DNA from: a virus | Virus record (IMG/VR): IMGVR_UViG_3300025137_000014 | Span: 1-64,000 of that record | Reading direction: 5' to 3' (one strand) | Length of the DNA: 64,000 bases | Notes under the pieces: model-generated | Seen by the model: only the letters and a program-made list of their open reading frames with translations | Database searches by the model: none | Told to the model about the DNA's origin: nothing | Translations under genes and position numbers: made by a program | Part shown: piece after piece, positions 1 to 64,000 of the stretch | How the letters are laid out: each line of letters opens with the position of its first letter | Numbering within the stretch: position 1 is the stretch's first letter

Positions 1-117
1 AAAGGTGATATCTTAAAAGCCGCTGGATGGCAGGCTCCTGCTCTCAATGCCGCAAGAGGTAATATCTTTGACGATGATTACACTATACAATGGACAGGTC
101 CTCTTTACTTGAACTAA
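1..117 (+). CDS. C-terminal end of an unknown phage protein (partial)
   Basis: The frame is open from the first base to the TAA at 115-117 and gives 38 residues ending in GPLYLN. The segment is rich in Asp, Trp and Gly. I do not recognise the family, and the start lies outside the window. It is followed by more than 300 bases without a convincing gene, so it is probably the last gene of its transcript. Confidence 0.6.
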   Translation, partial: KGDILKAAGWQAPALNAARGNIFDDDYTIQWTGPLYLN

Positions 118-336
118 GGTTTGAGTATACGACTGTGACGAGTTTTGAGGGTTGCCCTTGGTTTTTACGTCATTAAATGAATAAAACCCACAGTTCGGGT
201 AGCTTAAACCTAGGCTGGGATACGTAGGGTATCAGGCAATTAAGCAACACTGTAGAGAACGGTGACGGGAGGCCTTTGGCCTCCCTGATCCACTACGGTT
301 CCACCTCCATAATAGAACAAAACTAGAACATCCTGT
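118..336 (+). other. Structured non-coding region
   Basis: No convincing ORF lies between the partial gene and the first early promoter. The stretch is more GC-rich than its surroundings and holds several hairpins: ACCC/GGGT around 187-200, GATAC/GTATC around 219-233, and a perfect 8-bp stem with a TTT loop at 267-285 (GGGAGGCC/GGCCTCCC). The last has no T-run, so it is not a simple terminator. A structured RNA (leader, sRNA or tmRNA-like) is possible, but I could not match it to a known class. Confidence 0.4.
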
Positions 337-364
337 GGTAGTTTAGTGTTAAACTACCTTTATT
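337..364 (+). terminator. Rho-independent terminator
   Basis: A perfect 9-bp stem (GGTAGTTTA/TAAACTACC) with a GTGT loop spans 337-358 and is followed by TTTATT. It ends just before the first early promoter and separates the two transcription units. Confidence 0.65.
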
Positions 365-380
365 ATCCTTGTGGAAAAAC

Positions 381-408
381 TTGACAATATAGAGAATCAT
401 GCTATTAT
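381..408 (+). promoter_or_regulatory. Early sigma70-like promoter with GANTC spacer
   Basis: TTGACA at 381-386, a 16-base spacer and TATTAT at 403-408. The spacer contains GAATC four bases before the -10 box. It drives the small early genes from 441. Initiation near 415 rules out the ATG at 417 as a start with a normal leader. Confidence 0.85.
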
Positions 409-440
409 AATACTATATGATAAAGAAAGAGAGAGAAAAT

Positions 441-656
441 ATGACAGTGAAAACACTAGAACAAGCCTTTGCTGATGCGGTAGTTAACCCAGAGAACATT
501 AAGGCTAACGGTAACATCGACTGGAACTATGTTGATGCTGACTGTTATATGGATATGGCAAATGCTAATGATGGTATTACAGTTGATAGTACCAAGTATA
601 TGGAACAATTTAATGCGTTGGCTGACGCTTATTTAAGCCAGAAAGTGAGTATATAA
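441..656 (+). CDS. Small early protein, unknown function
   Basis: 71 residues. The ATG at 441 is chosen because it follows the purine-rich GAGAGA Shine-Dalgarno, whereas the upstream in-frame ATG at 417 falls on the expected transcription start. The protein is acidic with no membrane segment. It has the NIDWNYVD-type centre that I associate with small hypothetical proteins of marine T4-like phages. Its stop overlaps the next start (TAATG). It is first in an early operon that runs to 1741. Function unknown. Confidence 0.75.
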   Translation: MTVKTLEQAFADAVVNPENIKANGNIDWNYVDADCYMDMANANDGITVDSTKYMEQFNALADAYLSQKVSI

Positions 657-862
657 TGAGTAAAACAGGAGCATGGATCATGGACCTAGAAGAACAATTC
701 TGGGACAAGTGTGTTGACTTTATAAAGAACAATGAAGACGTTTCACTAGCACAAGCAGAAGCGATTGAGTATGCAAAGGATAACCTTTCACACATCGAAG
801 AAGATATCATAGAAGATACTGTTTCCGAAATGTGGAACGACTATTGGGTAAACTATTCATGA
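656..862 (+). CDS. Small acidic early protein, unknown function
   Basis: 68 residues, strongly acidic, predicted mainly helical, ending in the aromatic stretch WNDYWVNYS. It overlaps both neighbours by a few bases, so it is translationally coupled in the early operon from promoter 381-408. No catalytic motif is visible. Not recognised. Confidence 0.7.
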   Translation: MSKTGAWIMDLEEQFWDKCVDFIKNNEDVSLAQAEAIEYAKDNLSHIEEDIIEDTVSEMWNDYWVNYS

Positions 863-1032
863 GTACGTTTATGGGTGTTGCAGGTTTAGTCTGCTTAGTA
901 TTAGGTGTTGGGTGTATCGACGGTGGTTATAACGGTGTCCCGATGAATGATAACTGGATTGGTTTCGGGTTGTTTTCCGTTACTGGTATCCTACTTATGT
1001 TTGGTTGTTTAGCTACACAAGAGAGTGATTAA
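859..1032 (+). CDS. Small membrane protein, two hydrophobic segments
   Basis: 57 residues. The start at 859 uses an ATGA overlap with the previous stop. An upstream in-frame ATG at 832 would add residues lying within the preceding gene. Two hydrophobic helices (about residues 3-21 and 36-52) flank a short polar loop with GGYNGVPMND. It is probably an inner-membrane micro-protein of the early region. Function unknown. Confidence 0.7.
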   Translation: MSTFMGVAGLVCLVLGVGCIDGGYNGVPMNDNWIGFGLFSVTGILLMFGCLATQESD

Positions 1033-1250
1033 TGGGACCGTTCGACTTTAATAAACAATGGGAACGTGCTGATGCACTTAAGCAGTTCATACACCGTCTC
1101 CCTAAAGATATAGACCCGAACTATAGGGCTATGTGGGAACAGAAGCTACAGAACATAGCATGGGACCCAAAGACTTATTACGATAGATACAAATTGATAT
1201 ATTATATTAACGACCACAAAGCAACAATACAATGGAGAGAGAATGCATAA
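1032..1250 (+). CDS. Small early protein, unknown function
   Basis: 72 residues, rich in Trp and Tyr, soluble. It starts at an ATG overlapping the previous stop (TTAATG), preceded by AGAGAG. It overlaps the next gene by 8 bases. Not recognised. The position says early, host-takeover type. Confidence 0.7.
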   Translation: MGPFDFNKQWERADALKQFIHRLPKDIDPNYRAMWEQKLQNIAWDPKTYYDRYKLIYYINDHKATIQWRENA

Positions 1251-1593
1251 AGATATAGGTAAGCAGAAGTTCAGAGTAAAGACCCATTACGTCACATGGG
1301 TAGAGTACGATGTCGTAGCTAACTCTAAAGAGGAAGCAGAAGAAGCCGTACTAGAGAACGGTGGCATAGAGAAGGTCCACTATAGAGAAGGGTATCATAA
1401 GGATGAACCTGTTGAGGTCTATGCACAAGACTGGAACTCAGACTATAGCGGTAGCTTATATACAACTAACAAGATAGCAGAGTGTATACCCTATGAAGAC
1501 TCAGACGGTGTAGACTATGACGATTACAATTGGAGTACAGATGAATGGGAATGGAAGAAAGAACACAACGGGACGACTAAAGAAGAAGTCTAA
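1243..1593 (+). CDS. Early protein, unknown function
   Basis: 116 residues. It starts inside the end of the preceding gene, after a strong GGAGAGAG Shine-Dalgarno. The N-terminal 45 residues read as an alternating beta strand followed by the pattern ANSKEEAEEAVLENGG, resembling small beta-alpha domains found in many T4-like phage hypotheticals. The C-terminal third is acidic and aromatic (DYDDYNW). Function unknown. Confidence 0.7.
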   Translation: MHKDIGKQKFRVKTHYVTWVEYDVVANSKEEAEEAVLENGGIEKVHYREGYHKDEPVEVYAQDWNSDYSGSLYTTNKIAECIPYEDSDGVDYDDYNWSTDEWEWKKEHNGTTKEEV

Positions 1594-1741
1594 GTTAACA
1601 GACGTATGGGAAGCACCTGATGGTACACACGTGTCTATAGCAGACATGGACTATCTACTAGAGTGTAACAAGACTAAGGCTAGTGAATGGTTAGAAGGGT
1701 ATCGTAAGTGGAAGCGGACACAGGTACAGGACAAACCCTAA
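1541..1741 (+). CDS. Small basic protein, overlapping frame
   Basis: 66 residues from ATG 1541, in a different frame from the gene ending at 1593, so 53 bases are shared. The N-terminus is very basic (MNGNGRKN...RLKKKSK). The rest (WEAPDGTHVSIADMDYLLECNK) looks like a folded small domain, so the unique part at least is probably coding. The exact start is uncertain, and a later non-ATG start is possible. Last gene of the first early operon. Confidence 0.5.
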   Translation: MNGNGRKNTTGRLKKKSKLTDVWEAPDGTHVSIADMDYLLECNKTKASEWLEGYRKWKRTQVQDKP

Positions 1742-1849
1742 TTGATAGTGCCACGGGTTTTTCCTGGCAACGGTGGCAAATAAAATAAAAACACAATTCC
1801 GGAACTTTTGTATATATAGCGGAAGGTGGCTTGGCCTTAAGGTGGCGTT

Positions 1850-1868
1850 TGGTCGCAGACCATTTTTT
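1850..1868 (+). terminator. Rho-independent terminator
   Basis: TGGTC-GCA-GACCA stem followed by TTTTTT. It lies in the 287-base gap between the early operon ending at 1741 and the start at 2029. The rest of the gap shows only a CCCTATAGGG palindrome near 1952-1961 and the next promoter. Confidence 0.55.
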
Positions 1869-1970
1869 GCTTCTGTTTCTGTATAGGGAACCACTTTTCC
1901 ACACTGGATACTATCCCAAAAAAATTACAGAATATTTTTATTAAACCCTTTCCCTATAGGGCTCCAAAAC

Positions 1971-1999
1971 TTGACAAGTGAGTGAGAATCATGTATACT
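1971..1999 (+). promoter_or_regulatory. Early sigma70-like promoter with GANTC spacer
   Basis: TTGACA 1971-1976, a 17-base spacer, TATACT 1994-1999. GAATC lies in the spacer three bases from the -10 box. Confidence 0.85.
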
Positions 2000-2028
2000 A
2001 TGTATATCTTAATTAAGGAATGTCCCCT

Positions 2029-2358
2029 ATGATTGTCTCTAATATCTCTAGCTATATCTCTACTAAGTCAACCGCTTTTGCTACTACTATGTATGATAAC
2101 TTCTTATCTAAGCATGATTTAGAACCCGACACTGAATTTGTAAACTTCAAGCATGACTATCTAGTGATTGAACCAGGATTAACTCATTTAGACTTTGCAG
2201 ATTGCTTAACTGAACATGAGTATCGTGAACACGTTAAGACGTATGAAGATGATGCGTTTATGTGTGTACCCTTTCACCCACATAGTCAGTTAGCTATTCT
2301 ACATCACAATAATATGATTGCTGATGAGATATATAATAATCCAAAATACTATCAATAA
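2029..2358 (+). CDS. Early protein, unknown function
   Basis: 109 residues. ATG 2029 is chosen because AAGGA sits 9 bases upstream, while ATG 2020 directly abuts the AAGGA and could not use it. The sequence is mixed alpha-beta with a His-rich C-terminus (PFHPHSQLAILHHNN). A single-gene unit between promoters 1971-1999 and 2363-2390. Not recognised. Confidence 0.7.
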   Translation: MIVSNISSYISTKSTAFATTMYDNFLSKHDLEPDTEFVNFKHDYLVIEPGLTHLDFADCLTEHEYREHVKTYEDDAFMCVPFHPHSQLAILHHNNMIADEIYNNPKYYQ

Positions 2359-2362
2359 AAAC

Positions 2363-2390
2363 TTGACAAATACCGAATCAATGTTATATT
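2363..2390 (+). promoter_or_regulatory. Early sigma70-like promoter with GANTC spacer
   Basis: TTGACA 2363-2368, a 16-base spacer containing GAATC, TATATT 2385-2390. It starts five bases after the stop of the preceding gene. Confidence 0.85.
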
Positions 2391-2420
2391 AATTAAGTAA
2401 TGAGAGAAAGGTTTAACTCA

Positions 2421-2510
2421 ATGAGAATATATGGTATGGCTATAGCATTATATAACTTTCGTATAGCAAGAGAAAAGCGAATTATCGAACTACTAAGGAG
2501 TGTAGAATAA
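2421..2510 (+). CDS. 29-residue early micro-protein
   Basis: ATG 2421 after GAGAGAAAGG, first ORF downstream of promoter 2363-2390. It encodes a short amphipathic, Arg-rich peptide (...NFRIAREKRIIELLRSVE). Its TAA overlaps the ATG of the next gene (TAATG), the coupling seen throughout this region, and AAGGAG inside it serves the next gene. Function unknown; it may act mainly as a leader peptide. Confidence 0.55.
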   Translation: MRIYGMAIALYNFRIAREKRIIELLRSVE

Positions 2511-2890
2511 TGTGGGTATGTGAGAATTTAAGTTCAGTAGTTGATAAGCTAGATGAAAGTATTCCGCTAGAGGGTCAAGTTCATTCAGTTAATAAGAATA
2601 AACGACTAGAGCGACTACGTAAAGCAGGGAATGTAGTGCATGATATATTCAATAACGGATTATGTAATAGGGGTCGGGAACTACGTGTTCTAGGCTTACG
2701 TAAGGATGATTTACCATTACCTGAATATCGTTATGGGTATTATCATGAAGGTCGATGGGATCGAATTCGTGAGATAGTATCACCGATTATGGAACAGATT
2801 ATCCTTGATGCGGCTGTAGAACAGAATATCTCACTAGAGTTGATACCAGATAGTTCAACAGGTCGTTTCGAATTGTCGGTGGTTCAATAA
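2510..2890 (+). CDS. Early protein, unknown function
   Basis: 126 residues, starting at an ATG overlapping the previous stop, with AAGGAG upstream. Basic helical middle (NKNKRLERLRKAGN) and a soluble C-terminal half. No catalytic motif seen. Coupled to the next micro-gene by TAATG. Not recognised. Confidence 0.7.
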   Translation: MWVCENLSSVVDKLDESIPLEGQVHSVNKNKRLERLRKAGNVVHDIFNNGLCNRGRELRVLGLRKDDLPLPEYRYGYYHEGRWDRIREIVSPIMEQIILDAAVEQNISLELIPDSSTGRFELSVVQ

Positions 2891-2973
2891 TGTGGTTCTG
2901 GAGTTTGATAGGGTACACAGTGTTATTCGCCGGTGTATGGATGTTAGGAGAGTGGTTAGCACATGTATTCTAA
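2890..2973 (+). CDS. 27-residue single-pass membrane micro-protein
   Basis: ATG 2890 overlaps the preceding stop. The peptide MWFWSLIGYTVLFAGVWMLG... is one hydrophobic helix ending EWLAHVF. The overlap arrangement and composition support translation. It could be a membrane-acting early peptide (for example superinfection exclusion or host membrane modulation), but that is inference. Confidence 0.55.
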   Translation: MWFWSLIGYTVLFAGVWMLGEWLAHVF

Positions 2974-3082
2974 GGTGATTGCCAAATTTATACGTGGGTA
3001 TGGGTATCTACAATATTGTTGTGGTAGATATAAGATGATGAAATTAGTTAAACGTGAACTACGGAGGACAAGACAACAATAA
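2963..3082 (+). CDS. 39-residue basic micro-protein
   Basis: ATG 2963 lies inside the end of the membrane micro-gene with GGAGAG 13-18 bases upstream. The product is strongly basic (KLVKRELRRTRQQ C-terminus) with a CC pair and several Tyr. It could bind nucleic acid. Tentative because of its length and the 11-base overlap. Confidence 0.4.
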   Translation: MYSKVIAKFIRGYGYLQYCCGRYKMMKLVKRELRRTRQQ

Positions 3083-3089
3083 ATTATAT

Positions 3090-3203
3090 ATGCAGTTATT
3101 ACAAGATTTAAAAATTTTCCGAAAGAAAAAGAGTTTCCGCGACGCCTTTTTCGGAGAAGACAAGCGACTTAAACAAACTAACAGAGAGGTAGTAAATGAG
3201 TAA
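3090..3203 (+). CDS. 37-residue basic micro-protein
   Basis: An open frame from ATG 3090 to TAA 3201-3203 that overlaps the next start by 8 bases, the spacing typical of this operon. The product is Lys- and Phe-rich (FRKKKSFRDAFFGEDKR). No strong ribosome site precedes it. Tentative. Confidence 0.4.
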   Translation: MQLLQDLKIFRKKKSFRDAFFGEDKRLKQTNREVVNE

Positions 3204-3507
3204 CTTAAAAATGCAAGACAGGTACGAAAGAAACGAAGAGGACGATTACGGTCCATCATATAAACAAATGAAGATGTTCCTACAGTTTTCTAAGATAGAA
3301 GACTCACAAGGGAACCCTAAGCCACTTACGTCAGTTCTAACTGATGATAACAAACGTGTACGTGTAACACTTGAACAAGCACGTAAGATGAAAGCACTAG
3401 AGCAAACTATTGAAAAGCCGTTCGACAAGCAACACTTTGCCGATACCATTCAATACGAGAAAGGGCTACGTGCTTGGTTGAAATCTCCTGTACTGGAAAT
3501 GTTGTAA
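3196..3507 (+). CDS. Early protein, unknown function
   Basis: 103 residues with GAGAGGTAGTAA before ATG 3196. Charged and helical, no membrane segment. The central LTDDNKRVRVTLEQARKMKALEQ suggests a short beta hairpin followed by a helix. Last gene of the unit from promoter 2363-2390, just before promoter 3511-3538. Not recognised. Confidence 0.7.
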   Translation: MSNLKMQDRYERNEEDDYGPSYKQMKMFLQFSKIEDSQGNPKPLTSVLTDDNKRVRVTLEQARKMKALEQTIEKPFDKQHFADTIQYEKGLRAWLKSPVLEML

Positions 3508-3510
3508 AAC

Positions 3511-3538
3511 TTGACAGAATAGAGAATCATGTTATACT
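3511..3538 (+). promoter_or_regulatory. Early sigma70-like promoter with GANTC spacer
   Basis: TTGACA 3511-3516, a 16-base spacer with GAATC four bases from TATACT 3533-3538. Begins 4 bases after the upstream stop. Confidence 0.85.
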
Positions 3539-3571
3539 GTAAGTATAGTTAATTAAAGAGAGGTTAATAAA

Positions 3572-3865
3572 ATGAATAAAGAATTAGAAAATGCAATTAT
3601 CGCCCTAGGGCGTATTAAGTCTTCTGGTGACTTATCAGTACTAGCAGACCATTTTCGTAGACACCAAACATATCTAGGCAAGCAAAATAGTGCAGGTCTT
3701 AAGATTGGTGATACAATCGAATGGGAGTATCGTGGGGTACTCAAGCAAGGCGTTATTACTAAGAACAATCGTTCAACAGTAGATGTATCTAACGCAGGTA
3801 ATAACCCAATCTTTCGAGGTAATACTCGACTACATAAATCAATGATAACACGAAAGGTAGCTTAG
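3572..3865 (+). CDS. Small protein with SH3/KOW-like beta domain
   Basis: 97 residues with AGAGAGG upstream. A helical N-terminus (1-35) is followed by GDTIEWEYRGVLKQGVITKNNRSTVDV, the strand-turn-strand pattern of a small SH3- or KOW-like barrel. Similar two-part proteins occur widely in marine T4-like phages with no assigned role. RNA or protein binding is plausible, inferred from the fold pattern only. Confidence 0.65.
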   Translation: MNKELENAIIALGRIKSSGDLSVLADHFRRHQTYLGKQNSAGLKIGDTIEWEYRGVLKQGVITKNNRSTVDVSNAGNNPIFRGNTRLHKSMITRKVA

Positions 3866-3866
3866 A

Positions 3867-4169
3867 ATGACTAATCTATATATGTTAGACCACGTAGATG
3901 GTAACTTTAACGGAGACAATATGTCTGATAACATCATTGTTGACCATCAATTTGGTGACACTGATGGAATGAGTATCAGTACTGTTGACTTCTCAACTGT
4001 CAAAGTAATGAATGTAGAAGGCATCGATTGGACTGATGCTCCTAAATTCTGTGATGCTTATATTAGTGAGGCTGAAATCGATGGCGTAGAAGCCACTGAT
4101 GAACAGTTGGAAGAGATTAATAATAACGGTGAGTTCCTGCTTGATGCAGTGTACGACTATATCTATTAA
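3867..4169 (+). CDS. Acidic early protein, unknown function
   Basis: 100 residues, very acidic, with AAGG upstream and a one-base gap from the previous gene. Asp/Asn-rich N-terminus and helical C-terminus (ATDEQLEEINNNGEFLLDAVYDYIY). DNA mimicry is conceivable from the charge but unsupported otherwise. Coupled to the next gene by TAATG. Confidence 0.7.
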   Translation: MTNLYMLDHVDGNFNGDNMSDNIIVDHQFGDTDGMSISTVDFSTVKVMNVEGIDWTDAPKFCDAYISEAEIDGVEATDEQLEEINNNGEFLLDAVYDYIY

Positions 4170-4330
4170 TGGAATCGCTTCAAGTATTTTGGGAAACACT
4201 TCAACCCTTAATCATTACCGGGATAACTGTTGGTGTTGTACTAGCAGTTATAGTCGGCTCTATTAAATTCGGTTGGCGATATGCGCCCTGGATTGTTCTA
4301 TTAGGACTAATAATTTTATTCCTAAACTAA
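4169..4330 (+). CDS. 53-residue membrane protein
   Basis: ATG 4169 overlaps the previous stop. Two hydrophobic segments (about residues 14-31 and 39-52) are separated by KFGWRYAP. It is probably a small inner-membrane protein with both ends on the same side. Function unknown. Confidence 0.6.
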   Translation: MESLQVFWETLQPLIITGITVGVVLAVIVGSIKFGWRYAPWIVLLGLIILFLN

Positions 4331-4346
4331 ATAGCGAGGTATGAAA

Positions 4347-4820
4347 ATGATAATTCGAAATATATTCGTAGGGATCCTGCTACTTACTGTGTGGGGTTTA
4401 ATTATATCTGGTACGGTCTCAATGGCTAACGCACAGATGGTAGACAATGCACCTATGGATTTAAACCCAACAGAAAAACCAGATGTAGAGTTAACTCCTG
4501 ATGGTCCAGACACAGTTGAAGTTAAACTACTTTGTCGTTTTGTGGGTACATTAGAATTTGCAACGGCTATGTACATACTTCCAAAACTTGGACGTGCAAG
4601 TATCAAGCCATTAACAGACAAATATTCGGCACTACCTTGGGTACCAGTACATCTACAACCAAGCAATGACGGTACTGAATATCGTTTATGGTTACAGTTA
4701 GATGGTGGCTTTATGGTATTTGCAGTTAATAGGCAAACTCTAGCCTATTCAGTTTTACAATCAATCGATATGGGCGGCAGACAACTGTATACAGGCGGTG
4801 AATGTCAGATTGTAAAATAA
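4347..4820 (+). CDS. Exported protein, unknown function
   Basis: 157 residues from ATG 4347, which has GAGG seven bases upstream; ATG 4341 is too close to that site. The N-terminus is a clear signal peptide with a hydrophobic core and likely cleavage after SMANA (about residue 29). The mature part has an acidic Pro-rich linker (DLNPTEKPDVELTPDGPD) and then a beta-rich domain of about 100 residues. No lipobox. Probably periplasmic. Not recognised. Confidence 0.7.
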   Translation: MIIRNIFVGILLLTVWGLIISGTVSMANAQMVDNAPMDLNPTEKPDVELTPDGPDTVEVKLLCRFVGTLEFATAMYILPKLGRASIKPLTDKYSALPWVPVHLQPSNDGTEYRLWLQLDGGFMVFAVNRQTLAYSVLQSIDMGGRQLYTGGECQIVK

Positions 4821-4829
4821 ATATAGTAT

Positions 4830-5048
4830 ATGAAGATAATATACAATAATCAACTAATAGACGTAGACGAGTTAAGTGGAATAATGACCGAAGATGAACT
4901 TATACACTTAATAGAAGTATTTGGATTTCCTGGTTGGGCATCACCGGGTTTCTATCGTTGTGTAGAATTAGGTTTTATTGAAGAAGGTCTTGATGAATGG
5001 GATTACATTCATGCTTATATAGAACGTGACCCGGCTACTCTACATTAA
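4830..5048 (+). CDS. Small acidic protein, unknown function
   Basis: 72 residues, helical and acidic, with a GFPGWASPGF turn. The ribosome site is weak. The last 4 bases overlap the stop of the convergent SGNH gene, and the transcript probably ends at the terminator at 5104-5131 inside that gene. Not recognised. Confidence 0.65.
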   Translation: MKIIYNNQLIDVDELSGIMTEDELIHLIEVFGFPGWASPGFYRCVELGFIEEGLDEWDYIHAYIERDPATLH

Positions 5049-6049
5049 AAGTTACGTTGTAAAGTTTTAGCAAACCCACGATTAATCTCAGAACCCCAAT
5101 GCGGAGCCCAGAACTTTGGGTCTCTTTTTTTATAATTGCTGATATCTCTAGCACAACACTTGTTAATGTAAAACCATTTTGCTTTTTCAGTTAGACTATC
5201 AAAGTCTCCTGTAGTAAACCACTTATCGAATTGTGATTTAAAGTCTCCGGGTATTGTAACATTAGCTTTGTCAAATATAGAACCAGTACTTGGATTATAC
5301 ATATCACTCATAGATATCTCAGCAAGAGGTATTTTACGTTCTCTGCATATCAATTTGATTGCAACACGGTATTGATTAATTAAGTAGATGCTATGTGGGT
5401 TATCTAAGCATAGACTTTTACTTAACTTAGGATGAACTTCATTTAGTTTACGTGTAAACCATTCGCCCTCATAGTTAAAACTAATCTTATCTTCACTAAG
5501 TCTTAAATCATGTCTTAGCCATTTTTCCGCTTCATATGGCTCTCTAGTATCTCCGTAACGCCAGACAGATGTATGTCTAACAGTATTAGGCCACATAATT
5601 GCTATACCCTTACAAGTGTCATATGTATTTAAAAAATTTAAGATATTATTATATGTGGTAGTAATAGAACCACCTTCTGCACCATAATTTAAACATGGGA
5701 AACCTGTGTATGTCTTTAGAAAATAAGGCACAGTTTCTTCAACATGATTGCCTGCACCGAAAACGTGAGAACAACCAAACACTGCAACTGAACGTGCTAC
5801 ATTTTGTTGGTCAGTATCAATTTCTCTAAACCCTATATCATTATAGTAATACTCTATTGGCTTTTTGGATACATGATAAGTCCAACTTTCACCTATTGCA
5901 TCAGAACTTTCTAAGTGATTTGACTTTTCATAGTCATTCATATATTGTTTTGTAACTTTAAAATCACCATTTGCCATCCAATCTATTCCTAGATTTTGTA
6001 TTGTGATAGGATCATCAAAGTTTAAACCTATTTTAATTTCTCTGGGCAT
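5045..6049 (-). CDS. SGNH/GDSL-hydrolase-like protein
   Basis: 334 residues. About 90-100 residues in, a strand leads into FGCSHVFGAG, the block I nucleophile motif of SGNH hydrolases. Next come NYGAEGGSITTTYNN (block II-like glycine) and WPNTVRHT (block III-like Asn). Near the C-terminus is APHWGSEINRGFA, the expected position of the catalytic His. No signal peptide. SGNH enzymes typically add or remove acyl groups on sugars or lipids; the substrate here is unknown. It is paralogous to the next gene upstream and overlaps it by 17 bases. It could also be a non-catalytic structural relative. Confidence 0.6.
   Translation of the reverse strand: MPREIKIGLNFDDPITIQNLGIDWMANGDFKVTKQYMNDYEKSNHLESSDAIGESWTYHVSKKPIEYYYNDIGFREIDTDQQNVARSVAVFGCSHVFGAGNHVEETVPYFLKTYTGFPCLNYGAEGGSITTTYNNILNFLNTYDTCKGIAIMWPNTVRHTSVWRYGDTREPYEAEKWLRHDLRLSEDKISFNYEGEWFTRKLNEVHPKLSKSLCLDNPHSIYLINQYRVAIKLICRERKIPLAEISMSDMYNPSTGSIFDKANVTIPGDFKSQFDKWFTTGDFDSLTEKAKWFYINKCCARDISNYKKRDPKFWAPHWGSEINRGFAKTLQRNF
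5104..5131 (+). terminator. Terminator nested in the opposing gene
   Basis: GAGCCCA pairs with TGGG(T)CTC around a short loop and is followed by seven T on the plus strand. It lies 56 bases after the plus-strand stop, inside the C-terminal coding region of the convergent gene. Confidence 0.6.
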
Positions 6050-7301
6050 ATAATTCTAACCATTTTTTTATATAGATTTTATTAGTAACTTCACCCCAAT
6101 GTCCACCTTGAGGCCCGTTCTTATCTGTATAAGATACTACGTCCCTACATTTGACACGATTTATAATATACAACTGTTCTTTACTAAGAGTACCATCTGG
6201 ATTATTATAGTCTGACCACTTCTTATCATTACTTTCCATACAACCTAGTACTATATCCTTATATACTTCTGGTACACATTCACTTAAAACAAATGGGTTC
6301 TCAGGGTTAACATCCTCAGTCCACATCCAGGCTGGCCAGTCTGCACGTAACTCGTAAACTCTTTCATCGCCCATGATAGCATGAATGGTTTCTTGTGCAA
6401 GTGTTCGTCTATAATACATTTCAGGGTTTGGAAGAAAGTCGTGTTGGTGTACTAGTAAATGTTCCCACATTTTATTTGGACCAATATGGTCTCGGTAGTT
6501 TTTAGGTGTGCATTGTCCCGGCAACAAATCGGCTCTGTGCCAAACAGAATCAGAATACGAACCCTCTGCATCATATCCTTCTCGTTGATAACCTACGTTC
6601 TTTGTAAACCTATAAGGGTAAGTCCATAGAACAAATATACCTTTTGGTTTACCATATTTTCTACATAGATGAACAAAATTATGCATGATAGTATCATTGC
6701 CAGTTCCACCTACGGATAAATTAATTACTGGTGCATTTAATTTTACTGATAGATTTTCTCCCATCGTTTCATTCATATACTGACCTATGCCAAATGTATG
6801 TGAGCAACCTGTAATGACATAACTATTCTTCCAATCTACATCATCAAAGTCAGTATCACATCTAAATCCTTGTTTGTTAAGACGATATTCAATAGGTACA
6901 TTATAATATTTCCACTGTTCTCCGATATGCTTTTTCATGTTTTCAGTTTTATCATCTGAATCATGTCCCATGAATCCAGTAGTCCAATAAGGTTTGCCTT
7001 TAGAGAAATGTTGCGACCATTTTAAAGGAGTAGCAGGTACTCCTGAATGGGCATCAAATCCTGGATTGCTATTAGTCATGCCCATTGGATCATTCGACTT
7101 ATTAGGAAATATATATTCAGATGGATGTGTAGTATTAACAGAACTTCTCCACCCTAAATCAAACTGATCCATTGGGGTATCGTTAACACCGTCCCAATTA
7201 TTAATTCTCATATATTCCCATGGTAGTTTACCCTTCTTTTCGGTCCACTTATCTTTTTCTTTTTCTACTAACTGTTTTCTTTTTTTATAGAATTCTGACA
7301 T
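6033..7301 (-). CDS. SGNH/GDSL-hydrolase-like protein
   Basis: 422 residues. The N-terminal 150 residues are Trp- and Asp-rich and unlike known domains. The core has YVITGCSHTFGIG (nucleophile Ser), LSVGGTGNDTIMHN (block II) and a C-terminal GGHWGEVTNK (catalytic His candidate). It looks like a longer paralogue of the gene at 5045-6049, and both are read as a pair. The two-gene unit stands alone between plus-strand blocks and may use a weak late promoter at 7342-7349. A role in modifying a glycan made by the accessory clusters is inference. Confidence 0.6.
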   Translation of the reverse strand: MSEFYKKRKQLVEKEKDKWTEKKGKLPWEYMRINNWDGVNDTPMDQFDLGWRSSVNTTHPSEYIFPNKSNDPMGMTNSNPGFDAHSGVPATPLKWSQHFSKGKPYWTTGFMGHDSDDKTENMKKHIGEQWKYYNVPIEYRLNKQGFRCDTDFDDVDWKNSYVITGCSHTFGIGQYMNETMGENLSVKLNAPVINLSVGGTGNDTIMHNFVHLCRKYGKPKGIFVLWTYPYRFTKNVGYQREGYDAEGSYSDSVWHRADLLPGQCTPKNYRDHIGPNKMWEHLLVHQHDFLPNPEMYYRRTLAQETIHAIMGDERVYELRADWPAWMWTEDVNPENPFVLSECVPEVYKDIVLGCMESNDKKWSDYNNPDGTLSKEQLYIINRVKCRDVVSYTDKNGPQGGHWGEVTNKIYIKKWLELYAQRN

Positions 7302-7311
7302 TACTAAATCC

Positions 7312-7340
7312 TTGACAAATTATACGAATCATACTATAAT
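7312..7340 (+). promoter_or_regulatory. Early sigma70-like promoter with GANTC spacer
   Basis: TTGACA 7312-7317, a 17-base spacer with GAATC, perfect TATAAT 7335-7340. It serves the PTH2-like gene at 7373 and lies within the 71-base divergent gap. Confidence 0.85.
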
Positions 7341-7341
7341 G

Positions 7342-7349
7342 TATTTATG
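7342..7349 (-). promoter_or_regulatory. Possible late promoter (CATAAATA)
   Basis: Minus-strand CATAAATA about 40 bases before the start at 7301. It is one base off the GATAAATA seen elsewhere and further from its gene than the others. It overlaps the start region of the divergent early promoter. Confidence 0.35.
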
Positions 7350-7372
7350 TTCGTAGTTAAAAAGGAATCTAA

Positions 7373-7765
7373 ATGACACCGGTACTTTATATACTAATGC
7401 GTAATGACTTAGATAGTCTTAACCCTGGAAAAGCAATGGCGCAAGCCTCACATGCTAGTAACCAGTTTGTACATAACTTTGCCCAAGGAACAGATACAGA
7501 ATTATATAACATGTGGTCTAATGAGACTACACAGGGTTTTGGGACAGTTCTTGTTCTAAGTGTTAATGAAACACAATTACAATCTTCTATTATGATGGCA
7601 GAGAAACATCTATCACATTGTGGAATAGTACATGACCCAACTTATCCTATTCAAGACGGAGAAGTAGTACATCACATACCACTTGATACCTGTGGTTATG
7701 TATTTGGTGACAAGGAAGATCCAGTTATTAATGCAATCTTAGGTTTGTTTCCATTACATGCATAA
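7373..7765 (+). CDS. Peptidyl-tRNA hydrolase 2 (PTH2)-like protein
   Basis: 130 residues. The N-terminal strand VLYILMRNDL leads into GKAMAQASHA (residues 19-28), the active-site signature of the archaeal/eukaryotic PTH2 family, with the usual Lys and His. The length fits a single PTH2 domain. PTH2 enzymes release tRNA from stalled peptidyl-tRNA. Related phage proteins with this fold exist but their substrate is not established, so hydrolase activity is an inference. It is a single-gene early unit with its own promoter and AAAGGA site; promoter 7768-7795 starts 3 bases after its stop. Confidence 0.7.
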   Translation: MTPVLYILMRNDLDSLNPGKAMAQASHASNQFVHNFAQGTDTELYNMWSNETTQGFGTVLVLSVNETQLQSSIMMAEKHLSHCGIVHDPTYPIQDGEVVHHIPLDTCGYVFGDKEDPVINAILGLFPLHA

Positions 7766-7767
7766 AC

Positions 7768-7795
7768 TTGACAACTATGAAAAAGGTGTTATTAT
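7768..7795 (+). promoter_or_regulatory. Early sigma70-like promoter without GANTC
   Basis: TTGACA 7768-7773, a 16-base spacer, TATTAT 7790-7795. The spacer has TATGAAAAAGG where other early promoters carry GANTC, which makes it one of two exceptions among the plus-strand TTGACA promoters. Confidence 0.75.
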
Positions 7796-7828
7796 AATAT
7801 TATGATTAATTCAGCAGAGGTATACGAT

Positions 7829-8629
7829 ATGGAACATATAGGTGGTAAGCACACGCATTTTGAACGGAACGTACTTTATCACCACAAGTATAATTTCCAG
7901 TTAGATAACTCAGGTGTTGACTATAAAGAAATCAAAGAACGTGAAGACATTGGATTTACACGTGAGCAAATTGTTGCGGCGTCTATTGTTGCAGATAGTT
8001 TTAATGAAGGTACATATGTAAAAGCACAAGGTGGTGTTTTTGATTTTGCTGAAACAAAAGAAGGTAGTCGATATCTTCAAATGAAAATTCCTAACAAAGA
8101 TATTCTTATAGGTATTCTACATTTGTATCCACATTTAATTGAAGACAAGCACATTGAAAGTGCTAAAGCAATTATTAAAGAACTAGAAATGGATTTCATG
8201 TTTAAGATTATGTCAGAGAACATGAGCGAATTTGAAAGTGGCATTGCAAGTATACTTGCAACTACAGACAAACTACCAAAGCAATATTGGGGTGTAGCCG
8301 CTTATCTACCAACTTATGCAGTTAAGAAAGTATGGGAACGGGAAGTTACTGACCGTAGTGAAAACTCAGTACACATAACATCAACACGCAATGATGGTAA
8401 AGTGTTTATGGATATTACAGTATTGAAATCGAATGCAAGCCAATCATTCCCTGGTTTCAATGTGTCTGCAATCTCTAGTGAAGGTAATCGTGTTAGTTTC
8501 TTTAGTACCAAAGAATATTGGGAAGTAGATAAAGAATTTACTATTACTGCTAAAGTAAAAAGTCACGGTAATGTTTGGAATCAAGAACACATACCAGAGA
8601 CAAGGTTGAATTACGTAAAGGCTTTATGA
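7829..8629 (+). CDS. Early protein with possible OB-fold C-terminus
   Basis: 266 residues from ATG 7829, preceded by CAGAGG; ATG 7802 would sit at the transcription start. The N-terminal two thirds are helical with no motif I recognise. The last 80 residues (KVFMDITVLKSN... NRVSFFSTKEYWEVDKEFTIT... ETRLNYVK) alternate strands and end like the small OB-like modules found at the C-termini of several phage nucleic-acid proteins. Nucleic-acid binding is therefore a guess. Coupled by ATGA to the next micro-gene. Confidence 0.65.
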   Translation: MEHIGGKHTHFERNVLYHHKYNFQLDNSGVDYKEIKEREDIGFTREQIVAASIVADSFNEGTYVKAQGGVFDFAETKEGSRYLQMKIPNKDILIGILHLYPHLIEDKHIESAKAIIKELEMDFMFKIMSENMSEFESGIASILATTDKLPKQYWGVAAYLPTYAVKKVWEREVTDRSENSVHITSTRNDGKVFMDITVLKSNASQSFPGFNVSAISSEGNRVSFFSTKEYWEVDKEFTITAKVKSHGNVWNQEHIPETRLNYVKAL

Positions 8630-8721
8630 TTCCATTACTACTTACTCTTTGTTATATAGGAGCCATATATGGGTTCGTATGTTTACTATTATTGATTTGG
8701 AATAATGAAGATGTCAAATGA
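8626..8721 (+). CDS. 31-residue membrane micro-protein
   Basis: ATGA overlap with the previous stop. One hydrophobic helix (IPLLLTLCYIGAIYGFVCLL...) with a polar tail WNNEDVK. It is one of several single-helix peptides in the early blocks. Unknown function. Confidence 0.55.
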   Translation: MIPLLLTLCYIGAIYGFVCLLLLIWNNEDVK

Positions 8722-8843
8722 GAATAATCTGTTATAAAGGACCAACCAATTACATCACACACGATTTTCCAAAAGAAGAACTTAATAATATACTAGACAT
8801 ATGCAAAGAACTTGATATCAAGTGGTATGTCTTAGTTTACTAA
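8718..8843 (+). CDS. 41-residue micro-protein
   Basis: ATG 8718 overlaps the stop of the membrane micro-gene. The beta-helix-beta pattern (MRIICYKG... ELNNILDICKELDIKWYVLVY) looks like a folded mini-domain, so it is probably real despite its size. Not recognised. Confidence 0.55.
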   Translation: MRIICYKGPTNYITHDFPKEELNNILDICKELDIKWYVLVY

Positions 8844-8862
8844 CGAAAGACTAAATACGACT

Positions 8863-9246
8863 ATGGACAAGTTACTAGTACACAAGCACCTGTTAATTCG
8901 TGCCGAGGTTAATAAGCCTCTACAAAACAAAAACAAAGCAATTAAGTATTTGCGAAAGATGATTAAAGCCATTGGTATGAAACCAATGTATGGACCCACT
9001 GCATCTTATTGTAAGATGGAAGGCAATAGAGGTCTAACTGCTTTTGCAATTATAGAAACATCACATATCGCTATGCATATATGGGACGAAGTAAGTCCTG
9101 CATTGTGTCAGTTAGATGTATATACTTGTTCTGAAATGGATCCTAATCAGGTTCTGCCTTTCTTAGAACTTATGGAACCTACTAAAGTAGAATATAAATT
9201 CTTAGATAGAGAAAGCAAGTTTGAAGAAATATACTCAAGTAAATAA
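8863..9246 (+). CDS. speD: S-adenosylmethionine decarboxylase
   Basis: 127 residues, the length of a bacterial class Ib AdoMet decarboxylase proenzyme. Residues 66-72 (TSHIAMH) hold the Ser that becomes the pyruvoyl group and the conserved His five residues later. DVYTC (85-89) holds the active-site Cys. The usual Glu just before the self-cleavage Ser is replaced by Thr, a small deviation. The enzyme makes decarboxylated AdoMet for spermidine synthesis. speD is known in other marine T4-like phages. It may shift host AdoMet and polyamine pools, which is notable beside five radical SAM genes. Start preceded by a weak ribosome site. Confidence 0.85.
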   Translation: MDKLLVHKHLLIRAEVNKPLQNKNKAIKYLRKMIKAIGMKPMYGPTASYCKMEGNRGLTAFAIIETSHIAMHIWDEVSPALCQLDVYTCSEMDPNQVLPFLELMEPTKVEYKFLDRESKFEEIYSSK

Positions 9247-9292
9247 TTCAAACGTATATAAGTTACTCAATCCCAAAAAGATAAGTATTAAT

Positions 9293-10084
9293 ATGAAAGA
9301 AGTAGTTTTAGTAACAGGTGGATTCGATCCATTACATTCAGGTCATATAGAATACTTCAAGTCTGCTAAAGCATTAGGCAATGAACTAGTGGTAGGCATA
9401 AACTCAGATGAATGGTTAACTCGTAAAAAAGGTAGAGCATTTATGAACTTTGCTGAACGCAAAGTAATTATTGAGGCACTAGAAGTAGTTGACAAGGTTA
9501 TTGACTTTGATGATAGTGACGATACAGCCAGTTACGCATTATACAAGATACAATCTATGTATCCAATTGGTACTAAGTTTATATTCGCAAATGGCGGAGA
9601 TAGAGGTAATACTACAACACCCGAATACAAACAATATGCAGAAATGCCATGGGTTAGATTTGAATTTGGTGTAGGTGGTACAAACAAAAGAAACTCTAGT
9701 AGTTGGATACTTGATGATTGGAAAACACAGAGAACTCATAGAACATGGGGATACTGGCGAGTACTTGATGATAAACAACCTAAGGTTGGGCAGAAGATAA
9801 AAGAACTAGTTATCAACCCACGCAAGAGTTTATCAAATCAGAAACATAGATATAGAAACGAATATTGGTATGTCTTAGAAGGAGATATCATGATTGAACT
9901 AGAATTTAACAATAAAAAAGAAGCAATCTATCTGCGTCCACATGATACATTCTTAATACCTAAGGAATGTTGGCATAAAACAACGAATATTGGTGATGAT
10001 CCAGCACATATTATTGAAGTACAATATGGTGAAAGTTGTGAAGAATCAGACATTTTAAGAAAAGAAAACACTCTAAAAACTTGA
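9293..10084 (+). CDS. Nucleotidyltransferase-cupin fusion, sugar-related
   Basis: 263 residues from ATG 9293; an upstream in-frame ATG at 9221 lies inside speD and is less likely. Residues 1-140 are a cytidylyltransferase-type Rossmann domain: GGFDPLHSGHIEYF (13-22 region) has the HxGH nucleotide-binding motif, and NKRNSSSWIL matches the C-terminal ISSS-like loop. Residues 152-250 are a cupin like the C-terminal domain of ManC/type II phosphomannose isomerase (RYRNEYWYVLEG, RPHDTFLIP, CWHKTTN). It probably activates a sugar or alditol phosphate and may isomerise a sugar. Its stop codon lies inside the next promoter's TTGACA. Confidence 0.8.
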   Translation: MKEVVLVTGGFDPLHSGHIEYFKSAKALGNELVVGINSDEWLTRKKGRAFMNFAERKVIIEALEVVDKVIDFDDSDDTASYALYKIQSMYPIGTKFIFANGGDRGNTTTPEYKQYAEMPWVRFEFGVGGTNKRNSSSWILDDWKTQRTHRTWGYWRVLDDKQPKVGQKIKELVINPRKSLSNQKHRYRNEYWYVLEGDIMIELEFNNKKEAIYLRPHDTFLIPKECWHKTTNIGDDPAHIIEVQYGESCEESDILRKENTLKT

Positions 10085-10108
10085 CAATATAGCGAATCGT
10101 GTTATAGT
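10081..10108 (+). promoter_or_regulatory. Early sigma70-like promoter with GANTC spacer
   Basis: TTGACA 10081-10086, a 16-base spacer CGAATCG-centred, extended TG before TATAGT 10103-10108. The -35 box contains the TGA stop of the upstream gene. Confidence 0.85.
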
Positions 10109-10139
10109 ATATACATAATCAACAACAGAGAGGTTAATT

Positions 10140-11720
10140 ATGAATACGAAAACACTAATAGCTACAGTATCAATGATTGTAGCACTGGCTACTTCATCGA
10201 ATGCGATGGATGAAAGTCAATTTAATCAAATGAAAAAGGACGGTATGATTACCACGTTTGGTAATTATATTTCTCCCGATAACAAAGTTGATACTGTGTG
10301 GGGTTCACATTATTATTTACCAAGTGATATGTTCGCAAAGAAAATAAAAGGTTCAATGGACGCAATATTTTGGTCAAATAGTCTTGCTTGGGGTAATTTC
10401 AATGGTGATGATACACCAGACTTAGTTATGGGTCATGAAATGAAAACTAGGTGTGAAGGTCTTGGTACAAAAGATACTCATACAGGTACTTGGTATTGTG
10501 AAGGTGAAACTCCTGATGATGTTTTGTCAATGCTACCATTTAGTATGTTTGAAGTATCTGACTCCATGAGAGAAAACCTAACTGACAATCTTATTGTCAC
10601 TGAAACAATGACAACTAGAAACTGTATTAGACCTCTAGTAGTAGATTTCAATAGTGATGGTATAGATGATTTGTTTTGTCCTAGTTCTACAGGTGGTAGA
10701 GATAAGAATGGTAAAGCATTCTTTGGTGGTGCCGACATGGTATTCATTTCAAATGGCAACGGTCAATGGGTTCAGACTAAAGAAAAAGGTGACATGGTAG
10801 GTAAGAACGGTTTCTACATGGGCTTTTCTCACGGTGCAACTGCGGCTGACATTGATAATGATGGTGACATAGATGTTATTACTCCTCATATACAATGGGA
10901 AAGCACTAAAGGTGGCGCAAAAATTTACTGTCATATAAATGATGGTAAAGGTAACTTCACTGTTAAGTGGTGTGCTGACCAATTTGCATTCTCAGTTACA
11001 ACTGGTGATTACAATGGTGACGGTAATGTTGACTTGATGGCGTCAGGTGGTTGGCATCAAAGCCCTGCTTACGCACATAACAATTCTAAAAAGCATCAGC
11101 AATCACCTATATTGTTTGGTGACGGTACAGGTAAATTTGGTAAGAATAAGAAATTAAAGTGGAAGTACTTAGAGCCTTCGTATGATATTTATGGTTCTAA
11201 TTTCTTGTTTACTTCTCTTATAGGTCCAGTATCATGGGACTTTGATAACGACGGTGATGTTGATATTGCCGGTACTTCAATAGGTCCTCTATACGTTGGT
11301 GGTACTCATACAGTATGGGCAAACGATGGTAAAGGTAACTTCACTGTTGCAGACCAAGTTCCATTAGAACAATCTCCAAAAGAGTTTTCTTCAAGAAAAG
11401 AATTCAAGAAGAAGATAGAAATGGAGACTAACCAATATAACTCGTACTGTGGTAGAAGTGTATTAATAGACTTGAATGAAGATGGACTTATGGATATCTT
11501 CTGTGATGGTCCTACACAAGACAAACATAACGGTTGGTTCTTTGTAAACCAAGGTAACTTAGAGTTTAAAAAAGTATCTCCTTACAAAGCATGGCAAGAA
11601 GGTTGGACCGATTACTACACTGGTGAATATGGTGGAGTAAACAAAAAGTTCGAAGGTTTCTTTGATGAAGACATGATGGGAGCAGGTGCTGGCTGGTGGA
11701 AGTATAAGTCAGACTTTTAA
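10140..11720 (+). CDS. Secreted FG-GAP/VCBS-type beta-propeller protein
   Basis: 526 residues. A signal peptide (residues 1-22, cleavage after SSNA) is followed by six DxDxDG-type calcium-loop repeats: NFNGDDTPDL near 86, DFNSDGIDDL near 169, DIDNDGDIDV near 237, DYNGDGNVDL near 290, DFDNDGDVDI near 367 and DLNEDGLMDI near 444. This is the FG-GAP/VCBS pattern of integrin-like propellers, which bind surfaces or polysaccharide. The early promoter and strong GAGAGG site suggest export during infection rather than a virion part. The role is unknown: surface blocking, glycan binding or exclusion of other phages are possible. Confidence 0.8.
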   Translation: MNTKTLIATVSMIVALATSSNAMDESQFNQMKKDGMITTFGNYISPDNKVDTVWGSHYYLPSDMFAKKIKGSMDAIFWSNSLAWGNFNGDDTPDLVMGHEMKTRCEGLGTKDTHTGTWYCEGETPDDVLSMLPFSMFEVSDSMRENLTDNLIVTETMTTRNCIRPLVVDFNSDGIDDLFCPSSTGGRDKNGKAFFGGADMVFISNGNGQWVQTKEKGDMVGKNGFYMGFSHGATAADIDNDGDIDVITPHIQWESTKGGAKIYCHINDGKGNFTVKWCADQFAFSVTTGDYNGDGNVDLMASGGWHQSPAYAHNNSKKHQQSPILFGDGTGKFGKNKKLKWKYLEPSYDIYGSNFLFTSLIGPVSWDFDNDGDVDIAGTSIGPLYVGGTHTVWANDGKGNFTVADQVPLEQSPKEFSSRKEFKKKIEMETNQYNSYCGRSVLIDLNEDGLMDIFCDGPTQDKHNGWFFVNQGNLEFKKVSPYKAWQEGWTDYYTGEYGGVNKKFEGFFDEDMMGAGAGWWKYKSDF

Positions 11721-11748
11721 TAACTAATTACTCTATATAAACTAAATT

Positions 11749-11775
11749 AGCCCGGCTCAGTGTCGGGCTTTTTTT
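11749..11775 (+). terminator. Rho-independent terminator
   Basis: AGCCCG/CGGGCT stem (11749-11754, 11764-11769) with a 9-base loop and seven T. It closes the beta-propeller transcript. Confidence 0.85.
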
Positions 11776-11778
11776 ATA

Positions 11779-11786
11779 GATAAATA
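11779..11786 (+). promoter_or_regulatory. Late promoter GATAAATA
   Basis: GATAAATA directly after the terminator and 26 bases before the ATG at 11813. It matches the T4-type late motif TATAAATA at 7 of 8 positions. It implies that the sugar operon 11813-15010 is transcribed late by gp55-directed RNA polymerase. Confidence 0.7.
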
Positions 11787-11812
11787 AGTATGTAGTTAAT
11801 AGAGAATTATAT

Positions 11813-12199
11813 ATGAAAAGAATTATTAAACTAGACCCAGATATTAATCCAATAACAGTTAAAGACGGTAGAGGTATAATCAGTACTTACTATCCTCAAA
11901 CAACTGATATTAAAGAATGGAGTTATATAGTAACTCTCAAGGGTTCTGTACGTGGACATCACTTACATAAAGAGTTTGACGAATATATTATGTTCGTAGA
12001 GGGCAGTGGTGTATATACTGAACTAACTGATGGTAAAGAACTAGTTACTCCTGTAGCAACTGGTGATTGTATCTTCATCCCTAGGTTAACACCTCATACT
12101 TTTTATCCAACTTCTGATTCAAAAGCAATCGCTCTTATAACAAAGAAATGGGACGATTGTATTGAACCGCTGACAAGAGTTGACAATGAAGAAAAATAA
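11813..12199 (+). CDS. Cupin, sugar epimerase/isomerase-like
   Basis: 128 residues, one cupin domain. RGHHLHKEFDEYIMFVEGSG is the first cupin metal or substrate motif, and GDCIFIPRLTPHTF the second. The length and motif order fit small sugar-nucleotide cupins such as FdtA/WxcM-type ketoisomerases or dTDP-4-dehydrorhamnose epimerase relatives. The neighbouring C-methyltransferase and epimerase support an NDP-sugar substrate. It is the first gene of the late sugar operon and overlaps the next by 14 bases. Confidence 0.65.
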   Translation: MKRIIKLDPDINPITVKDGRGIISTYYPQTTDIKEWSYIVTLKGSVRGHHLHKEFDEYIMFVEGSGVYTELTDGKELVTPVATGDCIFIPRLTPHTFYPTSDSKAIALITKKWDDCIEPLTRVDNEEK

Positions 12200-13388
12200 A
12201 AAGATAATTAGAATGATTGACAATGAACGTACTGATTGTAGAGTATGTGGAAGCCCTGTAAAAAAAATAATTGACTTTGGTAGAATACATATCAATGATT
12301 TTCCTACAACACCTGATGATACACCTGGCGAAGCACCTATGGTACTAGACCAGTGTGAGAAATGTGAGTTAGTTCAGCTTAGACACACAGTTAATCCAAA
12401 AATATTATATGGTGAACACTATTGGTATGAGAGTGGATTAAATTCTAAACTTAAAGATAACTTATTTGATATTGCAAGTTATGTAAATGAACACACTGAT
12501 AAAGGTGATGTAGTATTAGACATTGGTGCTAATGATGGTACGTTGTTAAGTGCAGTTAACTCAGATAGATATAGAGTCGGGTGTGAACCAGCACCTAATC
12601 TAATTAAGAAGTTAGTGAAAAACTGTGAAGCAACTATAAACGATATGTGGCATTATAAACTAATGCAAGGTAAGAAAGCTAAAGTTATTACTGCTATTGG
12701 TATGTTTTATGATATGGATAATCCAAATGACTTTATCTACAGTGTCAATGAAGCATTAACAGATGATGGTATTTTTATTGCACAGTTAATGACACTTGCT
12801 CCAATGCTTAAAATGAAAGACTTGGGTAATGTATGTCATGAACATTTAGAATATTATAGCTATAAAAGTCTTGTAGAGTTATACGAAAGCAATGGTCTTG
12901 AAATTTATAAAGTAGTAGAGAACGATATACAAGGTGGTAGTTATCAACTATGGGCTAGAAAAAAGAATGAAGGCAGTATAGAATATCATGAAGATTTATC
13001 TTCTTTAGAAACTTTCTTTAAAGATGTAGAACGAAATGGTGCATTGCTAAGAAGTGTATTACAAGATTCAAAAGTAGCTGGCAAAAAGAATTATGTCTAT
13101 GGTGCTAGTACAAAAGGAAATACAATGTTACAGTTTTGGAAACTGCATGATTTATTTGAAGGTGCCGCAGAAATTCATCCAGATAAAGTAGGCAGATATA
13201 CAGTTGGCACAGGAATACCTATTGTACATGAAGATGATGCAAAGAAAGATGCAGACTTGTTCTTTGTTCCTAATTTTGGATTTAAAGATATGTTTGTTGA
13301 AAAAGAAAGTGAATGGATTGAACAAGGAGGTAGAATGCTCTTTGCAATGCCAGATGTAAACGTAGTAGAAAAGAAATGGACGAAGTAA
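12186..13388 (+). CDS. Sugar C-methyltransferase, class I SAM
   Basis: 400 residues from ATG 12186 (a TTG at 12180 is also in frame). The N-terminal zinc-binding pairs CRVCG (18-22) and CEKC (57-60) are typical of the NovU/TylCIII family. SAM motif I is VLDIGANDGT (110-119). CHEHLEYYS matches the HEH..Y motif of this family, and the C-terminal third is the Rossmann-like Methyltransf_14 part. These enzymes put a methyl on C3 or C5 of keto-deoxy-sugar nucleotides, giving branched sugars. The phage thus probably makes a branched-chain sugar. Confidence 0.85.
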   Translation: MKKNKKIIRMIDNERTDCRVCGSPVKKIIDFGRIHINDFPTTPDDTPGEAPMVLDQCEKCELVQLRHTVNPKILYGEHYWYESGLNSKLKDNLFDIASYVNEHTDKGDVVLDIGANDGTLLSAVNSDRYRVGCEPAPNLIKKLVKNCEATINDMWHYKLMQGKKAKVITAIGMFYDMDNPNDFIYSVNEALTDDGIFIAQLMTLAPMLKMKDLGNVCHEHLEYYSYKSLVELYESNGLEIYKVVENDIQGGSYQLWARKKNEGSIEYHEDLSSLETFFKDVERNGALLRSVLQDSKVAGKKNYVYGASTKGNTMLQFWKLHDLFEGAAEIHPDKVGRYTVGTGIPIVHEDDAKKDADLFFVPNFGFKDMFVEKESEWIEQGGRMLFAMPDVNVVEKKWTK

Positions 13389-13552
13389 TAATTTATGTTG
13401 ATGGCGAAGAAGCCATTTGCATGGGCGAGGATCTAAGCCATCCTAAAGTTTATTACTCTGTTCCTAAAGAAGGATTTGTAGTATGTGGATACTGCGGTAT
13501 TAAATTTACAAGAAAGAAAGAAGATGGAAGCGAGAGCAGTAAAACAAATTAA
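13376..13552 (+). CDS. zf-CHCC-type zinc-finger micro-protein
   Basis: 58 residues, starting inside the end of the methyltransferase gene and ending inside the next gene. It carries C15, H22, C37 and C40 in the order C-x6-H-P-x14-C-x2-C (SHPKVYYSVPKEGFVVCGYC), the zf-CHCC domain arrangement seen in NDUFS6-like and small bacterial zinc-finger proteins. It may be an accessory subunit of the sugar enzymes or act separately. The start uses AAAAGAAATGG with no strong Shine-Dalgarno. Confidence 0.7.
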   Translation: MDEVIIYVDGEEAICMGEDLSHPKVYYSVPKEGFVVCGYCGIKFTRKKEDGSESSKTN

Positions 13553-14120
13553 TCCAGTCGAGTCTCTAAATATACCTGGACTGTGGGACAACACTGTTTG
13601 GGTAAACCACGAACATCGTAGATACTTTATACCTATTTGGAGAAATGGTAACACATGTTTTATGTATAATATTGCTGAACAATATAATTATAAACTTGAA
13701 AAATTAGATAAAGATGCAGGATACATAGGCTATGTTTATTTAAGAAACCCTGACTTGCGTATAGAAGGACAACTTGAAATGGCTATTGCAAATAGTGAAC
13801 GAACAAACACAGTAGAAGATTGTTTAATACAAATACAAAAAGATACTGGATATCCTTTTGATATTCACTATAGACCTCAAGTTAGTTTTTTAGAAGGTTA
13901 TGATATAAAATATTATTTAGATTTAGATAATTTAAAACATGTAGGCGATAATCATATAGACAGTGTAACAGATTCAATGAAGGCGGCGACTCTTGCTCCG
14001 GCAGGAATTAACTATAGAAATCCTAAGATAGGAAATCTAACAATAAAGCCTCATCAAAAACAAATTATAAAACAAGTATATGAAAAAGATTATATCTTAT
14101 TCAAGGAGAAAATAAAATGA
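13524..14120 (+). CDS. Unknown protein of the late sugar operon
   Basis: 198 residues from ATG 13524, preceded by AGAAAGAAAG; an in-frame ATG at 13485 would overlap the zinc-finger gene more. It has mixed structure with many aromatic residues (GLWDNTVWVNHEHRRYFIPIW) and a C-terminal basic segment. No cofactor motif seen. It overlaps both neighbours, so it probably works with the sugar genes. Not recognised. Confidence 0.7.
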   Translation: MEARAVKQINPVESLNIPGLWDNTVWVNHEHRRYFIPIWRNGNTCFMYNIAEQYNYKLEKLDKDAGYIGYVYLRNPDLRIEGQLEMAIANSERTNTVEDCLIQIQKDTGYPFDIHYRPQVSFLEGYDIKYYLDLDNLKHVGDNHIDSVTDSMKAATLAPAGINYRNPKIGNLTIKPHQKQIIKQVYEKDYILFKEKIK

Positions 14121-15010
14121 GAATTGCAATAACAGGCGGAGCAGGATATGTTGGTTGTAGGCTAAGTGAACAACTATTAAATAATGGACATGAAGTTATT
14201 TGTATAGATTGGTTAAAGTATGGAGTACAACCTATATTAAATATCTTAGATAGAAAAGGATTTCATCTATACAAAATGGATATATGTGATCCAGCAGTCG
14301 AACCTATTCTAAAAAATTCTGATGCAGTAATTCATCTAGCAGGTATCGTAGGCTATCCTTCATGTGAGCGTGAACCTGATTTAGCATACAGAATTAATGT
14401 AGAAGGAACTAATAGAGTTATTGATGCTTCTATTGATAAGCCGTTCGTATATGCAAGTACGGGAAGTGTATATGGTGAACTGGGAAAAACATGTGACGAA
14501 ACATGTGAGACTAACCCCATTAGTACGTATAGTGTATATAAACTTGATGGTGAAAAGAAATTAAAAGGAACTGATGCAGTTATTCTAAGACCAGCAACTG
14601 CATTTGGTGTGAGTAATAGATTGAGGCAAGACTTACTTGTTAATGACTTTACTTATAAAGCAATAGCTGAAAAGAAATTGGTCTTATTTGAAAAGCACTT
14701 CAAACGTACTTTCTTAAGCATTAACGACTTGGCACGTTCATTTAGATGGGCGTTAGAGAAATACGATATTATGAAAGGCGAAATATGGAATGTCGGTGAT
14801 GAAAAATTAAATCATACCAAGCTAGACATTGCACAAATTATTAAAAAGAAAGTCGATTATGAATTAATCATTAATGATGAATTATCTCACGATAAAGATG
14901 GCAGAGACTATTTTGTTGACTATACAAAAATTAGAAACATCGGATTTACTGCTACCGAAACTCTTGAAGATGGTATTGATAGTTTAGTTAAGTTATATCA
15001 CGCCGCGTGA
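14117..15010 (+). CDS. NAD-dependent sugar epimerase/dehydratase
   Basis: 297 residues, extended SDR. GGAGYVG (7-13) binds the dinucleotide, HLAG follows at 73-76, STGSVYG supplies the catalytic Ser/Thr region, and YSVYK (138-142) is the YxxxK catalytic pair. The C-terminal substrate domain (RTFLSINDLARSF, WNVGDE) fits nucleotide-sugar epimerases or dehydratases of the GalE/RmlB class. AAGGAG precedes ATG 14117. The gene ends within a hairpin shared with the convergent aminotransferase gene. Confidence 0.85.
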   Translation: MRIAITGGAGYVGCRLSEQLLNNGHEVICIDWLKYGVQPILNILDRKGFHLYKMDICDPAVEPILKNSDAVIHLAGIVGYPSCEREPDLAYRINVEGTNRVIDASIDKPFVYASTGSVYGELGKTCDETCETNPISTYSVYKLDGEKKLKGTDAVILRPATAFGVSNRLRQDLLVNDFTYKAIAEKKLVLFEKHFKRTFLSINDLARSFRWALEKYDIMKGEIWNVGDEKLNHTKLDIAQIIKKKVDYELIINDELSHDKDGRDYFVDYTKIRNIGFTATETLEDGIDSLVKLYHAA

Positions 15011-15015
15011 TTTTT
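14997..15015 (+). terminator. Terminator at overlapping convergent gene ends
   Basis: ATCACG-CCG-CGTGAT hairpin followed by TTTTT on the plus strand. It covers the last codons of the epimerase gene and, on the other strand, of the aminotransferase gene. Confidence 0.7.
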
Positions 15016-16071
15016 AATGACACTTGCAATTTTCTTTACGTCTTCTTCACGTAAATCAAACTGACCAGGCAAATGTAAGCCTCTAGTTGCTAGTTCGTCT
15101 GCTATTGGTGTAGGTGTTTTCCACTTACGATGAAAAGGTTGATTACAAAGACTATCATATACTGCACGACAACCTATACCTTCTGTACGTAGTTCTTCAA
15201 CAAGTTTATCTCTCTTGCTTACTAGTATCTCTGGATACGTAGGTGTTGCATATTCTAAATCTGTAGGAATAAAATCTACTACTCCCTTTAAGTGTGTACG
15301 ATACCATTTAAATAACTGTTTCTTATGTTGTACTATGAATGGTAACTTCTTCATTTGAGGTACACCGAATGATGCTTGTAAGTCTGTGAACTTAAAATTT
15401 AATCCCATTACATTATAAACTTCGCCTACTTTAACTGTTCTGCCAAAGTTTTTAATAGCATGAATTTGTTTACTAATATTTTCATCGTTAGTAACGATAC
15501 AACCACCTTGTCCTGTAGTAATAATCTTTGGTGCACCAAAACTAAACACACCCATATCACCCATAGTACCACAGTGTATATCGTTGATTGTTTTGCTTCC
15601 CAATGCTTGTGCAGAGTCTTCAATAACGACTCTACCATTTTCTCTTAAAGATTTGATTCGTTCATGAACATCTTTAGGGTATCTACCATTAATTGCTGAT
15701 ACAAATATAACTCTACAATCTGCTGGTATCTTATCAAAGTTTATACAATAATTAAATGGGTCAACATCAACTATTACAGGAACACCGCCCATTAATATTG
15801 CACCATTACATGTAGCCGCTTGAGTATATGCACTTACGGCAAACTTCTCTCCTGGCTTGATTTTAGCTACCATAGAAGCACACAGGAGACCCGTAGTAGC
15901 ACTTGTTACCATGTGTGCATACTTGGCGCCTGTATAGTCACATATAAGTGATTCTAATTCTTTAGTTTTTGTGTGTTCCATAATCCACCCACTAGAATTT
16001 ACGTAGTCATATACGCTATCAATTTCTTCTTTCCCGTATACGGGATTCATGTGACTATTCTTTGTAAGCAT
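14998..16071 (-). CDS. DegT/DnrJ/EryC1/StrS sugar aminotransferase
   Basis: 357 residues, close to the normal family length. SATTGLLCA (57-65) binds PLP phosphate, EDSAQALGS (151-159) supplies the Asp contacting the ring nitrogen, and SFGAPKIITTGQGG carries the PLP Lys at 182. The enzyme transfers an amino group to a keto sugar nucleotide, as in perosamine or 3-amino-deoxy-sugar synthesis. It is transcribed convergently with the plus-strand sugar operon and has its own late promoter at 16105-16112. It thus probably acts at the same time as the methyltransferase and epimerase. Confidence 0.88.
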   Translation of the reverse strand: MLTKNSHMNPVYGKEEIDSVYDYVNSSGWIMEHTKTKELESLICDYTGAKYAHMVTSATTGLLCASMVAKIKPGEKFAVSAYTQAATCNGAILMGGVPVIVDVDPFNYCINFDKIPADCRVIFVSAINGRYPKDVHERIKSLRENGRVVIEDSAQALGSKTINDIHCGTMGDMGVFSFGAPKIITTGQGGCIVTNDENISKQIHAIKNFGRTVKVGEVYNVMGLNFKFTDLQASFGVPQMKKLPFIVQHKKQLFKWYRTHLKGVVDFIPTDLEYATPTYPEILVSKRDKLVEELRTEGIGCRAVYDSLCNQPFHRKWKTPTPIADELATRGLHLPGQFDLREEDVKKIASVIKNHAA

Positions 16072-16104
16072 TTGGAACCTTCTCTGTCTTATGTGTTACA
16101 TGTG

Positions 16105-16112
16105 TATTTATC
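16105..16112 (-). promoter_or_regulatory. Late promoter GATAAATA
   Basis: Minus-strand GATAAATAC 34 bases before the aminotransferase start, in the 45-base gap after the GDP-fucose-synthase-like gene. Confidence 0.65.
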
Positions 16113-16116
16113 TATT

Positions 16117-17007
16117 CTACACCTGTTCATAATACCATTCATACGTTTTAGCGAATGCTTCTTCCATTGAAAATTTAGGAACCCAACCTAACTCTTTTAA
16201 ACGTGTATTGTCAATCGCTCTATTCTTAATTCCTTCAGGTCTATCAGTATTAAACCATAAGTTACCTTTGTATCCACTAACTTTAATTAGTAATTCAGCA
16301 ATCTCTCTAATAGATATCTCATACCCACTTGCTACGTTGACTGTATCGTATTTGTCATTATTTAAAATTATATCCATTCCTGAAACTGCATCTTCAATAT
16401 AAAGTATATCTCTGCTTTGATTTCCAGAACCCCATATCTCAATGCTATCTGTATTATTCTTACATGCATCTACAAACTTCTGCATCAACGCACCGATTAC
16501 ATGAGCATGTTCGCCTGTTCTGTCATGTGGTCCAAACATGTTTGTGTTTATCGCTGTACGCCAATTGGTATCATACTTTTCATTACTTGCTCTACACTGA
16601 TACATTCCCATTAGCTTAGGCAAAGCAGTTGGGAAATATGTAGCATAAGGTTCACCTTGAAGTAGTTGTGTTTCTTTATAAGGTTGATTTCCTATCTCAG
16701 GATAACTACACGTGCTTCCTTGTAATAATACTCTATCTGTTTTTGCAACATGACATGCTTCAAATATATTATTTTGAATTGTTAGGTTCTTAATCATTAA
16801 TTCAAAACTCTTATCTAGGTCTTCTTGCAGTCCACCGACAGTAGCGGCATTTATAACGACATGTGTATGTTTCAATTTGATATCTTGCTTAGTTGAGATA
16901 TTAGATGTGAAGTCTACATTCTGTGTATTGCCTCCTTCTGCATCTGGTATTAATTTCTTATACCATGTGCCTACAAGTCCTCTATCTCCTGCTATATAAT
17001 ATTTCAT
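16117..17007 (-). CDS. GDP-L-fucose synthase-like SDR
   Basis: 296 residues. GDRGLVG (7-13) is the nucleotide-binding loop, GSTCSYP (97-103) holds the Ser and Cys equivalents of GDP-fucose synthase, and FGPHDRTGEHAHVIGAL has the His and the substrate loop typical of WcaG. It should convert GDP-4-keto-6-deoxymannose to GDP-fucose or act on a similar sugar. Oddity: the catalytic YxxxK reads EPYATYFPTALPK, so Tyr121 and Lys131 are ten apart and the residue four before Lys is Thr127. It is last in the radical SAM operon and overlaps the 1295-residue gene by one base. Confidence 0.8.
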   Translation of the reverse strand: MKYYIAGDRGLVGTWYKKLIPDAEGGNTQNVDFTSNISTKQDIKLKHTHVVINAATVGGLQEDLDKSFELMIKNLTIQNNIFEACHVAKTDRVLLQGSTCSYPEIGNQPYKETQLLQGEPYATYFPTALPKLMGMYQCRASNEKYDTNWRTAINTNMFGPHDRTGEHAHVIGALMQKFVDACKNNTDSIEIWGSGNQSRDILYIEDAVSGMDIILNNDKYDTVNVASGYEISIREIAELLIKVSGYKGNLWFNTDRPEGIKNRAIDNTRLKELGWVPKFSMEEAFAKTYEWYYEQV

Positions 17008-20000
17008 TATTCTTTATCCTTATGTATTATAAAGTAATCATTCAATTCTGGAGTGGGACAATGTTTAGTTGACTTTGGTGTTTCGTGTCCTCTATGTGAA
17101 TTTTGCCAATGTGAGATATGTCCTACTTCTCCATCAAATCCTTCGAATGAAGAATACGCATATGGAAATGGTTGTATGACTGCGGAGCCACCTGGTTTTA
17201 ATTGTGTTAATATACAATCTACAAAGTGTTGTATGTCACTGCTTTCGAAAGGAGCAAAGAAAGTATTTCTATCTTTATTCTCATCAGTAATTTGCCAAGC
17301 CTGTGATATATTACCATTTACTAATCTAACAATCTTATCTGTTTTCCAAAATACATTTGACATATTCATAAGTATTATATCATATTTTTCATTAGGATCA
17401 AAGTCTTTTCCGTATGTGTGTTCTATATTATTAAGTAAATCAAAGTCTTTGCGTGGTTGTATATGTACATCTGCTGGTCTTACTATACCTAATGTATTCC
17501 AGACAAATTTAAGTTCATCTAACGAGTCGCCCGCTTCTTTATATGAGTTAGTAGAATATACATTAGTAAATCCTTCCTCTTTTAAAAAGTGTGGCATAAA
17601 ACCAAAATGTGTTCCTATATCTAAAATCTTAATATCTTTAGGTGCATAGTTTAAACCCAAGTTATCAAGTATCATAGAATGATTAACCCAATATGCAGAC
17701 TCTAAAGATGATTGCAAGTACTTAGAATGTTGAACAAGTTTTCTATTTAAAGATTTAAATTTTTTCTTATGTGTATCTTTAAATGTATCAAAGTAATTTT
17801 CAAACCTATAACCAATTCTACCAGTACTATATGGTTTTCTAAAACGCCAAGAACCAAATTCATTATAGTTTATAATATCCCAATGATAGTTATCATTAAC
17901 CCAATCTTTTTCTTCTTGAGTTAATTTACGTGGAGTATCAACTTTTTCTTCCTTTAATATTCTAGCAATATGTCTTGACGAATCTCTATGCCCAAACGTT
18001 CGGTGCCAATCCTTGCCTCGTTCATGATATCCTGTATTATGTATATCATCCATGTCTATCGTCCAAGCTACATTTAATCCATGTTGACTCGCACTTTGTT
18101 GTTGAAGTTCTTTCAAATCTTCTGGTTTATTAAAATCTTCACCCAGTATTTTACCTGTTGTCTCTAAAAATGATGCAAATCTTTTATGTGGATCTCTTGT
18201 AATTGCTATAGCAGGTATATCTTTTATGTTATCAAGATTTTTTTTATTAACTAATCTATAACCTAAATGAGGTGCTACTTTTTTAGCAACAGCTTTATCT
18301 AGTAATCCAACTGTAGGTATTATGATTGTGTTAGTATTCTCACTATACCAAACGTAGTTGTATATAGAATTGTGTGTCACATCGTCAAATTTGGCGTCCT
18401 CAAGCTGTGCTTTGTAGTCACCATTACTTAAAGATTCAAATGCACGTTTATATACTAATGGAGCATAAATATTTTTGTAATGATAGTAATTAAAATCAAG
18501 TACTTCTAGTAATGATTTATCATACTTCCATTCAGTACCATCTCTACGTAATTCAGTATAATCTACAATATTTTTAATTACTTTTGCTATCGCCTCTATA
18601 CGTTCAGCATAAGGCAATTCATCATATGATTCATCCCAATAGCCATCAAATGTTTTGAAGCCTAGATTTCTTAAGTTCTTAAGATAACCTTTATCGCCTA
18701 CAATAACGAATGGCTTTTTAGATAATATTGCTTGTGAAAGTTTTTCACTTATAGAAACATGCTCGTCACTAGATGTAAACTCTGTTATTAGTTCTAGGTA
18801 TGACCTTCTCCTATAAGGTAACATTTCTTCTAATCTATTTAAGGAAGACCCTGCTAACCATTCGTCCCGTGCATGTTGCATACTAAATGGTAATTCTTTT
18901 TTATAATACTCTCTAATAATTTCATCAGCTATGTCTTTGTTATATGAATAGCCGATACGTCCTTCAATAGACTGTATATCACTATCATATAACGGATCGC
19001 CTATACCGTAGTTATCTGTTCCTAAAAAACTATAGTAAGCATTATCTTTTATATTTGTATGATTTTCAATTAGCTTTGCTAATATATCAAGTCTATGGTT
19101 TCTAATTCTTTTATTAAGAAATAAGATATGTTTCTTAGAAATGTTAGCGATATCAAAGTTCCATTTTTCGTCATACTTATTTTCTATCTTGCCCTGTTCA
19201 TAGTCTGCAAAACGTAAGGTACTTGTTGATACAGTTAAGAATTCAACATCGCCTTCTACTTTTGTATCTTCAAACATTGTCCAGTATTTTACATTTTTAA
19301 CATTTTTCTTTTTAGAATAGAACTTGTTTATTTTTTCATAATAAGATATTGGTATAAGTTCTGCACCCATATCAAATATAATACATGCTTTTCCTTCTTC
19401 TAATTCTTTATTAATAGTTTTGTCTTTAATAGTTTTATCAATTAATTTATCAGTCAATGTAAGATAATCATATCCATCAAATTCGTCTTCACCAAAATGT
19501 TCCCATGCAATTAATGGAGATATAAAATAATACTTTTCAAATCTAACATCATCATGTATTTCGTCTATAAAGTTTTGATACATATCATAATGCTGAGGTT
19601 CTGCGTGTATCGTTTGTATTCTAGGCGAACGGTTAATCATCCATTTATTATAAAACATTCGGGGCATTATCTTTTCGGTCTTTCTCATACTTTGCATAGT
19701 AGCATTAAATTCTGTATTAGTTTCTTTTCCACAAAAGATTGAACATGTACGCAATCTTTTATTGTTAACGTTATTGTCTTTCCAATTATCAGGCCAGTGT
19801 TTCTGAAACATTGGGCCATTAATTATGTCTTCTAATTTAGTGTGTTCTAAACTTATTTTATCTCTACCAAAATCATTAATAAATTCTTGTAGCTGAGTTG
19901 TTTCTTCATCAGGGAAAGCGTATAGTTTACTTGCAGTCATACAACACGGAAATACTAATCCTTCACTAGTAACAAAAATACTTTTTGGTTTAATAACTAT

Positions 20001-20894
20001 GCAATCAATTTTAGTTTTACCCATCTTGACTTCGTGCGGAGTAAGTGGTCTATCTTTATCCCATTCATATTTATGGGTATAGGCTTCTTTACCAGAAGTT
20101 TTTGATTTAGTAAAATGTATTTCTTGTAAAATCTTTTCAGGATTGTCAGTATCATCTCCTTCAACTTTTTTAAAAGATGAGTTTGCAATATAAGTATTAA
20201 TCAATTCATTAGTATTACCATCAGACGGTGGATGTATATCGTAATCTTTTAATCCACGTTCATTAAATACTGCTAGTGTCGGTTGTGCTTTTCCTTCGTC
20301 ATTATTAACAAATCCTAATGCTTTTTTAGAATAGAACTCATGTATACCAATTTCTTTCGCTAACTGCTTTGCTTCTTCTACTTGGTGTTGATTATGTTTG
20401 AATACTAAGAACTCCCATCTGGCATGTCCACCACCTTTGATATAATTTTTCATAGCAGACATAATCTTAGACCAGTGTGTTCCTCGTCTATAAATCCAAT
20501 TAGTATTTTCTAGTCCGTCTACACTAAAAGTCATATGACCATTGGTGCCTATTATCTTGCCTAGTTCTTGCCAAAACTTTGGATTACGGCCACTGGCATT
20601 TGAATTCATAGTAATTTTAATATTTGGATTTATAGATTTTAGATATTTTAGAATATCAATAAGTTCTGGGTTAGTCATAGCATCACCATAATTTCCACAC
20701 AGTGACATTCCAAATAATTGTGCTAAAAATTTCTTATCGAAATACTTTTTGAATTGCTCTAACTTTACATAAGTTTCTTTGTATCTTGGATTCTTTCGAC
20801 CGCCCTGTTCTCTGCGATTACATACAGGACATAATGCATTACAAAGACTACTACTTTCGAAATCTAAATGTAATATCTCATCATGAGTGTACAT
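17007..20894 (-). CDS. Four-domain radical SAM/GT/sulfotransferase/methyltransferase fusion
   Basis: 1295 residues. 1-395: radical SAM domain with CNALCPVC (18-25), supplying Cys 18, 22 and 25, and C-terminal auxiliary-cluster cysteines (FPCCMT near 317-318; C384 and C388). About 580-790: a region with SEKLSQAILSKKPFVIVGDK and GFKTFDGYWDESYDE, a pattern of phage glycosyltransferase-like proteins. About 850-1010: sulfotransferase-like, with AITRDPHKRFASF (896-908) as the 3'-phosphate site. About 1068-1245: class I methyltransferase with ILDIGTHFG (1090-1098). Overlaps both neighbours by one base. Assembly of one modified product on one polypeptide is inference. Confidence 0.75.
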   Translation of the reverse strand: MYTHDEILHLDFESSSLCNALCPVCNRREQGGRKNPRYKETYVKLEQFKKYFDKKFLAQLFGMSLCGNYGDAMTNPELIDILKYLKSINPNIKITMNSNASGRNPKFWQELGKIIGTNGHMTFSVDGLENTNWIYRRGTHWSKIMSAMKNYIKGGGHARWEFLVFKHNQHQVEEAKQLAKEIGIHEFYSKKALGFVNNDEGKAQPTLAVFNERGLKDYDIHPPSDGNTNELINTYIANSSFKKVEGDDTDNPEKILQEIHFTKSKTSGKEAYTHKYEWDKDRPLTPHEVKMGKTKIDCIVIKPKSIFVTSEGLVFPCCMTASKLYAFPDEETTQLQEFINDFGRDKISLEHTKLEDIINGPMFQKHWPDNWKDNNVNNKRLRTCSIFCGKETNTEFNATMQSMRKTEKIMPRMFYNKWMINRSPRIQTIHAEPQHYDMYQNFIDEIHDDVRFEKYYFISPLIAWEHFGEDEFDGYDYLTLTDKLIDKTIKDKTINKELEEGKACIIFDMGAELIPISYYEKINKFYSKKKNVKNVKYWTMFEDTKVEGDVEFLTVSTSTLRFADYEQGKIENKYDEKWNFDIANISKKHILFLNKRIRNHRLDILAKLIENHTNIKDNAYYSFLGTDNYGIGDPLYDSDIQSIEGRIGYSYNKDIADEIIREYYKKELPFSMQHARDEWLAGSSLNRLEEMLPYRRRSYLELITEFTSSDEHVSISEKLSQAILSKKPFVIVGDKGYLKNLRNLGFKTFDGYWDESYDELPYAERIEAIAKVIKNIVDYTELRRDGTEWKYDKSLLEVLDFNYYHYKNIYAPLVYKRAFESLSNGDYKAQLEDAKFDDVTHNSIYNYVWYSENTNTIIIPTVGLLDKAVAKKVAPHLGYRLVNKKNLDNIKDIPAIAITRDPHKRFASFLETTGKILGEDFNKPEDLKELQQQSASQHGLNVAWTIDMDDIHNTGYHERGKDWHRTFGHRDSSRHIARILKEEKVDTPRKLTQEEKDWVNDNYHWDIINYNEFGSWRFRKPYSTGRIGYRFENYFDTFKDTHKKKFKSLNRKLVQHSKYLQSSLESAYWVNHSMILDNLGLNYAPKDIKILDIGTHFGFMPHFLKEEGFTNVYSTNSYKEAGDSLDELKFVWNTLGIVRPADVHIQPRKDFDLLNNIEHTYGKDFDPNEKYDIILMNMSNVFWKTDKIVRLVNGNISQAWQITDENKDRNTFFAPFESSDIQHFVDCILTQLKPGGSAVIQPFPYAYSSFEGFDGEVGHISHWQNSHRGHETPKSTKHCPTPELNDYFIIHKDKE

Positions 20895-22090
20895 TAAAAG
20901 TGTCCTTCGAATTCAGGTAAAAAGTCTAGTATGTTTTGTTTTCTAATCTCATCAAGATTTCTAGTATATTCTTTTGCTTTTTCCCATTTTTCTTTTCGGT
21001 CTGGCCCACCAAACATTTTTTTAAATTCTTGCATCTTCCATTCATCAAATACATTAGAAAACTTATTATGTATTGCATCACGCATTGCTTTAGGTAATAC
21101 TGCCGGAGATAATATATCAGGATCATATACGTAATTGTGGTGTACCCAAACACCATGTTCTCTATGGAAGTAATTATAAAAATCACCTAGTGTACTATAA
21201 TTCATCCAAGACACAGTTTGTGTTACATCAATCTCAAACCCTTCATTCTTTAATCTTAAGAAATTCTTTTCAACATCATTCCACTTTGTAGGATATCGAA
21301 TATAATGATTCCTATCACCTAAGTCATCAATACTACAACTTACTTTGACATGGTCAAACTTTCTCCATAAGTCTATAACTTTATCGTTCATATTAGTCAT
21401 GTTGATATTATACCAGAGTTTTATATCTGTTTTTCCTAAGTCAACAAGTCTCTCTAAGAATTTAAAATGTTCTTTAATTAATGTAGGTTCTCCGCCGTTG
21501 ATGTAAAATGTTTTTACTTTATCACAGTGTTGTAGCAAGTCATCCCAAAATCCCTCACGCTCAGGCCATCTAAAGCCTTCCATGGTATCATATGTTGTAA
21601 GTTTAAATGTAGTTTTCTTCTGTAGTGCATCATAATCATTACGCCATTTACTTGAACTTGCTGGATTGCAAGTACGACATGCAACATTACAAACATTACC
21701 TAATCTTAATTCAACAAACTCTAGTTGAACGTCTTTCATAAAGCCATCGCTATCAGTGGCGTCCCTAGCGACTTCTACAGTGTACTCAGGATAGTTTTTA
21801 ATTTCTTCTGTTCTTTTAGAAGCCATGCCTTTTGCTTCTTCTGAATAGCAACGCATACATGCTATAGGCTTTTTGCCGTCTAATACTTCTAGTCTTGCTT
21901 TTTTATAGCTTTCACTATTCATAGTATCAAACACAGTGTCACGATTAAGATTATAAAATCTATCACCATCACGTGAACTACTCAATGAATTGCGGTGGTC
22001 TGCAACACAACAATGTGTTACACCTCCATGCGGATGCGTGGCAAGATGTTGAAATAATAATGGGCAAAAAGTTTCGCTCACGATAACCAT
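20894..22090 (-). CDS. Radical SAM protein with N-terminal twitch-type cysteines
   Basis: 398 residues. Auxiliary cluster cysteines come first: C9, C27-C28, C78 and C81 (CMRC). The radical SAM motif CNVACRTC gives C134, C138 and C141, and INGGEP (198-202 region) binds the SAM amino group. This N-terminal-twitch arrangement is known in marine phages and bacteria but, as far as I know, without a proven reaction. Twitch or SPASM enzymes usually oxidise or crosslink peptides or sugars. Overlaps the 1295-residue gene by one base and the SGNH gene by 13. Confidence 0.85.
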   Translation of the reverse strand: MVIVSETFCPLLFQHLATHPHGGVTHCCVADHRNSLSSSRDGDRFYNLNRDTVFDTMNSESYKKARLEVLDGKKPIACMRCYSEEAKGMASKRTEEIKNYPEYTVEVARDATDSDGFMKDVQLEFVELRLGNVCNVACRTCNPASSSKWRNDYDALQKKTTFKLTTYDTMEGFRWPEREGFWDDLLQHCDKVKTFYINGGEPTLIKEHFKFLERLVDLGKTDIKLWYNINMTNMNDKVIDLWRKFDHVKVSCSIDDLGDRNHYIRYPTKWNDVEKNFLRLKNEGFEIDVTQTVSWMNYSTLGDFYNYFHREHGVWVHHNYVYDPDILSPAVLPKAMRDAIHNKFSNVFDEWKMQEFKKMFGGPDRKEKWEKAKEYTRNLDEIRKQNILDFLPEFEGHF

Positions 22091-22944
22091 CCTAGTTCTT
22101 TTAATTTTGTTTTTAGTATTTTGTTTGTGAATGCATAATACCCTGCTTGTGTACTATGACCATCTGGTGCTACGCCGTGTCCGCTGTTAACTGAATAATC
22201 TAGTATGCCTGTATCTATGTAATCAATATTAACTTTACTCAACGCTTGTTTTAATTTTGGTAATACTGATGGGTCAAAATTAAATGCATCTTCCCAACCA
22301 AATAATATTAGTAATTTATTATTAAAAGACTTGATTGCAGATAGTGTAGACAATATTACATGAAGTCTATATGGATCTGGTTCTGCGCCTTTGCCATGAA
22401 GTGAATATATATTTCTTGTTTGTGATAATGTTTTCTTACTTATATCGAACATGCCTGTACACGAAGGGTCAAACCCGTATATTTTCTTTTCAGTGAAGTG
22501 TTCATCTTCGATAACTTGAAAACATCCCCAATCTTTAACCTCATCTTTTTTATATGCACGTGCAAGTTCATTACCATAGAAATGAGAAGATTGTTGATTT
22601 ATAGGTATAGTAACCCTACCAGGGTTTGTTATCTGAAAAATTACTAAATCATCAGCATCAATCTTATCAGTTAGCATCAAGTTAGACCAAATAGCTATTT
22701 GAGAATCAAGCCCTGCTCCACTCATCGCATAGCTTTCCATATGTATATCATCAGAAGACCACTCGCATGGATTAAAATTATTGACTGCATTAATTCCTAT
22801 TTCTTTTGCAAGTCTCCAATCATCTTCTAAATCATTACGAAATGAAGTTTCTTCGCATTGGTCATTTAGCCAAAGCCAATGATGTTGTGCAGTGTGACTA
22901 CAACCAAATGCTCTAATTTTTATTTTGTCTTGTCCACCACTCAT
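22078..22944 (-). CDS. SGNH/GDSL-hydrolase-like protein
   Basis: 288 residues. IRAFGCSHT near the N-terminus is the SGNH nucleophile block, SGAGLDS the block II glycine, FQITNP the block III Asn, and GVAPDGHSTQAGY the C-terminal Asp-x-x-His pair. All four blocks can be seen, so catalysis (acyl transfer or esterase) is plausible. Its place between radical SAM genes, overlapping them by 32 and 13 bases, suggests it acts on the same product. No signal peptide. Confidence 0.7.
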   Translation of the reverse strand: MSGGQDKIKIRAFGCSHTAQHHWLWLNDQCEETSFRNDLEDDWRLAKEIGINAVNNFNPCEWSSDDIHMESYAMSGAGLDSQIAIWSNLMLTDKIDADDLVIFQITNPGRVTIPINQQSSHFYGNELARAYKKDEVKDWGCFQVIEDEHFTEKKIYGFDPSCTGMFDISKKTLSQTRNIYSLHGKGAEPDPYRLHVILSTLSAIKSFNNKLLILFGWEDAFNFDPSVLPKLKQALSKVNIDYIDTGILDYSVNSGHGVAPDGHSTQAGYYAFTNKILKTKLKELGWLS

Positions 22945-24313
22945 ATAATTCTGGATCCCTTTTATAGATATCTTCTAATCTAAATTGTTCTTGTCTGATT
23001 CGGTCTAATTCTTCTTGATAGTTTCTACCATTAAAAAATTGTTCTTCATGTGTCTCAGGCCATTGTTCTTCAAACGTTTGTCTATCCTTCATACCCTTCA
23101 ACGTATTTACTAGAGTTTGTTGCTTATGAGTAGCCTTTGGCTCAATATAAGCTAATAATTCATCTAAGTGTCTAGTTAATATATGCTTGGGCCATGCAAA
23201 CGGACTAAACACAATATCAGCATGAAAGGCAAACATAATCTTTGTTTCTATTCTTACATCTAATTCTAAACTCAAATCAAATAAATCTTTAATACTAAAC
23301 ATACCAGGACCAGTGATAGTCAAGTCAAATAACATTTTGTCTTTACCACCTGGTGCCGCTAGTCCTTTCTTAAAATTAGCTAACCACTCATCCCATACAA
23401 TGCCTTTACGAATAAACTCTACAATGTCACCTGTACCATCGATACTTGCACACATTAACCAGTCTTTAAACTGAGGTAGATAATCAAATAACTCCATGCC
23501 TTTAAACGTTGTACGAGATAAATTAGAGTTGTATCTTAAGTGACAATTCTTTGCAGAACCATTAGCGACCATTTCTTTTAATGCCCACCAATGTATATCG
23601 TACATAAGTGGCTCTCCACCTACCCAATATATTTCTTCTACTATACCATCACTAATTGCTTTCTTGAATTCTGGTTCAACAACTGTACGCTGAAACTTTA
23701 CCATCTTTTGTTTTACAGTTGGTTGCATAAATGGTTGATGTTCAATCGACCACATGTTGTGCTTTTTCTTTTCTGCTTCCCATGAACTTGATAATTGTTC
23801 ACCACACATACGACACTTGAAGTTACATAGATTAGAATAACGATAGTCAAATGATATTGTAGGCATTGATGTATGCCCATCATCATCTGTCTTATCAAAT
23901 GCTTCTTGTATCTTGTCTCTAAATAAAACTCCTGTAAACCATTTACGATATGAACTTAACGAGAGAATGTCATCATTACAAACATCACATTGTGGTATAC
24001 GTTCTCCTGACATTAGTTTCTTTCTAATATCTTTCATGTAAGGAGAGTTCCAATGTTCTGTTAATGATGAAGGGTTAAAGTCATCTGCATCTGTTTTAGA
24101 ATCTGTTACTTCGCCATATCTTTCATCGTTAGATGCATCAATATATTGTTTCTGAAATGAATGTTCTTCACGTGATGCACAACAAAGTCTACGCTCGCCT
24201 TGAGGAGATATATAGGTATGCGACCATGGCGCCATACAGAAAGTTTTGTTTTCACTTTCTTCTGCACAACTTCCGTCGCTTTTCCAAATAGGTATTATCT
24301 TTTTAGTTGTCAT
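22913..24313 (-). CDS. Radical SAM protein with N-terminal twitch-type cysteines
   Basis: 466 residues. N-terminal auxiliary cysteines: C26 in FCMAPWSH, C44-C45, then C109 and C112 (CDVC). Radical SAM CNFKCRMC gives C163, C167 and C170, followed by WVGGEPL (231-236). Same architecture as the gene at 20894 with a CC pair, so the two form one subgroup distinct from the HPP subgroup at 25049 and 26586. Overlaps the sulfotransferase-like gene by 11 bases. Substrate unknown. Confidence 0.85.
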   Translation of the reverse strand: MTTKKIIPIWKSDGSCAEESENKTFCMAPWSHTYISPQGERRLCCASREEHSFQKQYIDASNDERYGEVTDSKTDADDFNPSSLTEHWNSPYMKDIRKKLMSGERIPQCDVCNDDILSLSSYRKWFTGVLFRDKIQEAFDKTDDDGHTSMPTISFDYRYSNLCNFKCRMCGEQLSSSWEAEKKKHNMWSIEHQPFMQPTVKQKMVKFQRTVVEPEFKKAISDGIVEEIYWVGGEPLMYDIHWWALKEMVANGSAKNCHLRYNSNLSRTTFKGMELFDYLPQFKDWLMCASIDGTGDIVEFIRKGIVWDEWLANFKKGLAAPGGKDKMLFDLTITGPGMFSIKDLFDLSLELDVRIETKIMFAFHADIVFSPFAWPKHILTRHLDELLAYIEPKATHKQQTLVNTLKGMKDRQTFEEQWPETHEEQFFNGRNYQEELDRIRQEQFRLEDIYKRDPELYEWWTRQNKN

Positions 24314-25052
24314 CTAGTACTAAGACTCCGGTTTTACTATCGTACTGACGTTTACACAGTATAGATTCTTTAATTCTATCCTCGACTTCTGAGTAGTTTG
24401 TTATCAGATTTATTTTTTCTTCTTTTGATAATTGTTTTATAAGTCCTCTAGGATCATTATCGATATCAATAAGTTCATGTAATGTTTCATAAGGATAAAA
24501 ATGACAGTCATACTTAGACTTCATTTCTTCAACTGTTCTTGTATATGCTTGATATGATAAATCAAATATTTTAATAAGATGATTTACATGTTCTTTGGTC
24601 GCAGTAAAAGGTTCATATGATGCTTTTTCACGATTAGCAACAACCCAATTACCTGATTTCTGTGCGATAAGGAAGCTACATACTGTATCTAATATATCAT
24701 TTCTAAAACTAAAATGTAAATCAGTTACTTGCAGTCCTTGAAAAAATCTATGCACTTCCATAAAATTAAACTTATATAATCTTTCTGGATTATTTTCTTT
24801 ACTAGTTAATTTCATATTCTGTCGTAATCCACACATGATATGATATTTCATACACCATTCTTGTTCAGGATGTGTTACATTAATGTGTCTTAATTTTTTA
24901 AAATACATCATATATTCATCGTCATGTATTTCTGTCGATGGCAAGTCATGTTCATAAAATTCAAATGGCGGAGTGCATACGTTTGCCGCTATATGATTAC
25001 TGACAATCGTACTTCCGCTTCTTGCATTGTAGACTACTAAATGTCTCCTCAT
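24303..25052 (-). CDS. Sulfotransferase-like protein
   Basis: 249 residues. The N-terminal strand HLVVYNARSGSTIVSN is the 5'-phosphosulfate P-loop of sulfotransferases (RSGST), and HFSFRNDILDTVCSF near 114-127 matches the 3'-phosphate motif (RxDxxDxxxS). The size fits a minimal PAPS-dependent domain. It would move sulfate to a hydroxyl or amine of a glycan or small molecule. Together with the sulfotransferase-like part of the 1295-residue protein, it suggests a sulfated product. Overlaps both neighbours. Confidence 0.7.
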   Translation of the reverse strand: MRRHLVVYNARSGSTIVSNHIAANVCTPPFEFYEHDLPSTEIHDDEYMMYFKKLRHINVTHPEQEWCMKYHIMCGLRQNMKLTSKENNPERLYKFNFMEVHRFFQGLQVTDLHFSFRNDILDTVCSFLIAQKSGNWVVANREKASYEPFTATKEHVNHLIKIFDLSYQAYTRTVEEMKSKYDCHFYPYETLHELIDIDNDPRGLIKQLSKEEKINLITNYSEVEDRIKESILCKRQYDSKTGVLVLDDN

Positions 25053-26596
25053 TCAACTTTTACTCCTCCTAGTGCATCATTTTCAGTGTCCCAACCACCA
25101 ACTTTTTCGTGAGCATCGTCACCTCCTTCATAGTCTTTTGTAGTGGCTGGGTCACCTGCTCTGTCGCTTATTTTGAATACTAATTCTTTATTCAAGATTT
25201 GTTCTTTGCTTGGTGATTCTGCTTCTAATGTATCGTACCAATCTGCAATAGGTCCCTTGAATACTTCTCTGAAATTGTGTCCTCTTCGAACATCAAACTG
25301 AGAAAAGAATGCTTTAAAATCATTATATAGCTTTGGAGTTTCTGCTGTATTTTTATGAGGTGTTTTGACAATATCAAGATAGTCAATCAATCTTTGTATA
25401 CTTGCTTTTTCGCCTTCAGATAACTTTTCTTGTGGACGTTTTGTTTTGAACCATGTGTCAAGTTTATCTTTATAGAAGTTCTTTACATCTATTGGTAAGA
25501 TTGCCGCACTTTGAAAAGAAGGGAAACGTAAAATGTTTAACGTCATAGTAGGCGCCCGTTGTCCGTATTCTTCACGTAGGTCTAACATTTCATCCATAAA
25601 ATCTGTGATAGTAACAAGACACAATGAATTGATAGTCATCATCATATGTAGTTTTGCTACGTTTGATTCTTTTAATACACGATGTATATTATTCTTCCAT
25701 AAGTCGTAATCTAATCCATCACGTATATATTCTGCTTGGTTTTTAGTTGCTTCCATTGAAGTGTATATTTCAAAGTTCGGAACATGCCAAGACTTTTGAA
25801 TTAGTTTGTCTAATACTTTTGGTTTCTCAGGAGACAAGTTAGAGTTGATAGCAAAACGCATATTACGTCCTCTATCTGGATTCTGTTCAAACCAATCAAA
25901 CAATCTCCATGTACCTCTATGCATAATAGGTTCACCACCAGTGATACGAATTTCTTCTAAACAATCTGCTAAGTCACTTTCCCACCATTTGTGAAATGCT
26001 TGAATATATGGGTTGTCTTCTTCTTTCTTTGTTTTAGGTGCCGCCCAAGGAGCAGTATCAAGGAAGTGTCCTCTACCATCTGATTGTATATTTTGATATC
26101 CACCATATGTATTGATATCTTTAACCCATGCGGTTGAGAATGCAGGATTACAATATGAACACTTAAGATTACATGCCCTATCAAATGAGATTTCAAGTGT
26201 ACGTAAGTTTACGTTATCGTCCCATGGCATTTCCATGCTCTTGTCAATATCTTCATCTTTAAATATTTCAGTTTTGAATACACGGTCAGATATATGATCC
26301 TTGCCCATGTCTTCAACTTTCCAACAGTATTCACATTCGGCTGGTCGTTTGCCTTCTTGCATATGTTTACGCATAAGTTTCTTATGCTTTGTATTATGAA
26401 TTGCTGAAGGATTGTCTTTGATTTCTTCAAGTGGGATCCAATGTCCTGGTGGGTGGTGACAACTAGCCGTCTGGCCATGTCCTAACCAGATAGTAGCATT
26501 ATACCATTTAGACGCACAATAACTAGCACTCTTGCTATCTATCATACGTTCTTTATATTGATGGAGAGTTTCGCCCTCCCAGTGTTTACGACCCAT
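25049..26596 (-). CDS. Radical SAM protein, N-terminal twitch, HPP subgroup
   Basis: 515 residues. C27, then C46 in SCHHPPGH, then CEYC (88-91) form the N-terminal auxiliary set. CNLKCSYC gives C142, C146 and C149, and ITGGEPI follows at 218-224. It closely parallels the 522-residue neighbour in motif order and spacing (HPP, IPLEE, HNT, RP..C.YCW), so the pair arose by tandem duplication. A single Cys replaces the CC pair of the other subgroup, implying different cluster ligation. The substrate is unknown; the overlap with the next gene is 4 bases. Confidence 0.85.
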   Translation of the reverse strand: MGRKHWEGETLHQYKERMIDSKSASYCASKWYNATIWLGHGQTASCHHPPGHWIPLEEIKDNPSAIHNTKHKKLMRKHMQEGKRPAECEYCWKVEDMGKDHISDRVFKTEIFKDEDIDKSMEMPWDDNVNLRTLEISFDRACNLKCSYCNPAFSTAWVKDINTYGGYQNIQSDGRGHFLDTAPWAAPKTKKEEDNPYIQAFHKWWESDLADCLEEIRITGGEPIMHRGTWRLFDWFEQNPDRGRNMRFAINSNLSPEKPKVLDKLIQKSWHVPNFEIYTSMEATKNQAEYIRDGLDYDLWKNNIHRVLKESNVAKLHMMMTINSLCLVTITDFMDEMLDLREEYGQRAPTMTLNILRFPSFQSAAILPIDVKNFYKDKLDTWFKTKRPQEKLSEGEKASIQRLIDYLDIVKTPHKNTAETPKLYNDFKAFFSQFDVRRGHNFREVFKGPIADWYDTLEAESPSKEQILNKELVFKISDRAGDPATTKDYEGGDDAHEKVGGWDTENDALGGVKVE

Positions 26597-28154
26597 ATTT
26601 GCTCTCGTATTCTTCCTTAGCTTCGTTCCAGAAAGCAGTCATTTCAGGAAATGTTTCTAAAAAGTTTAATCCCCTACGTTTATCATATTGTGAAAAATAT
26701 TCATGAAACCGTATTAATTGACTACTTAATTCATCATCACTCATATTTAGCCCTTCTTTGGCCCATGCCAAATCACGCTCAAGTTTTAATACTTCGTAAT
26801 TCTTAAATCCTGTATACTTTCTGCCATATAAATCATTCTCTAATACATTGGCTTTCATAAAATCAATGTTATCTTGTATCATGTCTAGTAATTCTTGGTC
26901 TGCTAGTTGTATTGTCATCCAATCAGGATATCTTAAATACGGAATATCAAACCAAACTCTTTGACGTTTCTTTCTTACAAATGGTGGGTGTTTAAAACCA
27001 TGATGGTCAGGCGGTTGAATTATTTTATCTTCTTGATTTTCATATCCAAATTCTTCACGTAAGTCTAATATCATTTGCAAGAACCCACGTAGATTTGTGA
27101 TACTTAATAACTGAAATGTATTGATAAAAGAAATTTCTGTACCATCAGTTTCACTTAACACTCTACGACAATTCTCATATAGTGTATCAAAGTTTAAACC
27201 GTCACGCATATATTCTGCTTGTTTACCTACACCATCAACACTTACATACAAACTAAAGTGTTTACATGCTGGTGCAACATACCAGTGATTACCGCTATCA
27301 GGATTGAAACGTTTTGGATCTTCCCATACACGAATTTTTTCTAATGCTTGTATCTTTTCAATAAACTTATCCATTAACTTAGGACTTGGAGGTGACATGT
27401 TTGACGTAATACTTAAATCAAGAAAAGGATTAGGGTTCTCGTTAACATAGTCAAATACTTTGAATGTATTATTATCCATAAGAGGCTCACCGCCTGTCAT
27501 ACGAAATACTTTCAAGTCTCTGTATATCTGTGGAAACCATTCCCAAAATGCTTCAATGTAAGGATTGTCTTTACGTGCTACTTCAAGTGGCATAAGACCT
27601 GTCTTACGTAAGTAATCAATGTTGTTATGACCAGTGCCGTTAGAGAACTTAAAGTCACCATGCTTCTTAATATCATCTTCCCACGCTGTACTCAAGTGAG
27701 GTGAGCAATAGCTACACTTTAGATTACATGCTTGATTGAAGTTTACTTCTACATAGCGTGGAGTGATATTATGGTCAAAGTCATTGTTTACAACTTCGTC
27801 CCAAGCATCTTTAACCCACCATTCACTTGAACGATAATGTCTGTCACTAAGTCTGCCGCCTTCGGGGGCATCAGGAGCGTCTTCGACATTCCAGCAATAC
27901 TGGCAACCTTCAGGACGGGTGCCGCATTTCATTTGCTTTCTTTCTTCTAGTTTGAATGTGGTGTTGTGTAATGCATTAACATCTTTCTTAAGTTCTTCTA
28001 AAGGAATAGGATGTGTCGGTGGATGATAACAACTATGAGTACGCCCTTGAGGCAGATGCAAACTTACTTGCAACCATTTAGCCATACACATAGATGGCGA
28101 AAGAGAATTTAACTTTTCTTTAGTTGCTTGTGCATCATCATCATAGTTTGCCAT
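26586..28154 (-). CDS. Radical SAM protein, N-terminal twitch, HPP subgroup
   Basis: 522 residues. C23, C42 (SCYHPPTH), CQYC (84-87), the radical SAM motif CNLKCSYC (C143, C147, C150) and MTGGEPL (219-225). Tandem paralogue of the 515-residue gene with an 11-base overlap. Compared with it, it has about 25 extra residues in the loop after SNMSPPSP and an extended C-terminal part with PPDHHGFKHPPF. It sits six bases after the glycosyltransferase gene. Function unknown. Confidence 0.85.
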   Translation of the reverse strand: MANYDDDAQATKEKLNSLSPSMCMAKWLQVSLHLPQGRTHSCYHPPTHPIPLEELKKDVNALHNTTFKLEERKQMKCGTRPEGCQYCWNVEDAPDAPEGGRLSDRHYRSSEWWVKDAWDEVVNNDFDHNITPRYVEVNFNQACNLKCSYCSPHLSTAWEDDIKKHGDFKFSNGTGHNNIDYLRKTGLMPLEVARKDNPYIEAFWEWFPQIYRDLKVFRMTGGEPLMDNNTFKVFDYVNENPNPFLDLSITSNMSPPSPKLMDKFIEKIQALEKIRVWEDPKRFNPDSGNHWYVAPACKHFSLYVSVDGVGKQAEYMRDGLNFDTLYENCRRVLSETDGTEISFINTFQLLSITNLRGFLQMILDLREEFGYENQEDKIIQPPDHHGFKHPPFVRKKRQRVWFDIPYLRYPDWMTIQLADQELLDMIQDNIDFMKANVLENDLYGRKYTGFKNYEVLKLERDLAWAKEGLNMSDDELSSQLIRFHEYFSQYDKRRGLNFLETFPEMTAFWNEAKEEYESKYGS

Positions 28155-28160
28155 TAGAGT

Positions 28161-29138
28161 TTATTTGTCCCAACCGGTTTGCTTCTCTGTTGCTAGTGGA
28201 TTATTAACTCTTGGTGGATTAGTATATACTCGTTTGAAAAATGAGGCTACTTCTGGAGTTGGATCACATAGTTCCATATCCATCTTATCTACTAAGATAT
28301 CACCGGTTTCTAAACATGCATCAAATAGTTTTTCATAATTCCATTCTAGTTTTGTTTTTTCACACTTCATATCTCCGCCTTGAAATTTAGGAAATACTGT
28401 ATTATCAAAGTACTCTTTAAACCAGTCAAAGCTAGAAATGTTTGCTAAGACAAAATCAGGGTTAAGATTTGTATCATAACAACCTAATCTTGCACCATAA
28501 CATGCCCATATACCATTCTCTACGTTTGCCCCAATATTCATCCAAGTAATCAGACGTTCATAATTTTTAGGCCATATACGTTTTTTAAATTCATCTACTG
28601 GTACTTTCTTGCCTTCATCAAGTGACATTTTAGAACCTTCACGATAACCTGCACGAAAGGCTTGAAATGGGGATCCGGCATTATGTACTGTAGAATAAAT
28701 ATTATTCATCTGAATATAATTTAAGTCCCAACAAAAATCTACTTTCTTTGTTTCGTCTACTGCGTTTTCATGTGTCTTCATATCTAATACAAGTTGTACT
28801 GGCCAGCATTTAATGCCTCCATTACCATATACTAGACCGTTAACTACGTTCTTTGCAGACCAACTAATAACTGAATTAACTAAATCAGTTCCATCTGGGA
28901 ATGTTAATTCGATATCAAAAAACTTTTCATCTACGATATTATCACCATCAATAGTAATAAATCTGTCTGTATCACTCTGTCTTGCACACTCTTTGTGTGC
29001 ATTATCAAATCCTTTTACACCATCTACTCTTTTTGCAAATGGAAATTTGCTTATAATATCTGCCCAATGTTCTTCTTTGTTAGGCTCATCGTAACTTAGA
29101 TAAAATACATCTAACTCACCGATTTCTAGTTTGCTCAT
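28161..29138 (-). CDS. GT-A-type glycosyltransferase-like protein
   Basis: 325 residues from ATG 29138, which lies five bases from AGGAGG; the adjacent ATG at 29141 is also possible. DVFYLSYDEPN at the N-terminus and FITIDGDNIVDEKFF (the DxD metal motif near residue 65) fit a GT-A fold, and the middle has WxxNY and conserved Trp-rich segments seen in phage glycosyltransferase-like proteins. Donor and acceptor unknown. Confidence 0.65.
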   Translation of the reverse strand: MSKLEIGELDVFYLSYDEPNKEEHWADIISKFPFAKRVDGVKGFDNAHKECARQSDTDRFITIDGDNIVDEKFFDIELTFPDGTDLVNSVISWSAKNVVNGLVYGNGGIKCWPVQLVLDMKTHENAVDETKKVDFCWDLNYIQMNNIYSTVHNAGSPFQAFRAGYREGSKMSLDEGKKVPVDEFKKRIWPKNYERLITWMNIGANVENGIWACYGARLGCYDTNLNPDFVLANISSFDWFKEYFDNTVFPKFQGGDMKCEKTKLEWNYEKLFDACLETGDILVDKMDMELCDPTPEVASFFKRVYTNPPRVNNPLATEKQTGWDK

Positions 29139-29731
29139 CATGTCCTCCTGAATGAATATGTTTCTAAATACTTCTGTGTATATAAACTTATACTGTATTT
29201 ATTATATTCGAATTTAACCTTAGTCTCAGTACTCAATAGTTGTCCGAACGGAATAGATACTGTTTGTATGATAAAATCTGGTCTATTTTCATATGTTATA
29301 AAAAAAGGGTGATGAGTTTTGCCTGCAACTGTAACATTTTGATGTTTGTCTACATTTGCATTCTTTCTAACCTTTTTACTAGGAGAGAAGCATAGTTCTG
29401 AACCATCCCATGTTACTTCTATATCACAATATTTTGTATCTGATAGTTTATATAACTGAGAATCTTTACTTCTTTGTTTGATATCTACTTTAGACTTTAT
29501 GATTTCATAAACAAAGATATCATCTGTGCTTACTACCTTATAGTCTGAAAATTTATAATCGCCTGTTAAAAAAGGCAGAATAGCCTCTATTGTGAACCAA
29601 GTACTCTTAAGTAGTGGGTTTGAGTCTTCTGAATGCCTAGATGCAATACTATGTATATCGCCTGCATCATTGAAGAATACTACTCTTGAATTCTTAGTTT
29701 CATGTGTGAACCCGGTGCTTAATATTTTCAT
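29138..29731 (-). CDS. Unknown protein in radical SAM operon
   Basis: 197 residues, beta-rich, with no cofactor motif. Notable pieces are GFTHETKNSRVVFFNDAGD and KTHHPFFITYENRPDFIIQ. It has no signal peptide. It overlaps both flanking glycosyltransferase genes by 4 bases. It is one of only two genes in the operon with no recognisable enzyme motif, so it is a candidate substrate carrier or accessory protein for the radical SAM enzymes (inference). Confidence 0.7.
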   Translation of the reverse strand: MKILSTGFTHETKNSRVVFFNDAGDIHSIASRHSEDSNPLLKSTWFTIEAILPFLTGDYKFSDYKVVSTDDIFVYEIIKSKVDIKQRSKDSQLYKLSDTKYCDIEVTWDGSELCFSPSKKVRKNANVDKHQNVTVAGKTHHPFFITYENRPDFIIQTVSIPFGQLLSTETKVKFEYNKYSISLYTQKYLETYSFRRT

Positions 29732-30585
29732 ATATCTAGTGCCTTTTCATACATATTAATTTTTTCTTGTGTTAGCCAGTTCTTTTCAACGTAATGAAAA
29801 GGAAGTGACTGTTCGTAGTTTGCTACACGAATTTTTAAATCATCTGACATGCTACTTGGTATACTATCTGTCCAAATGCCAGATATTTTATTATTAGGAA
29901 TATTTTGAATGTAACTTTTCATGTGTACAAATGTTGGTACATCTTTAATATCATTATCAATAACTTCTTCTTCTAAATCTAATAAACGTATAGCTAATGC
30001 ATATGCCAAGTCTGCACTCATCCAGGTCTGTCCTGTTCCTTTAAGAAATTTATCATAATACACATTCCAATGAACCATAATCAATTCAATCATTTTAAAC
30101 AATTCAAAACTTGTATCAGATTCTTTAAAATAAGTCATGTTACTATATACATTAGGTAATTCTAATTGTGTAAATTTTTTACGATAGTAATCGTCTTCTA
30201 CTAATTCGTTTCTAAATGTCTTAACATGTGTACAAGCCCATACATCTTTTTTAGATAAATGATCCCACCAATGGTCAACAGGATGTGTAAATAAAACATC
30301 AGTATCAAGAATGATAGTTTCTTTAAATGGTGTCATGTGTGGATACTTCCACTTATTATGAATTTTCCATTCATCTGCACCTGCATCATCATTCCATGGG
30401 ATATCAACGATATGGTCAAACACTTCTTTGTGTTTTCCAGTGAGTTGTGTTTTAGTATATTCGTCAACGCATACACAAATCGCATTTTCTTTCTGTGTAG
30501 CTTTAAGCGACAATGCCAAAGCATAAGCCTGATTAAGATAATCATACTTACTATTCTGGGCTATAGCAATGTATCCCCTACTCAT
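29728..30585 (-). CDS. DxD glycosyltransferase-like protein
   Basis: 285 residues. The N-terminus GYIAIAQNSKYDYLNQAYALALSLK and ILDTDVLF (D94, D96) follow the GT8-like/GT-A layout. WKYPHMTPFKETIILDTDV resembles the family of glycosyltransferases common in marine T4-like phages. Overlaps its neighbours by 4 bases each. It could glycosylate the virion, the host surface or DNA; DNA is less likely as no hydroxymethylase is seen here. Confidence 0.7.
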   Translation of the reverse strand: MSRGYIAIAQNSKYDYLNQAYALALSLKATQKENAICVCVDEYTKTQLTGKHKEVFDHIVDIPWNDDAGADEWKIHNKWKYPHMTPFKETIILDTDVLFTHPVDHWWDHLSKKDVWACTHVKTFRNELVEDDYYRKKFTQLELPNVYSNMTYFKESDTSFELFKMIELIMVHWNVYYDKFLKGTGQTWMSADLAYALAIRLLDLEEEVIDNDIKDVPTFVHMKSYIQNIPNNKISGIWTDSIPSSMSDDLKIRVANYEQSLPFHYVEKNWLTQEKINMYEKALDI

Positions 30586-31451
30586 AGAGTATCTCCTTGC
30601 GCCAATAGTGTATCTATATTGCGTTCTATTGCAGATTTATTCATAATGTGTATATCTGTATTTGTAAATCTAGCTAACACATGTTCTATTGTTTTATCAG
30701 GTTTAGCACAATACATTATAATATCATTACTGCTATTAACTCTAAAAATATCATCTAAATCAAAACTATTGTTTAGATAATCAATAGGCAACGATGGTAC
30801 TTCGCATGCCACTTGCCCATTTAAAATATGAACAGCCATTGAAAATGCAAAATCGTTCCTAAATAATGTACCTGAACAATTATACAAATAGTAATAGTAC
30901 TTATAATTTTCTTTTATATGACTAACTAACGTAAATAAATTTTCAGTGTATTCAGATTTTTTAAAATAGAAAACTGTTGCCCAATACATCGGTATGGAGA
31001 AATCATCAATATAGGATATGTTACCGCCATGTCTACCAGCAACATCCCTATATTGACAATTAATCATGAAGTCGTTTTCACTACCCCATACTTGGTCAAG
31101 TGTGTTACTCATTACAAAGTAATCACAATCGATAACCAAACTTTCTTCGTAAGGTGAGAGGTCATATACGTCACTACGAGACATATTGACAAAAGGAGCA
31201 TACTGCGATTGTCCAGCAGTATCCTTGAATAGTCTTATATTACTATCCTGTTTTGATGCGGAAATAATAGTTCTATCGAAATACTTGTTTACTAATTCTT
31301 CGTTATCTAATAAAGATTCGTTATTAGTAACTAAAGCAATTTCATCAAAGCCTGATAGATTCTTTCTGACATAACCTGCACACGTACATGCAATTTTTAT
31401 GTAATCTAGTAACCCATTATTTGTTGCAAAGATTATAATTCCTTTGCTCAT
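30582..31451 (-). CDS. DxD glycosyltransferase-like protein
   Basis: 289 residues. The Rossmann-like start GIIIFATNNGLLDYIKIACTCAG and LVIDCDYFV (D108, D110) indicate a GT-A metal motif, and the second half has GGNISYIDDFSIPMYWAT. It is a divergent paralogue of the gene at 29728. It overlaps the upstream unknown gene by one base, so translation is coupled. Confidence 0.65.
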   Translation of the reverse strand: MSKGIIIFATNNGLLDYIKIACTCAGYVRKNLSGFDEIALVTNNESLLDNEELVNKYFDRTIISASKQDSNIRLFKDTAGQSQYAPFVNMSRSDVYDLSPYEESLVIDCDYFVMSNTLDQVWGSENDFMINCQYRDVAGRHGGNISYIDDFSIPMYWATVFYFKKSEYTENLFTLVSHIKENYKYYYYLYNCSGTLFRNDFAFSMAVHILNGQVACEVPSLPIDYLNNSFDLDDIFRVNSSNDIIMYCAKPDKTIEHVLARFTNTDIHIMNKSAIERNIDTLLAQGDTL

Positions 31452-31831
31452 TAGATTTCCAGAACCTTCTCAATCTTACGTGAACTACGTAACTTTTGAT
31501 AATCATTATAGTATTCATTGATAACTTCGAAATACAAACTAGAAATATCTTCTAAGAATTTCGTAGTATCTTCAAGTTTAATTGGAATGTCGTTCTTATC
31601 AAGCAGGATGACTTCTGTTTTGCCTGCATCAACAATAGTACTCATAAATCCAATTAATTCTTGTGACACTTTAAATGTACCACCATTACTACTATAGTTC
31701 AGTAAATTTTGTGTTTTAACTTTTAAGTTGTTTTTATTAAGATTGAAAGTCTGCATAGTGTTTGAAAACTCTAATGCTCTTTCTAGCCGTTCAAGTTCGG
31801 TACTTGAAGGCGTAATATTTTCTTTTGACAT
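31451..31831 (-). CDS. Unknown helical protein, first gene of radical SAM operon
   Basis: 126 residues from the ATG at 31831, which has AAGGAG eight bases upstream; the ATG at 31864 lies upstream of the expected transcription start. Mostly helical with a central beta part (GGTFKVSQELIGFMST... KTEVILLDKND) and a basic C-terminus. No enzyme motif. It directly follows the minus-strand sigma70-like promoter. Not recognised. Confidence 0.7.
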   Translation of the reverse strand: MSKENITPSSTELERLERALEFSNTMQTFNLNKNNLKVKTQNLLNYSSNGGTFKVSQELIGFMSTIVDAGKTEVILLDKNDIPIKLEDTTKFLEDISSLYFEVINEYYNDYQKLRSSRKIEKVLEI

Positions 31832-31855
31832 GGTTATACTCCTTGTATTCTTTAT

Positions 31856-31884
31856 ATAATACAAGAAAATAGGCTGTTTGTCAA
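31856..31884 (-). promoter_or_regulatory. Sigma70-like promoter of the radical SAM operon
   Basis: On the minus strand TTGACA (31884-31879), a 17-base spacer and TATTAT (31861-31856), 25 bases before the ATG at 31831. The spacer lacks GANTC. It overlaps the end of the structural operon, so the accessory operon can be read early from here and late by read-through. Confidence 0.8.
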
Positions 31885-31887
31885 GCC

Positions 31888-32841
31888 TTAAAGTTCAGAA
31901 ATGTGTGAAAATGTTGGAGATCCTACTACAACGCCTAAACCAGATACATCTTGGTCATCTGCACGTAGTATATCTACCTGAATTGCTAGAGTTCCTGCTA
32001 CATAATCTGTAATATTGAACTCACTTGTAGTATATGCATCGTAGAATTCTAGTTTAATATCTATAGCATTGCTACCATTTAATCTAGCATGTACTTCAAA
32101 TTTGTTATTTGTATAGTAACCGGAACTGCCATCACCGCCTGTCTTTTCATATATCTTTGCATATGATGAAGTTAGTGATGTAAATCCTCCAGCTGGAGTG
32201 CCTACACCACCTGTAGATTCTATTACATTATGACTGAGTTTCAATATACCAACGTTTGTGAACATTGTTGCCCAATCTGTGCTTTGTTTATGCGAAACGT
32301 CAACGCCAGTTAGTGAGGTATCTAGTCTTATATCTCCGCCAGAGTTAAAGAAATGTCTTCGGTCATCTGAGTTTGCAAATATAGTTGAAAATTCATAGAA
32401 TACATTTCCTGACCAAGTATGAACTGCGCCAGCACCCGGAACGTCATATGTCTTAGATGATGAAATCTTATTTGATTCCGCAGTCATTTGAGCGATATCG
32501 AAATTTAGTTTGTTAGAACGTACAGTCGAAATATCTACTTCTAAGTCTGGAATGATTTCTATTAGTTGACCTGCAGTTGGGAAATCAGGGTCACTGCTAT
32601 CTAACGGTGAGTTAATAGTAGTGCCCTGATGTCTGCCTGCGTATTTAAGAGCAGTTAGGAGTAACTGCATGTGAGAAGCATTAACTATAGTCCCACTTGT
32701 TACGTGAGGGATTACGAGTTGGTCTTGGCCATAACCAGAGTCGCCCGCTCCAATTCCAACAATTTCGTTTATATCATCTGCGAAACCGTTATAATCGGAT
32801 GCTCGTATCTTTCCTCCTAAGTAGTAACTTTGTGGTGCCAT
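31888..32841 (-). CDS. Virion protein, tail fibre/baseplate type
   Basis: 317 residues. The N-terminal YYLGGKIRASDYNGFADDINEIVG and the central DDRRHFFNSGGDIRL, followed by a Ser/Thr-rich beta domain, match the family of structural proteins at the baseplate/fibre locus of marine T4-like phages. It is a paralogue of the next gene (WFSAGGEIRV in the same place). Last gene of the minus-strand structural operon, ending just before the accessory-operon promoter. Confidence 0.7.
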   Translation of the reverse strand: MAPQSYYLGGKIRASDYNGFADDINEIVGIGAGDSGYGQDQLVIPHVTSGTIVNASHMQLLLTALKYAGRHQGTTINSPLDSSDPDFPTAGQLIEIIPDLEVDISTVRSNKLNFDIAQMTAESNKISSSKTYDVPGAGAVHTWSGNVFYEFSTIFANSDDRRHFFNSGGDIRLDTSLTGVDVSHKQSTDWATMFTNVGILKLSHNVIESTGGVGTPAGGFTSLTSSYAKIYEKTGGDGSSGYYTNNKFEVHARLNGSNAIDIKLEFYDAYTTSEFNITDYVAGTLAIQVDILRADDQDVSGLGVVVGSPTFSHISEL

Positions 32842-32874
32842 CTTATTAACCTATCTCTTTTCATGTTAGAAAAC

Positions 32875-33783
32875 CTATGATAGGTTATCTGTAACTGTAA
32901 ATGTTGGATTTGTTATACTAACAGAACCTGATGTATTACTGTTTTTTAATGAGTTTATTGTTACTGTAGACGTACCAACTGCCTGGTCAGCTCCACTCCA
33001 AGACCATGCTCCACCATAACCTGAACCTGAGCCAGAACGTGCCGCGTGTGCATCTGCTAAAATAGTTTTAACATATATATCGGCGCCACTTTTGTAAGCC
33101 TCGATAGCGATATAGTTTGAACTATAATCACCATCATCTGCGTATTCTTTCTTAACTTCTACATAAGAAGTAGTTAGGTCAGAATACTTTTTACGTGTCG
33201 AGGAATCAACGTTAGTTGAGTCTGTCGGACGTACTGAAAATCTGTAAGTTCCCATTTCTGCTGTTAATTGTTCCCATGATGTTCCTTGTTGATTAGAACT
33301 TGTATCATTGTGTGATGCTGAAACTCTAATTTCACCACCTGCTGAGAACCATGCATTCATTGTATCCACATCAGAAAATGAAACTCTTACGATTTGTTCT
33401 TTCGTACCGTTCCAATTGCTAACTGTTTGTGATGTTTCTTGTACAACTGACATGTCCCAACCACTTGAATAAGTCCAAGGGTTATCAAAATGGTCACTGA
33501 TGGTTGTTGTGAAAGAAGATGCATCATTATAAAATTGCTCATCTTGGATCACATCGCCAGCATCAACTGCCGTAAATGGGTTAGTTATATTATAAAAATT
33601 TGCAACTTTCGCCGCCGCTGAGTAGATAGAATCTTGATATACATCATCGATTGTATCACCTGCCGCAGGGTTGGCCGCTACCGTGTGACTTTGGTTATAG
33701 CCACCGTGAACACCTGTTCCGTTTAGTATCGAATTCAAGGTGTCTCTTAGTGTACTTAAGTCACTATTTGATATCACCGCCAT
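32875..33783 (-). CDS. Virion protein, tail fibre/baseplate type
   Basis: 302 residues. It shares the layout of the 317-residue neighbour: a short helical N-terminus (LSTLRDTLNSILNG), a GYNQSH segment, then MNAWFSAGGEIRVSASHND and a beta-rich C-terminus with SGSGSGYGGAWSW. Preceded by GGAGTAAAAAC. Probably a fibre-like or adhesin subunit. Tandem paralogy suggests receptor-binding diversification. Confidence 0.7.
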   Translation of the reverse strand: MAVISNSDLSTLRDTLNSILNGTGVHGGYNQSHTVAANPAAGDTIDDVYQDSIYSAAAKVANFYNITNPFTAVDAGDVIQDEQFYNDASSFTTTISDHFDNPWTYSSGWDMSVVQETSQTVSNWNGTKEQIVRVSFSDVDTMNAWFSAGGEIRVSASHNDTSSNQQGTSWEQLTAEMGTYRFSVRPTDSTNVDSSTRKKYSDLTTSYVEVKKEYADDGDYSSNYIAIEAYKSGADIYVKTILADAHAARSGSGSGYGGAWSWSGADQAVGTSTVTINSLKNSNTSGSVSITNPTFTVTDNLS

Positions 33784-33847
33784 GTTTTTACTCCTAAATT
33801 TGACTAGTCATTAAATTCTTAATCAAGAGATATTTCCGGATTTCTCT

Positions 33848-34519
33848 TTAACTAAGTTGAATAGTTACCGTATAGTCTATAACGATAGTTCTATTCGCTG
33901 ATAATAACACAGGATGAAAAGTTACATGTGTTAGCATCAGGGTCTTCGTTTCATCTAATATGCCAGCGTTGGTAACGCCAGATAGTAGACCAATTTCATC
34001 AAAAGTAAATGCCGGCACACCAATCGGGTCTGTAGAACTATCTGTCTCCGGAAGATTTGCATTCGGATCTGATAGCTGTACGAAACTTTCATAGTCATTG
34101 TGTGACAATTCTACTTTGAAGTTAATCTTTGATGTATTTTCTGGAATAAGTGTTCCATTAACATCTTCACCAGGAAAGTAAACCGTATTAACTGTTCCCT
34201 GCTGATAAGTTTTAGTGTATAACTTTGAATTACTCGCTGTCATACTTAATTCATCATATGTTGTGAAAACTCTTGGAGAACGGTAAGATAGCGTAGAAGT
34301 AGAATTACTTCCGCCATTACCGAATGCCATCCAATTGATATATGGTGCAGACCCAGTCCCATTGATACTTGTTGGCTTACCAGCAAGTCCAGAGGCTAGA
34401 ACATATGCCATATTTCCTGGATGAATAGCATTTTTCTTATTAACGAGTATTTGGCCTGTCTCTTTATCTGAGATTTTTAACATTCCAACTACTTGTGCTT
34501 GTATATTATCTTTAAACAT
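33848..34519 (-). CDS. Virion structural protein
   Basis: 223 residues, beta-rich. HPGNMAYVLASGLAGK and INWMAFGNGG are recurrent in marine T4-like structural proteins of the baseplate-to-fibre region. Late promoter GATAAATA 25 bases upstream and AGAGAGA as ribosome site. Exact part of the tail unknown. Confidence 0.65.
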   Translation of the reverse strand: MFKDNIQAQVVGMLKISDKETGQILVNKKNAIHPGNMAYVLASGLAGKPTSINGTGSAPYINWMAFGNGGSNSTSTLSYRSPRVFTTYDELSMTASNSKLYTKTYQQGTVNTVYFPGEDVNGTLIPENTSKINFKVELSHNDYESFVQLSDPNANLPETDSSTDPIGVPAFTFDEIGLLSGVTNAGILDETKTLMLTHVTFHPVLLSANRTIVIDYTVTIQLS

Positions 34520-34544
34520 TTTTATCTCTCTTAGTAATCTTAAC

Positions 34545-34552
34545 TATTTATC
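34545..34552 (-). promoter_or_regulatory. Late promoter GATAAATA
   Basis: Minus-strand GATAAATA in the 53-base gap after the 2944-residue gene, 25 bases before the start at 34519. Confidence 0.75.
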
Positions 34553-34572
34553 AAAATACTGTCTGTATGGTT

Positions 34573-37500
34573 TTAAACCCAATCCTCTTTCACTTTCCCA
34601 TGTAGAACTATCTCTAACGGTGTATCCAATGCGTACACTTTGCTAGTATTCCCAAGTTCTGTGAGTAGACCTGTATACAGACCTCTTTCTTCAATAGTAA
34701 GGTTTTGTGATGCTTTCTTGTTATAAGTCATAAACTCTATGATACCTGTTGTTTCATTTTCGAAAGCAATCAATTTCTTATTCTTTTTAGATGCTGTTTT
34801 GAAAGATGCCGGAGTATCTACTACAACTGTCGTACCATCAAATGATGCCGCAGTCGATTCAGCTTTAACTCCTATCTTCCATCCACGACCAAATATGTCA
34901 TACACAAACATGAACGTCTTATCATGTGTTGTTCTTGTCGCATCTGTATATTGTTTTATCATTACTGTGGAAGCATCAAGTATTGTAGGAAGTATCAGAC
35001 CAGTGTCAAAGCCACCTGGTAAATCTGTGTACTGTTGTCTTGTTCGTAATAGTCTTCCTTGTTCCCAAGTTCCATCTGCAATGGTAGTGTAATTGTCTGC
35101 ATCAATGATTTTCTCATCGCCGCCGTCTAATACATCTGCATCAATATAACGTGAATGGTTACCAAAGTCAAGTGTAATATTCATTTTTTCTTCAATGTTT
35201 ACATTTGAATTAATAATTTCTTCTTTGCCGTAAATTCTTTCTTTTGTTCTTATCTTCGTATGATAAGGTTTTGCCTCAGTGATATACTCAATAATATCTT
35301 CTTCACTATCACGTTGATAGATAGCGTACTGTCTCAAGTCTCTATGAAACATTTTGATATCAATATAACTTGATTTAAATATCCAGTCTGGATAACTTTT
35401 CTCTGTATACAAATAGTTAATCATACCAAATAAAATATTATTAAGAACATTTCGTTTAGGATACCCCATTAATAATGAAGATAGTTCATGTATCTGAACT
35501 CCTAATGCATTTTCGTAATACTGTTTAGATGCTTCATCGTTTTCTGGTTTAACCATATCTACATAAGACAATGATAATGCATTCTTTGAACTATTAACTA
35601 AACGTAATGCACCTTCATGTTCAACATAATATTCATCATGTGTAGGCAATTCTAGTTTAAATGAAGTTATACCTTCTCTATATAATTTTAACATATCAAA
35701 GTTTCTTGTCTTAGATAGATATCCGTATCTTTTGACTTCTTTATATTCGTCAGTTAGATACCAATCGTTTAGAGACATTGCTAACTCATCTGGGAAAATA
35801 AATTCTTTGTAGAATGGGAAGTTACCAGTTAGATGTTTGTTAGATAATTCTTTATTAACAAGTGATGCAAAGTTTTCTCTAGCACCTTGTAAATCTGTGA
35901 ACCAAGTATTAGTGAAATCTTCCTTCATTCTAAATACTCTGACTACATCACCTACTACAATATCAACTGATTTTGCAATTAATAATTTTGCCTGTGAAAA
36001 ATTAGTAGGATCAATGTCAAATCCTATATCTTTGGCATCCACTATTTTAGAGTTTAATGTAACAACAGTATCATTGATAGTCGCATCGGTTTGTCCTATT
36101 ATCAGTCCAGAAAGAATTTGGAATTGTATAATAGTATGATTAGGATCACCCAACATTGACTGTTCAACTTTTGTTTGGTCAGCCGAATAATATTCTATAT
36201 TAGAAATATTATTAATAAGTTCTTTCCATAATTTGCTATCAACTACACTGTTATCAAATTTTCCACCCTCTTTAATAAATTTGAAATCAGTATGCTTTGA
36301 TGAAACATCAGGAGTCATTCTATATTCTAATGTCACATCTACTGTTTCATTTTCGAATACAAATGCATTGTTGCTTATAGCTATTTTATTATTAGATATT
36401 GGTATAAATTTATTATTAATATCACCACTCTGTAATAGCATTTTAATTTCTTCAATGCTTAACGTCTTTCCAGAAACTGGTTCACTTCCTATCTCACTCC
36501 AATAATAATATTCAGTAATAGATTTATTCTTAATTGTATCAAAATAAACTTTGGTAGTAAATGTTGTTATGCCTTCTGGTAGTGCTTCGCTTTTAGACCA
36601 CTGCTTAATATTAATTTCTGAACCAGGAACTAACTTGCCCCAATATTTTGATGCAAATGATTCTACTAAAATTCTGTTTGCATCGCCATAGTCATTGTAT
36701 CTATAGTAACGTGCAAGAGTAGTGTCCCACCAAATCTTTCCTAAGTTTTCATCAAGCCATAATTCTTTGCTGGTAGCATTATCATATCCGGCTGGATCTT
36801 CCCATGTAATATAATCAATATCTCTTGTTGCTGAACCTGGGAATTTTAAGTTAAGTGGGTCATATAATTGATAGTTAAAGAAGTTATCACCATCTTGTAT
36901 GATAACACGTTTCATGTAATCTACTTCAAGTGTAGTTGCTTCTCTGTTTCTTATTATTAATGAACCTGTGCTATTTCTATTTAGAACTGCCCAGCCCTCA
37001 CTTGCATATGAATCTGCCCAAATTAATGCTTCTGCATTTAATCCTAAGTCTGCATAAAACTCATCAAACGTTTCAAATAAGAAGAACGGAGTAAATCGCA
37101 TAGACTTCCAACGCATTGCTTTGAAGTTTGCATTACTAGTAACACTCGTATAGTCTCTATATAGCCCTACTTTATTTAATATTCCATCTGATGTTCCACT
37201 GAATGACAAACTAACATTAGCACTTGTGAAGACCATTCTGCCATCACTTGTAATGTTAACCGAAATTGTACTTGATTGTGTATTAATAAAATCTTTAAAT
37301 TCTGATGCACTACTACTTACTGATGTACTATTAGAGTAAGTTCCTGCATTAATACCCAAATCATTTAATGGATTACCAGTAGTATTCGACAATGCAATAC
37401 TAGACTGCGAACTTGTAATTAGTAACTGTCTACCTGATGTACTCTTAGATAATGTAACACCAGTTGTACCTGATAGTGCCTGATTTTGTATGTCTTCAAT

Positions 37501-40500
37501 AATATTCGTTAATGCATCTACTGTAACTGTTGTAGTTGCAAATCCTAATCTAGTCATTGCACCAGCTGTAACTTCTGTAATAGTTAACTGTGCATTTGAA
37601 CTTGTAATAGTTACTGCATTCCCTGATGCTGATGCTGACACACCTGTAATTGATAATGCATTAATCTGATTAACTACTGATTGTGCATTTGGATCACTTG
37701 TTGCATTGTATGTACCAGAGGTCATACCTAATGCTGATAATGATGTACCGCCTAATACCATTGTATTATTCGAACTTGCGATAGTCAAAAGACCACCGAC
37801 TGATACTGTCGCTGTTATACCAGCGATTGTAGATAATTCTGTAGCAATGTTTTCGAATTTACTTGCTTTGTAAGATGATGTAGTCGATATACCTAAGTCA
37901 GTTAATGCTGAACCAGATACTTCTAATACACCTGCACTTGTTGTTAATACAATTTCATCATTTGCTGTTTTACTTGCAACAACATCAAGACTGTTTGTAT
38001 TAATGTTTGATATAACAGCGTCAACATCATCTCCTGAAGTTAAAGATAATAATGTACCATTAACCTGAAGAGGTTTATTCTGTGGTATAGTCGGTGCCTG
38101 TACTGTTCCTGTAACTGTTAAGTCTGCAAAAGATTTTGATACACTGTCAACTTCAATAGTTTGTCCAGATGCAATAGCTGTAGTTTCTGTTGCTGTGGAT
38201 GTTTCACTAATACTAGAAACACCACTATAGTCTACAGTTAATGTTGTACCATCGATTGTAACCTCATCATCTTTAGAAGAAGTTAAACTAGAAGAGGCTA
38301 TTGCAGTTGTGCCTCTAAATGTAACAACAGTGTTTGCATTTATGATTGTTCCAGTAGACCCATATATAACCATCTGCATTTTTTCACCCACAGAAACTAC
38401 AGGATCAACTGTTGCTCCTTGGATAGTAATACCAGTTGATACTGAACCACTGCCTGGAGTGTATGTAAAACTTTCACCATCAACTACGATTGCATCACCA
38501 GATGAAAACACTGGATTACTTACTGAACCAATTGCTTCAACACCTTGCTGTGATGAAGTTGGAACAAATAAACTATTTGTAGTCGAACTATCAATCTCTA
38601 CAATAAGAGGTTCATAGTTTAATTCAAATACTAAGTATTCATAAATTGCGATACCACTAACTTGTCTTGTTCCATTGCTTACCAGATAATAATAATCTGC
38701 TACTTCTGGATCAATCGTTTCATTTTTAATTTTTAGATATACACTATCGATTGTTTCAATTTCATTTGTCAATCCAATATACAATTGGTTGTCATCTGTT
38801 TCACCTATGTATGAAATTTCTGCAACTTCGCTTAGACGTTTTACATCCCATTCTCTTTGTGGATCAAACTGTACCCAAGCTGTGTCGCCTTCATATAGTG
38901 TTTCATTGTTTAAATTCGTTAAATCATATTCTGTTTTTACTTTATAATTTACATCATCACCATCTACATATCCTGTTGTTTTAACTGGATATTGTTTTGC
39001 AATATCTCTATAAACAAATGGTTGCTGTAAAGTATCATATGTAATTGTGTGTGGATCACTTAATATATCAATAGTGTTAATAGTTTTAGTTACACTAAAT
39101 CCATTGTTAACTTTTCCGTAATCGTCTACTTTAATTGCCCAAACATCTTGGTGTGTGATATCTTTAAAGTTACTATTGTTATTAATAATTCTATTAATAG
39201 AAGATTCTGTACCTTTGTGAGATAGAAAACCTTTGTAAAATTCTAGTGAACTTTCTCTTTCTAATCCGTGATTAGATAAGTATGCTCTTTTATTATAACC
39301 AATCTGCGAACCCTTAAGTCCGTTGATTGACTCTAAACTTTGGTCAACTAATGTATCTCTGTAGTATTTTGATTCTTCTGCAATAGTCTCAAAGTTTGGT
39401 ATTAATTTGTCGCCATATGTTAAGTAACCGTCTACTGTTAGCGTTCCGTCCCAATCAGTATTTCTATTACAATCAATTTGCATACGTAGATTTCTATTGT
39501 GATTAAGTGGATCATAAATTATGTCACCATAACTATCTACTCTATCTACAACAAATGCATGTTCAACATCTTGAATATCAATCTTCATTCCATAAATAGG
39601 AACATCACTTCTAAAGTTCAGTGTCTTGCCATCTGTAGTAAAGTTAATTGAAGTATTTGGTATTAATCTTCCTGATGCATCAACTACACGATAAAAGTTT
39701 TTATGTGTTTCTTTTCTAACTGAGGCTACTCCATATGGTGCTGTGAAATTTCCTGACAACAACATAGGAGATAATGTAATAAAATCTCCAGGCTCATGTG
39801 TCTCTGAACTCCATTCTAAGAATTTTAACAAAAGCTGTTTAAAGTCAATGGCGTTACCGTCTTCATCTATATCTGTAAGTCCCCAACCTATCAGTCCTAA
39901 ATATTCCTGATACCCCAACATTAAATGTGCAACATCATCTATTGAAGTTAATATATCTCCGTAGTTAAAAGTTTTTATTGCATCGTTTTGAAATTCTTTC
40001 CAACCGTAAGCAGTAATAACATTTGTTGTTGGCCATTCTATTAATTGTTTCCAATCTTCAATATTATCATCAAGTAATGTAGTTGAAGTATGTGTTCTTA
40101 AACAAACATAAGGTTGACCATTATATTTCATGTAGCTATCTTGTCTGTAGAATGCACCTTCTTGCCATTCATTAAGATTCATTCTATCGCCTTTAGTACT
40201 GAACGCTTTTTCTCCAGACGTTCTGTCCCAATCCATAGCAAAGAACGTAGGATTTATTTCATCATATCCTTGAACTCTGTAACCAAAACTTCTTATCTTG
40301 GGTTGTGATATCATGACCCAAGCCGCATAATCAAATTGTATTGTGTTTGATTGTTCTATTGTTGTCTGCCCAGAAACTTTTCTTCTATAATATTTGTTAT
40401 CTGATGGGTTAAGAACTACGTCACCAATTTCATATGTAGGAGTACTTCCTAATTGATATACCGGATGTGATGAATCCATTGAAACTTTTTCAATAACAAT

Positions 40501-43407
40501 AGCACTAAAGAATTCACTTCTGTTTGGTTCTCCAGAATGTATTATTAAGTCATAATTATCTTTAGGTATCTCTGTATACTTGCTATTAGACATAGAAGTG
40601 TTTTCTGCTAATAGTTTAAAGTTGTTTACAAACCCACCTAATTTATTACCTAATTTAAATTCGTATTGTTGCTTCTCTGCAAGAACTTGTGAAGTGTTTA
40701 TGCCTTCTCTGCTATTATGAATTGATATAGTTTGGTCTATTTCATCTTTGTATGTGTGAAGTATTTTAAAAGGTTTAGTAAGCATCATTAAGATAAACTC
40801 AATAAATGGATACTCACTTGAACGTCTCCATGCCATTTCTCTTGGAGAGCCGTCACCGAATTCCCAGTCTTCTGTCATTCTTGAAATTTCACTTACGCCC
40901 AACGAACCATTAAAGAATAAACTATTTACATCAAGTAGTGCGCCATTGGCATCTACTGGAATAGGTAAATCTGTAATGTTGTTAGCTGTATATAAGTTAT
41001 TCCAAAAAGCAGGGTCACCAAAGTTTGTGCCATATGTAGTTCTAAAGTTTTCAGGCTCTTGAGAAAGTCCTATTACTTTCCAAGGTTCTTCTTTTGGATT
41101 ATCTGTATTGTACGCAAAGTGGAATATACCACGCCAATGTCCCGGAGTATTTGCATCTATATTTCTATAGTTCCATGTTCTCCAGTCATCGCTTTTGTAA
41201 TCTGTATTTTGTAAGTCATCAATATTATTTCTAATCATCCATTTCTTAAAGAAAGGATACATTGTATATTTCTTCTCAGAATTTTGCCAGTCTGTTGAGG
41301 CTGTTCTATATACGCCGTAGTTAATTGAATCTATATTTGTTCTTGTTATATTGTCATCTAAATTATTCCAAATAAAAGTTTCAAACAACATCATAATGTC
41401 ATCTGTTCTATCATTCCATAATTTCATCATAGACCCATCGTGTCCTCTTAGGAAACTCATACTTGGGTAACCATTTGGATTATTAGAATAGTTCGCATCG
41501 TCTACTATTTCTGGTCTAAATGCAGGATTAATTTTTAAGTAAGTTGCACTTGGTGGAATAAATGTTTCTTTAATGCTATCATATCTTCTAAGATATACTG
41601 TGCTAGTACTTTGTACTGGTACAACAAATGTTAGTTCGTCACCTGTTTGAGAAACAGTATAATCTACATTAAGTCTTTGCAGTATACCATCTTTAAATAC
41701 TGACACTGTTTTATCAAAAGCTATGGTTCCTATTTCTGCTGGTATAATTTGTTCTTGTGAACCATCAGTAATTTCTATCTCTGCTTGTTGATAATTAGAA
41801 TATAATTCGCCGTGATTAATCATATCAAGTTTATCAAATATACTAATACTATCCCTTTTTGACAATGCAATCGTATTCAATGCTTCCTCAAGTAATAAAA
41901 TATCATCTTTAGATTCACTTCCTGGATCATTTAATATTTCTCTTATTGTAGTTACTAGTTTATTTTTATAACCTTGATACGTTGTTGATAGAAATTCAAC
42001 AGCTTTAATTGGATCATAGTCATCTCTAGTTAAGGCAAAAAACGCATCTCTAACGTCAACTGAATTTGTAACTAATACACTTCCTCTATTGTTAAATGTA
42101 GTTGTAGTGCCTGTTGATGTTAGATTTCTAAAATTATTAAATCCATTCGCTTCACCTGTAAGTCCAGGTGCAGTTTCTAATATTCGTAAGAAATGTTCAT
42201 ATACTAACGAATAAGATAACTCTATATTATTATAACTCTTATTATCAATGTTAAATTCTAGTGAATGATGAAGTCTTTGAAATCCATTATCACCGTCGTT
42301 TACTACGGCATTTAGTGTACAATAATCAACATATACAAATCCTTCTGGTTCATCAGTTAGTGTTACTGTATTGTTAGGAGCGTCAACTGTGTAGTTTGCA
42401 ATTTGCTTTATACCTTCTACGTATACGTCTACCGCATTTACATTTTTAGGTCTTTGCGATAATGTCAGTGTCTTACCTGCTTCTCTTCCAAATTCTTGTC
42501 TAAAGTTTCTATAATCAAATATAGTATCAATGTATATAGATTCTAATGCGCCATTGATATCGAAATGTGCTTCATTTGGAATATCAACTATGAAACAATA
42601 CTCACTTAAGTAGTCACCTGCTTTTAAAACTGGAGTGAAACCTAACTCTAGGTCTGCATTATATAAACTAGAATCACCTTCTACGTATGTAAAAATTCTT
42701 GCATCATCTAAGTTTGATCCATCTTTAGCATAAATTTTGAAAAGAGGAAACTCCCAATCAGTAGTTGTATCTTTTAATAAACTACTATTGTTAAGTTCTA
42801 GTCTGCTATCAAATTCTATAATAGGACGTTTAGCTTGTTCTATCTTGTCCATATTAGAAGTTGTTATGAAATTTTTAATATCATCATAATGATACCATTT
42901 GTTTTCATTTGACCACCAGTTATCTACTGCAAATAAATTTAATTCGTCTCTACCAATAGTAACGTAATGCTTCTTATCACTACCAGGTGTTAGATTAGAA
43001 TCAAACCCTGGTCTTACCCAATAGTACATTTCATAGTTTATAAACTTATCTAAGTTTATTGGGATATTAATTGTTTTCTTTGATGTATCGAATAATCTTC
43101 TATGGTCATTTGTTAATGCACCTTTATTGAATAATGCATTAAGCATATCTTCATAAAATACTTTATCATATGAACTAGCATAGACTGGTTCTAATCCGTA
43201 ATTTTCACGATTGAATGCATGAGGAGGGTACGAAAGATAGATATCTTCTTCTTTGTTTATTCCCTTTTCTTTTCTTCCTACAAATGCTTTTGTCTTTTCA
43301 ACTGAGCCTTTAGAAAACGCTCTTTCAAGTGTTCCTTCAAAGATAGTCTGTAATTCACTATTCTTTAAATGTCCCGGAAGAAAGTCATAAATTTTATTCT
43401 TAGCCAT
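34573..43407 (-). CDS. Giant baseplate/tail virion protein at the gp7 position
   Basis: 2944 residues, the largest gene in the window. The N-terminus (MAKNKIYDFLPGHLKNSELQ, KGSVEKTKAFVGRKEKG) and long Trp/Tyr-rich segments resemble the very large virion proteins next to gp6 in marine T4-like phages, where T4 has gp7 and gp8. Residues about 1600-2090 are a Ser/Thr-rich repeat array. The C-terminal 800 residues return to non-repeated structural sequence. Overlaps gp6 by 8 bases. Equivalence to gp7 is positional inference. Probably a wedge protein extended with fibre-like domains. Confidence 0.65.
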   Translation of the reverse strand: MAKNKIYDFLPGHLKNSELQTIFEGTLERAFSKGSVEKTKAFVGRKEKGINKEEDIYLSYPPHAFNRENYGLEPVYASSYDKVFYEDMLNALFNKGALTNDHRRLFDTSKKTINIPINLDKFINYEMYYWVRPGFDSNLTPGSDKKHYVTIGRDELNLFAVDNWWSNENKWYHYDDIKNFITTSNMDKIEQAKRPIIEFDSRLELNNSSLLKDTTTDWEFPLFKIYAKDGSNLDDARIFTYVEGDSSLYNADLELGFTPVLKAGDYLSEYCFIVDIPNEAHFDINGALESIYIDTIFDYRNFRQEFGREAGKTLTLSQRPKNVNAVDVYVEGIKQIANYTVDAPNNTVTLTDEPEGFVYVDYCTLNAVVNDGDNGFQRLHHSLEFNIDNKSYNNIELSYSLVYEHFLRILETAPGLTGEANGFNNFRNLTSTGTTTTFNNRGSVLVTNSVDVRDAFFALTRDDYDPIKAVEFLSTTYQGYKNKLVTTIREILNDPGSESKDDILLLEEALNTIALSKRDSISIFDKLDMINHGELYSNYQQAEIEITDGSQEQIIPAEIGTIAFDKTVSVFKDGILQRLNVDYTVSQTGDELTFVVPVQSTSTVYLRRYDSIKETFIPPSATYLKINPAFRPEIVDDANYSNNPNGYPSMSFLRGHDGSMMKLWNDRTDDIMMLFETFIWNNLDDNITRTNIDSINYGVYRTASTDWQNSEKKYTMYPFFKKWMIRNNIDDLQNTDYKSDDWRTWNYRNIDANTPGHWRGIFHFAYNTDNPKEEPWKVIGLSQEPENFRTTYGTNFGDPAFWNNLYTANNITDLPIPVDANGALLDVNSLFFNGSLGVSEISRMTEDWEFGDGSPREMAWRRSSEYPFIEFILMMLTKPFKILHTYKDEIDQTISIHNSREGINTSQVLAEKQQYEFKLGNKLGGFVNNFKLLAENTSMSNSKYTEIPKDNYDLIIHSGEPNRSEFFSAIVIEKVSMDSSHPVYQLGSTPTYEIGDVVLNPSDNKYYRRKVSGQTTIEQSNTIQFDYAAWVMISQPKIRSFGYRVQGYDEINPTFFAMDWDRTSGEKAFSTKGDRMNLNEWQEGAFYRQDSYMKYNGQPYVCLRTHTSTTLLDDNIEDWKQLIEWPTTNVITAYGWKEFQNDAIKTFNYGDILTSIDDVAHLMLGYQEYLGLIGWGLTDIDEDGNAIDFKQLLLKFLEWSSETHEPGDFITLSPMLLSGNFTAPYGVASVRKETHKNFYRVVDASGRLIPNTSINFTTDGKTLNFRSDVPIYGMKIDIQDVEHAFVVDRVDSYGDIIYDPLNHNRNLRMQIDCNRNTDWDGTLTVDGYLTYGDKLIPNFETIAEESKYYRDTLVDQSLESINGLKGSQIGYNKRAYLSNHGLERESSLEFYKGFLSHKGTESSINRIINNNSNFKDITHQDVWAIKVDDYGKVNNGFSVTKTINTIDILSDPHTITYDTLQQPFVYRDIAKQYPVKTTGYVDGDDVNYKVKTEYDLTNLNNETLYEGDTAWVQFDPQREWDVKRLSEVAEISYIGETDDNQLYIGLTNEIETIDSVYLKIKNETIDPEVADYYYLVSNGTRQVSGIAIYEYLVFELNYEPLIVEIDSSTTNSLFVPTSSQQGVEAIGSVSNPVFSSGDAIVVDGESFTYTPGSGSVSTGITIQGATVDPVVSVGEKMQMVIYGSTGTIINANTVVTFRGTTAIASSSLTSSKDDEVTIDGTTLTVDYSGVSSISETSTATETTAIASGQTIEVDSVSKSFADLTVTGTVQAPTIPQNKPLQVNGTLLSLTSGDDVDAVISNINTNSLDVVASKTANDEIVLTTSAGVLEVSGSALTDLGISTTSSYKASKFENIATELSTIAGITATVSVGGLLTIASSNNTMVLGGTSLSALGMTSGTYNATSDPNAQSVVNQINALSITGVSASASGNAVTITSSNAQLTITEVTAGAMTRLGFATTTVTVDALTNIIEDIQNQALSGTTGVTLSKSTSGRQLLITSSQSSIALSNTTGNPLNDLGINAGTYSNSTSVSSSASEFKDFINTQSSTISVNITSDGRMVFTSANVSLSFSGTSDGILNKVGLYRDYTSVTSNANFKAMRWKSMRFTPFFLFETFDEFYADLGLNAEALIWADSYASEGWAVLNRNSTGSLIIRNREATTLEVDYMKRVIIQDGDNFFNYQLYDPLNLKFPGSATRDIDYITWEDPAGYDNATSKELWLDENLGKIWWDTTLARYYRYNDYGDANRILVESFASKYWGKLVPGSEINIKQWSKSEALPEGITTFTTKVYFDTIKNKSITEYYYWSEIGSEPVSGKTLSIEEIKMLLQSGDINNKFIPISNNKIAISNNAFVFENETVDVTLEYRMTPDVSSKHTDFKFIKEGGKFDNSVVDSKLWKELINNISNIEYYSADQTKVEQSMLGDPNHTIIQFQILSGLIIGQTDATINDTVVTLNSKIVDAKDIGFDIDPTNFSQAKLLIAKSVDIVVGDVVRVFRMKEDFTNTWFTDLQGARENFASLVNKELSNKHLTGNFPFYKEFIFPDELAMSLNDWYLTDEYKEVKRYGYLSKTRNFDMLKLYREGITSFKLELPTHDEYYVEHEGALRLVNSSKNALSLSYVDMVKPENDEASKQYYENALGVQIHELSSLLMGYPKRNVLNNILFGMINYLYTEKSYPDWIFKSSYIDIKMFHRDLRQYAIYQRDSEEDIIEYITEAKPYHTKIRTKERIYGKEEIINSNVNIEEKMNITLDFGNHSRYIDADVLDGGDEKIIDADNYTTIADGTWEQGRLLRTRQQYTDLPGGFDTGLILPTILDASTVMIKQYTDATRTTHDKTFMFVYDIFGRGWKIGVKAESTAASFDGTTVVVDTPASFKTASKKNKKLIAFENETTGIIEFMTYNKKASQNLTIEERGLYTGLLTELGNTSKVYALDTPLEIVLHGKVKEDWV
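37130..38330 (-). repeat. Protein-coded tandem repeats, flagellin-hook-like
   Basis: Inside the 2944-residue protein, units of roughly 60-70 residues recur with the pattern [V/I]xxxIN...GVTAS...LTITSS...LxxLGI..GTY. Examples are VVNQINALSITGVSASASG and LSALGMTSGTYNATSD, then IIEDIQNQALSGTTGVTLSK and LNDLGINAGTYSNSTS. The pattern resembles the IN repeats of FliD and flagellin hook proteins. About four to five units by eye. Confidence 0.55.
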
Positions 43408-46400
43408 TGCTTACTACATCCTCGCCTTGAAGTTCTGATGATGAAATTGCTGAAATGATTTTCACATTTTCTGATGTTGTTACACTTAAGAAAATTTCAT
43501 TTGGTTCACTAGTGATACTTAGCAAGTCTGTAAACCCGCTAGTAGAATATTTAGGTGTTATAATAACACTTGCAATATAATCTCCAAGTTGCTGATGTAA
43601 GTATGATGCTAATTCTGAGAAATAGAATGTGTCGCCAAACTCCCAATTATCTAGTGCAAAGTATTCATTAACTTTTGCTGACACTTCTGTTTTAATTTCA
43701 CTGTCAGTATATACAGTTCCTGATTTCTTAACAACTTTAAATGTTGCTTGATTTTCAGGAGTTGCAAAAGCACCAAATAAGTATTTAAACTTAACTGGTA
43801 TGTATGAGATATGGTCTGCTATTGCTGACTTAGGTTCTATACCACTCATTAGAGATTTTAGTTCGAAATTATTTGGAGAAGTTGGTATCTCTGTTTTGAA
43901 ACCACCTGCTATCCATTGGTTGACTCGTCTTACGTAATCACTTGTAAGAACATACATGTCAACGATGTTACTTGTGCTAGGATCAATTCTTTTATCTACG
44001 TCTGCATAATGATCCCATCTGTAACTCATAAATTTATCTTCAACAAAACTTTTACCATCGACTACATCATATTGTGTATCACCAAAGTATATTCGGCTAT
44101 TTGCACCTGGAGTAACTTCATTGAATACAAATGACGTTGACCAAACACCTGCTTGATATAGAAACCATTCGTTAGTGTCTGTGTTAAACCATAATCTAAA
44201 TTCAGGCTGATTGCCTGTAGGTATAGGATTAGATACTGTGCCGGCATTGCTTGCCGCAGTTGCAGTCTTAGATGCTCTATGTAAAACAATGTTGTTATTA
44301 GTTGTATCTGTATATGACTCTAATATAAATTTTTGAACGTCTGTATTGCCTTGGTCATCTTTAAGATTGAAAACATTTATTACACCGTATGGGTTTCCAG
44401 AAGTATCAAGTGATAATAATTTAACTCTTGTTGGATCAACATACCCTGTATTTGTTCTATAATCATCATATACATAAGCACTTGTAGTGACATATGAAGA
44501 TGTTTGTACTTCAACTTGTTTTGCAACAACTACGTCTGCTACAACTTTAACCCCAAAATTATCTAGTGTAGTAGTCGCACTACCGTCACCGATATACACA
44601 TCAAGTGTACTTCCTTGACCTGGATCTATAGTCCAAAAGTAAATTGTATAATTATTACCTGAACCAGAAACTAGTTCACAATGTACAGAAGGAATAATTG
44701 TTCCTCCATTATCTTTAATAATCATATTGCTTTCTGTGATTGACTCTGATGTTGCAAAGTTTATTTCACCATAAGCAGTTTGTTTAAATCTAACATCGTT
44801 TTCTATATTGTCTGCACTTGTAATAGCACCCCACGTTTTAGAAGGATATGTAAATTTGTATATGTTTGTATTTGTATCATACTGTGTGATAAAATCTTTC
44901 TGAACACCTGTCATACCAAAAGTTGCTGTTGCAGATGTTTCGCCAGCTGGTAATTCGCTTATATCAAGCCATAAAAAGTTTTCTGTTACTGGTGCAGAAC
45001 CAAAGTAATTAGATGATGCTTCACCTTTAAATCCGTATAAATTTTCTAAGTTAGTTGATGACACTGAACTAAATGATGCCGCGGCATTGGCTATGTTTGC
45101 TGAATCTGTATCCGATGTAATTGGAATAGCATCTGTTGAAACATAAATCTCACTTGACGGTGATACTGTTTCCCCAAGTGCAACATCCGTTAAGTCAGAA
45201 ACATACTGTGATATATCTGCGACTTCAAGGCTAAGTGTGTATTGTGGAGTTGACCCTATAATATCGTTGGGTGTAGCTGGTGCAGTTATAGTACTAGATG
45301 GCAAATCATAAGTTATACCTGCTGGTGACACTAGTTGATGTTTGTATGTAACTGATGAAACAGTTGCATTGTTTTCAACATAGTCGTATGTTACATCTGC
45401 GCCTGTATGCTGATAGTCTGCTTCAAATGTTGCACCGCCTGTGCCGTTAGATGCATAATTGCTAACTGGTGTATAACCTACAGTAATTTCGTCTGTTATA
45501 TTTGCATCACTAGATGATACAGTTTTTGCACCATCGTAATAGTTAATTAATAATTTATCTCTTTCTGCAAGACTTGTCTCATTGTCAACAACAACATCTT
45601 CATTGCCATAATAAAATTTTATTTGGTCATAGCTTTCAAATACAATCTTCTTACCAGCAATCTTGGCAACATAACTTGCTTCGTTTGTTCTTATTCCTGG
45701 CTTGTACTCATATTCGATACTGACTTTGCCACTTAAATCGACAACGCCATCCCATATTTTCCATTCCCATTTATCAGTTTGATTTGCTTCAATGTCCCAA
45801 TATAAAGTAAATGATGTAACATTTAAGTCATCAATCTTTTGTGTCTTGATTGCAGAAATTTCTGCTTCTGTAAATTTAGTTCTAAATGCTCTAGTTACAG
45901 ATTTAAGAGTTCCATTTTTTTCTGTAATAACTTTATTTAAAACAATTTGACCTGGGTCAGTAGATACTACTTTGACAACTTTTGCATAATATTCTGTACT
46001 TGACTCTCCGACTATTCTTACACAGTCACCTTGTTCTACGTTCCAAGGAGCAGTACCATCTATTTGTAAATTGTTTAGAGGGTTTTTTGTGTATGCCTCA
46101 TCAACTGTAATATTTGCACCTGCATTATCTTTATAATTATAATAAAACTTATTATATAATGAAGGGTGTCCTAACGCTCTTGACAAATCATTTCTAATGA
46201 AATCGTCTGCATCTCCGTTACTTCTGTCGAAATACAAATTCATGTTTATAAAATCATCTTCAACGAAAACAGAACCATCTGTTCCTGTAATACTTAAGTT
46301 TGAATGATGACCAGTAACATCATCCATTTCAAAGTAACGAGAGTTACCTGCAAAAGTTGTGTTAACTGATTTTAATTTTTTTACAATGTTGTTACCTAAT

Positions 46401-47725
46401 GTAAGTGGATATACATTATAGTCTTGTGCGTTTACCATTCTATCTTGTGAATAGTAAGCCTTTTGTGCAATTCTTCTTACACTTGTAAATGTTTCGCCTG
46501 CAAAGTTTTCACCAAAGTCTTTAGTACTTGCCATAGTAACAGACAATCTATATGTCTTATCATCTGCACCTGTATATGGAATAGAGATAGTAACATTTGA
46601 TATATCGCCTGACTGTACTGAGAAGTTTTCGTTAGCACAAGTTCTAAACCATGTTCTATAATCACCGAATGCCGCATTGCCAAATATTCCATCTGGATAT
46701 CTTAATTCTATTGAGTTGCTAGAGTTTGTAGAAATATTTACAAGGTCGCCGTTGCCTGTTCTTAATGAATTATATATTGCAGTTTCACGTGTATCGTTAT
46801 CTACTTTAGTAACTGATGATTTGTATGACAAATCTGAATTTAGTTTATGAACCCAAACATCTGTGTTCGACACATTTTCATTTGTGATTGTCTCTACTCT
46901 GTTAGACATTTTCACACTATAAGAAAAGTTTTCAAACTGCAATGTTCCTGCTTTTGCTAAAACAAAGAAACCTGTTCTGTCTGATGCTGGTCCTAAGTTA
47001 TCATTTCTATTAATGATTGTAAAGTTCTTATCATTTAGCGGAGCACCTTCAATAATTTTATCATTTTCGAAACTTGCTCTGACCGCCTCAAATCTTCTGT
47101 TGGCGCCTGATACATTTGATGTAAATGCATATGCAATAGATTTAGAATCTTGTTTCTCATTTATTTCGTACAAGTAATTTTCAACATTACCTACGTTTAA
47201 ACTTGCACTTGGATCTTGAATTTTTGTATTTTTATTGAAAGAAGAATTTAATACTGTAATGAATTTTTCATACCAGTCAACATCATTAGAGTCGTTCCAG
47301 TTGATAACGCTACCGGCAAGAGAGGAGCCTTCGTTATCTGCAACATCTTCTGTAGTTGATATACTTGTGATTTTCATCATACCACTGGCATTGATTGGTC
47401 GTGTCTTTGTATAACCAAGTGTTCTTGCCATACGTAAAATACTTTCACGGCGCTCTGCGGTATCCATGAAGTTTTCACGTGTGTTCATGTCATTTCTAAA
47501 TGCTAGTGAATGACCTAAGTATGCTACAAGGTCTAAAATCGCAATGAATTCAGAACTTGCTATAAAATCATTAAATTTTTCTGGGTATGTCTTATTGATG
47601 TACGCAAGTAAACTTTCACGTATTGTATCGAAATCATAAGACTTCAAACTTACGTTACTAAACGCAGTGTATACACTGGTCCAACTTTCACTTGCAAATA
47701 AGCTATCTATTCTTTCTTGACTCAT
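43400..47725 (-). CDS. 6: Baseplate wedge protein gp6
   Basis: 1441 residues. The N-terminal 110 residues are unmistakable: YDFDTIRESLLAYINKTYPE, FIASSEFIAILDLVAYLGHS, ENFMDTAERRESILRMARTL. T4 gp6 has 660 residues, so this protein carries long beta-rich insertions, mainly in the middle. The C-terminal 200 residues (YTDSEIKTEVSAKVNEYFAL, FYFSELASYLHQQLGDYIAS) are again gp6-like. gp6 forms the inter-wedge ring of the baseplate. It follows gp25 with a 4-base gap. Confidence 0.9.
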   Translation of the reverse strand: MSQERIDSLFASESWTSVYTAFSNVSLKSYDFDTIRESLLAYINKTYPEKFNDFIASSEFIAILDLVAYLGHSLAFRNDMNTRENFMDTAERRESILRMARTLGYTKTRPINASGMMKITSISTTEDVADNEGSSLAGSVINWNDSNDVDWYEKFITVLNSSFNKNTKIQDPSASLNVGNVENYLYEINEKQDSKSIAYAFTSNVSGANRRFEAVRASFENDKIIEGAPLNDKNFTIINRNDNLGPASDRTGFFVLAKAGTLQFENFSYSVKMSNRVETITNENVSNTDVWVHKLNSDLSYKSSVTKVDNDTRETAIYNSLRTGNGDLVNISTNSSNSIELRYPDGIFGNAAFGDYRTWFRTCANENFSVQSGDISNVTISIPYTGADDKTYRLSVTMASTKDFGENFAGETFTSVRRIAQKAYYSQDRMVNAQDYNVYPLTLGNNIVKKLKSVNTTFAGNSRYFEMDDVTGHHSNLSITGTDGSVFVEDDFINMNLYFDRSNGDADDFIRNDLSRALGHPSLYNKFYYNYKDNAGANITVDEAYTKNPLNNLQIDGTAPWNVEQGDCVRIVGESSTEYYAKVVKVVSTDPGQIVLNKVITEKNGTLKSVTRAFRTKFTEAEISAIKTQKIDDLNVTSFTLYWDIEANQTDKWEWKIWDGVVDLSGKVSIEYEYKPGIRTNEASYVAKIAGKKIVFESYDQIKFYYGNEDVVVDNETSLAERDKLLINYYDGAKTVSSSDANITDEITVGYTPVSNYASNGTGGATFEADYQHTGADVTYDYVENNATVSSVTYKHQLVSPAGITYDLPSSTITAPATPNDIIGSTPQYTLSLEVADISQYVSDLTDVALGETVSPSSEIYVSTDAIPITSDTDSANIANAAASFSSVSSTNLENLYGFKGEASSNYFGSAPVTENFLWLDISELPAGETSATATFGMTGVQKDFITQYDTNTNIYKFTYPSKTWGAITSADNIENDVRFKQTAYGEINFATSESITESNMIIKDNGGTIIPSVHCELVSGSGNNYTIYFWTIDPGQGSTLDVYIGDGSATTTLDNFGVKVVADVVVAKQVEVQTSSYVTTSAYVYDDYRTNTGYVDPTRVKLLSLDTSGNPYGVINVFNLKDDQGNTDVQKFILESYTDTTNNNIVLHRASKTATAASNAGTVSNPIPTGNQPEFRLWFNTDTNEWFLYQAGVWSTSFVFNEVTPGANSRIYFGDTQYDVVDGKSFVEDKFMSYRWDHYADVDKRIDPSTSNIVDMYVLTSDYVRRVNQWIAGGFKTEIPTSPNNFELKSLMSGIEPKSAIADHISYIPVKFKYLFGAFATPENQATFKVVKKSGTVYTDSEIKTEVSAKVNEYFALDNWEFGDTFYFSELASYLHQQLGDYIASVIITPKYSTSGFTDLLSITSEPNEIFLSVTTSENVKIISAISSSELQGEDVVSNG

Positions 47726-47729
47726 TGTT

Positions 47730-48086
47730 CTATTCTCTCTTTAAATCTATCGTAAGTGTGATAGGCTCTTTTTCTGGTAAAATCGCTACACGGATAGATG
47801 CTGTGACTGTATGTTCACCTTCAGTTAAGTTGATGGACTCTAAAGTTACTCTAGGTTCATCGCTGATGATGTTTGTTAAATCTTCTTCAATAAGTGTTCT
47901 TGTGTTAGGAGTCAATGGTTCGAATATCATATCATGTACAATAGACCCATAAGTAGGCATCATCACTCTTTCCCCTTTTCGGGTCATGATATTATTCATC
48001 AAATCTTCCACAACTAGTTCTTTGCCAGTCAATGTGTGATTGATTGCACTTTTGTTCTTTGTACTGAAACCTATAAATCTTGCCAT
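47730..48086 (-). CDS. 25: Baseplate wedge protein gp25
   Basis: 118 residues, normal length. NIMTRKGERVMMPTYGSIVH and the C-terminal strands are the gp25/GpW fold, and DEPRV carries the family's EPR motif. gp25 nucleates the sheath on the baseplate together with gp6 and gp53. First gene of the gp25-gp6 late unit, 26 bases after GATAAATA. Confidence 0.9.
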   Translation of the reverse strand: MARFIGFSTKNKSAINHTLTGKELVVEDLMNNIMTRKGERVMMPTYGSIVHDMIFEPLTPNTRTLIEEDLTNIISDEPRVTLESINLTEGEHTVTASIRVAILPEKEPITLTIDLKRE

Positions 48087-48112
48087 TATGTACTCTCTTT
48101 ACTTATTAAGAG

Positions 48113-48120
48113 TATTTATC
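48113..48120 (-). promoter_or_regulatory. Late promoter GATAAATA
   Basis: Minus-strand GATAAATAC 26 bases before gp25, in the divergent gap facing the clpP promoter. Confidence 0.8.
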
Positions 48121-48146
48121 ATCGTATAAACTTCGAACTTTTTGTA

Positions 48147-48175
48147 TTGACTTTTTATTTAATTTAATGTACAAT
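48147..48175 (+). promoter_or_regulatory. Sigma70-like promoter of clpP
   Basis: TTGACT 48147-48152, a 17-base AT-only-type spacer ending in ATG, TACAAT 48170-48175. No GANTC and no AAAAC lead, so it differs from the repeated early promoter type. Confidence 0.7.
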
Positions 48176-48213
48176 CGTTATTAATCATATAAAAATGGAG
48201 AATAAATAAAAGT

Positions 48214-48819
48214 ATGCCAAATTTAGTACCAATGGTCATAGACCAAACTGCAAATGGAGAACGTAGCTTTGATATATTCTCTCGTTTGCTCAAAGAAAGA
48301 GTTATATTCTTAACAGGTGAAGTAAATGACTATCAATCTGACTTAATCTGTGCCCAATTTCTGTTCTTAGAAGCAGAAAACCCAAAAAAAGATATACATT
48401 TTTATATCAATTCACCAGGCGGAGCAGTAACAGCCGGAATGGCAATCTATGATACTATGCAATTCATTCAACCAGATGTTTCAACAATGGTTTTAGGACA
48501 AGCATGTAGTATGGGTTCATTGTTGGCAACTGCGGGAGCTCCCGGCAAAAGATTTATGTTACCTCATGCAAGACACATGATACATCAACCAAGTGGCGGC
48601 GCCGGTGGACAGGCAACAGATATGGAAATTCAAGTAAAAGAAATTCTAAAAGTTAAAGAAAGTCTTACGAATATCTATGTTAAACATAACTCAAAAGGCA
48701 AAACATTTAATGATTTACATGCTGATATGGAGCGAGATAAATTTATGGGTCCGGAAGAGTCATTAGAATATGGCTTAATCGACAAGGTTATTAACGAGAG
48801 ACTCGACACTCCACAGTAG
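48214..48819 (+). CDS. clpP: ATP-dependent Clp protease proteolytic subunit
   Basis: 201 residues, full length. The catalytic triad can be placed: Ser99 in [10 protein letters not shown], His124 in [10 protein letters not shown] and Asp175 in MERDKFMGP. The oxyanion-loop [15 protein letters not shown] and the handle region are intact, but there is no obvious N-terminal propeptide. It needs a Clp ATPase, presumably the host's, as none is in this window. It may redirect host proteolysis, or process virion or host proteins. It begins a plus-strand island inside the structural region. Confidence 0.93.
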
Positions 48820-48827
48820 TCCAAAAC

Positions 48828-48855
48828 TTGACAAACTAGCGATTCGTGTTATAGT
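48828..48855 (+). promoter_or_regulatory. Early sigma70-like promoter with GANTC spacer
   Basis: TTGACA 48828-48833, a 16-base spacer, TATAGT 48850-48855. The spacer reads CGATTCG where its close relatives read CGAATCG, so the change falls exactly on the N of GANTC. Confidence 0.85.
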
Positions 48856-48878
48856 AATATCTTAATAAGGATATTACC

Positions 48879-49856
48879 ATGATAAAAAAGTTAGTAATCG
48901 CTAGTTTGTTCTTATCTTCGTCTGCATTCGCAGATAGCTATGGGTATAGTTACAAAAATCTTACAAATATAATGGATAATAAAACTGCAAATATGATGCA
49001 GTTTTCAGATAACTCCAAGCATATGCCACGTGAACGATTAAAGTTTGGAAACTTTTATGGACGTGATGCATTAGAAATTACATTAAAACAATCTGATACC
49101 GGTAGTATCGGTGATGCTGGTCGTGATATGGGTTGGGGCAATGCCCAACGTATTCAAATACGTGAGAAAGAATATAATCGTGAAATGCGAGACGGAAAAG
49201 AATATTGGTATAAGTTATCAGTATTCATGCCTAAGAATTTAGGAAGTAACAAACACACACTTAGCTTGTTTGATTTAAAATTAAGAAAAAACAAACAAGA
49301 AGGTACTCAAGTATTCTCATGGAATATCACTAATGGTGAATTAAATTTTCAACTTGAAACTGGTGATTGGTTATGTTGGACACGTAAAATAAAAGGTGGG
49401 GCAAATCGTAAACAATGCTCTTTTAACGATAATTTTATCTCAATGCCAAAAAGTCAAAATGCATATCGAAACAAATGGGTTGATGTTGTCATGCAAATCA
49501 ACATGATTAAAGGAAAAGAAATGTTTCGTGTATGGGCAAACAATGAATTAATATTGTCATTTGCTGATGATATCAATCCTTTTGGTCGTGAATTGGGATT
49601 TAAGTTTGGATTATATAGGCATCACATGACTACTAAACTAAAAGACGATGTTGCATATTATTCTGATATCAAACGAGGTAATTCTTGTTTTGATTTGGGT
49701 GTAAACTGTGGTAAATTTATGGATGATTATACTGGTTTTGGTGCATTTAATATGAAGAAAGTGCTACATGTAGAGAAATATGTAGAGAATAATGGACCTA
49801 AACTAAGATTTAATGATATTTGTTACAAAAAAGGGTGTGAAAACTTGACAAAATAG
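48879..49856 (+). CDS. Secreted polysaccharide-lyase-like protein
   Basis: 325 residues. The signal peptide is residues 1-18 (cleavage after SSAFA). The mature part has a jelly-roll pattern of the heparin-lyase-I-like/PL families: YWYKLSVFMPKNLGSN, SLFDLKLRK, GELNFQLETGDW, NKWVDVVMQINMIKG, RVWANNELILSF and FKFGLYRHH. It would cut or bind an acidic polysaccharide outside the cytoplasm. Four C-terminal Cys suggest disulfides. The early promoter argues for export during infection rather than a virion depolymerase. The last codons (ENLTK-stop) are made of the next promoter's sequence. Confidence 0.7.
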   Translation: MIKKLVIASLFLSSSAFADSYGYSYKNLTNIMDNKTANMMQFSDNSKHMPRERLKFGNFYGRDALEITLKQSDTGSIGDAGRDMGWGNAQRIQIREKEYNREMRDGKEYWYKLSVFMPKNLGSNKHTLSLFDLKLRKNKQEGTQVFSWNITNGELNFQLETGDWLCWTRKIKGGANRKQCSFNDNFISMPKSQNAYRNKWVDVVMQINMIKGKEMFRVWANNELILSFADDINPFGRELGFKFGLYRHHMTTKLKDDVAYYSDIKRGNSCFDLGVNCGKFMDDYTGFGAFNMKKVLHVEKYVENNGPKLRFNDICYKKGCENLTK

Positions 49857-49872
49857 CGAATCGTAGTATAAT
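49845..49872 (+). promoter_or_regulatory. Early sigma70-like promoter with GANTC, inside coding end
   Basis: TTGACA 49845-49850, a 16-base spacer with CGAATCG, perfect TATAAT 49867-49872. The -35 box and first spacer bases encode the last four codons of the upstream gene. Confidence 0.85.
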
Positions 49873-49905
49873 ATACTTATGTTGAATGAAAGAGAGGACT
49901 TAACT

Positions 49906-50253
49906 ATGACTACATACCAAGAAATTGCTAACGAGGCAAAAACACAGGCTGTACAAGCCGTTGACACATTTTTCAATAACGTTCTAAAAGGTGAAGACCA
50001 ATACTCATGTGGTTTTGCATGGGTTACAGTTTATCCTGAAAATAAGGGTAATACTAAACTCGGTAAACAAGAACGTAGAAGTTTAGAATCTATTGGATTT
50101 AAAAAAGACTGGACAGGCAAAGCATGGCAGTTGTGGAATCCAGGTGATTACGCAGGTCAAAATATTGATTGTAAAGAAGAAGGTGCTCAGGCTTATGCTA
50201 AAGTAATGAAATCACATGGCTTCAAAGCATATGCAGGTTCGAGGTTAGACTAA
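49906..50253 (+). CDS. Conserved phage protein, unknown function
   Basis: 115 residues from ATG 49906, preceded by AGAGAGGACT; the ATG at 49879 is too close to the transcription start. FAWVTVYPENKGNTKLGKQE, IGFKKDWTGKAWQLWNPGDY and KSHGFKAYAGSRLD are features of a small family I recall from many phages, with no known function. A single-gene early unit between two GANTC promoters. Confidence 0.75.
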   Translation: MTTYQEIANEAKTQAVQAVDTFFNNVLKGEDQYSCGFAWVTVYPENKGNTKLGKQERRSLESIGFKKDWTGKAWQLWNPGDYAGQNIDCKEEGAQAYAKVMKSHGFKAYAGSRLD

Positions 50254-50262
50254 CTAAAAAAC

Positions 50263-50290
50263 TTGACAAACTAGCGAATCGTGTTATTAT
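50263..50290 (+). promoter_or_regulatory. Early sigma70-like promoter with GANTC spacer
   Basis: TTGACA 50263-50268, a 16-base spacer with CGAATCG, TATTAT 50285-50290. It drives the two small genes from 50317. Confidence 0.85.
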
Positions 50291-50316
50291 AATTACATAA
50301 TCAGAGAGAGGGAACT

Positions 50317-50664
50317 ATGAAATTTAAACTATATCAAATTCATCTTACAGACGCAGAGATTGACCTTATTAACGAAAAAGGTCATGATGCAGTTCACAAA
50401 CAATCACTAAAATTAGACATGGGTCTTGGCAAAAACGATACAGGTCGAGTTGCCGGTGATGCGTTCAATCGAGGTTATTATACTCATGTGAGTAATATAA
50501 CTGCCGAAGGTCTTGAAGATGTATTTCAAATAGGTAACATTGGTCCAGAAGAAAACATTGAGCGATTGGCTCCTATGTATTCTGTTAGTGTTGGTGACAT
50601 AGTAGAAGATGTAGATGGCAACAAATCTGTTGTTGCAAATATGGGTTATAAGGAGGTTGTATAA
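50317..50664 (+). CDS. Conserved phage protein, unknown function
   Basis: 115 residues with GAGAGAGGGA upstream. The C-terminal half (LEDVFQIGNIGPEENIERLA, MYSVSVGDIVEDVDGNKSVV) matches a small phage family that I recall only as hypothetical. AAGGAGG near its end serves the next gene, which overlaps by one base (TAATG). Confidence 0.7.
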   Translation: MKFKLYQIHLTDAEIDLINEKGHDAVHKQSLKLDMGLGKNDTGRVAGDAFNRGYYTHVSNITAEGLEDVFQIGNIGPEENIERLAPMYSVSVGDIVEDVDGNKSVVANMGYKEVV

Positions 50665-50912
50665 TGGCAGTAGTTAAAAAAAGTGAAGTGCGTGAGTACG
50701 TAATTGATTTGGATAGTTCGGCTGGTAATGCTTTCTATCTACTTGCAACGTCAAATAAATTAGCAAAGCAATGTGGATTAAATCCATTTAAGCTAATGAA
50801 TGAAATGAAGTCTGGTGATTATATCGAATTGCTAAAAGTAATGGATAAACACTTTGGTCACTTCATTAAGTTCGAAACAAGTAATGAAGAATACTTAAAG
50901 GCTTTTAACTAA
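50664..50912 (+). CDS. Conserved small phage protein, unknown function
   Basis: 82 residues. VIDLDSSAGNAFYLLATSNK and MKSGDYIELLKVMDKHFGHF resemble a small helical family common in T4-like phages, usually next to early genes. Its last 8 bases overlap the stop of the convergent lysozyme-like gene, and its transcript probably ends at 50958-50996 inside that gene. Confidence 0.7.
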   Translation: MAVVKKSEVREYVIDLDSSAGNAFYLLATSNKLAKQCGLNPFKLMNEMKSGDYIELLKVMDKHFGHFIKFETSNEEYLKAFN

Positions 50913-51543
50913 AGCCAGGAACAAAACTCCACATCTTAGAAGTTTTTATTTTCATAGCGGCTAGCTTTTCATCGAACTGGCCGTTATTCTTTTTTATATT
51001 AGTTTGAATTTCATCTGTGATATCATACCATTTTTCATTATTAGTTAATGCAATGATAGGATGACGTTCAATTTTATCAACGCCTTCATTAAAGAAATAA
51101 TATAACAATGCATCAAATTGTGGTTGTGATAATTCTTTCTTAACAAACTTTTCTAAAACATTTCCTATATTACGTAATTGCTTTTCCAATATAAAGTTTG
51201 CCATTGGTTTTGTAATCTTGCCTGTGCTAATATTAATTCTTTGTGATGCAACTGTAATATATCCATAACGTAATTCTGTATTTGTTACTTGATATCCATA
51301 ACCTAATATATTGTCTTTCATTTCTAATGATGGTGTATGTGTATCTATGATTGCATTCTTACTCATTTCACTGAACACTAAATCAACAATAGGAAACACA
51401 GTTAATCTAATATGCGATAAAATATAATTAGGTTCGCCGGTTTCTTTATATCCTGTACCCAAATAAGTGCCATTAGGAGTTACAACATTCAACGGAAGTT
51501 GAATGTAATTTAATAATGAACCTTTTTTCTTATCAAATAACAT
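50905..51543 (-). CDS. Lysozyme-fold (GH24-like) protein, divergent
   Basis: 212 residues. The second half follows GH24 lysozymes: LSQPQFDALLYYFFNEGVDK is the conserved helix, then a helical end. GYGYQV near residue 77-82 is the place of the TIGYGH motif. The catalytic Glu of T4 lysozyme is not in its usual context (possibly the Glu of VFSEMSK), so activity is doubtful. It sits in the hub operon next to gp5, whose own C-terminus carries an M15 peptidase rather than lysozyme. A structural or weakly lytic role is possible. Confidence 0.5.
   Translation of the reverse strand: MLFDKKKGSLLNYIQLPLNVVTPNGTYLGTGYKETGEPNYILSHIRLTVFPIVDLVFSEMSKNAIIDTHTPSLEMKDNILGYGYQVTNTELRYGYITVASQRINISTGKITKPMANFILEKQLRNIGNVLEKFVKKELSQPQFDALLYYFFNEGVDKIERHPIIALTNNEKWYDITDEIQTNIKKNNGQFDEKLAAMKIKTSKMWSFVPGFS
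50958..50996 (+). terminator. Terminator nested in the opposing gene
   Basis: CGGCTAG/CTGGCCG (one G-T wobble) with a 12-base loop, followed by a T-rich run (TTATTCTTTTTTAT). It lies 46 bases past the plus-strand stop, within the convergent gene. Confidence 0.5.
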
Positions 51544-51746
51544 TAATTACTATCCTGTTTTACACAATCAAATTGAATTTTATAGTATTCATTTTCTTCC
51601 CAACTTTTCCAATTGGCTTTGTCAATTAACATTTCACATTGACCTAATGATAATGGATTTTTGTTTACATATTGATTGCCCACATAAACCCATTCGGTAC
51701 CGTTAAAGCCCCATATTGTTATTATAAATAGAAATTCTTTCATCAT
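51543..51746 (-). CDS. Small gp5-adjacent protein
   Basis: 67 residues (66 if the second Met at 51743 is used; GAGG lies upstream). A hydrophobic N-terminus (FLFIITIWGFNG) could be a signal or membrane segment, followed by a compact region with GQCEMLIDKANW and YKIQFDC, whose two Cys may pair. Proteins of this pattern lie beside gp5 in related phages. Function unknown. Confidence 0.65.
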   Translation of the reverse strand: MMKEFLFIITIWGFNGTEWVYVGNQYVNKNPLSLGQCEMLIDKANWKSWEENEYYKIQFDCVKQDSN

Positions 51747-53590
51747 GCTAACCTCACATTGGTTGTTCCTGTTACGGAAGAGTTATCTGCGACTTTGTAT
51801 CCACGTGTTAATATATATGCACCACGTTCTGCACTTGCGGCTGAGAAGTGCATTGGATCCCATGGAGCACTCCAGTTACCACCCCAACCTAAACCATGTC
51901 TAGCGGCTATCTCACCAATATTGAGTGGGAAGTCACAACCTTTGTCTGCACCTCTAGTTACACCTGGATTCCAACCTGATGGTCTAGTTTTTGCATATCC
52001 ATTTGGTGCATATGCATTAATATCTATAGCGGCTCCCATTGCATGGAAGCTAGGTCTTGAACCACCTCTTTGATTTCTATTACAGTATCCACCTAATGTT
52101 CTTACCACATATCCTGTTGCTTCTAAATCATCAATCAGTCCTTGGAAGTTAGATTGGAATATTTCGGCAACTTCGCATCCAACACCATTACTTGCACGTA
52201 TTGATGCAAGACCTTCTCCTGGTGGTAGCCCAGGAACATCTTCGGTTTCTTGGTCTCCCTGATTAGCGGCGTCAAATTGTCCGTCTGCACTTGTTGGGTC
52301 TTTTGATATTTCGTTACCTGCTTTTTGTGAATCAGTAGTTGCTTCTGGTGTAGACCCATCGGCCGCCTTTTGTACTGTTTCTGTTCCACGTAAAAACGGT
52401 TCGTGTGTTGGTATCTTAGGTATGATACTTTCGTCTATTTGTGTATTTTCTAAATTCTGTATATCTGGTTGTGCGGCTAATGGTATATCAAAAGCGATAG
52501 AAGCCATAGGACCATTAAGATGCATTTTGCCGTTTACTGTACTAACGTACATATTTGTTTCTACTTTTTGATGCAGTGCTCCACCACTTTCTAAAAACAC
52601 AGAGCCTTTAGTTTTTGTGTGATATTGATTACCTACATTTAAGTTATAATTGTCACCAGTACGTACATTAATCTTTTCACCTGCTTCAAAGTTTATATTT
52701 TTATCTGCACGTAGATTAAAATCTTTTTCAGTACGAATAGACATATTACCTTCAGCATAAACCATAACTTCACCATCTGCACCTATTTCTACCCAACCAG
52801 AACCCGAACTATTAATTGCATATACAAAATCATTTGTACCGTCAACAATAACTTGTGCTCCTGAACCAGTAGAAATTCTTATCTGATTAGGATGAATAGT
52901 GCCATCGTCTCCGACAGACCCATCGTCCATTGTAATACCATTGCCGCCCGGTGTTGTCCAGCCATATACTTTTGATGATTGTGTTGTATTATAATTTGCA
53001 TCACGCAATGGACTTGAAGTAGATTGACCTCGTTTGCTATCTGAGAATATACCTTGACTTGCAGTATTAACATTTCTGTTTGAATTTGCTTGGTCTTTTT
53101 CGTCTGTATTTTGTAAGTCTTCTAATTTAGTTGGTGTTACTTTAGCAACTTTGACATCTTTTGCAATGCCTTCTCCCATACCTGAACCATCTGGATTGGC
53201 TACACCTGCTGAACCTCCTGATACTGTTCCTGGAATTTCTTGTGCTACTGCAAACCAATAACCTTCATTTAATACCCCATTGTCTGCAAAGAAAACTAAT
53301 ATAGTAACCCCACCATCAGGCGGAACAGAGAACATTCCATATGACCCTTGCTTATTAGAACCACCAAAAGGACTTGCATACATAAAGTACATTGGTTCTT
53401 CTGGATCTCCACCAAGTTTAGGTACATAGGCCGCAATACGTCCTCTACCTTCAGGGTCAGGCTTATCTGCTATAGTGATAGCTTTATATATACCACTTTT
53501 GATATTCTGTAAAATAGGGTTTTCTTGTGACTTTCGATTACTCAAAATCGACTTAGCAAGACTGTTTCCTATCATAGATTCATTAGCCAT
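51743..53590 (-). CDS. 5: Baseplate hub gp5 with C-terminal M15 peptidase
   Basis: 615 residues. The N-terminal OB-fold of gp5/VgrG (ITIADKPDPEGRGRIAAYVP, GGVTILVFFADN) is followed by a linker, then the beta-helix region (MVYAEGNMSIRTEKDFNLRA, NVGNQYHTKTKGSVFLESGG). Residues about 471-615 are a peptidase M15-type domain with SFHAMGAAIDIN (H516, D523) and PMHFS (H581), the zinc ligands of D-Ala-D-Ala or L-Ala-D-Glu peptidases. The spike thus cuts peptide crosslinks rather than glycan strands as T4 gp5 does. Confidence 0.88.
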   Translation of the reverse strand: MANESMIGNSLAKSILSNRKSQENPILQNIKSGIYKAITIADKPDPEGRGRIAAYVPKLGGDPEEPMYFMYASPFGGSNKQGSYGMFSVPPDGGVTILVFFADNGVLNEGYWFAVAQEIPGTVSGGSAGVANPDGSGMGEGIAKDVKVAKVTPTKLEDLQNTDEKDQANSNRNVNTASQGIFSDSKRGQSTSSPLRDANYNTTQSSKVYGWTTPGGNGITMDDGSVGDDGTIHPNQIRISTGSGAQVIVDGTNDFVYAINSSGSGWVEIGADGEVMVYAEGNMSIRTEKDFNLRADKNINFEAGEKINVRTGDNYNLNVGNQYHTKTKGSVFLESGGALHQKVETNMYVSTVNGKMHLNGPMASIAFDIPLAAQPDIQNLENTQIDESIIPKIPTHEPFLRGTETVQKAADGSTPEATTDSQKAGNEISKDPTSADGQFDAANQGDQETEDVPGLPPGEGLASIRASNGVGCEVAEIFQSNFQGLIDDLEATGYVVRTLGGYCNRNQRGGSRPSFHAMGAAIDINAYAPNGYAKTRPSGWNPGVTRGADKGCDFPLNIGEIAARHGLGWGGNWSAPWDPMHFSAASAERGAYILTRGYKVADNSSVTGTTNVRLA

Positions 53591-54557
53591 TGTTTATCCT
53601 CTTGTATGCGTCCCAAATTAGATTAGATACTTTTTTCATTGATTTGTCTGACCAATGACCACAATCTAGTGTATCTAGTAAAAAGGTTGCTGGTACTATT
53701 TCTATTTTTCTATTTGCCCTATTCATATCTTTTAGATATTTATGTACAATTTCCCAATCACCTGGTTGGTTATTTGATTGTTCCCAAAACTGTATGTCTA
53801 TGAATATAATATTCCATTTCTTTGCTAGTGTCAACCAATTTAATCTTCTTATAATTACTTCTACGTTTTTTATAAATGAATTTGCAGGTCCACTAAGATG
53901 TAAGTTTGACATTACCCATGCCTCTGTCATTGCATTTGTTGCCTTCTTAGAATACTTGCCAAAGTTTGAGTGCAAATCTTGTAACTCAGGATATTCTGCG
54001 ATACCATCGGAATCATTAAGTGGAGAGATTCCCATCTTCGGTTGAAGTCCTATATGAAAATCCCAACCAACTAAACACTCATTATATAATTCTCTTGATG
54101 GTTTACTTAATCCAGGTGATAATACATTCATATAAAAACTTTGTCGTAACATAGAAGAAAGTCCAACTACAATAGTTTTTGTTTGGTCTGACTTTTCTTC
54201 ATTTGTCCACTGCTCCATTCTTCTCATTATTGCTTCATTTGATGAACCTGGTTTTGCAAGATTTAGAAAAAAGGCGTTGCCGTTGTTATCACTCTTTCTA
54301 TTAAGGAATTGAGATAAGCAATATTTTTTTGGTAATCCATCACCGAATAAAAAACTATCACCGAATATAGCAATAATGTCTTCTTTGTGTTCGTCAAATT
54401 TAGATAAATTAGTTCTTGTTGGCCATTCATTCTCCCAAGTTTCTCTTTCTTCGCCATATCTTTTATCTACTGCATAAGGAGAAAGACGATTGGGTTTCCA
54501 GGCTTTATCATTTTTTAGCTTACTAAAGCATGACCATTCTGTATTAAATTCTTTCAT
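53583..54557 (-). CDS. SGNH/GDSL-hydrolase-like protein in hub operon
   Basis: 324 residues. DIIAIFGDSFLFGDG is a classical GDS nucleophile block, NLAKPGSSNEAIMRR block II, and DTLDCGHWSD near the C-terminus the Asp-x-x-His block. It is the most canonical of the four SGNH proteins here. Its place between gp5 and the 1620-residue hub protein suggests either a virion enzyme acting on host envelope esters or a co-transcribed accessory gene. Overlaps gp5 by 8 bases. Confidence 0.7.
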   Translation of the reverse strand: MKEFNTEWSCFSKLKNDKAWKPNRLSPYAVDKRYGEERETWENEWPTRTNLSKFDEHKEDIIAIFGDSFLFGDGLPKKYCLSQFLNRKSDNNGNAFFLNLAKPGSSNEAIMRRMEQWTNEEKSDQTKTIVVGLSSMLRQSFYMNVLSPGLSKPSRELYNECLVGWDFHIGLQPKMGISPLNDSDGIAEYPELQDLHSNFGKYSKKATNAMTEAWVMSNLHLSGPANSFIKNVEVIIRRLNWLTLAKKWNIIFIDIQFWEQSNNQPGDWEIVHKYLKDMNRANRKIEIVPATFLLDTLDCGHWSDKSMKKVSNLIWDAYKRINNG

Positions 54558-54565
54558 TTCGTATC

Positions 54566-57500
54566 CTATGGCGTTGGCGGGTTAACGATTACAAAATCGC
54601 CTGCGTTAAAATTAATATCAAGTTGTAATGGTCCATTACCATCAGTGTCTACGTCGGTTGCAACTCCGCCAGTACTTGATACTGCTAGGTCTGGATATTC
54701 ATTTGATATTGTATTTTTTACAGTTGAAGTGTTTATTCCTGGTTTATAATATTCAAATGAACCAGGTGTTGCTGTACTGTTTACTAAACCAAAATGTGTT
54801 GCAGGGTCTTGTATTGTTACCTGTTGTCCACTTGCATCGTTGTAAGTTATAGGACCGATAGCACTAAAGTCCAATACTTCCTCAGTCATAGTTACTCCTC
54901 CAACTGTTTCAGTTATTGTTGCTCTCGGTGCCGCCTCAGCTTTATCTAATAATTCATTGTATACAGAAGTAGCATTTTTATATTGATTAACTTGTGATTG
55001 TGATACTTGTCCATTTGTTATTGCATCATCAACATTGGTAATAGAAGTTCCACTAGTATCATTTAGAGTTTCTACTATTGGTATAGCCGCAGTCCCATTT
55101 GGTTCTTTAATAGGTTTTGTGATTTTTTCATATGATATATCACCATTACTATCTTGTACTGCAATTATGCCTGTTGTTACACCATCTTTTGTGTCAAGAC
55201 TTCCTCTTAAATTATTTACTTCTACTTGTAATTCTTCTGCTTTTGCTCTATCTTTATTTCTTCCATAGTTTCCTGTAAAGTAGAAACCATCAATATCATC
55301 TTCAAGTTCAGCTAACTCTGCCTCTTTAGCAGTTAATGTCTCTAATGTTTGAGCATCTTTGACACCTTTAATTGCATCTGCTCTTACTCCTGTTGTTGCA
55401 CTTGTATTAATATCAGATATTGTACTTTCAATATTTTTAACTTCTTCATATTCTCTATCTGTTAAATCGTGTAGCCCTCGACCATCGATTATATCTTGTG
55501 CTTCTTGGTTCAATGCAGAAACTTTATCAGCCTCATTGGCAGTTAGTGTTCCACTTTCAACATTAACATTATAACTTCTAGGGTATAGACCAGTTGCGTA
55601 TGCTTCATGGCTTGAAGAAAATCCTAAGTTGTTGAGTTGAACATCTCCGTCAATTATTGCATTTGGTCCTTCAACACTTTCTGCTTTTACTTGGTCTGAT
55701 ACTTCAAAATCATAAGGATCAACAACATCTAAATTATCCATAATTGATAATGGTTCTTTTTTAATATCATCGTTGCCTTTGATATATCTTTCTGCTTCAA
55801 TTCTGTTTGCTTCATTAATATCATTTAGTTCAGTTTGGTCAATGCCAGTAACGTTTGTTCCTACTGTTGCGTTTCCTGATGCCTCAAGAGCATGGTCTAT
55901 TTCTGCCATAGTCTGTGGAGTAACAATATACCCATTGTCTATAGCTTCATTATATGCATTACGAGTTGACTCTGATACTGAATTGTTTCCTGTTTGATAA
56001 TCTTCTTCTAGTCTTCTTGCAATATCATTTGCAGATTGTTGTACTGCAATACAAGATTGTTGGTGACCCAATGCACATAGTCCCTCAGCCTGTTGTCTAG
56101 CAAGTGCTAATTGTTTTGCAACTGATTCGTTTGGAACTGCATAGTCATTTTGAAAAGATGGATCAAGAAAGTTTCTTGTTGCATTTTGTAATTGTAATAC
56201 TGCATGTGGTCCTGTAGCATCTACATCAACTACATATCTATCACCGTTTTCTGTAACTCCTGTGCCTGCTCCTACTGGTGCAACTATATCTTCTGCCCTT
56301 GCTTTTGCAGAAGTGTCTTCTGCCGCATTTGGGTTTTCTAATCCTGAACTTGTGTCATTAACACCTAATAGTGGATCAACAGTATATTGATATACACTGT
56401 CATTCATTAATTCTGGGTCTGGAGCATCTAATAATGCATTTGCTTTTTGAAATTCTTCTGCGGCTGGTAATTTAACTAAGCCTAATGTTTGTGTAAATAA
56501 TCCACCACTAAATGAACTAATAACAGATTGTACAGAATATACACTTGTCATTAATCTTGTCTTTTTAATACCATCATAATTATTTGAGTCTTGTCCAACA
56601 CGCTCTGGGTCATCTAAAAATACATCCTCTGCTTTATCAGATACTAATATAAGATAGTTGGCGCCATTAATTTTAGAAAGATGCATCTTGTAATCTTCAA
56701 GTGAATTCTTATTACCAAACTTTGCCTTCTCCATAGAGGGAGATAAAATACTATCAACCCAATATGGGTCACCTTTGATTGTCATTTGAATGTTCAACAT
56801 ACTTAAATTATTATTTCTACCTTCGTAATATTTTGCCATTGCGACTTCAATATTTTCTTGGTCTGCTGATTTAATAACATTTAAGTTAGTAGGATTTGAT
56901 AATAATGATTTTGTAATACGTGAAAAGTTAACTGGATTTTCTACTAATGCTTTTAGTAAACTAGAAAATTGGTCTTTACTTAACTTATTAATCATTTCCT
57001 TATCTAGGTCTTCGGTTAGTATAAGTTCTTGTCCTTCACTGCCCGGATACAATCCAAGGTCATTCCAGTTATTGGCTATCATACTTGTACTTTCAACAAT
57101 TTTAGTTGAGTACAAATGTCCTAATGCTTCACGCATAACTTCATTTTGTGTTAGTTCATTTTCTTTTTGACCTGTTAATGTTGTATTGAGGCTTCCCTTT
57201 ATTTCTTGAATTTTATTGTGTAATTTATTATAATTTTCACGTGTTTCGCCTTTTAAAATCTCTTGCAAGATTTCGTATTCTTCTGTGTCAGTATCAAACA
57301 TAGATGCCATTTGATTAGCATCTGCCCCATTAACTGAATTCATTATATCTAAGACATCTGTTGCATTATCGGGTCCAGTTATTCTTCTGCTAACTCTTTC
57401 TTTAAATTCGTTTCTTATAGCATCGTTCATTGCCTCAAATTTTTTCTCATATTGGCCTCTTGCTGTTTCCAACATTCCTATGCCGTCTTTTAATCCAGTT

Positions 57501-59428
57501 GCTTGACTTTCTAATTCTGTTAGTTTTTGTTTTGCTCTTTCATCAATCTCATTTCGCCAATCACCCACTGTTTCTAAAAAGCTATTTGCCATATAAGCAT
57601 CACTTGGTAATACATATGCTTTTTGTAATTGATTTGCTAGACTGATAGATAAATCTAAGATATGTTCATTTCTTCCAGTATACTGATAGTAATATCTTTT
57701 ATTACAATGTCCCTCTAATAATACTGAACTTAGTACTTTTGCTGTTTCTTCTGTTAGTTTTGCATTATGTAATTGGTTTTGTACTATTAATGCTTTCTGT
57801 ACTGTAAGAAAATATGTTACTTCATATGTTTGCTTACTTGTTAAAACATTATATCCTCTTAGTTTTGGTCTTGCATGTGGCAAGATTCTAAATAGATTAG
57901 ACATCCTAGGCGTATCATCTGTTAGTGCTTCTCTTATTTCTTTAGAGTTTAAACATATACTTTCTATTGCATTGTATATAGAGGAACCAGGAGTTATAAC
58001 ACCTGTCTGTTGTCCAATTTTTACAGAACTCTTTTTTGATGTTTCGTTATTACCAGAAGATTTATTTGATTCATCTGGTGAAGTCATTTGACCTTGTGCA
58101 AACATTTGTTTGAAGGTATCATCCATTTCAAACTTAAAATCATTTATAAATTCTGAGTCTCCTACCACTGCCCTTTCTACTAGTTTTTCATTTAACTTTT
58201 TAAAGAAGTTTTCTAATGTTTCTTGTAGTGTATCAGCAACATCAAACTCAAAGTTATAATCCATTTGTGATAATTCTGTATCTGCAACGACTTTATCATT
58301 TACGATTGTGCCATCAATAACAAGATTAGTACCTTTAGATTCTGTTGCCGACTGTAATTCATTATATTTTGTAATTACGAATGGGAATATTTTTGTTGCT
58401 GGTAAGTTTTTAACTAAATTACCCTCAGTATCATATCCTCTAAACCGAACTTTCATAAAGAATGTTGCATTTTGTAAATCAGGATATCCGCATACTAATA
58501 TACTATTGTTTAACATATCAGGAAGTGATGTACCACCAACTTGTGAAATTGTAAATGATAGATTAGTTGCTGTGCCTGCCATCTTTGATGCAGAAGATGT
58601 ACCTTGACCAACACTAGTTACTGTTAAGTCTGTGATGTTTAATTCTGTTGTTATTCCTGTTCTTGCGATTGTAACAACGTTCATGTCATTTGTAGGCCAT
58701 GCGTCATTAACAATGTCATCCATCATTTGTGGTGTTTGTTCAAATGCAAGAAATTTGTTTGCTTCTTGTTGATTGACAATAAACAAATCTAAGTTATAAG
58801 TATAATTCTCAAAAGCATCTAATTCGTTTTCCCAGAACAATCGTTGTTGTTCCATATTTTGAAGTAATTCAGCTAGACTATTAGATGAGCGTATTGCAGT
58901 TCGTTTTTTGTCTTCAATATCTTGTATACCTTGTTGTTCTGGTTCTTGAATTACTTCACCATTTGATATTAAATCTCTTTGAGCATCATCATCAATAACT
59001 GGAACACCATCGGGTTGTGTACCATATGCCATACCCAATCCGCCTTCAATGCTATCTCCAAAATAACTTAATGCTTCTTGTCCACCTTCTTTTTGAATCA
59101 TCGCAGACACCATTTTTTCTGCTAGTTCTGGATTGGCAGATAAATCAATAGGAGCATTTTTATCTATTCCCATTTTGTTTGCAACGAAGTCTACATACCC
59201 AGGAGTATTGTTTTCGTTAGGTGGAGCCCAACGTTGAATCATTCCTTCAACTGTGTTTAGTCCGTGTTTGTCTTGGTAAGTTTCTAAGGTTCTACCTAAT
59301 GCTCTAACACCATGTTCAGGTGTGGCAAAAGAAACAAATGCTCCATCGTCACCTGTTTTGCCTTTCCAAGCAGTAGAGTTTGTTCTAATATTGCCTGGGT
59401 TATTGTTTCTTACGCTTCTTACTGCCAT
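54566..59428 (-). CDS. Large baseplate-hub virion protein with N-terminal glycosidase-like domain
   Basis: 1620 residues. Residues 1-135 (RNNNPGNIRTNS, FVSFATPEHGVRALGRTLET, IQRWAPPNENNTPGYVDFVA) are the small peptidoglycan-degrading-type domain found in phage structural proteins. Residues about 185-900 contain beta domains and a coiled coil near 640-700 (KLTELESQATGLKDGIGMLE). The C-terminal 500 residues are acidic, Ala/Asn-rich and low in hydrophobics. The position between gp53 and gp5 suggests a hub or central-spike-associated protein, perhaps combining roles of gp27/gp29 types (inference). Confidence 0.6.
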   Translation of the reverse strand: MAVRSVRNNNPGNIRTNSTAWKGKTGDDGAFVSFATPEHGVRALGRTLETYQDKHGLNTVEGMIQRWAPPNENNTPGYVDFVANKMGIDKNAPIDLSANPELAEKMVSAMIQKEGGQEALSYFGDSIEGGLGMAYGTQPDGVPVIDDDAQRDLISNGEVIQEPEQQGIQDIEDKKRTAIRSSNSLAELLQNMEQQRLFWENELDAFENYTYNLDLFIVNQQEANKFLAFEQTPQMMDDIVNDAWPTNDMNVVTIARTGITTELNITDLTVTSVGQGTSSASKMAGTATNLSFTISQVGGTSLPDMLNNSILVCGYPDLQNATFFMKVRFRGYDTEGNLVKNLPATKIFPFVITKYNELQSATESKGTNLVIDGTIVNDKVVADTELSQMDYNFEFDVADTLQETLENFFKKLNEKLVERAVVGDSEFINDFKFEMDDTFKQMFAQGQMTSPDESNKSSGNNETSKKSSVKIGQQTGVITPGSSIYNAIESICLNSKEIREALTDDTPRMSNLFRILPHARPKLRGYNVLTSKQTYEVTYFLTVQKALIVQNQLHNAKLTEETAKVLSSVLLEGHCNKRYYYQYTGRNEHILDLSISLANQLQKAYVLPSDAYMANSFLETVGDWRNEIDERAKQKLTELESQATGLKDGIGMLETARGQYEKKFEAMNDAIRNEFKERVSRRITGPDNATDVLDIMNSVNGADANQMASMFDTDTEEYEILQEILKGETRENYNKLHNKIQEIKGSLNTTLTGQKENELTQNEVMREALGHLYSTKIVESTSMIANNWNDLGLYPGSEGQELILTEDLDKEMINKLSKDQFSSLLKALVENPVNFSRITKSLLSNPTNLNVIKSADQENIEVAMAKYYEGRNNNLSMLNIQMTIKGDPYWVDSILSPSMEKAKFGNKNSLEDYKMHLSKINGANYLILVSDKAEDVFLDDPERVGQDSNNYDGIKKTRLMTSVYSVQSVISSFSGGLFTQTLGLVKLPAAEEFQKANALLDAPDPELMNDSVYQYTVDPLLGVNDTSSGLENPNAAEDTSAKARAEDIVAPVGAGTGVTENGDRYVVDVDATGPHAVLQLQNATRNFLDPSFQNDYAVPNESVAKQLALARQQAEGLCALGHQQSCIAVQQSANDIARRLEEDYQTGNNSVSESTRNAYNEAIDNGYIVTPQTMAEIDHALEASGNATVGTNVTGIDQTELNDINEANRIEAERYIKGNDDIKKEPLSIMDNLDVVDPYDFEVSDQVKAESVEGPNAIIDGDVQLNNLGFSSSHEAYATGLYPRSYNVNVESGTLTANEADKVSALNQEAQDIIDGRGLHDLTDREYEEVKNIESTISDINTSATTGVRADAIKGVKDAQTLETLTAKEAELAELEDDIDGFYFTGNYGRNKDRAKAEELQVEVNNLRGSLDTKDGVTTGIIAVQDSNGDISYEKITKPIKEPNGTAAIPIVETLNDTSGTSITNVDDAITNGQVSQSQVNQYKNATSVYNELLDKAEAAPRATITETVGGVTMTEEVLDFSAIGPITYNDASGQQVTIQDPATHFGLVNSTATPGSFEYYKPGINTSTVKNTISNEYPDLAVSSTGGVATDVDTDGNGPLQLDINFNAGDFVIVNPPTP

Positions 59429-59434
59429 TATACA

Positions 59435-59728
59435 CTACTTCATATTATCTAATTGGATCTTGCTAGGTATTTTTATTTTAGTACCTGCCGTAAAATCATT
59501 TATCGGGTCCTGTATAATATCAGGATTTCTTTTAGCAAAAATCCACCAGTATTTTGAAGTACCATATAATTCATAACTGCACAAGTCAGGTCTAATATTA
59601 TAATTCTGTGGTATTGTGTAAGTTTCATCTAATGGACTTTTTTGTAAAAATACAGGATTTTGTATATCCAATACTTTATCTTTTAGTACAGTAGTTTTCT
59701 TCCACGGAGATGTAGGATCATATGCCAT
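59435..59728 (-). CDS. 53: Baseplate wedge protein gp53
   Basis: 97 residues. YELYGTSKYWWIFAKRNPDI and DFTAGTKIKIPS are the gp53 signature (LysM-like end). T4 gp53 has 196 residues, so this is a compact version with only the core. gp53 joins wedges via gp6 and gp25 during star assembly. It overlaps the upstream gene by one base. Confidence 0.85.
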   Translation of the reverse strand: MAYDPTSPWKKTTVLKDKVLDIQNPVFLQKSPLDETYTIPQNYNIRPDLCSYELYGTSKYWWIFAKRNPDIIQDPINDFTAGTKIKIPSKIQLDNMK

Positions 59729-60297
59729 TATACGTACCCCTTATTGGCTAAATTTCCACTCAAATAGTCATTCATACTAAAGTTTTTTCTAACATTCTTT
59801 GGAGAATATGTAGTTGTCAATGACATAACAAACATATTCTGTACCGGAACTCTTGCACCTGACGATGTTTCAACATAGTCAATGTCTGAGTCTAAGTTCC
59901 ATGTAAAATCTCTTATTAAAACAGGAACATTAGTATAGATACCATGTGCATCTAATCTCAATATTGGTGGGGGAAGACCGGCATTATCTGATTGCATACC
60001 AAAGTCCATCTTTAATGCACCTCTCATAAAGTTAGCCATTTGTAATACAGTTTGTGCTTCTGCTTCATCACGCACAATAACAGGAGCTGTCATGTTAAAT
60101 TCAGTATTTGAAGACATATCAAATGCTCTTTGTTGAAAATTAGTATGAGATAAATCATAGGAACTATACCCGGTACTCGTTAACACTGTGATTGTTGGTG
60201 TATACGGGAACTGAATACTGTTCAATCCAGAAGCACTTAGACGCCCACTAGGGTCTCTCAGTGTCACTGGTTGGTCTTGTACATACATATTGTTCAT
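59728..60297 (-). CDS. 48: gp48-like baseplate/tail tube cap protein
   Basis: 189 residues. IQFPYTPTITVL near the start and the C-terminal pattern GIYTNVPVLIRDFTWNLD, DYVETSSGARVPVQNMFVMS are those of the tube-cap protein gp48 of marine T4-like phages, which is shorter than the 364-residue T4 gp48. It would cap the baseplate hub as the seat of the tail tube. Could instead be gp54-type. First gene of the structural operon, 20 bases after GATAAATA. Confidence 0.6.
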   Translation of the reverse strand: MNNMYVQDQPVTLRDPSGRLSASGLNSIQFPYTPTITVLTSTGYSSYDLSHTNFQQRAFDMSSNTEFNMTAPVIVRDEAEAQTVLQMANFMRGALKMDFGMQSDNAGLPPPILRLDAHGIYTNVPVLIRDFTWNLDSDIDYVETSSGARVPVQNMFVMSLTTTYSPKNVRKNFSMNDYLSGNLANKGYV

Positions 60298-60317
60298 GTT
60301 TAACTCCTTCTTTCTTG

Positions 60318-60325
60318 TATTTATC
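60318..60325 (-). promoter_or_regulatory. Late promoter GATAAATA
   Basis: Minus-strand GATAAATACA 20 bases before the gp48-like start, in the divergent gap with the gp55 promoter. Confidence 0.8.
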
Positions 60326-60366
60326 GTTACTTAAACTACGAAGTTTAAAAATAAGCATTTTAGCAC

Positions 60367-60395
60367 TTGACATTGGGTATCAGATGTATTATAAT
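60367..60395 (+). promoter_or_regulatory. Sigma70-like promoter of gp55, no GANTC
   Basis: TTGACA 60367-60372, a 17-base spacer, perfect TATAAT 60390-60395. The spacer has GTATCAG in place of GANTC. Confidence 0.8.
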
Positions 60396-60420
60396 TAATA
60401 ATATTAATAGGAGCAATACC

Positions 60421-61293
60421 ATGGCACGTAGAGGTCAAAATTATTTAAATAATAAAGATATGCTAAAAGAAATTCATATCTCCAAATCAAACTTTTGTTG
60501 GTTTGATAATAGAGATTTGCATCATCAATTTGATATTATATTAGACGATATAAGTGAAATTCATAAAGCAGAAGAACAGGCAAGAACCAATCGGTCAAAT
60601 AGATTACAAAAAGCCGCTTGGGACTTAAACGAAGATAAAAAGAAAAAACAAATAGACTTTGCAGTAGATCCAGCATCTTTTGAAAAAGAATCGTTGGTTT
60701 TCAGAGTTATGACTTTCGACCACATCCCAGATGAACCAGGTCGTAAAGCGAACCCAAAGACTATTGCAGACCATAAAGTCAAACTTCACTTCCCACCATT
60801 CAAACATTATGTGATTGAAGGCAAAGGTGCAAGAGAAGTAGCATGGTCACATCATAACAAAGACAAAGAATTTGATTTACGAGGCGGTAAAATTACGGCA
60901 ACGTTAGCCAACATGTACATCAAATTAGTTGAGCGTTATTCTCAGAGAAGTAACTGGAGAGGCTATACGTATATTGATGAAATGCGTGGACAGGCATTAT
61001 TACAACTTGCACAGATTGGATTACAATTCAATGAAGCAAAAAGTGATAACCCATTCGCATATTATACGGCGGCTGTAAACAATTCATTTACACGTGTTCT
61101 AAACACTGAAAAGAAAAATCAAGGTATTCGTGACGACCTACTAGAGAAATCAGGTCAGATGCCAAGTTGGACTAGACAATTAGAACATGAAATGAAGTCT
61201 CAGGAAAGATGGCAAAAAGTAATTAAAACAAGAATTACTGATGAACAGATTCCAACAGAAACTATCAAAGAGATTTACGCAGACAATGACTAA
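60421..61293 (+). CDS. 55: Late-transcription sigma factor gp55
   Basis: 290 residues from ATG 60421 (AGGAGC upstream). Residues about 180-240 hold the T4-type sigma-2 region: RSNWRGYTYIDEMRGQALLQ, SDNPFAYYTAAVNNSFTRVL, NTEKKNQGIRDD, as in gp55 of cyanophages. The N-terminal 150 residues are an extra domain, since T4 gp55 has only 185. gp55 directs host RNA polymerase to TATAAATA-type late promoters, matching the GATAAATA sites found here. Overlaps gp47 by 8 bases. Confidence 0.85.
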   Translation: MARRGQNYLNNKDMLKEIHISKSNFCWFDNRDLHHQFDIILDDISEIHKAEEQARTNRSNRLQKAAWDLNEDKKKKQIDFAVDPASFEKESLVFRVMTFDHIPDEPGRKANPKTIADHKVKLHFPPFKHYVIEGKGAREVAWSHHNKDKEFDLRGGKITATLANMYIKLVERYSQRSNWRGYTYIDEMRGQALLQLAQIGLQFNEAKSDNPFAYYTAAVNNSFTRVLNTEKKNQGIRDDLLEKSGQMPSWTRQLEHEMKSQERWQKVIKTRITDEQIPTETIKEIYADND

Positions 61294-62302
61294 TCTATTC
61301 AAAAAAGCGGCTTGGTTTACTGATATTCATTATGGTATGCGTAACAACGCACGCCAACACAATGTTGATTGTGATGAATTCATAGACTGGTTTATTCAAG
61401 AAGCCAAAGCTAAAGGTTGCGAAACTTGTATCTTTGGTGGTGACTGGCATCATAATCGTGCTAGTTTAAATATTTCAACTATGAAGTATAGCCTTGCTGG
61501 TTTACGTAAACTTAATAATTCATTCGAAAAGGTTTACTTTATTTTAGGTAATCATGATTTGTTTTATCGTGAAACCCGTGATACAAACTCAGTAGAGTTT
61601 GCAAAAGAGTTACCTAATGTAGTGCTTATCGATGATAAACTAGTTGAAGGCGATGTAGCATTGACTAGTTGGTTAGTTGGCGATGAATGGAAAGAAGTAC
61701 CAAAAATAAACACAAAATATATGTTCGGACACTTTGAACTTCCGACATTTAAATTAAATGCAATGGTAGAAATGCCTGACCATGGTGGTCTAAAAAGTGA
61801 AATGTTTAAACATCAAGATTTTGTTTTCTCAGGACACTTTCATCATCGTCAAGTGAAAGGCAACGTGATATACACCGGCAATGCATTCCCACACAACTTC
61901 TCCGATGCAGGAGATGATGACCGTGGTTGGATGTTCTTAGAATGGGACAAGGAACCGGAATTCTTTGCATGGCCAAATGCTCCTAAATATAAAAATATCA
62001 TGTTGTCTGCATTGCTTGAAGACCCATCAAAGTACTTGTTACCTAAAACAAGTGCAAGAATAACACTTGATATAGACATTACGTATGAAGAAGCAACATT
62101 TATAAAAGATACGTTTGTTGAAGCATATGATTTACGAGACATTGCATTACAGCCAATGAAAAACAGTGAACATGAAAGTGACACTGGCGCTGAAATACAT
62201 TTTGAAACAATCGATGAAATTGTGATTTCACAATTAAACTCTATTGATGATAATGGTAGCTTTAATAAAAAAGTTCTTGTTGAACTATATCAAAATCTAT
62301 AA
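61286..62302 (+). CDS. 47: Recombination endonuclease subunit gp47 (Mre11/SbcD-like)
   Basis: 338 residues from ATG 61286, overlapping gp55. The metallophosphoesterase motifs appear in order: DIHYG (13-17), GGDWHH, LGNHD, and SGHFHHRQ. gp47 with gp46 resects DNA ends for recombination-dependent replication. The length matches T4 gp47 (339). Followed after 3 bases by the SDR gene. Confidence 0.92.
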   Translation: MTNLFKKAAWFTDIHYGMRNNARQHNVDCDEFIDWFIQEAKAKGCETCIFGGDWHHNRASLNISTMKYSLAGLRKLNNSFEKVYFILGNHDLFYRETRDTNSVEFAKELPNVVLIDDKLVEGDVALTSWLVGDEWKEVPKINTKYMFGHFELPTFKLNAMVEMPDHGGLKSEMFKHQDFVFSGHFHHRQVKGNVIYTGNAFPHNFSDAGDDDRGWMFLEWDKEPEFFAWPNAPKYKNIMLSALLEDPSKYLLPKTSARITLDIDITYEEATFIKDTFVEAYDLRDIALQPMKNSEHESDTGAEIHFETIDEIVISQLNSIDDNGSFNKKVLVELYQNL

Positions 62303-62305
62303 TAC

Positions 62306-62911
62306 ATGAAAAAGGTTTTAATTACAGGAAATAGAAACTATGGGCTTTGCAAAAGTATTTGCAATCTGTTTGATACTGTGGATGATATTAGCTATACTAC
62401 TATCAGTCGGAGCAATGGTTGGAATCTGGATGTAGGTCCAGAACAAAAGCGACTAGCCGATTATTTTGTAGATGAAAAGTTTGATATTTTTATCAACAAT
62501 TCTGCTATATGGAAGTTTCATCAAATTATGATTGCCGAACAAGTTTATGCAAAATGTGTTGAAGAAAAACATTCTGCACATTTTATACATATGGGTTCTA
62601 CTGCTGATACAGGTGTAAAAGGAAGAACGTGGAGATACCCAACTGAAAAGAAAGCATTAAGAGATTACAATCGTGACTTAACGTACATGACAATGGGTGG
62701 GTCTAATGTAAAGACCACATGCTTGTCACCTGGTAGTTTAACTACACCAAGTGTGATGAAAAAACACCCTGATAGAAAGTTTTTAGATACAGAGTACGTA
62801 GCTGATTTGATTTTATGGTTGATTAATCAACCAGATTATGTTAATATTAATGAAATTTCTGTAGATCCAATACAAGCAGGAATATACGCAAGAGAGGTAG
62901 ACGTTTGCTAA
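62306..62911 (+). CDS. Short-chain dehydrogenase-like protein between gp47 and gp46
   Basis: 201 residues. VLITGNRNYGLCKSI is a Rossmann nucleotide-binding start (the usual GxxxGxG is altered), INNSA is the SDR NNAG-like motif, HMGS the catalytic Ser strand, and YPTEKKAL the YxxxK pair. SPGSLTTPSV matches the PG motif. An NAD(P)-dependent redox enzyme of unknown substrate. It is unexpected between two recombination genes and shares 7 bases with gp46. Confidence 0.75.
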   Translation: MKKVLITGNRNYGLCKSICNLFDTVDDISYTTISRSNGWNLDVGPEQKRLADYFVDEKFDIFINNSAIWKFHQIMIAEQVYAKCVEEKHSAHFIHMGSTADTGVKGRTWRYPTEKKALRDYNRDLTYMTMGGSNVKTTCLSPGSLTTPSVMKKHPDRKFLDTEYVADLILWLINQPDYVNINEISVDPIQAGIYAREVDVC

Positions 62912-64000
62912 AGATTAAGAATATAACGGTCCGTAACTTTATGAGTGTTGGTAACGTAACACAGGCAGTAGACCTGGAACGTGACGCATTAACACTTGTA
63001 TTAGGTAACAACCTAGACTTGGGCGGTGATGGTTCTCGTAATGGTACGGGCAAGACCACACTTATCAATGCGTTATCATATGGTATATATGGAAATGCAC
63101 TTACCAATATTAGAAAAGATAATCTAATCAATAAGACAAATGGTAAGAACATGATTGTTACTATTGACTTTGAATTTAACGGAAGTCAATACAGGATTGA
63201 ACGTGGACGTAGACCTAATGTATTTCGTTTTGTCAGAGACGGCATCGATTTAAATGACGGTGGTGATGAAGCACAAGGTGAAATGAGACAAACTCAAGTA
63301 GAAGTTGATTCTATTATTGGTATTTCTCATGCAATGTTTAAACACATAGTTGCACTTAATACATACACAGAACCGTTCTTAAGTTTAAGAGCGAATGACC
63401 AGCGTGAACTAATTGAAGAATTACTAGGTATTACTGAATTGTCTCGCAAAGCAGAGGCACTTAAAGAAGTAGTCAAAGAAACAAAAGACCAGATGAAAGA
63501 CGAAGAATACAGTCTTAAAGCAAAAGAAGATGCTAATACTCGTATTCTAAAAAGCATTTCAGACATTGAACGTAGACAACGTATCTGGAAAGACAAGCAC
63601 GAAAAAGAATTAAAAGAATTAGAGTCAGCCTTAGACGCATTATCTCACGTAGATATCAAACAAGAGATTGCTAATCATCAACTATTAAATGATTATATAG
63701 AAAAGAAATCTAAGTTAGATGAAGCGAATAGATGGGTTGACAGTATCACTGTTGATAATCAAAAATTTTCCGATTTAGAAACAAGAGTAATCAGTGATAT
63801 AGAAAAGATTAAAGACCATAAATGTTTTGCATGTGGACAAGAAGTGCATGATGATAAACAAGAAGAAATATTAAAAGACAAAGAAGAATTATTAGGTGAA
63901 ACTAAATCACACTTAATGGAAAATTCAAGTAAGTTAGATACACATACAAAAGTAATCAATGATGTAGGTGAACTTGGTGTTAGACCTAGTGTGTTTTACG
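62905..64000 (+). CDS. 46: Recombination endonuclease subunit gp46 (Rad50/SbcC-like), partial
   Basis: 365 residues visible, running off the window. The start is TTG at 62905, with AGAGAGG just upstream; the first in-frame ATG (62941) would remove the first beta strand LKIKNITVRNF. The Walker A region is NLDLGGDGSRNGTGKTT, the usual extended loop of phage gp46. A long coiled coil begins near residue 170, and CFACG near residue 308 is the zinc-hook CxxC at its apex. ATPase partner of gp47. Confidence 0.92.
   Translation, partial: MLKIKNITVRNFMSVGNVTQAVDLERDALTLVLGNNLDLGGDGSRNGTGKTTLINALSYGIYGNALTNIRKDNLINKTNGKNMIVTIDFEFNGSQYRIERGRRPNVFRFVRDGIDLNDGGDEAQGEMRQTQVEVDSIIGISHAMFKHIVALNTYTEPFLSLRANDQRELIEELLGITELSRKAEALKEVVKETKDQMKDEEYSLKAKEDANTRILKSISDIERRQRIWKDKHEKELKELESALDALSHVDIKQEIANHQLLNDYIEKKSKLDEANRWVDSITVDNQKFSDLETRVISDIEKIKDHKCFACGQEVHDDKQEEILKDKEELLGETKSHLMENSSKLDTHTKVINDVGELGVRPSVFY

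Follow-up and report, generated by a model that had tools for sequence, protein, structure and literature searches.

A predicted exported FG-GAP beta-propeller, probably host derived and exchanged in place between subtypes at a fixed locus of a jumbo-phage clade

We analyzed a stretch of 64,000 nucleotides (the window), which covers the first part of a virus record 187,122 bases long (IMGVR_UViG_3300025137_000014), and found at one locus an FG-GAP beta-propeller gene with its own expression signals, flanked on both sides by nucleotide-sugar genes. The features of this locus, and of a possible partner elsewhere in the window, are as follows.

8863-9246, plus strand: S-adenosylmethionine (SAM) decarboxylase, upstream flank, 72 to 98% identical within the clade
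9221-10084, plus strand: cytidylyltransferase-cupin fusion, upstream flank, intact in three of five other lineages
10077-10110, plus strand: promoter, identical to the 34-bp consensus of a family found throughout the phage genome, AAACTTGACAANNTAGCGAATCGTGTTATANTAT, with -35 TTGACA at 10081-10086 and hexamer TATAGT at 10103-10108
10127-10133, plus strand: ribosome-binding site AGAGAGG, as read from the sequence
10140-11720, plus strand: FG-GAP beta-propeller ORF, 526 aa, with an exact reading frame, a Pfam match, and a predicted model
10140-10205, plus strand: predicted Sec-type signal peptide, MNTKTLIATVSMIVALATSSNA, with the predicted cut after A22
10206-11717, plus strand: mature beta-propeller, the portion exchanged among phage lineages
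10395-10421, plus strand: calcium loop 1, NFNGDDTPD, the poorest match to the consensus among the loops
10644-10670, plus strand: calcium loop 2, DFNSDGIDD
10848-10874, plus strand: calcium loop 3, DIDNDGDID
10929-10973, plus strand: putative disulfide Cys264-Cys278, present in 39 of 39 homologs
11007-11033, plus strand: calcium loop 4, DYNGDGNVD
11238-11264, plus strand: calcium loop 5, DFDNDGDVD
11469-11495, plus strand: calcium loop 6, DLNEDGLMD
11749-11777, plus strand: intrinsic terminator, an 8-pair stem-loop at 11749-11769 with a T run after it
11813-12199, plus strand: WxcM/FdtA-like cupin, downstream flank
12180-13388, plus strand: sugar C-methyltransferase (Methyltransf_13/14), downstream flank
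48824-49856, plus strand: possible partner of the same promoter group, a promoter copy with 2 mismatches, placed ahead of a polysaccharide-lyase-like protein that bears a signal peptide

The ORF matched PF13517 (FG-GAP_3) with 79.9 bits (E = 2.1e-22; Pfam cut-off, 26.9) and PF01839 (FG-GAP) with 44.4 bits (cut-off, 22.1), and its six calcium loops begin at residues 86, 169, 237, 290, 367, and 444. Positions 1, 3, 5, and 9 of each of the six loops were occupied by D, N, S, or E in all 39 homologs collected. These results confirmed the first-pass annotation of an FG-GAP propeller with six calcium-loop repeats, and the 526-aa protein is very probably one that folds with calcium.

An AlphaFold2 model of the mature part, predicted from nine sequences (cellular homologs from the genome scans excluded), reached a pLDDT of 72 and a pTM of 0.80; an earlier six-sequence model, with a pLDDT of 56, was excluded from the fold searches. 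Foldseek against the PDB, a check that the first-pass annotation had proposed, returned CRTAC1 as the best match (E = 4e-9), followed by integrin alpha chains, rhamnogalacturonan lyases (YesW/YesX, PL11), and phytase. Structural re-alignment yielded many propellers at Z scores of 18 to 21, including Photorhabdus PLL lectins, and the best viral structural match was a 481-residue protein with 20% identity. Together, the sequence families and the model supported the proposed integrin-like beta-propeller fold, although a ligand is not thereby established. While the protein has calcium-loop repeats and a propeller model in common with FG-GAP/integrin-alpha propellers (PF13517, PF01839; CRTAC1, integrin alphaV, YesW), it is only about 12% identical to the solved FG-GAP structures and differs from them as a single-domain, bacterial-type secreted protein with putative disulfides of its own.

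Signal peptides were judged by sequence pattern using a simple rule, which was passed by 10 of 211 phage ORFs, and each of the six distinct slot homologs from phages was predicted to have a signal peptide. The leader of the window protein, which is followed by MDE, has a Lys-containing n-region, a hydrophobic core, and an S-N-A cleavage site. Cysteines varied in pairs: among the 39 homologs, Cys437 and Cys455 were both present in 20 and both absent in 19, with no mixed case, and Cys162 and Cys180 were both present in 5 and both absent in 33, with one mixed case, the Cys105/Cys120 pair being uninformative. The cysteine count was even in all six slot phage proteins and in most of the cellular ones. 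Such paired gain and loss supports an oxidizing, exported location, and there is strong reason to think that the propeller takes the Sec route out of the cytoplasm and forms disulfides on folding. In addition, the L121 homolog carries a PG_binding_1 domain after its leader (28.9 bits; cut-off, 23), which no scanned cellular copy showed, and the FG-GAP protein of L281, a phage more distantly related, has an LTAC lipobox and is likewise encoded among nucleotide-sugar genes. Since the leader, the cysteine pairs, the PG_binding_1 domain (in one homolog), and the lipobox (in another) point the same way when taken together, the exported propeller is probably retained in the host envelope. These features, as well as the position of the gene outside the structural module and behind its own host-type promoter, lend good support to the first-pass claim that the protein would be exported rather than packaged. 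Nor did it resemble a virion protein by family match or gene position, as the 526-aa protein had no match in PHROGs and its gene lies, with its own promoter, among sugar-metabolism genes.

The promoter of the propeller gene reads TTGACA-16-TATAGT, a sigma-70-type arrangement with an extended -10 element (TGn; TGT-TATAGT). Copies of this family with no more than 8 mismatches were found at 377, 3507, 7764, 10077, 48824, 49841, and 50259 of the window and at 114910 and 116420 of the record; the 34-bp consensus thus occurs about 9 to 10 times in the 187-kb genome, versus 0 to 3 matches in a control first-order Markov sequence of equal length at the loosest limit (no more than 10 mismatches). The spacer of the family is conserved (TAGCGAATCGTG), and the copies precede small, mostly single genes. 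We regard this family as a candidate early regulon of the phage clade. The promoter was kept 5' of all six phage homologs, across subtypes and despite their differing ORFs; the ribosome-binding motif precedes the start in the phage homologs too, and the terminator was kept in position in the relatives where it was read, with stems that are altered yet still pair. By sequence, the propeller gene is a separate transcription unit, in agreement with the first-pass claim of a promoter and a terminator of its own, and its strong host-type promoter suggests early expression. The ORF behind the promoter copy at 48824 (48879-49856, plus strand) is a leader-bearing homolog of PF14099 (Polysacc_lyase; 56.2 bits; cut-off, 29.9). 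By eye, comparable leader-bearing proteins were also noticed in L126 (446-1438) and L127 (1165-2157), on the upstream side of the slot.

The phage is related to the jumbo phages PA5oct, Phosso, and Atu_ph07. A protein annotated as ssDNA-binding in several such records is 57% identical to that of PA5oct over about 77% of its length, and the same protein has hundreds of relatives among viral contigs. G003 (IMG/VR 3300020469_003050; 342,607 bp) holds orthologs for 202 ORFs of the window record, with a median identity of 91%, and the full genome may extend beyond the 187-kb record. Several other gene groups of the clade were also recorded. A cluster of radical-SAM-type proteins at 17007-28154 (minus strand) includes several that are 81 to 97% identical clade-wide and are among the best-conserved genes read, and a repeated family of about 330 to 420 aa with the appearance of SGNH hydrolases (5045-7301, minus strand; also in L126, L127, and L125) varies in number and sequence between phages, with 26 to 44% identity outside G003. 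A small leader-bearing protein at 4341-4820 (plus strand), for which no Pfam match was found, is present in all relatives and evolves fast (74% down to 28% identity). At 174463-177037 of the record (L007:10463-13037), TctC-like (with a signal peptide) and TctA-like ORFs were identified by reading and are 97 to 99% identical in G003.

Direct searches for phage homologs of the propeller came back empty because FG-GAP repeats yield poor search peptides: tblastn against 50,697 phage records and 72,556 plasmids yielded no relative, and protein searches with nonrepeat peptides, which miss homologs, returned nothing from viral contigs or genome contigs. The phage homologs were therefore located by searching with the conserved neighbor genes, which revealed five further phage lineages with a homolog at the same locus, downstream of the SAM decarboxylase; these homologs are few and their records partial. 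Identity to the window protein was 72% for L093, 59 to 61% for L121, about 35 to 38% for L127, 30 to 34% for L126, and 29 to 32% for L125. The adjoining cytidylyltransferase-cupin fusion is reduced to its cupin part in L125 and missing from L126. The slot was absent from other phages with a SAM decarboxylase, the first scan, with a two-sequence alignment, returned known relatives only, and scans with the L125 and L127 proteins gave self-matches only.

A scan of bacterial genomes uncovered a strong homolog in the alphaproteobacterial MAG AH-326-B08. In the order of this MAG, which comprises marine Alphaproteobacteria with genomes mostly of 1.0 to 1.6 Mb, 54 of 162 genomes (many of them incomplete) matched the propeller, mostly strongly, and in a class-wide sample of 385 genomes the strong matches were confined to three members of the order and one genome whose order was unstated. 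The neighbors of the cellular copies, named from reading their translations, were rho and mnmE in one context, an M16-type peptidase and a methyltransferase-like gene in another, and an rseP-like protease with a Cys/Met-metabolism enzyme in a further one. Because they are flanked by housekeeping genes, the cellular homologs are chromosomal rather than prophage borne. They share with the phage copies the six loops and leader-like N-termini at 52 to 84% identity, and differ in their chromosomal location and, in some, by C-terminal extensions (L201, 669 aa). In each of four genomes, MAGs or similar (G120, G063, G127, and G041), at least two FG-GAP subtypes occupy separate chromosomal sites, and the cellular family therefore has paralogs. 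Other phage proteins gave little in the same order: the TctC-like protein had no match, the SAM decarboxylase had relatives in 10 of the 162 genomes, at only about 50% identity, and the polysaccharide-lyase-like protein reached only 24 to 35% identity. We consider this order a candidate host link for the uncultured marine jumbo-phage clade.

The six phage slot proteins fall into four subtypes, and the nearest nonphage relative of each subtype is chromosomal and belongs to this one order. Identity to that relative was 52% for the window protein (L324-type), 64% for L127 (L334-type), 74% for L126 (L332-type), and 84% for L125 (L327-type). When 39 proteins were placed in a maximum-likelihood tree, no fewer than five switches of the phage label were needed on branches with good support, the distant L281 accounting for one, and none of the bootstrap trees united the phages. 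Constraining the six phage proteins together cost 1202 log-likelihood units (AU test, P = 5e-7). Thus, a single phage origin for the slot proteins was rejected. The window, L093, and L121 copies form one clade, inside the window's own subtype.

The flanks of the slot behave differently from its content. Across subtypes, the phage propellers are about 30 to 40% identical, versus 70 to 98% for most flanking genes; likewise, most genes at 20.9 to 31 kb are 73 to 97% identical in all five relatives, whereas the propeller is 30 to 35% identical to those of L125 to L127. The simplest reading of related phages with conserved neighbors but a divergent propeller is repeated replacement in a fixed slot, and the comparison of the six lineages shows a mature propeller that has evidently been swapped in place several times between subtypes, with the promoter, leader, and terminator kept by the slot.

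The same contrast was seen within a subtype. Between the window and L093, the propellers are 72% identical at the protein level (dS, 0.83; dN, 0.21), versus 94 to 97% for the adjacent flanks (dS, 0.16 to 0.52; dN, 0.01 to 0.05), and the propellers diverge least at the leader end. Positive selection was considered for this divergence and rejected in favor of an exchange of divergent alleles, since the high dN is accompanied by a raised dS. The rate by itself is unexceptional, with the propeller being one of 25 of 202 genes at or below 72% identity. A leader swap, in which a phage leader was joined to a host mature part, is a weak conjecture, and low leader identity between phage and cellular proteins proves little because leaders vary among the cellular copies too. 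As for direction, it is the chromosomal context of the cellular copies, and not the weakly supported nesting within subtypes, that points to transfer from cell to phage. Phage-to-cell dS values range from 0.9 to over 2, so the transfers are old or their donors unsampled.

We propose that the propeller is a host-derived moron held in a fixed slot, which stays in the envelope and masks or alters a receptor, and put this reading as a whole at somewhat under one half (about 0.45). An exported FG-GAP gene that is chromosomal in small-genome marine Alphaproteobacteria would have been acquired by the jumbo-phage slot and expressed from the strong host-type promoter family, which would also serve the secreted polysaccharide-lyase-like protein. 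The product would be exported by Sec, fold with disulfides and calcium, and be retained in the host envelope, where, as a relative of the host's own propeller, it may occupy the binding partner or surface site of that protein; a shared partner or site is suggested because the phages carry different host-type subtypes and not one generic version. An envelope receptor would thereby be masked or altered, so that other phages are excluded and re-adsorption of progeny is stopped. Receptor masking, or superinfection exclusion, is the likeliest benefit, yet the least certain part of the scheme. The coating of the host cell and blocking of competing phages envisaged in the first-pass annotation is compatible with it; export and the propeller fold stood up from that annotation's overall interpretation, whereas host derivation and in-place exchange lay beyond its reach. 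A more specific form, in which a dedicated "host-mimic slot" copies the propeller subtype of the infected host, so that the phage protein impersonates the envelope propeller and alters who else adsorbs, is put forward as a speculation that we think improbable as it stands.

Somewhat less probable still, though a serious rival, is replenishment of the kind known from the photosystem genes of cyanophages, whereby the phage copy would cover an envelope task that the cell needs done, for example capturing substrates or maintaining the wall, when host expression is shut off during infection. The phage copies are full length, with all calcium loops intact and up to 84% identity to host proteins, and the phage has other metabolic genes (the TctC/TctA-like ORFs and the SAM decarboxylase), as this explanation would have it. 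However, a match in about one-third of the order genomes (many incomplete) argues against a generally essential job, repeated subtype change is easier to explain with a varying partner, and the peptidoglycan-binding domain gained by one phage version was absent from the cellular copies that were scanned.

We rate lower again, but likewise as a serious rival, the view that the propeller is a secreted glycan-active lectin or lyase accessory, which would remodel the host surface polysaccharide for release together with the co-regulated lyase-like protein. The shared promoter family before the signal-peptide-bearing Polysacc_lyase homolog at 48879, the structural matches to YesW/YesX, PL11, and PLL-type lectins, and the nucleotide-sugar genes on both sides of the slot are in its favor, but propeller fold matches are unspecific and the PL11 likeness is at the fold level only, no catalytic residues were identified in the propeller, and a generic glycan binder needs no swapping between host subtypes. 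A virion-associated decoration or adhesion protein with an incidentally hydrophobic N terminus is very improbable, for although propellers or lectin-like folds occur in the tail and fiber proteins of other phages and the divergence is near that of the large tail-region proteins (72% versus 74 to 76% to G003), it is opposed by the leaders in all phage homologs, the co-varying cysteines, the chromosomal housekeeping surroundings of the cellular homologs, and the gene's standing alone as a unit, apart from the structural genes, under a promoter family of small, mostly single genes.

The preferred reading, that of a host-derived envelope moron, has partial parallels. Auxiliary metabolic genes such as cyanophage psbA are host homologs that phages acquire and exchange at a stable locus; the propeller is likewise exchanged at a stable locus but is no metabolic enzyme, and whole subtypes are replaced while the expression signals stay. 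The Llp protein of T5 is a surface or periplasmic superinfection-exclusion protein of a phage. Exclusion has been shown for two proteins of temperate phages, the Ltp lipoprotein of Streptococcus thermophilus phages (PMC3952083) and SieA of P22 (PMC10883804). All three are phage-encoded envelope proteins, as the slot protein appears to be from its predicted envelope location, and the slot gene is also its own transcription unit. They differ from it in that their exclusion has been demonstrated, whereas the slot protein is a host-derived propeller known here from its sequence. Our literature search found no paper on phage FG-GAP proteins of the exported, slot-held kind. As host-derived phage morons are already known, the in-place exchange of exported propeller subtypes is a variant of them.

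Host genes in phages are usually those of metabolic enzymes, and here four cellular subtypes of an exported envelope protein are found at one locus. The preserved expression signals and the exchange of subtypes suggest that selection favors a fit to some subtype-specific feature of the host surface, and this pattern of replacement lends the locus more interest than an isolated secreted propeller would have. Study of the locus could help to reveal what an exported protein family of streamlined marine bacteria does, and the propeller is a directly testable candidate for a marine superinfection-exclusion protein.

Follow-up and report, generated by a model that had tools for sequence, protein, structure and literature searches.

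Gene content and organization of the operon

A large marine bacterial virus carries 13 genes on the minus strand, running from g13 at 31831 down to g01 at 16117 of the window (the whole 64,000-nucleotide stretch of DNA that was analysed; Table 1). Extent, strand and packing agree with a first-pass annotation, which had placed a one-strand operon at 16117-31831 with overlaps of 1-32 bases and a single 6-base gap; its count of 12 genes is corrected to 13, which is also what its own inventory adds up to. From g13 to g01, the junctions are overlaps of 1, 4, 4 and 4 bases, the 6-base gap, and overlaps of 11, 4, 11, 32, 13, 1 and 1 bases. A DegT gene follows g01 on the same strand after a 45-base gap, and the co-directional block probably continues into it as its last gene. 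Beyond it lies a divergent block comprising a cytidylyltransferase-like/cupin gene, an FG-GAP protein, a cupin, a sugar C-methyltransferase, a possible sulfotransferase and an SDR epimerase. On the other side are the tail-region genes n1 and n2, which are paralogues, and n3, which matches phrog_11259; giant virion and baseplate genes lie upstream of these, the baseplate being RaK2-like. An Rfam search of the 14-36 kb region gave no match.

The 56 bases separating n1 from g13 contain only a weak hairpin as terminator, together with a near-consensus promoter-like site that is the top scorer (11/12) among 92 in the region. Nearly all relatives retain its hexamers and spacing (10-12 of 12), despite diverged flanks. 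Judged from this sequence conservation, the operon is driven by its own promoter and not merely by read-through from the tail genes. The T4-type late promoter motif is depleted here (1 match versus 12.3 expected). Reading expression timing from the promoter was rejected, because strong sigma-70-like sites occur throughout the phage (39, where a crude shuffle predicts about 11).

Table 1. Features of the operon and its flanks, with their positions in the window and the evidence for each assignment
Feature	Assignment	Position	Strand	Evidence
Sugar-gene block	Divergent sugar-gene block	9221..15010	+	Family matches; cytidylyltransferase by motif
DegT gene	DegT/DnrJ/EryC1-type sugar aminotransferase	14998..16071	-	Pfam E 3.5e-64
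g01	Extended SDR related to GDP-fucose synthase	16117..17007	-	Pfam Epimerase E 3e-31
R2	1295-aa multidomain protein	17007..20894	-	Pfam Radical_SAM E 9e-8, SPASM E 0.003, Methyltransf_23 E 0.06
R3	N-terminal-twitch radical SAM enzyme	20894..22090	-	NF033640 E 3.4e-108
g04	SGNH/GDSL-like hydrolase or acyltransferase	22078..22944	-	N-terminal FGCSHT motif only
R5	N-terminal-twitch radical SAM enzyme	22913..24313	-	NF033640 E 4.7e-99
g06	Sulfotransferase (Stf0-like fold)	24303..25052	-	Motifs; AlphaFold2/Foldseek
R7	N-terminal-twitch radical SAM enzyme	25049..26596	-	NF033640 E 3.4e-91; CxxxCxxC at 142
R8	N-terminal-twitch radical SAM enzyme	26586..28154	-	NF033640 E 1.4e-88; CxxxCxxC at 143
g09	Probable GT-A fold transferase, 326 aa, conserved core gene	28161..29141	-	AlphaFold2; PDB fold matches
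g10	Unknown, 197 aa	29138..29731	-	Least conserved core gene
g11	GT8/glycogenin-like glycosyltransferase, 285 aa, D-x-D 94-96	29728..30585	-	Profile match to glycogenin-2
g12	GT8-like glycosyltransferase, 289 aa, D-x-D 108-110	30582..31451	-	Profile match to g11 family
g13	Small conserved protein, 126 aa, first operon gene	31451..31831	-	Alignment of 30 relatives
Promoter	Sigma-70-type, TTGACA-17-TATTAT	31856..31884	-	Within n1-g13 gap
n1, n2, n3	Virion (tail-region) proteins	31888..34519	-	Precede operon in most relatives

The three DxD glycosyltransferases proposed at first differ in how closely they can be assigned. The g11 profile weakly matches glycogenin-2 (E 0.003), with D94 and D96 invariant. 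No direct family match was obtained for g12, whose GT8 link runs solely through the g11 family profile (hhalign 99.6%, E 8.6e-24). The AlphaFold2 model of g09 (pLDDT 84) has GT-A enzymes as its top PDB folds at a TM of about 0.3, and g09 is probably a GT-A fold transferase by this modelling; it is 47.5% identical to a Bdellovibrionota protein across 240 aa, and its dN/dS is 0.04-0.06. The assignments of both g09 and g12 are remote. Searches gave no credible family for g13, the window copy of which lacks cysteine, and the g10 slot holds other proteins in distant phages.

Two sulfotransferase-like modules had also been proposed. The first, g06, has an invariant RxGxT (5'-PSB) near residues 11-15 and R117/S126 (3'-PB); its predicted structure (pLDDT 88) finds Stf0 as the best PDB entry in Foldseek (prob 1.00, E 3.8e-4, TM 0.45). 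It has no Pfam match, and PDB sequences gave none for g06 or g09. With motifs and fold in agreement, g06 is a structurally supported, predicted PAPS-dependent sulfotransferase; the second module, in R2, is assigned by motif. The SGNH protein, g04, likewise keeps its name by motif and has no Pfam match, its slot in relatives being filled by other SGNH-like proteins (also by motif). The GDP-fucose-synthase-like protein, g01, stands as an SDR but is divergent: it scores 221 of 500 bits against the GDP-fucose synthase (Fcl) model NF047922, and PTALPK occupies the site expected for the usual YxxxK dyad, so that a firm GDP-L-fucose synthase assignment was rejected. Of the components expected in an O-antigen or capsule synthesis cluster (initiating transferase, flippase, polymerase, ABC exporter), none was recognised among the operon proteins scanned.

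Radical SAM proteins in phages and Bdellovibrionota

The five radical SAM (rSAM) proteins of the first-pass annotation are confirmed, since all carry CxxxCxxC and match Pfam Radical_SAM, three of them above the Pfam cut-off in the genome search and two in a single-protein scan. R7 and R8 fall below that cut-off yet far exceed that of NCBIfam NF033640 (N_Twi_rSAM), to which R3, R5, R7 and R8 are assigned with 362, 332, 306 and 298 bits, respectively (curated score cut-off, 170 bits). R2 lies outside this family and is a different, SPASM-type rSAM protein with a 900-residue C-terminal extension. Its SPASM-type part spans residues 1 to about 400, followed by an unassigned transferase-like region (about 400-800), a sulfotransferase-like region (about 870-1000) and a methyltransferase-like region (about 1080-1180), the middle and sulfotransferase-like parts being assigned by motif only.

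The four N-twitch proteins of the window have, besides CxxxCxxC, the upstream N-terminal cysteine cluster ligands. Among phage rSAM proteins longer than 380 aa, CxxxCxxC is kept in 159/159 of R7/R8 type, 96/96 of R5 type and 29/29 of R3 type, and the upstream cysteines in 159/159, 68/96 and 29/29, respectively. The rSAM genes have dN/dS values of 0.04-0.08, versus 0.08-0.20 for the neighbouring tail proteins. Distant similarity extends to peptide maturases such as SkfB and to PapB-type models. To our knowledge, no reaction or rSAM substrate has been assigned in the NF033640 family, and the literature searched nowhere describes it as forming ordered multi-enzyme operons common to phages and Bdellovibrionota.

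Phage relatives were taken from one IMG/VR scan with R8, so the sample consists of R8-bearing phages, and glycosyltransferase-bearing phages lacking R8 fall outside it. The order g13-g12-GT8-g09-R8 is kept in 35 of the 38 distinct phages with enough upstream sequence (43 in total), and this core usually lies directly downstream of the same tail genes, distant lineages included. At least three further rSAM genes occur within 8.5 kb in 22/29 phages, and related phage records hold 11-13 NF033640 proteins each. The fixed core comprises g13, the two GT8-like enzymes, the GT-A-like g09 and the N-twitch enzymes R8, R7, R5 and R3. Between the rSAM genes are swappable accessories (sulfotransferase, SGNH, methyltransferase, exostosin-like and SDR genes), and relatives also carry carbamoyltransferase, NDP-sugar dehydrogenase, SIS, pentose-phosphate epimerase and GDSL genes. 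Larger arrays include carbamoyltransferase, B12-binding-type rSAM, Asp/Asn hydroxylase-like, TauD and nitroreductase genes. Relatives show the operon region to be hypervariable and made up of cassettes. A tblastn search of INPHARED phages with R8, g09 and g12 gave no match.

Cellular relatives were sampled in Bdellovibrionota. R8, R7, R5 and R3 each group with their own orthologue from this phylum (46-50% identity for R7), and one chromosome (G017) has all four in a stretch of about 8 kb. R5 orthologues at 413 bits or more occur in 7/369 Bdellovibrionota and strong R3 orthologues in 6/369, R5 adjoining R3 in 6/6; R8 and R7 are adjacent in two further loci. The bacterial loci also contain carbamoyltransferase, GDSL (by R5), MobA-like nucleotidyltransferase and GT2 genes, and several copies are isolated, with no adjoining sugar genes (L148, L152-L154). 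The homologues occur without virion genes. A GTDB scan with R3 returned three loci, all from Bdellovibrionota, through two short peptide patterns that leave room for other phyla. The R8-R7 and R5-R3 neighbours in Bdellovibrionota indicate that these enzymes act together and are not restricted to phages. A chance gathering of rSAM genes was rejected, because dozens of phages have the cluster, with purifying selection acting strongly on it, and R5 adjoins R3 in Bdellovibrionota.

Proposed pathway and competing explanations

The idea of a dedicated pathway, put forward in the first-pass annotation, is well supported by the gene order kept among these phages and by the neighbouring core rSAM orthologues in Bdellovibrionota. 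These findings also answer the refuting condition set in that annotation, a failure of the genes to co-occur in related phages. That its product is an unusual glycan or glycoconjugate we still infer, from the company of sugar enzymes around the rSAM genes: neighbouring GT8/GT-A, sulfotransferase and NDP-sugar enzymes, plus the carbamoyltransferase, NDP-sugar dehydrogenase and nucleotidyltransferase of relatives. The reading we favour, with confidence somewhat above even, is that the operon is self-contained and makes an unusual surface glycan by multi-step sugar remodelling, on the host envelope (a slight preference) or the virion. The glycosyltransferases would build a short oligosaccharide or attach sugars to a carrier. 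The N-twitch rSAM enzymes might then act successively on sugar residues through 5'-deoxyadenosyl-radical C-H abstraction, candidate reactions being dehydrogenation, epimerisation, deoxygenation or rearrangement. The sulfotransferase and SGNH enzymes would complete the glycan, the flanking DegT, SDR and C-methyltransferase genes would provide a rare NDP-sugar, and the finished product would alter a cell-type surface glycan of the host (slightly preferred) or go onto the virion. Against this reading stand the Bdellovibrionota copies isolated from sugar genes, the remote assignments of g09 and g12, the missing canonical dyad of g01, the operon's lack of a recognised polymerase, flippase or initiating transferase, and a family with no known rSAM substrate; moreover, the cluster of Vibrio phage K566 (described below), whose N-twitch rSAM genes and two GT8 genes near PagP and LpxC speak for the reading, is only distantly related, and the PagP name beside it is annotation.

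That the glycan decorates tail fibres or whiskers of the virion and not the host envelope, altering adsorption or hiding the particle, is rather unlikely. In most distinct phages, distant lineages too, the core module does lie directly 3' of tail-region genes, and host recognition clusters of pelagimyophages have glycosyltransferases beside tail fibres (PMC7029224). However, its own conserved promoter sets the operon apart from the tail genes, cellular homologues exist outside any virion context, and the K566 cluster is found near PagP and LpxC instead; the weak n1-g13 hairpin is also counted among the points against.

It is improbable that the rSAM enzymes modify a ribosomal peptide or a phage protein in a RiPP-like manner (for example n1/n2 or g13/g10), with the glycosyltransferases and sulfotransferase then acting on the same protein. 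SPASM/twitch rSAM enzymes with known substrates are mostly peptide-modifying. The tail genes that usually precede the operon and the distant similarity to SkfB-type maturases and PapB-type models point the same way. A RiPP cluster was nevertheless rejected as first choice over its precursor gene: junctions of -32 to +6 bases leave no room for one within the operon, and the isolated Bdellovibrionota rSAM loci have no common non-rSAM neighbour. Since the cellular homologues lack virion context, the rSAM enzymes are unlikely to act directly on a phage virion protein.

Still less probable is a pathway yielding a small diffusible molecule or modified lipid, as in a secondary-metabolite-like cluster. 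Multi-rSAM lipid pathways exist, and the carbamoyltransferase, hydroxylase-like, TauD and other genes of the larger arrays would suit such a product, but the core is rich in glycosyltransferases, NDP-sugar enzymes flank the operon, and no thiolation, ligase or polyketide genes were recognised in it. Finally, it is highly improbable that the rSAM proteins have nothing to do with one another, each having its own substrate, and are mere passengers collected in an insertion-tolerant region: the zone is hypervariable in relatives and rSAM cassettes distinguish two pelagimyophage clusters (PMC7029224), yet the core rSAM order is fixed, purifying selection is strong and the same pairs adjoin in bacteria.

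Returning to the surface glycan, a broader proposal can be made only tentatively: marine phages and Bdellovibrionota might share a new class of biosynthetic system, exchanged between virus and bacteria, whose paralogous N-twitch rSAM enzymes remodel a surface glycan stepwise, as a relay. If true, radical chemistry would be the chief tool of glycan diversification, with four core enzymes and, where arrays are expanded, as many as 13 in a phage record. The conserved promoter-headed module, with its bacterial orthologous pairs, turns NF033640 into ordered, testable pathways, and may uncover new radical sugar chemistry as well as a phage strategy for changing surfaces.

Comparison with known systems

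The predicted fold of g06 resembles that of the trehalose 2-sulfotransferase Stf0 (PDB 1tex), at 17% identity. For the operon as a whole, Vibrio phage K566 (OZ196521) offers a looser counterpart, in which N-twitch rSAM genes are interleaved with two GT8 genes and a GT4-like gene (genes 0303-0309 and 0322). Its rSAM proteins are only 23-27% identical to those described here, three of the five fall under the NF033640 cut-off, and no n1-n3 relatives were found among the genes checked. Unlike the present operon, which lies beside tail genes, the K566 cluster is near PagP and LpxC, the PagP name being the record's own annotation, for which Pfam finds no match. This sequenced phage may serve as a cultured test case.

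The literature found treats marine-phage rSAM genes solely as auxiliary genes, either scattered or related to Fe-S. An uncultivated marine T4-like phage, TARA_ERS488813_N000010, has 12 radical SAM genes noted as Fe-S proteins; the part of that account consulted counts these genes and ties them to Fe-S assembly, and describes no operon, glycosyltransferases or pathway (PMC5332604). The pelagimyophage host recognition cluster is hypervariable, lies beside tail fibres and contains mostly GT8 glycosyltransferases with some radical SAM cassettes, the latter being a noted difference between two pelagimyophage clusters (PMC7029224). The operon described here differs in belonging to another lineage, with a RaK2-like baseplate, and in having a fixed rSAM core, its own promoter and cellular orthologues.

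Composition and layout of the operon

On a virus contig of 187,122 bases, the radical SAM (rSAM) operon comes last in a minus-strand succession of tail module, then the genes of virion proteins n3, n2 and n1. The baseplate wedge has its closest relatives in RaK2/CBB-type jumbo myoviruses. The first-pass annotation had described a twelve-gene operon; its extent and tight junctions (-32 to +6 bases) are borne out, but the genes number 13. The five rSAM proteins that it reported are all found. Four (R8, R7, R5 and R3) belong to NF033640 (NCBIfam N_Twi_rSAM, with an N-terminal twitch domain), and R2, outside this family, is a 1295-aa SPASM-type rSAM protein with additional unassigned modules.

Of the remaining genes, g06 is assigned as a sulfotransferase on the basis of its motif and predicted fold, g04 shows an SGNH motif and matches nothing in Pfam, and g13 and g10 encode proteins without an assigned family. 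Three glycosyltransferases had been claimed: g11 resembles glycogenin/GT8 weakly and g12 is a relative of g11, while the g09 model (pLDDT 84) has as nearly all its top PDB matches GT-A-fold glycosyltransferases or nucleotidyltransferases at a TM of ~0.3, for which reason a GT-A-type enzyme is a lead only. Similarly, g01, called GDP-fucose-synthase-like, is indeed an SDR but scores under the GDP-fucose-synthase cut-off and is devoid of the usual YxxxK. Since an SDR-like protein encoded far from the operon matches that of a bacterial rSAM array, array-type genes are present outside the operon too.

Features of the virus record and of compared loci (window coordinates unless a locus or record is named)
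Feature	Location	Strand	Details
Tail module	window	-	tape-measure-like protein, baseplate hub, baseplate wedge, 2944-aa virion protein
n1-n3	31888-34519	-	virion proteins
rSAM operon	31831-16117	-	g13 to g01
DegT aminotransferase	45 bases after operon		same strand
Divergent neighbours of operon	9.2-15.0 kb		mostly sugar genes
Small ORFs	8863-9246, 7373-7765	+	by eye, similar to AdoMet decarboxylase and peptidyl-tRNA hydrolase 2
Two more SGNH-like ORFs	5045-7301	-	422-aa one has relatives within rSAM clusters of L066 and L069
SDR-like protein	62306-62911	+	40% identity to SDR of Bdellovibrionota rSAM array (L103:7507-8094)
NF033640 proteins	virus record, 89.8 and 180.9 kb		two
Other rSAM protein	virus record, 125 kb		one
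APS-kinase-like P-loop protein	G000 178603-178863 (L123)		near another N-twitch rSAM; 29 bits, half of profile matched; could supply PAPS
NodU/CmcH-type carbamoyltransferases	L105:13029-14540, L094:1579-3045, L150:1-1636		adjoin rSAM genes in phages and one Bdellovibrionota genome; Pfam (L105, L150), similarity (L094)
QueC-like PP-loop proteins	L106:6222-6878 (phage array), L103:8204-8965 (bacterial array)		29% identity; Pfam for bacterial one
Integrases	L103:17755-18864, L148:17294-18391		adjoin Bdellovibrionota rSAM loci; one by sequence
PagP and LpxC homologue	K566 (L158) 24718-25984		directly after rSAM/GT8 cluster; PagP by annotation, LpxC by Pfam (E 1.3e-40)

Conservation and promoter

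The cross-phage comparison of co-occurrence proposed in the first-pass annotation was run on 43 distinct phages, namely the window and the 79 loci of one IMG/VR scan with R8 as query, minus loci with R8 identity of at least 95%. Directly ahead of R8, the order g13, g12, GT8-like gene and g09 is kept in 35 of the 38 phages with enough upstream sequence (29 have n3 as well), and 22 of the 29 whose downstream sequence is long enough carry at least three more rSAM genes within 8.5 kb. What lies between the rSAM genes varies: by motif, other sulfotransferase-like genes occupy the slot of g06, and SGNH-like or exostosin-like genes that near R3. Arrays in related records reach 13 (G005, G011), 12 (G010) and 11 (G004) proteins over the NF033640 cut-off. 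Selection is strongly purifying, with dN/dS of 0.04-0.08 for the rSAM genes and about 0.04-0.06 for g09, compared with 0.08-0.20 for n1-n3 and looser values, up to 0.5, for g06 (all from simple pairwise comparisons, in which dS approaches saturation for L056).

The 56-base gap between n1 and g13 contains TTGACA-17-TATTAT, the region's top-scoring promoter-like site. Nearly all relatives have such a site at the same place (10-12/12 matches, spacer of 17 or 18 bases) amid diverged flanking sequence, the clear exceptions being L082, with a different gene order, and L090; judged from this conservation, the operon is probably its own transcription unit. Strong sigma-70-like sites (11-12/12) are over-represented throughout the record (39 versus about 11 in a crude shuffle) and lie before ORFs; thus the promoter cannot distinguish early from late expression. 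Within the window, TATAAATA, the late motif of T4, is under-represented (1 match versus 12.3 expected).

Relatives in Bdellovibrionota

NF033640 proteins occur in 30 of 114 Bdellovibrionota genomes, many in multiple copies. In a tree of 93 proteins, R8, R7, R5 and R3 each group with their own Bdellovibrionota orthologue, the R8 join being least supported. One genome (G017) holds orthologues of all four within about 8 kb on one chromosome, another (G268) carries a four-gene rSAM operon, and R8-R7 pairs are found in L151 and L156. Strong R5 and R3 matches occur in seven and six of 369 genomes, respectively, R3 adjoining R5 in all six. At the sequence level, some phage array proteins are 60-70% identical to bacterial ones, evidence that these phages and Bdellovibrionota have either exchanged genes or drawn on a common source. 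Several bacterial loci are surrounded by surface-sugar-type genes (carbamoyltransferase, GDSL, MobA-like nucleotidyltransferase, DPM1-like GT2) and others stand alone. Integrases near two of the bacterial loci suggest mobile islands.

Substrate, destination and known systems

The established set comprises one promoter-like site, a fixed core, conserved catalytic residues and pairs conserved across phage and cell. In the proposed pathway, glycosyltransferases would build or hold a sugar substrate on which R8, R7, R5 and R3 would act in turn, and sulfotransferase and SGNH enzymes would complete the product. A sugar is favoured on account of the genes found alongside in this phage group, in Bdellovibrionota and in Vibrio phage K566. 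The last encodes five N-twitch rSAM proteins, of which two exceed the NF033640 cut-off and three fall short of it at 135-154 bits, together with two GT8 proteins and one GT4-like protein. A peptide is less likely, since a precursor gene is absent, and a phage-specific protein is unlikely, since the same enzymes are encoded in cells, where no virion genes accompany them. The favoured sugar product may end up on the host envelope, as K566 and the cellular copies suggest, or on the virion, as the constant tail-gene neighbourhood suggests.

Many rSAM genes in one marine phage are already on record: PMC5332604 gives 12 for TARA_ERS488813_N000010, and rSAM cassettes are described in host-recognition clusters of pelagimyophages (PMC7029224). 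Of the open-access papers found, none describes the module with its fixed order, the promoter in front of it or the fact that Bdellovibrionota share it. The module probably belongs with the phage surface-glycan clusters, with a real chance of being a new class of pathway, and the sequenced K566 is the nearest experimental route to such rSAM/glycosyltransferase clusters.
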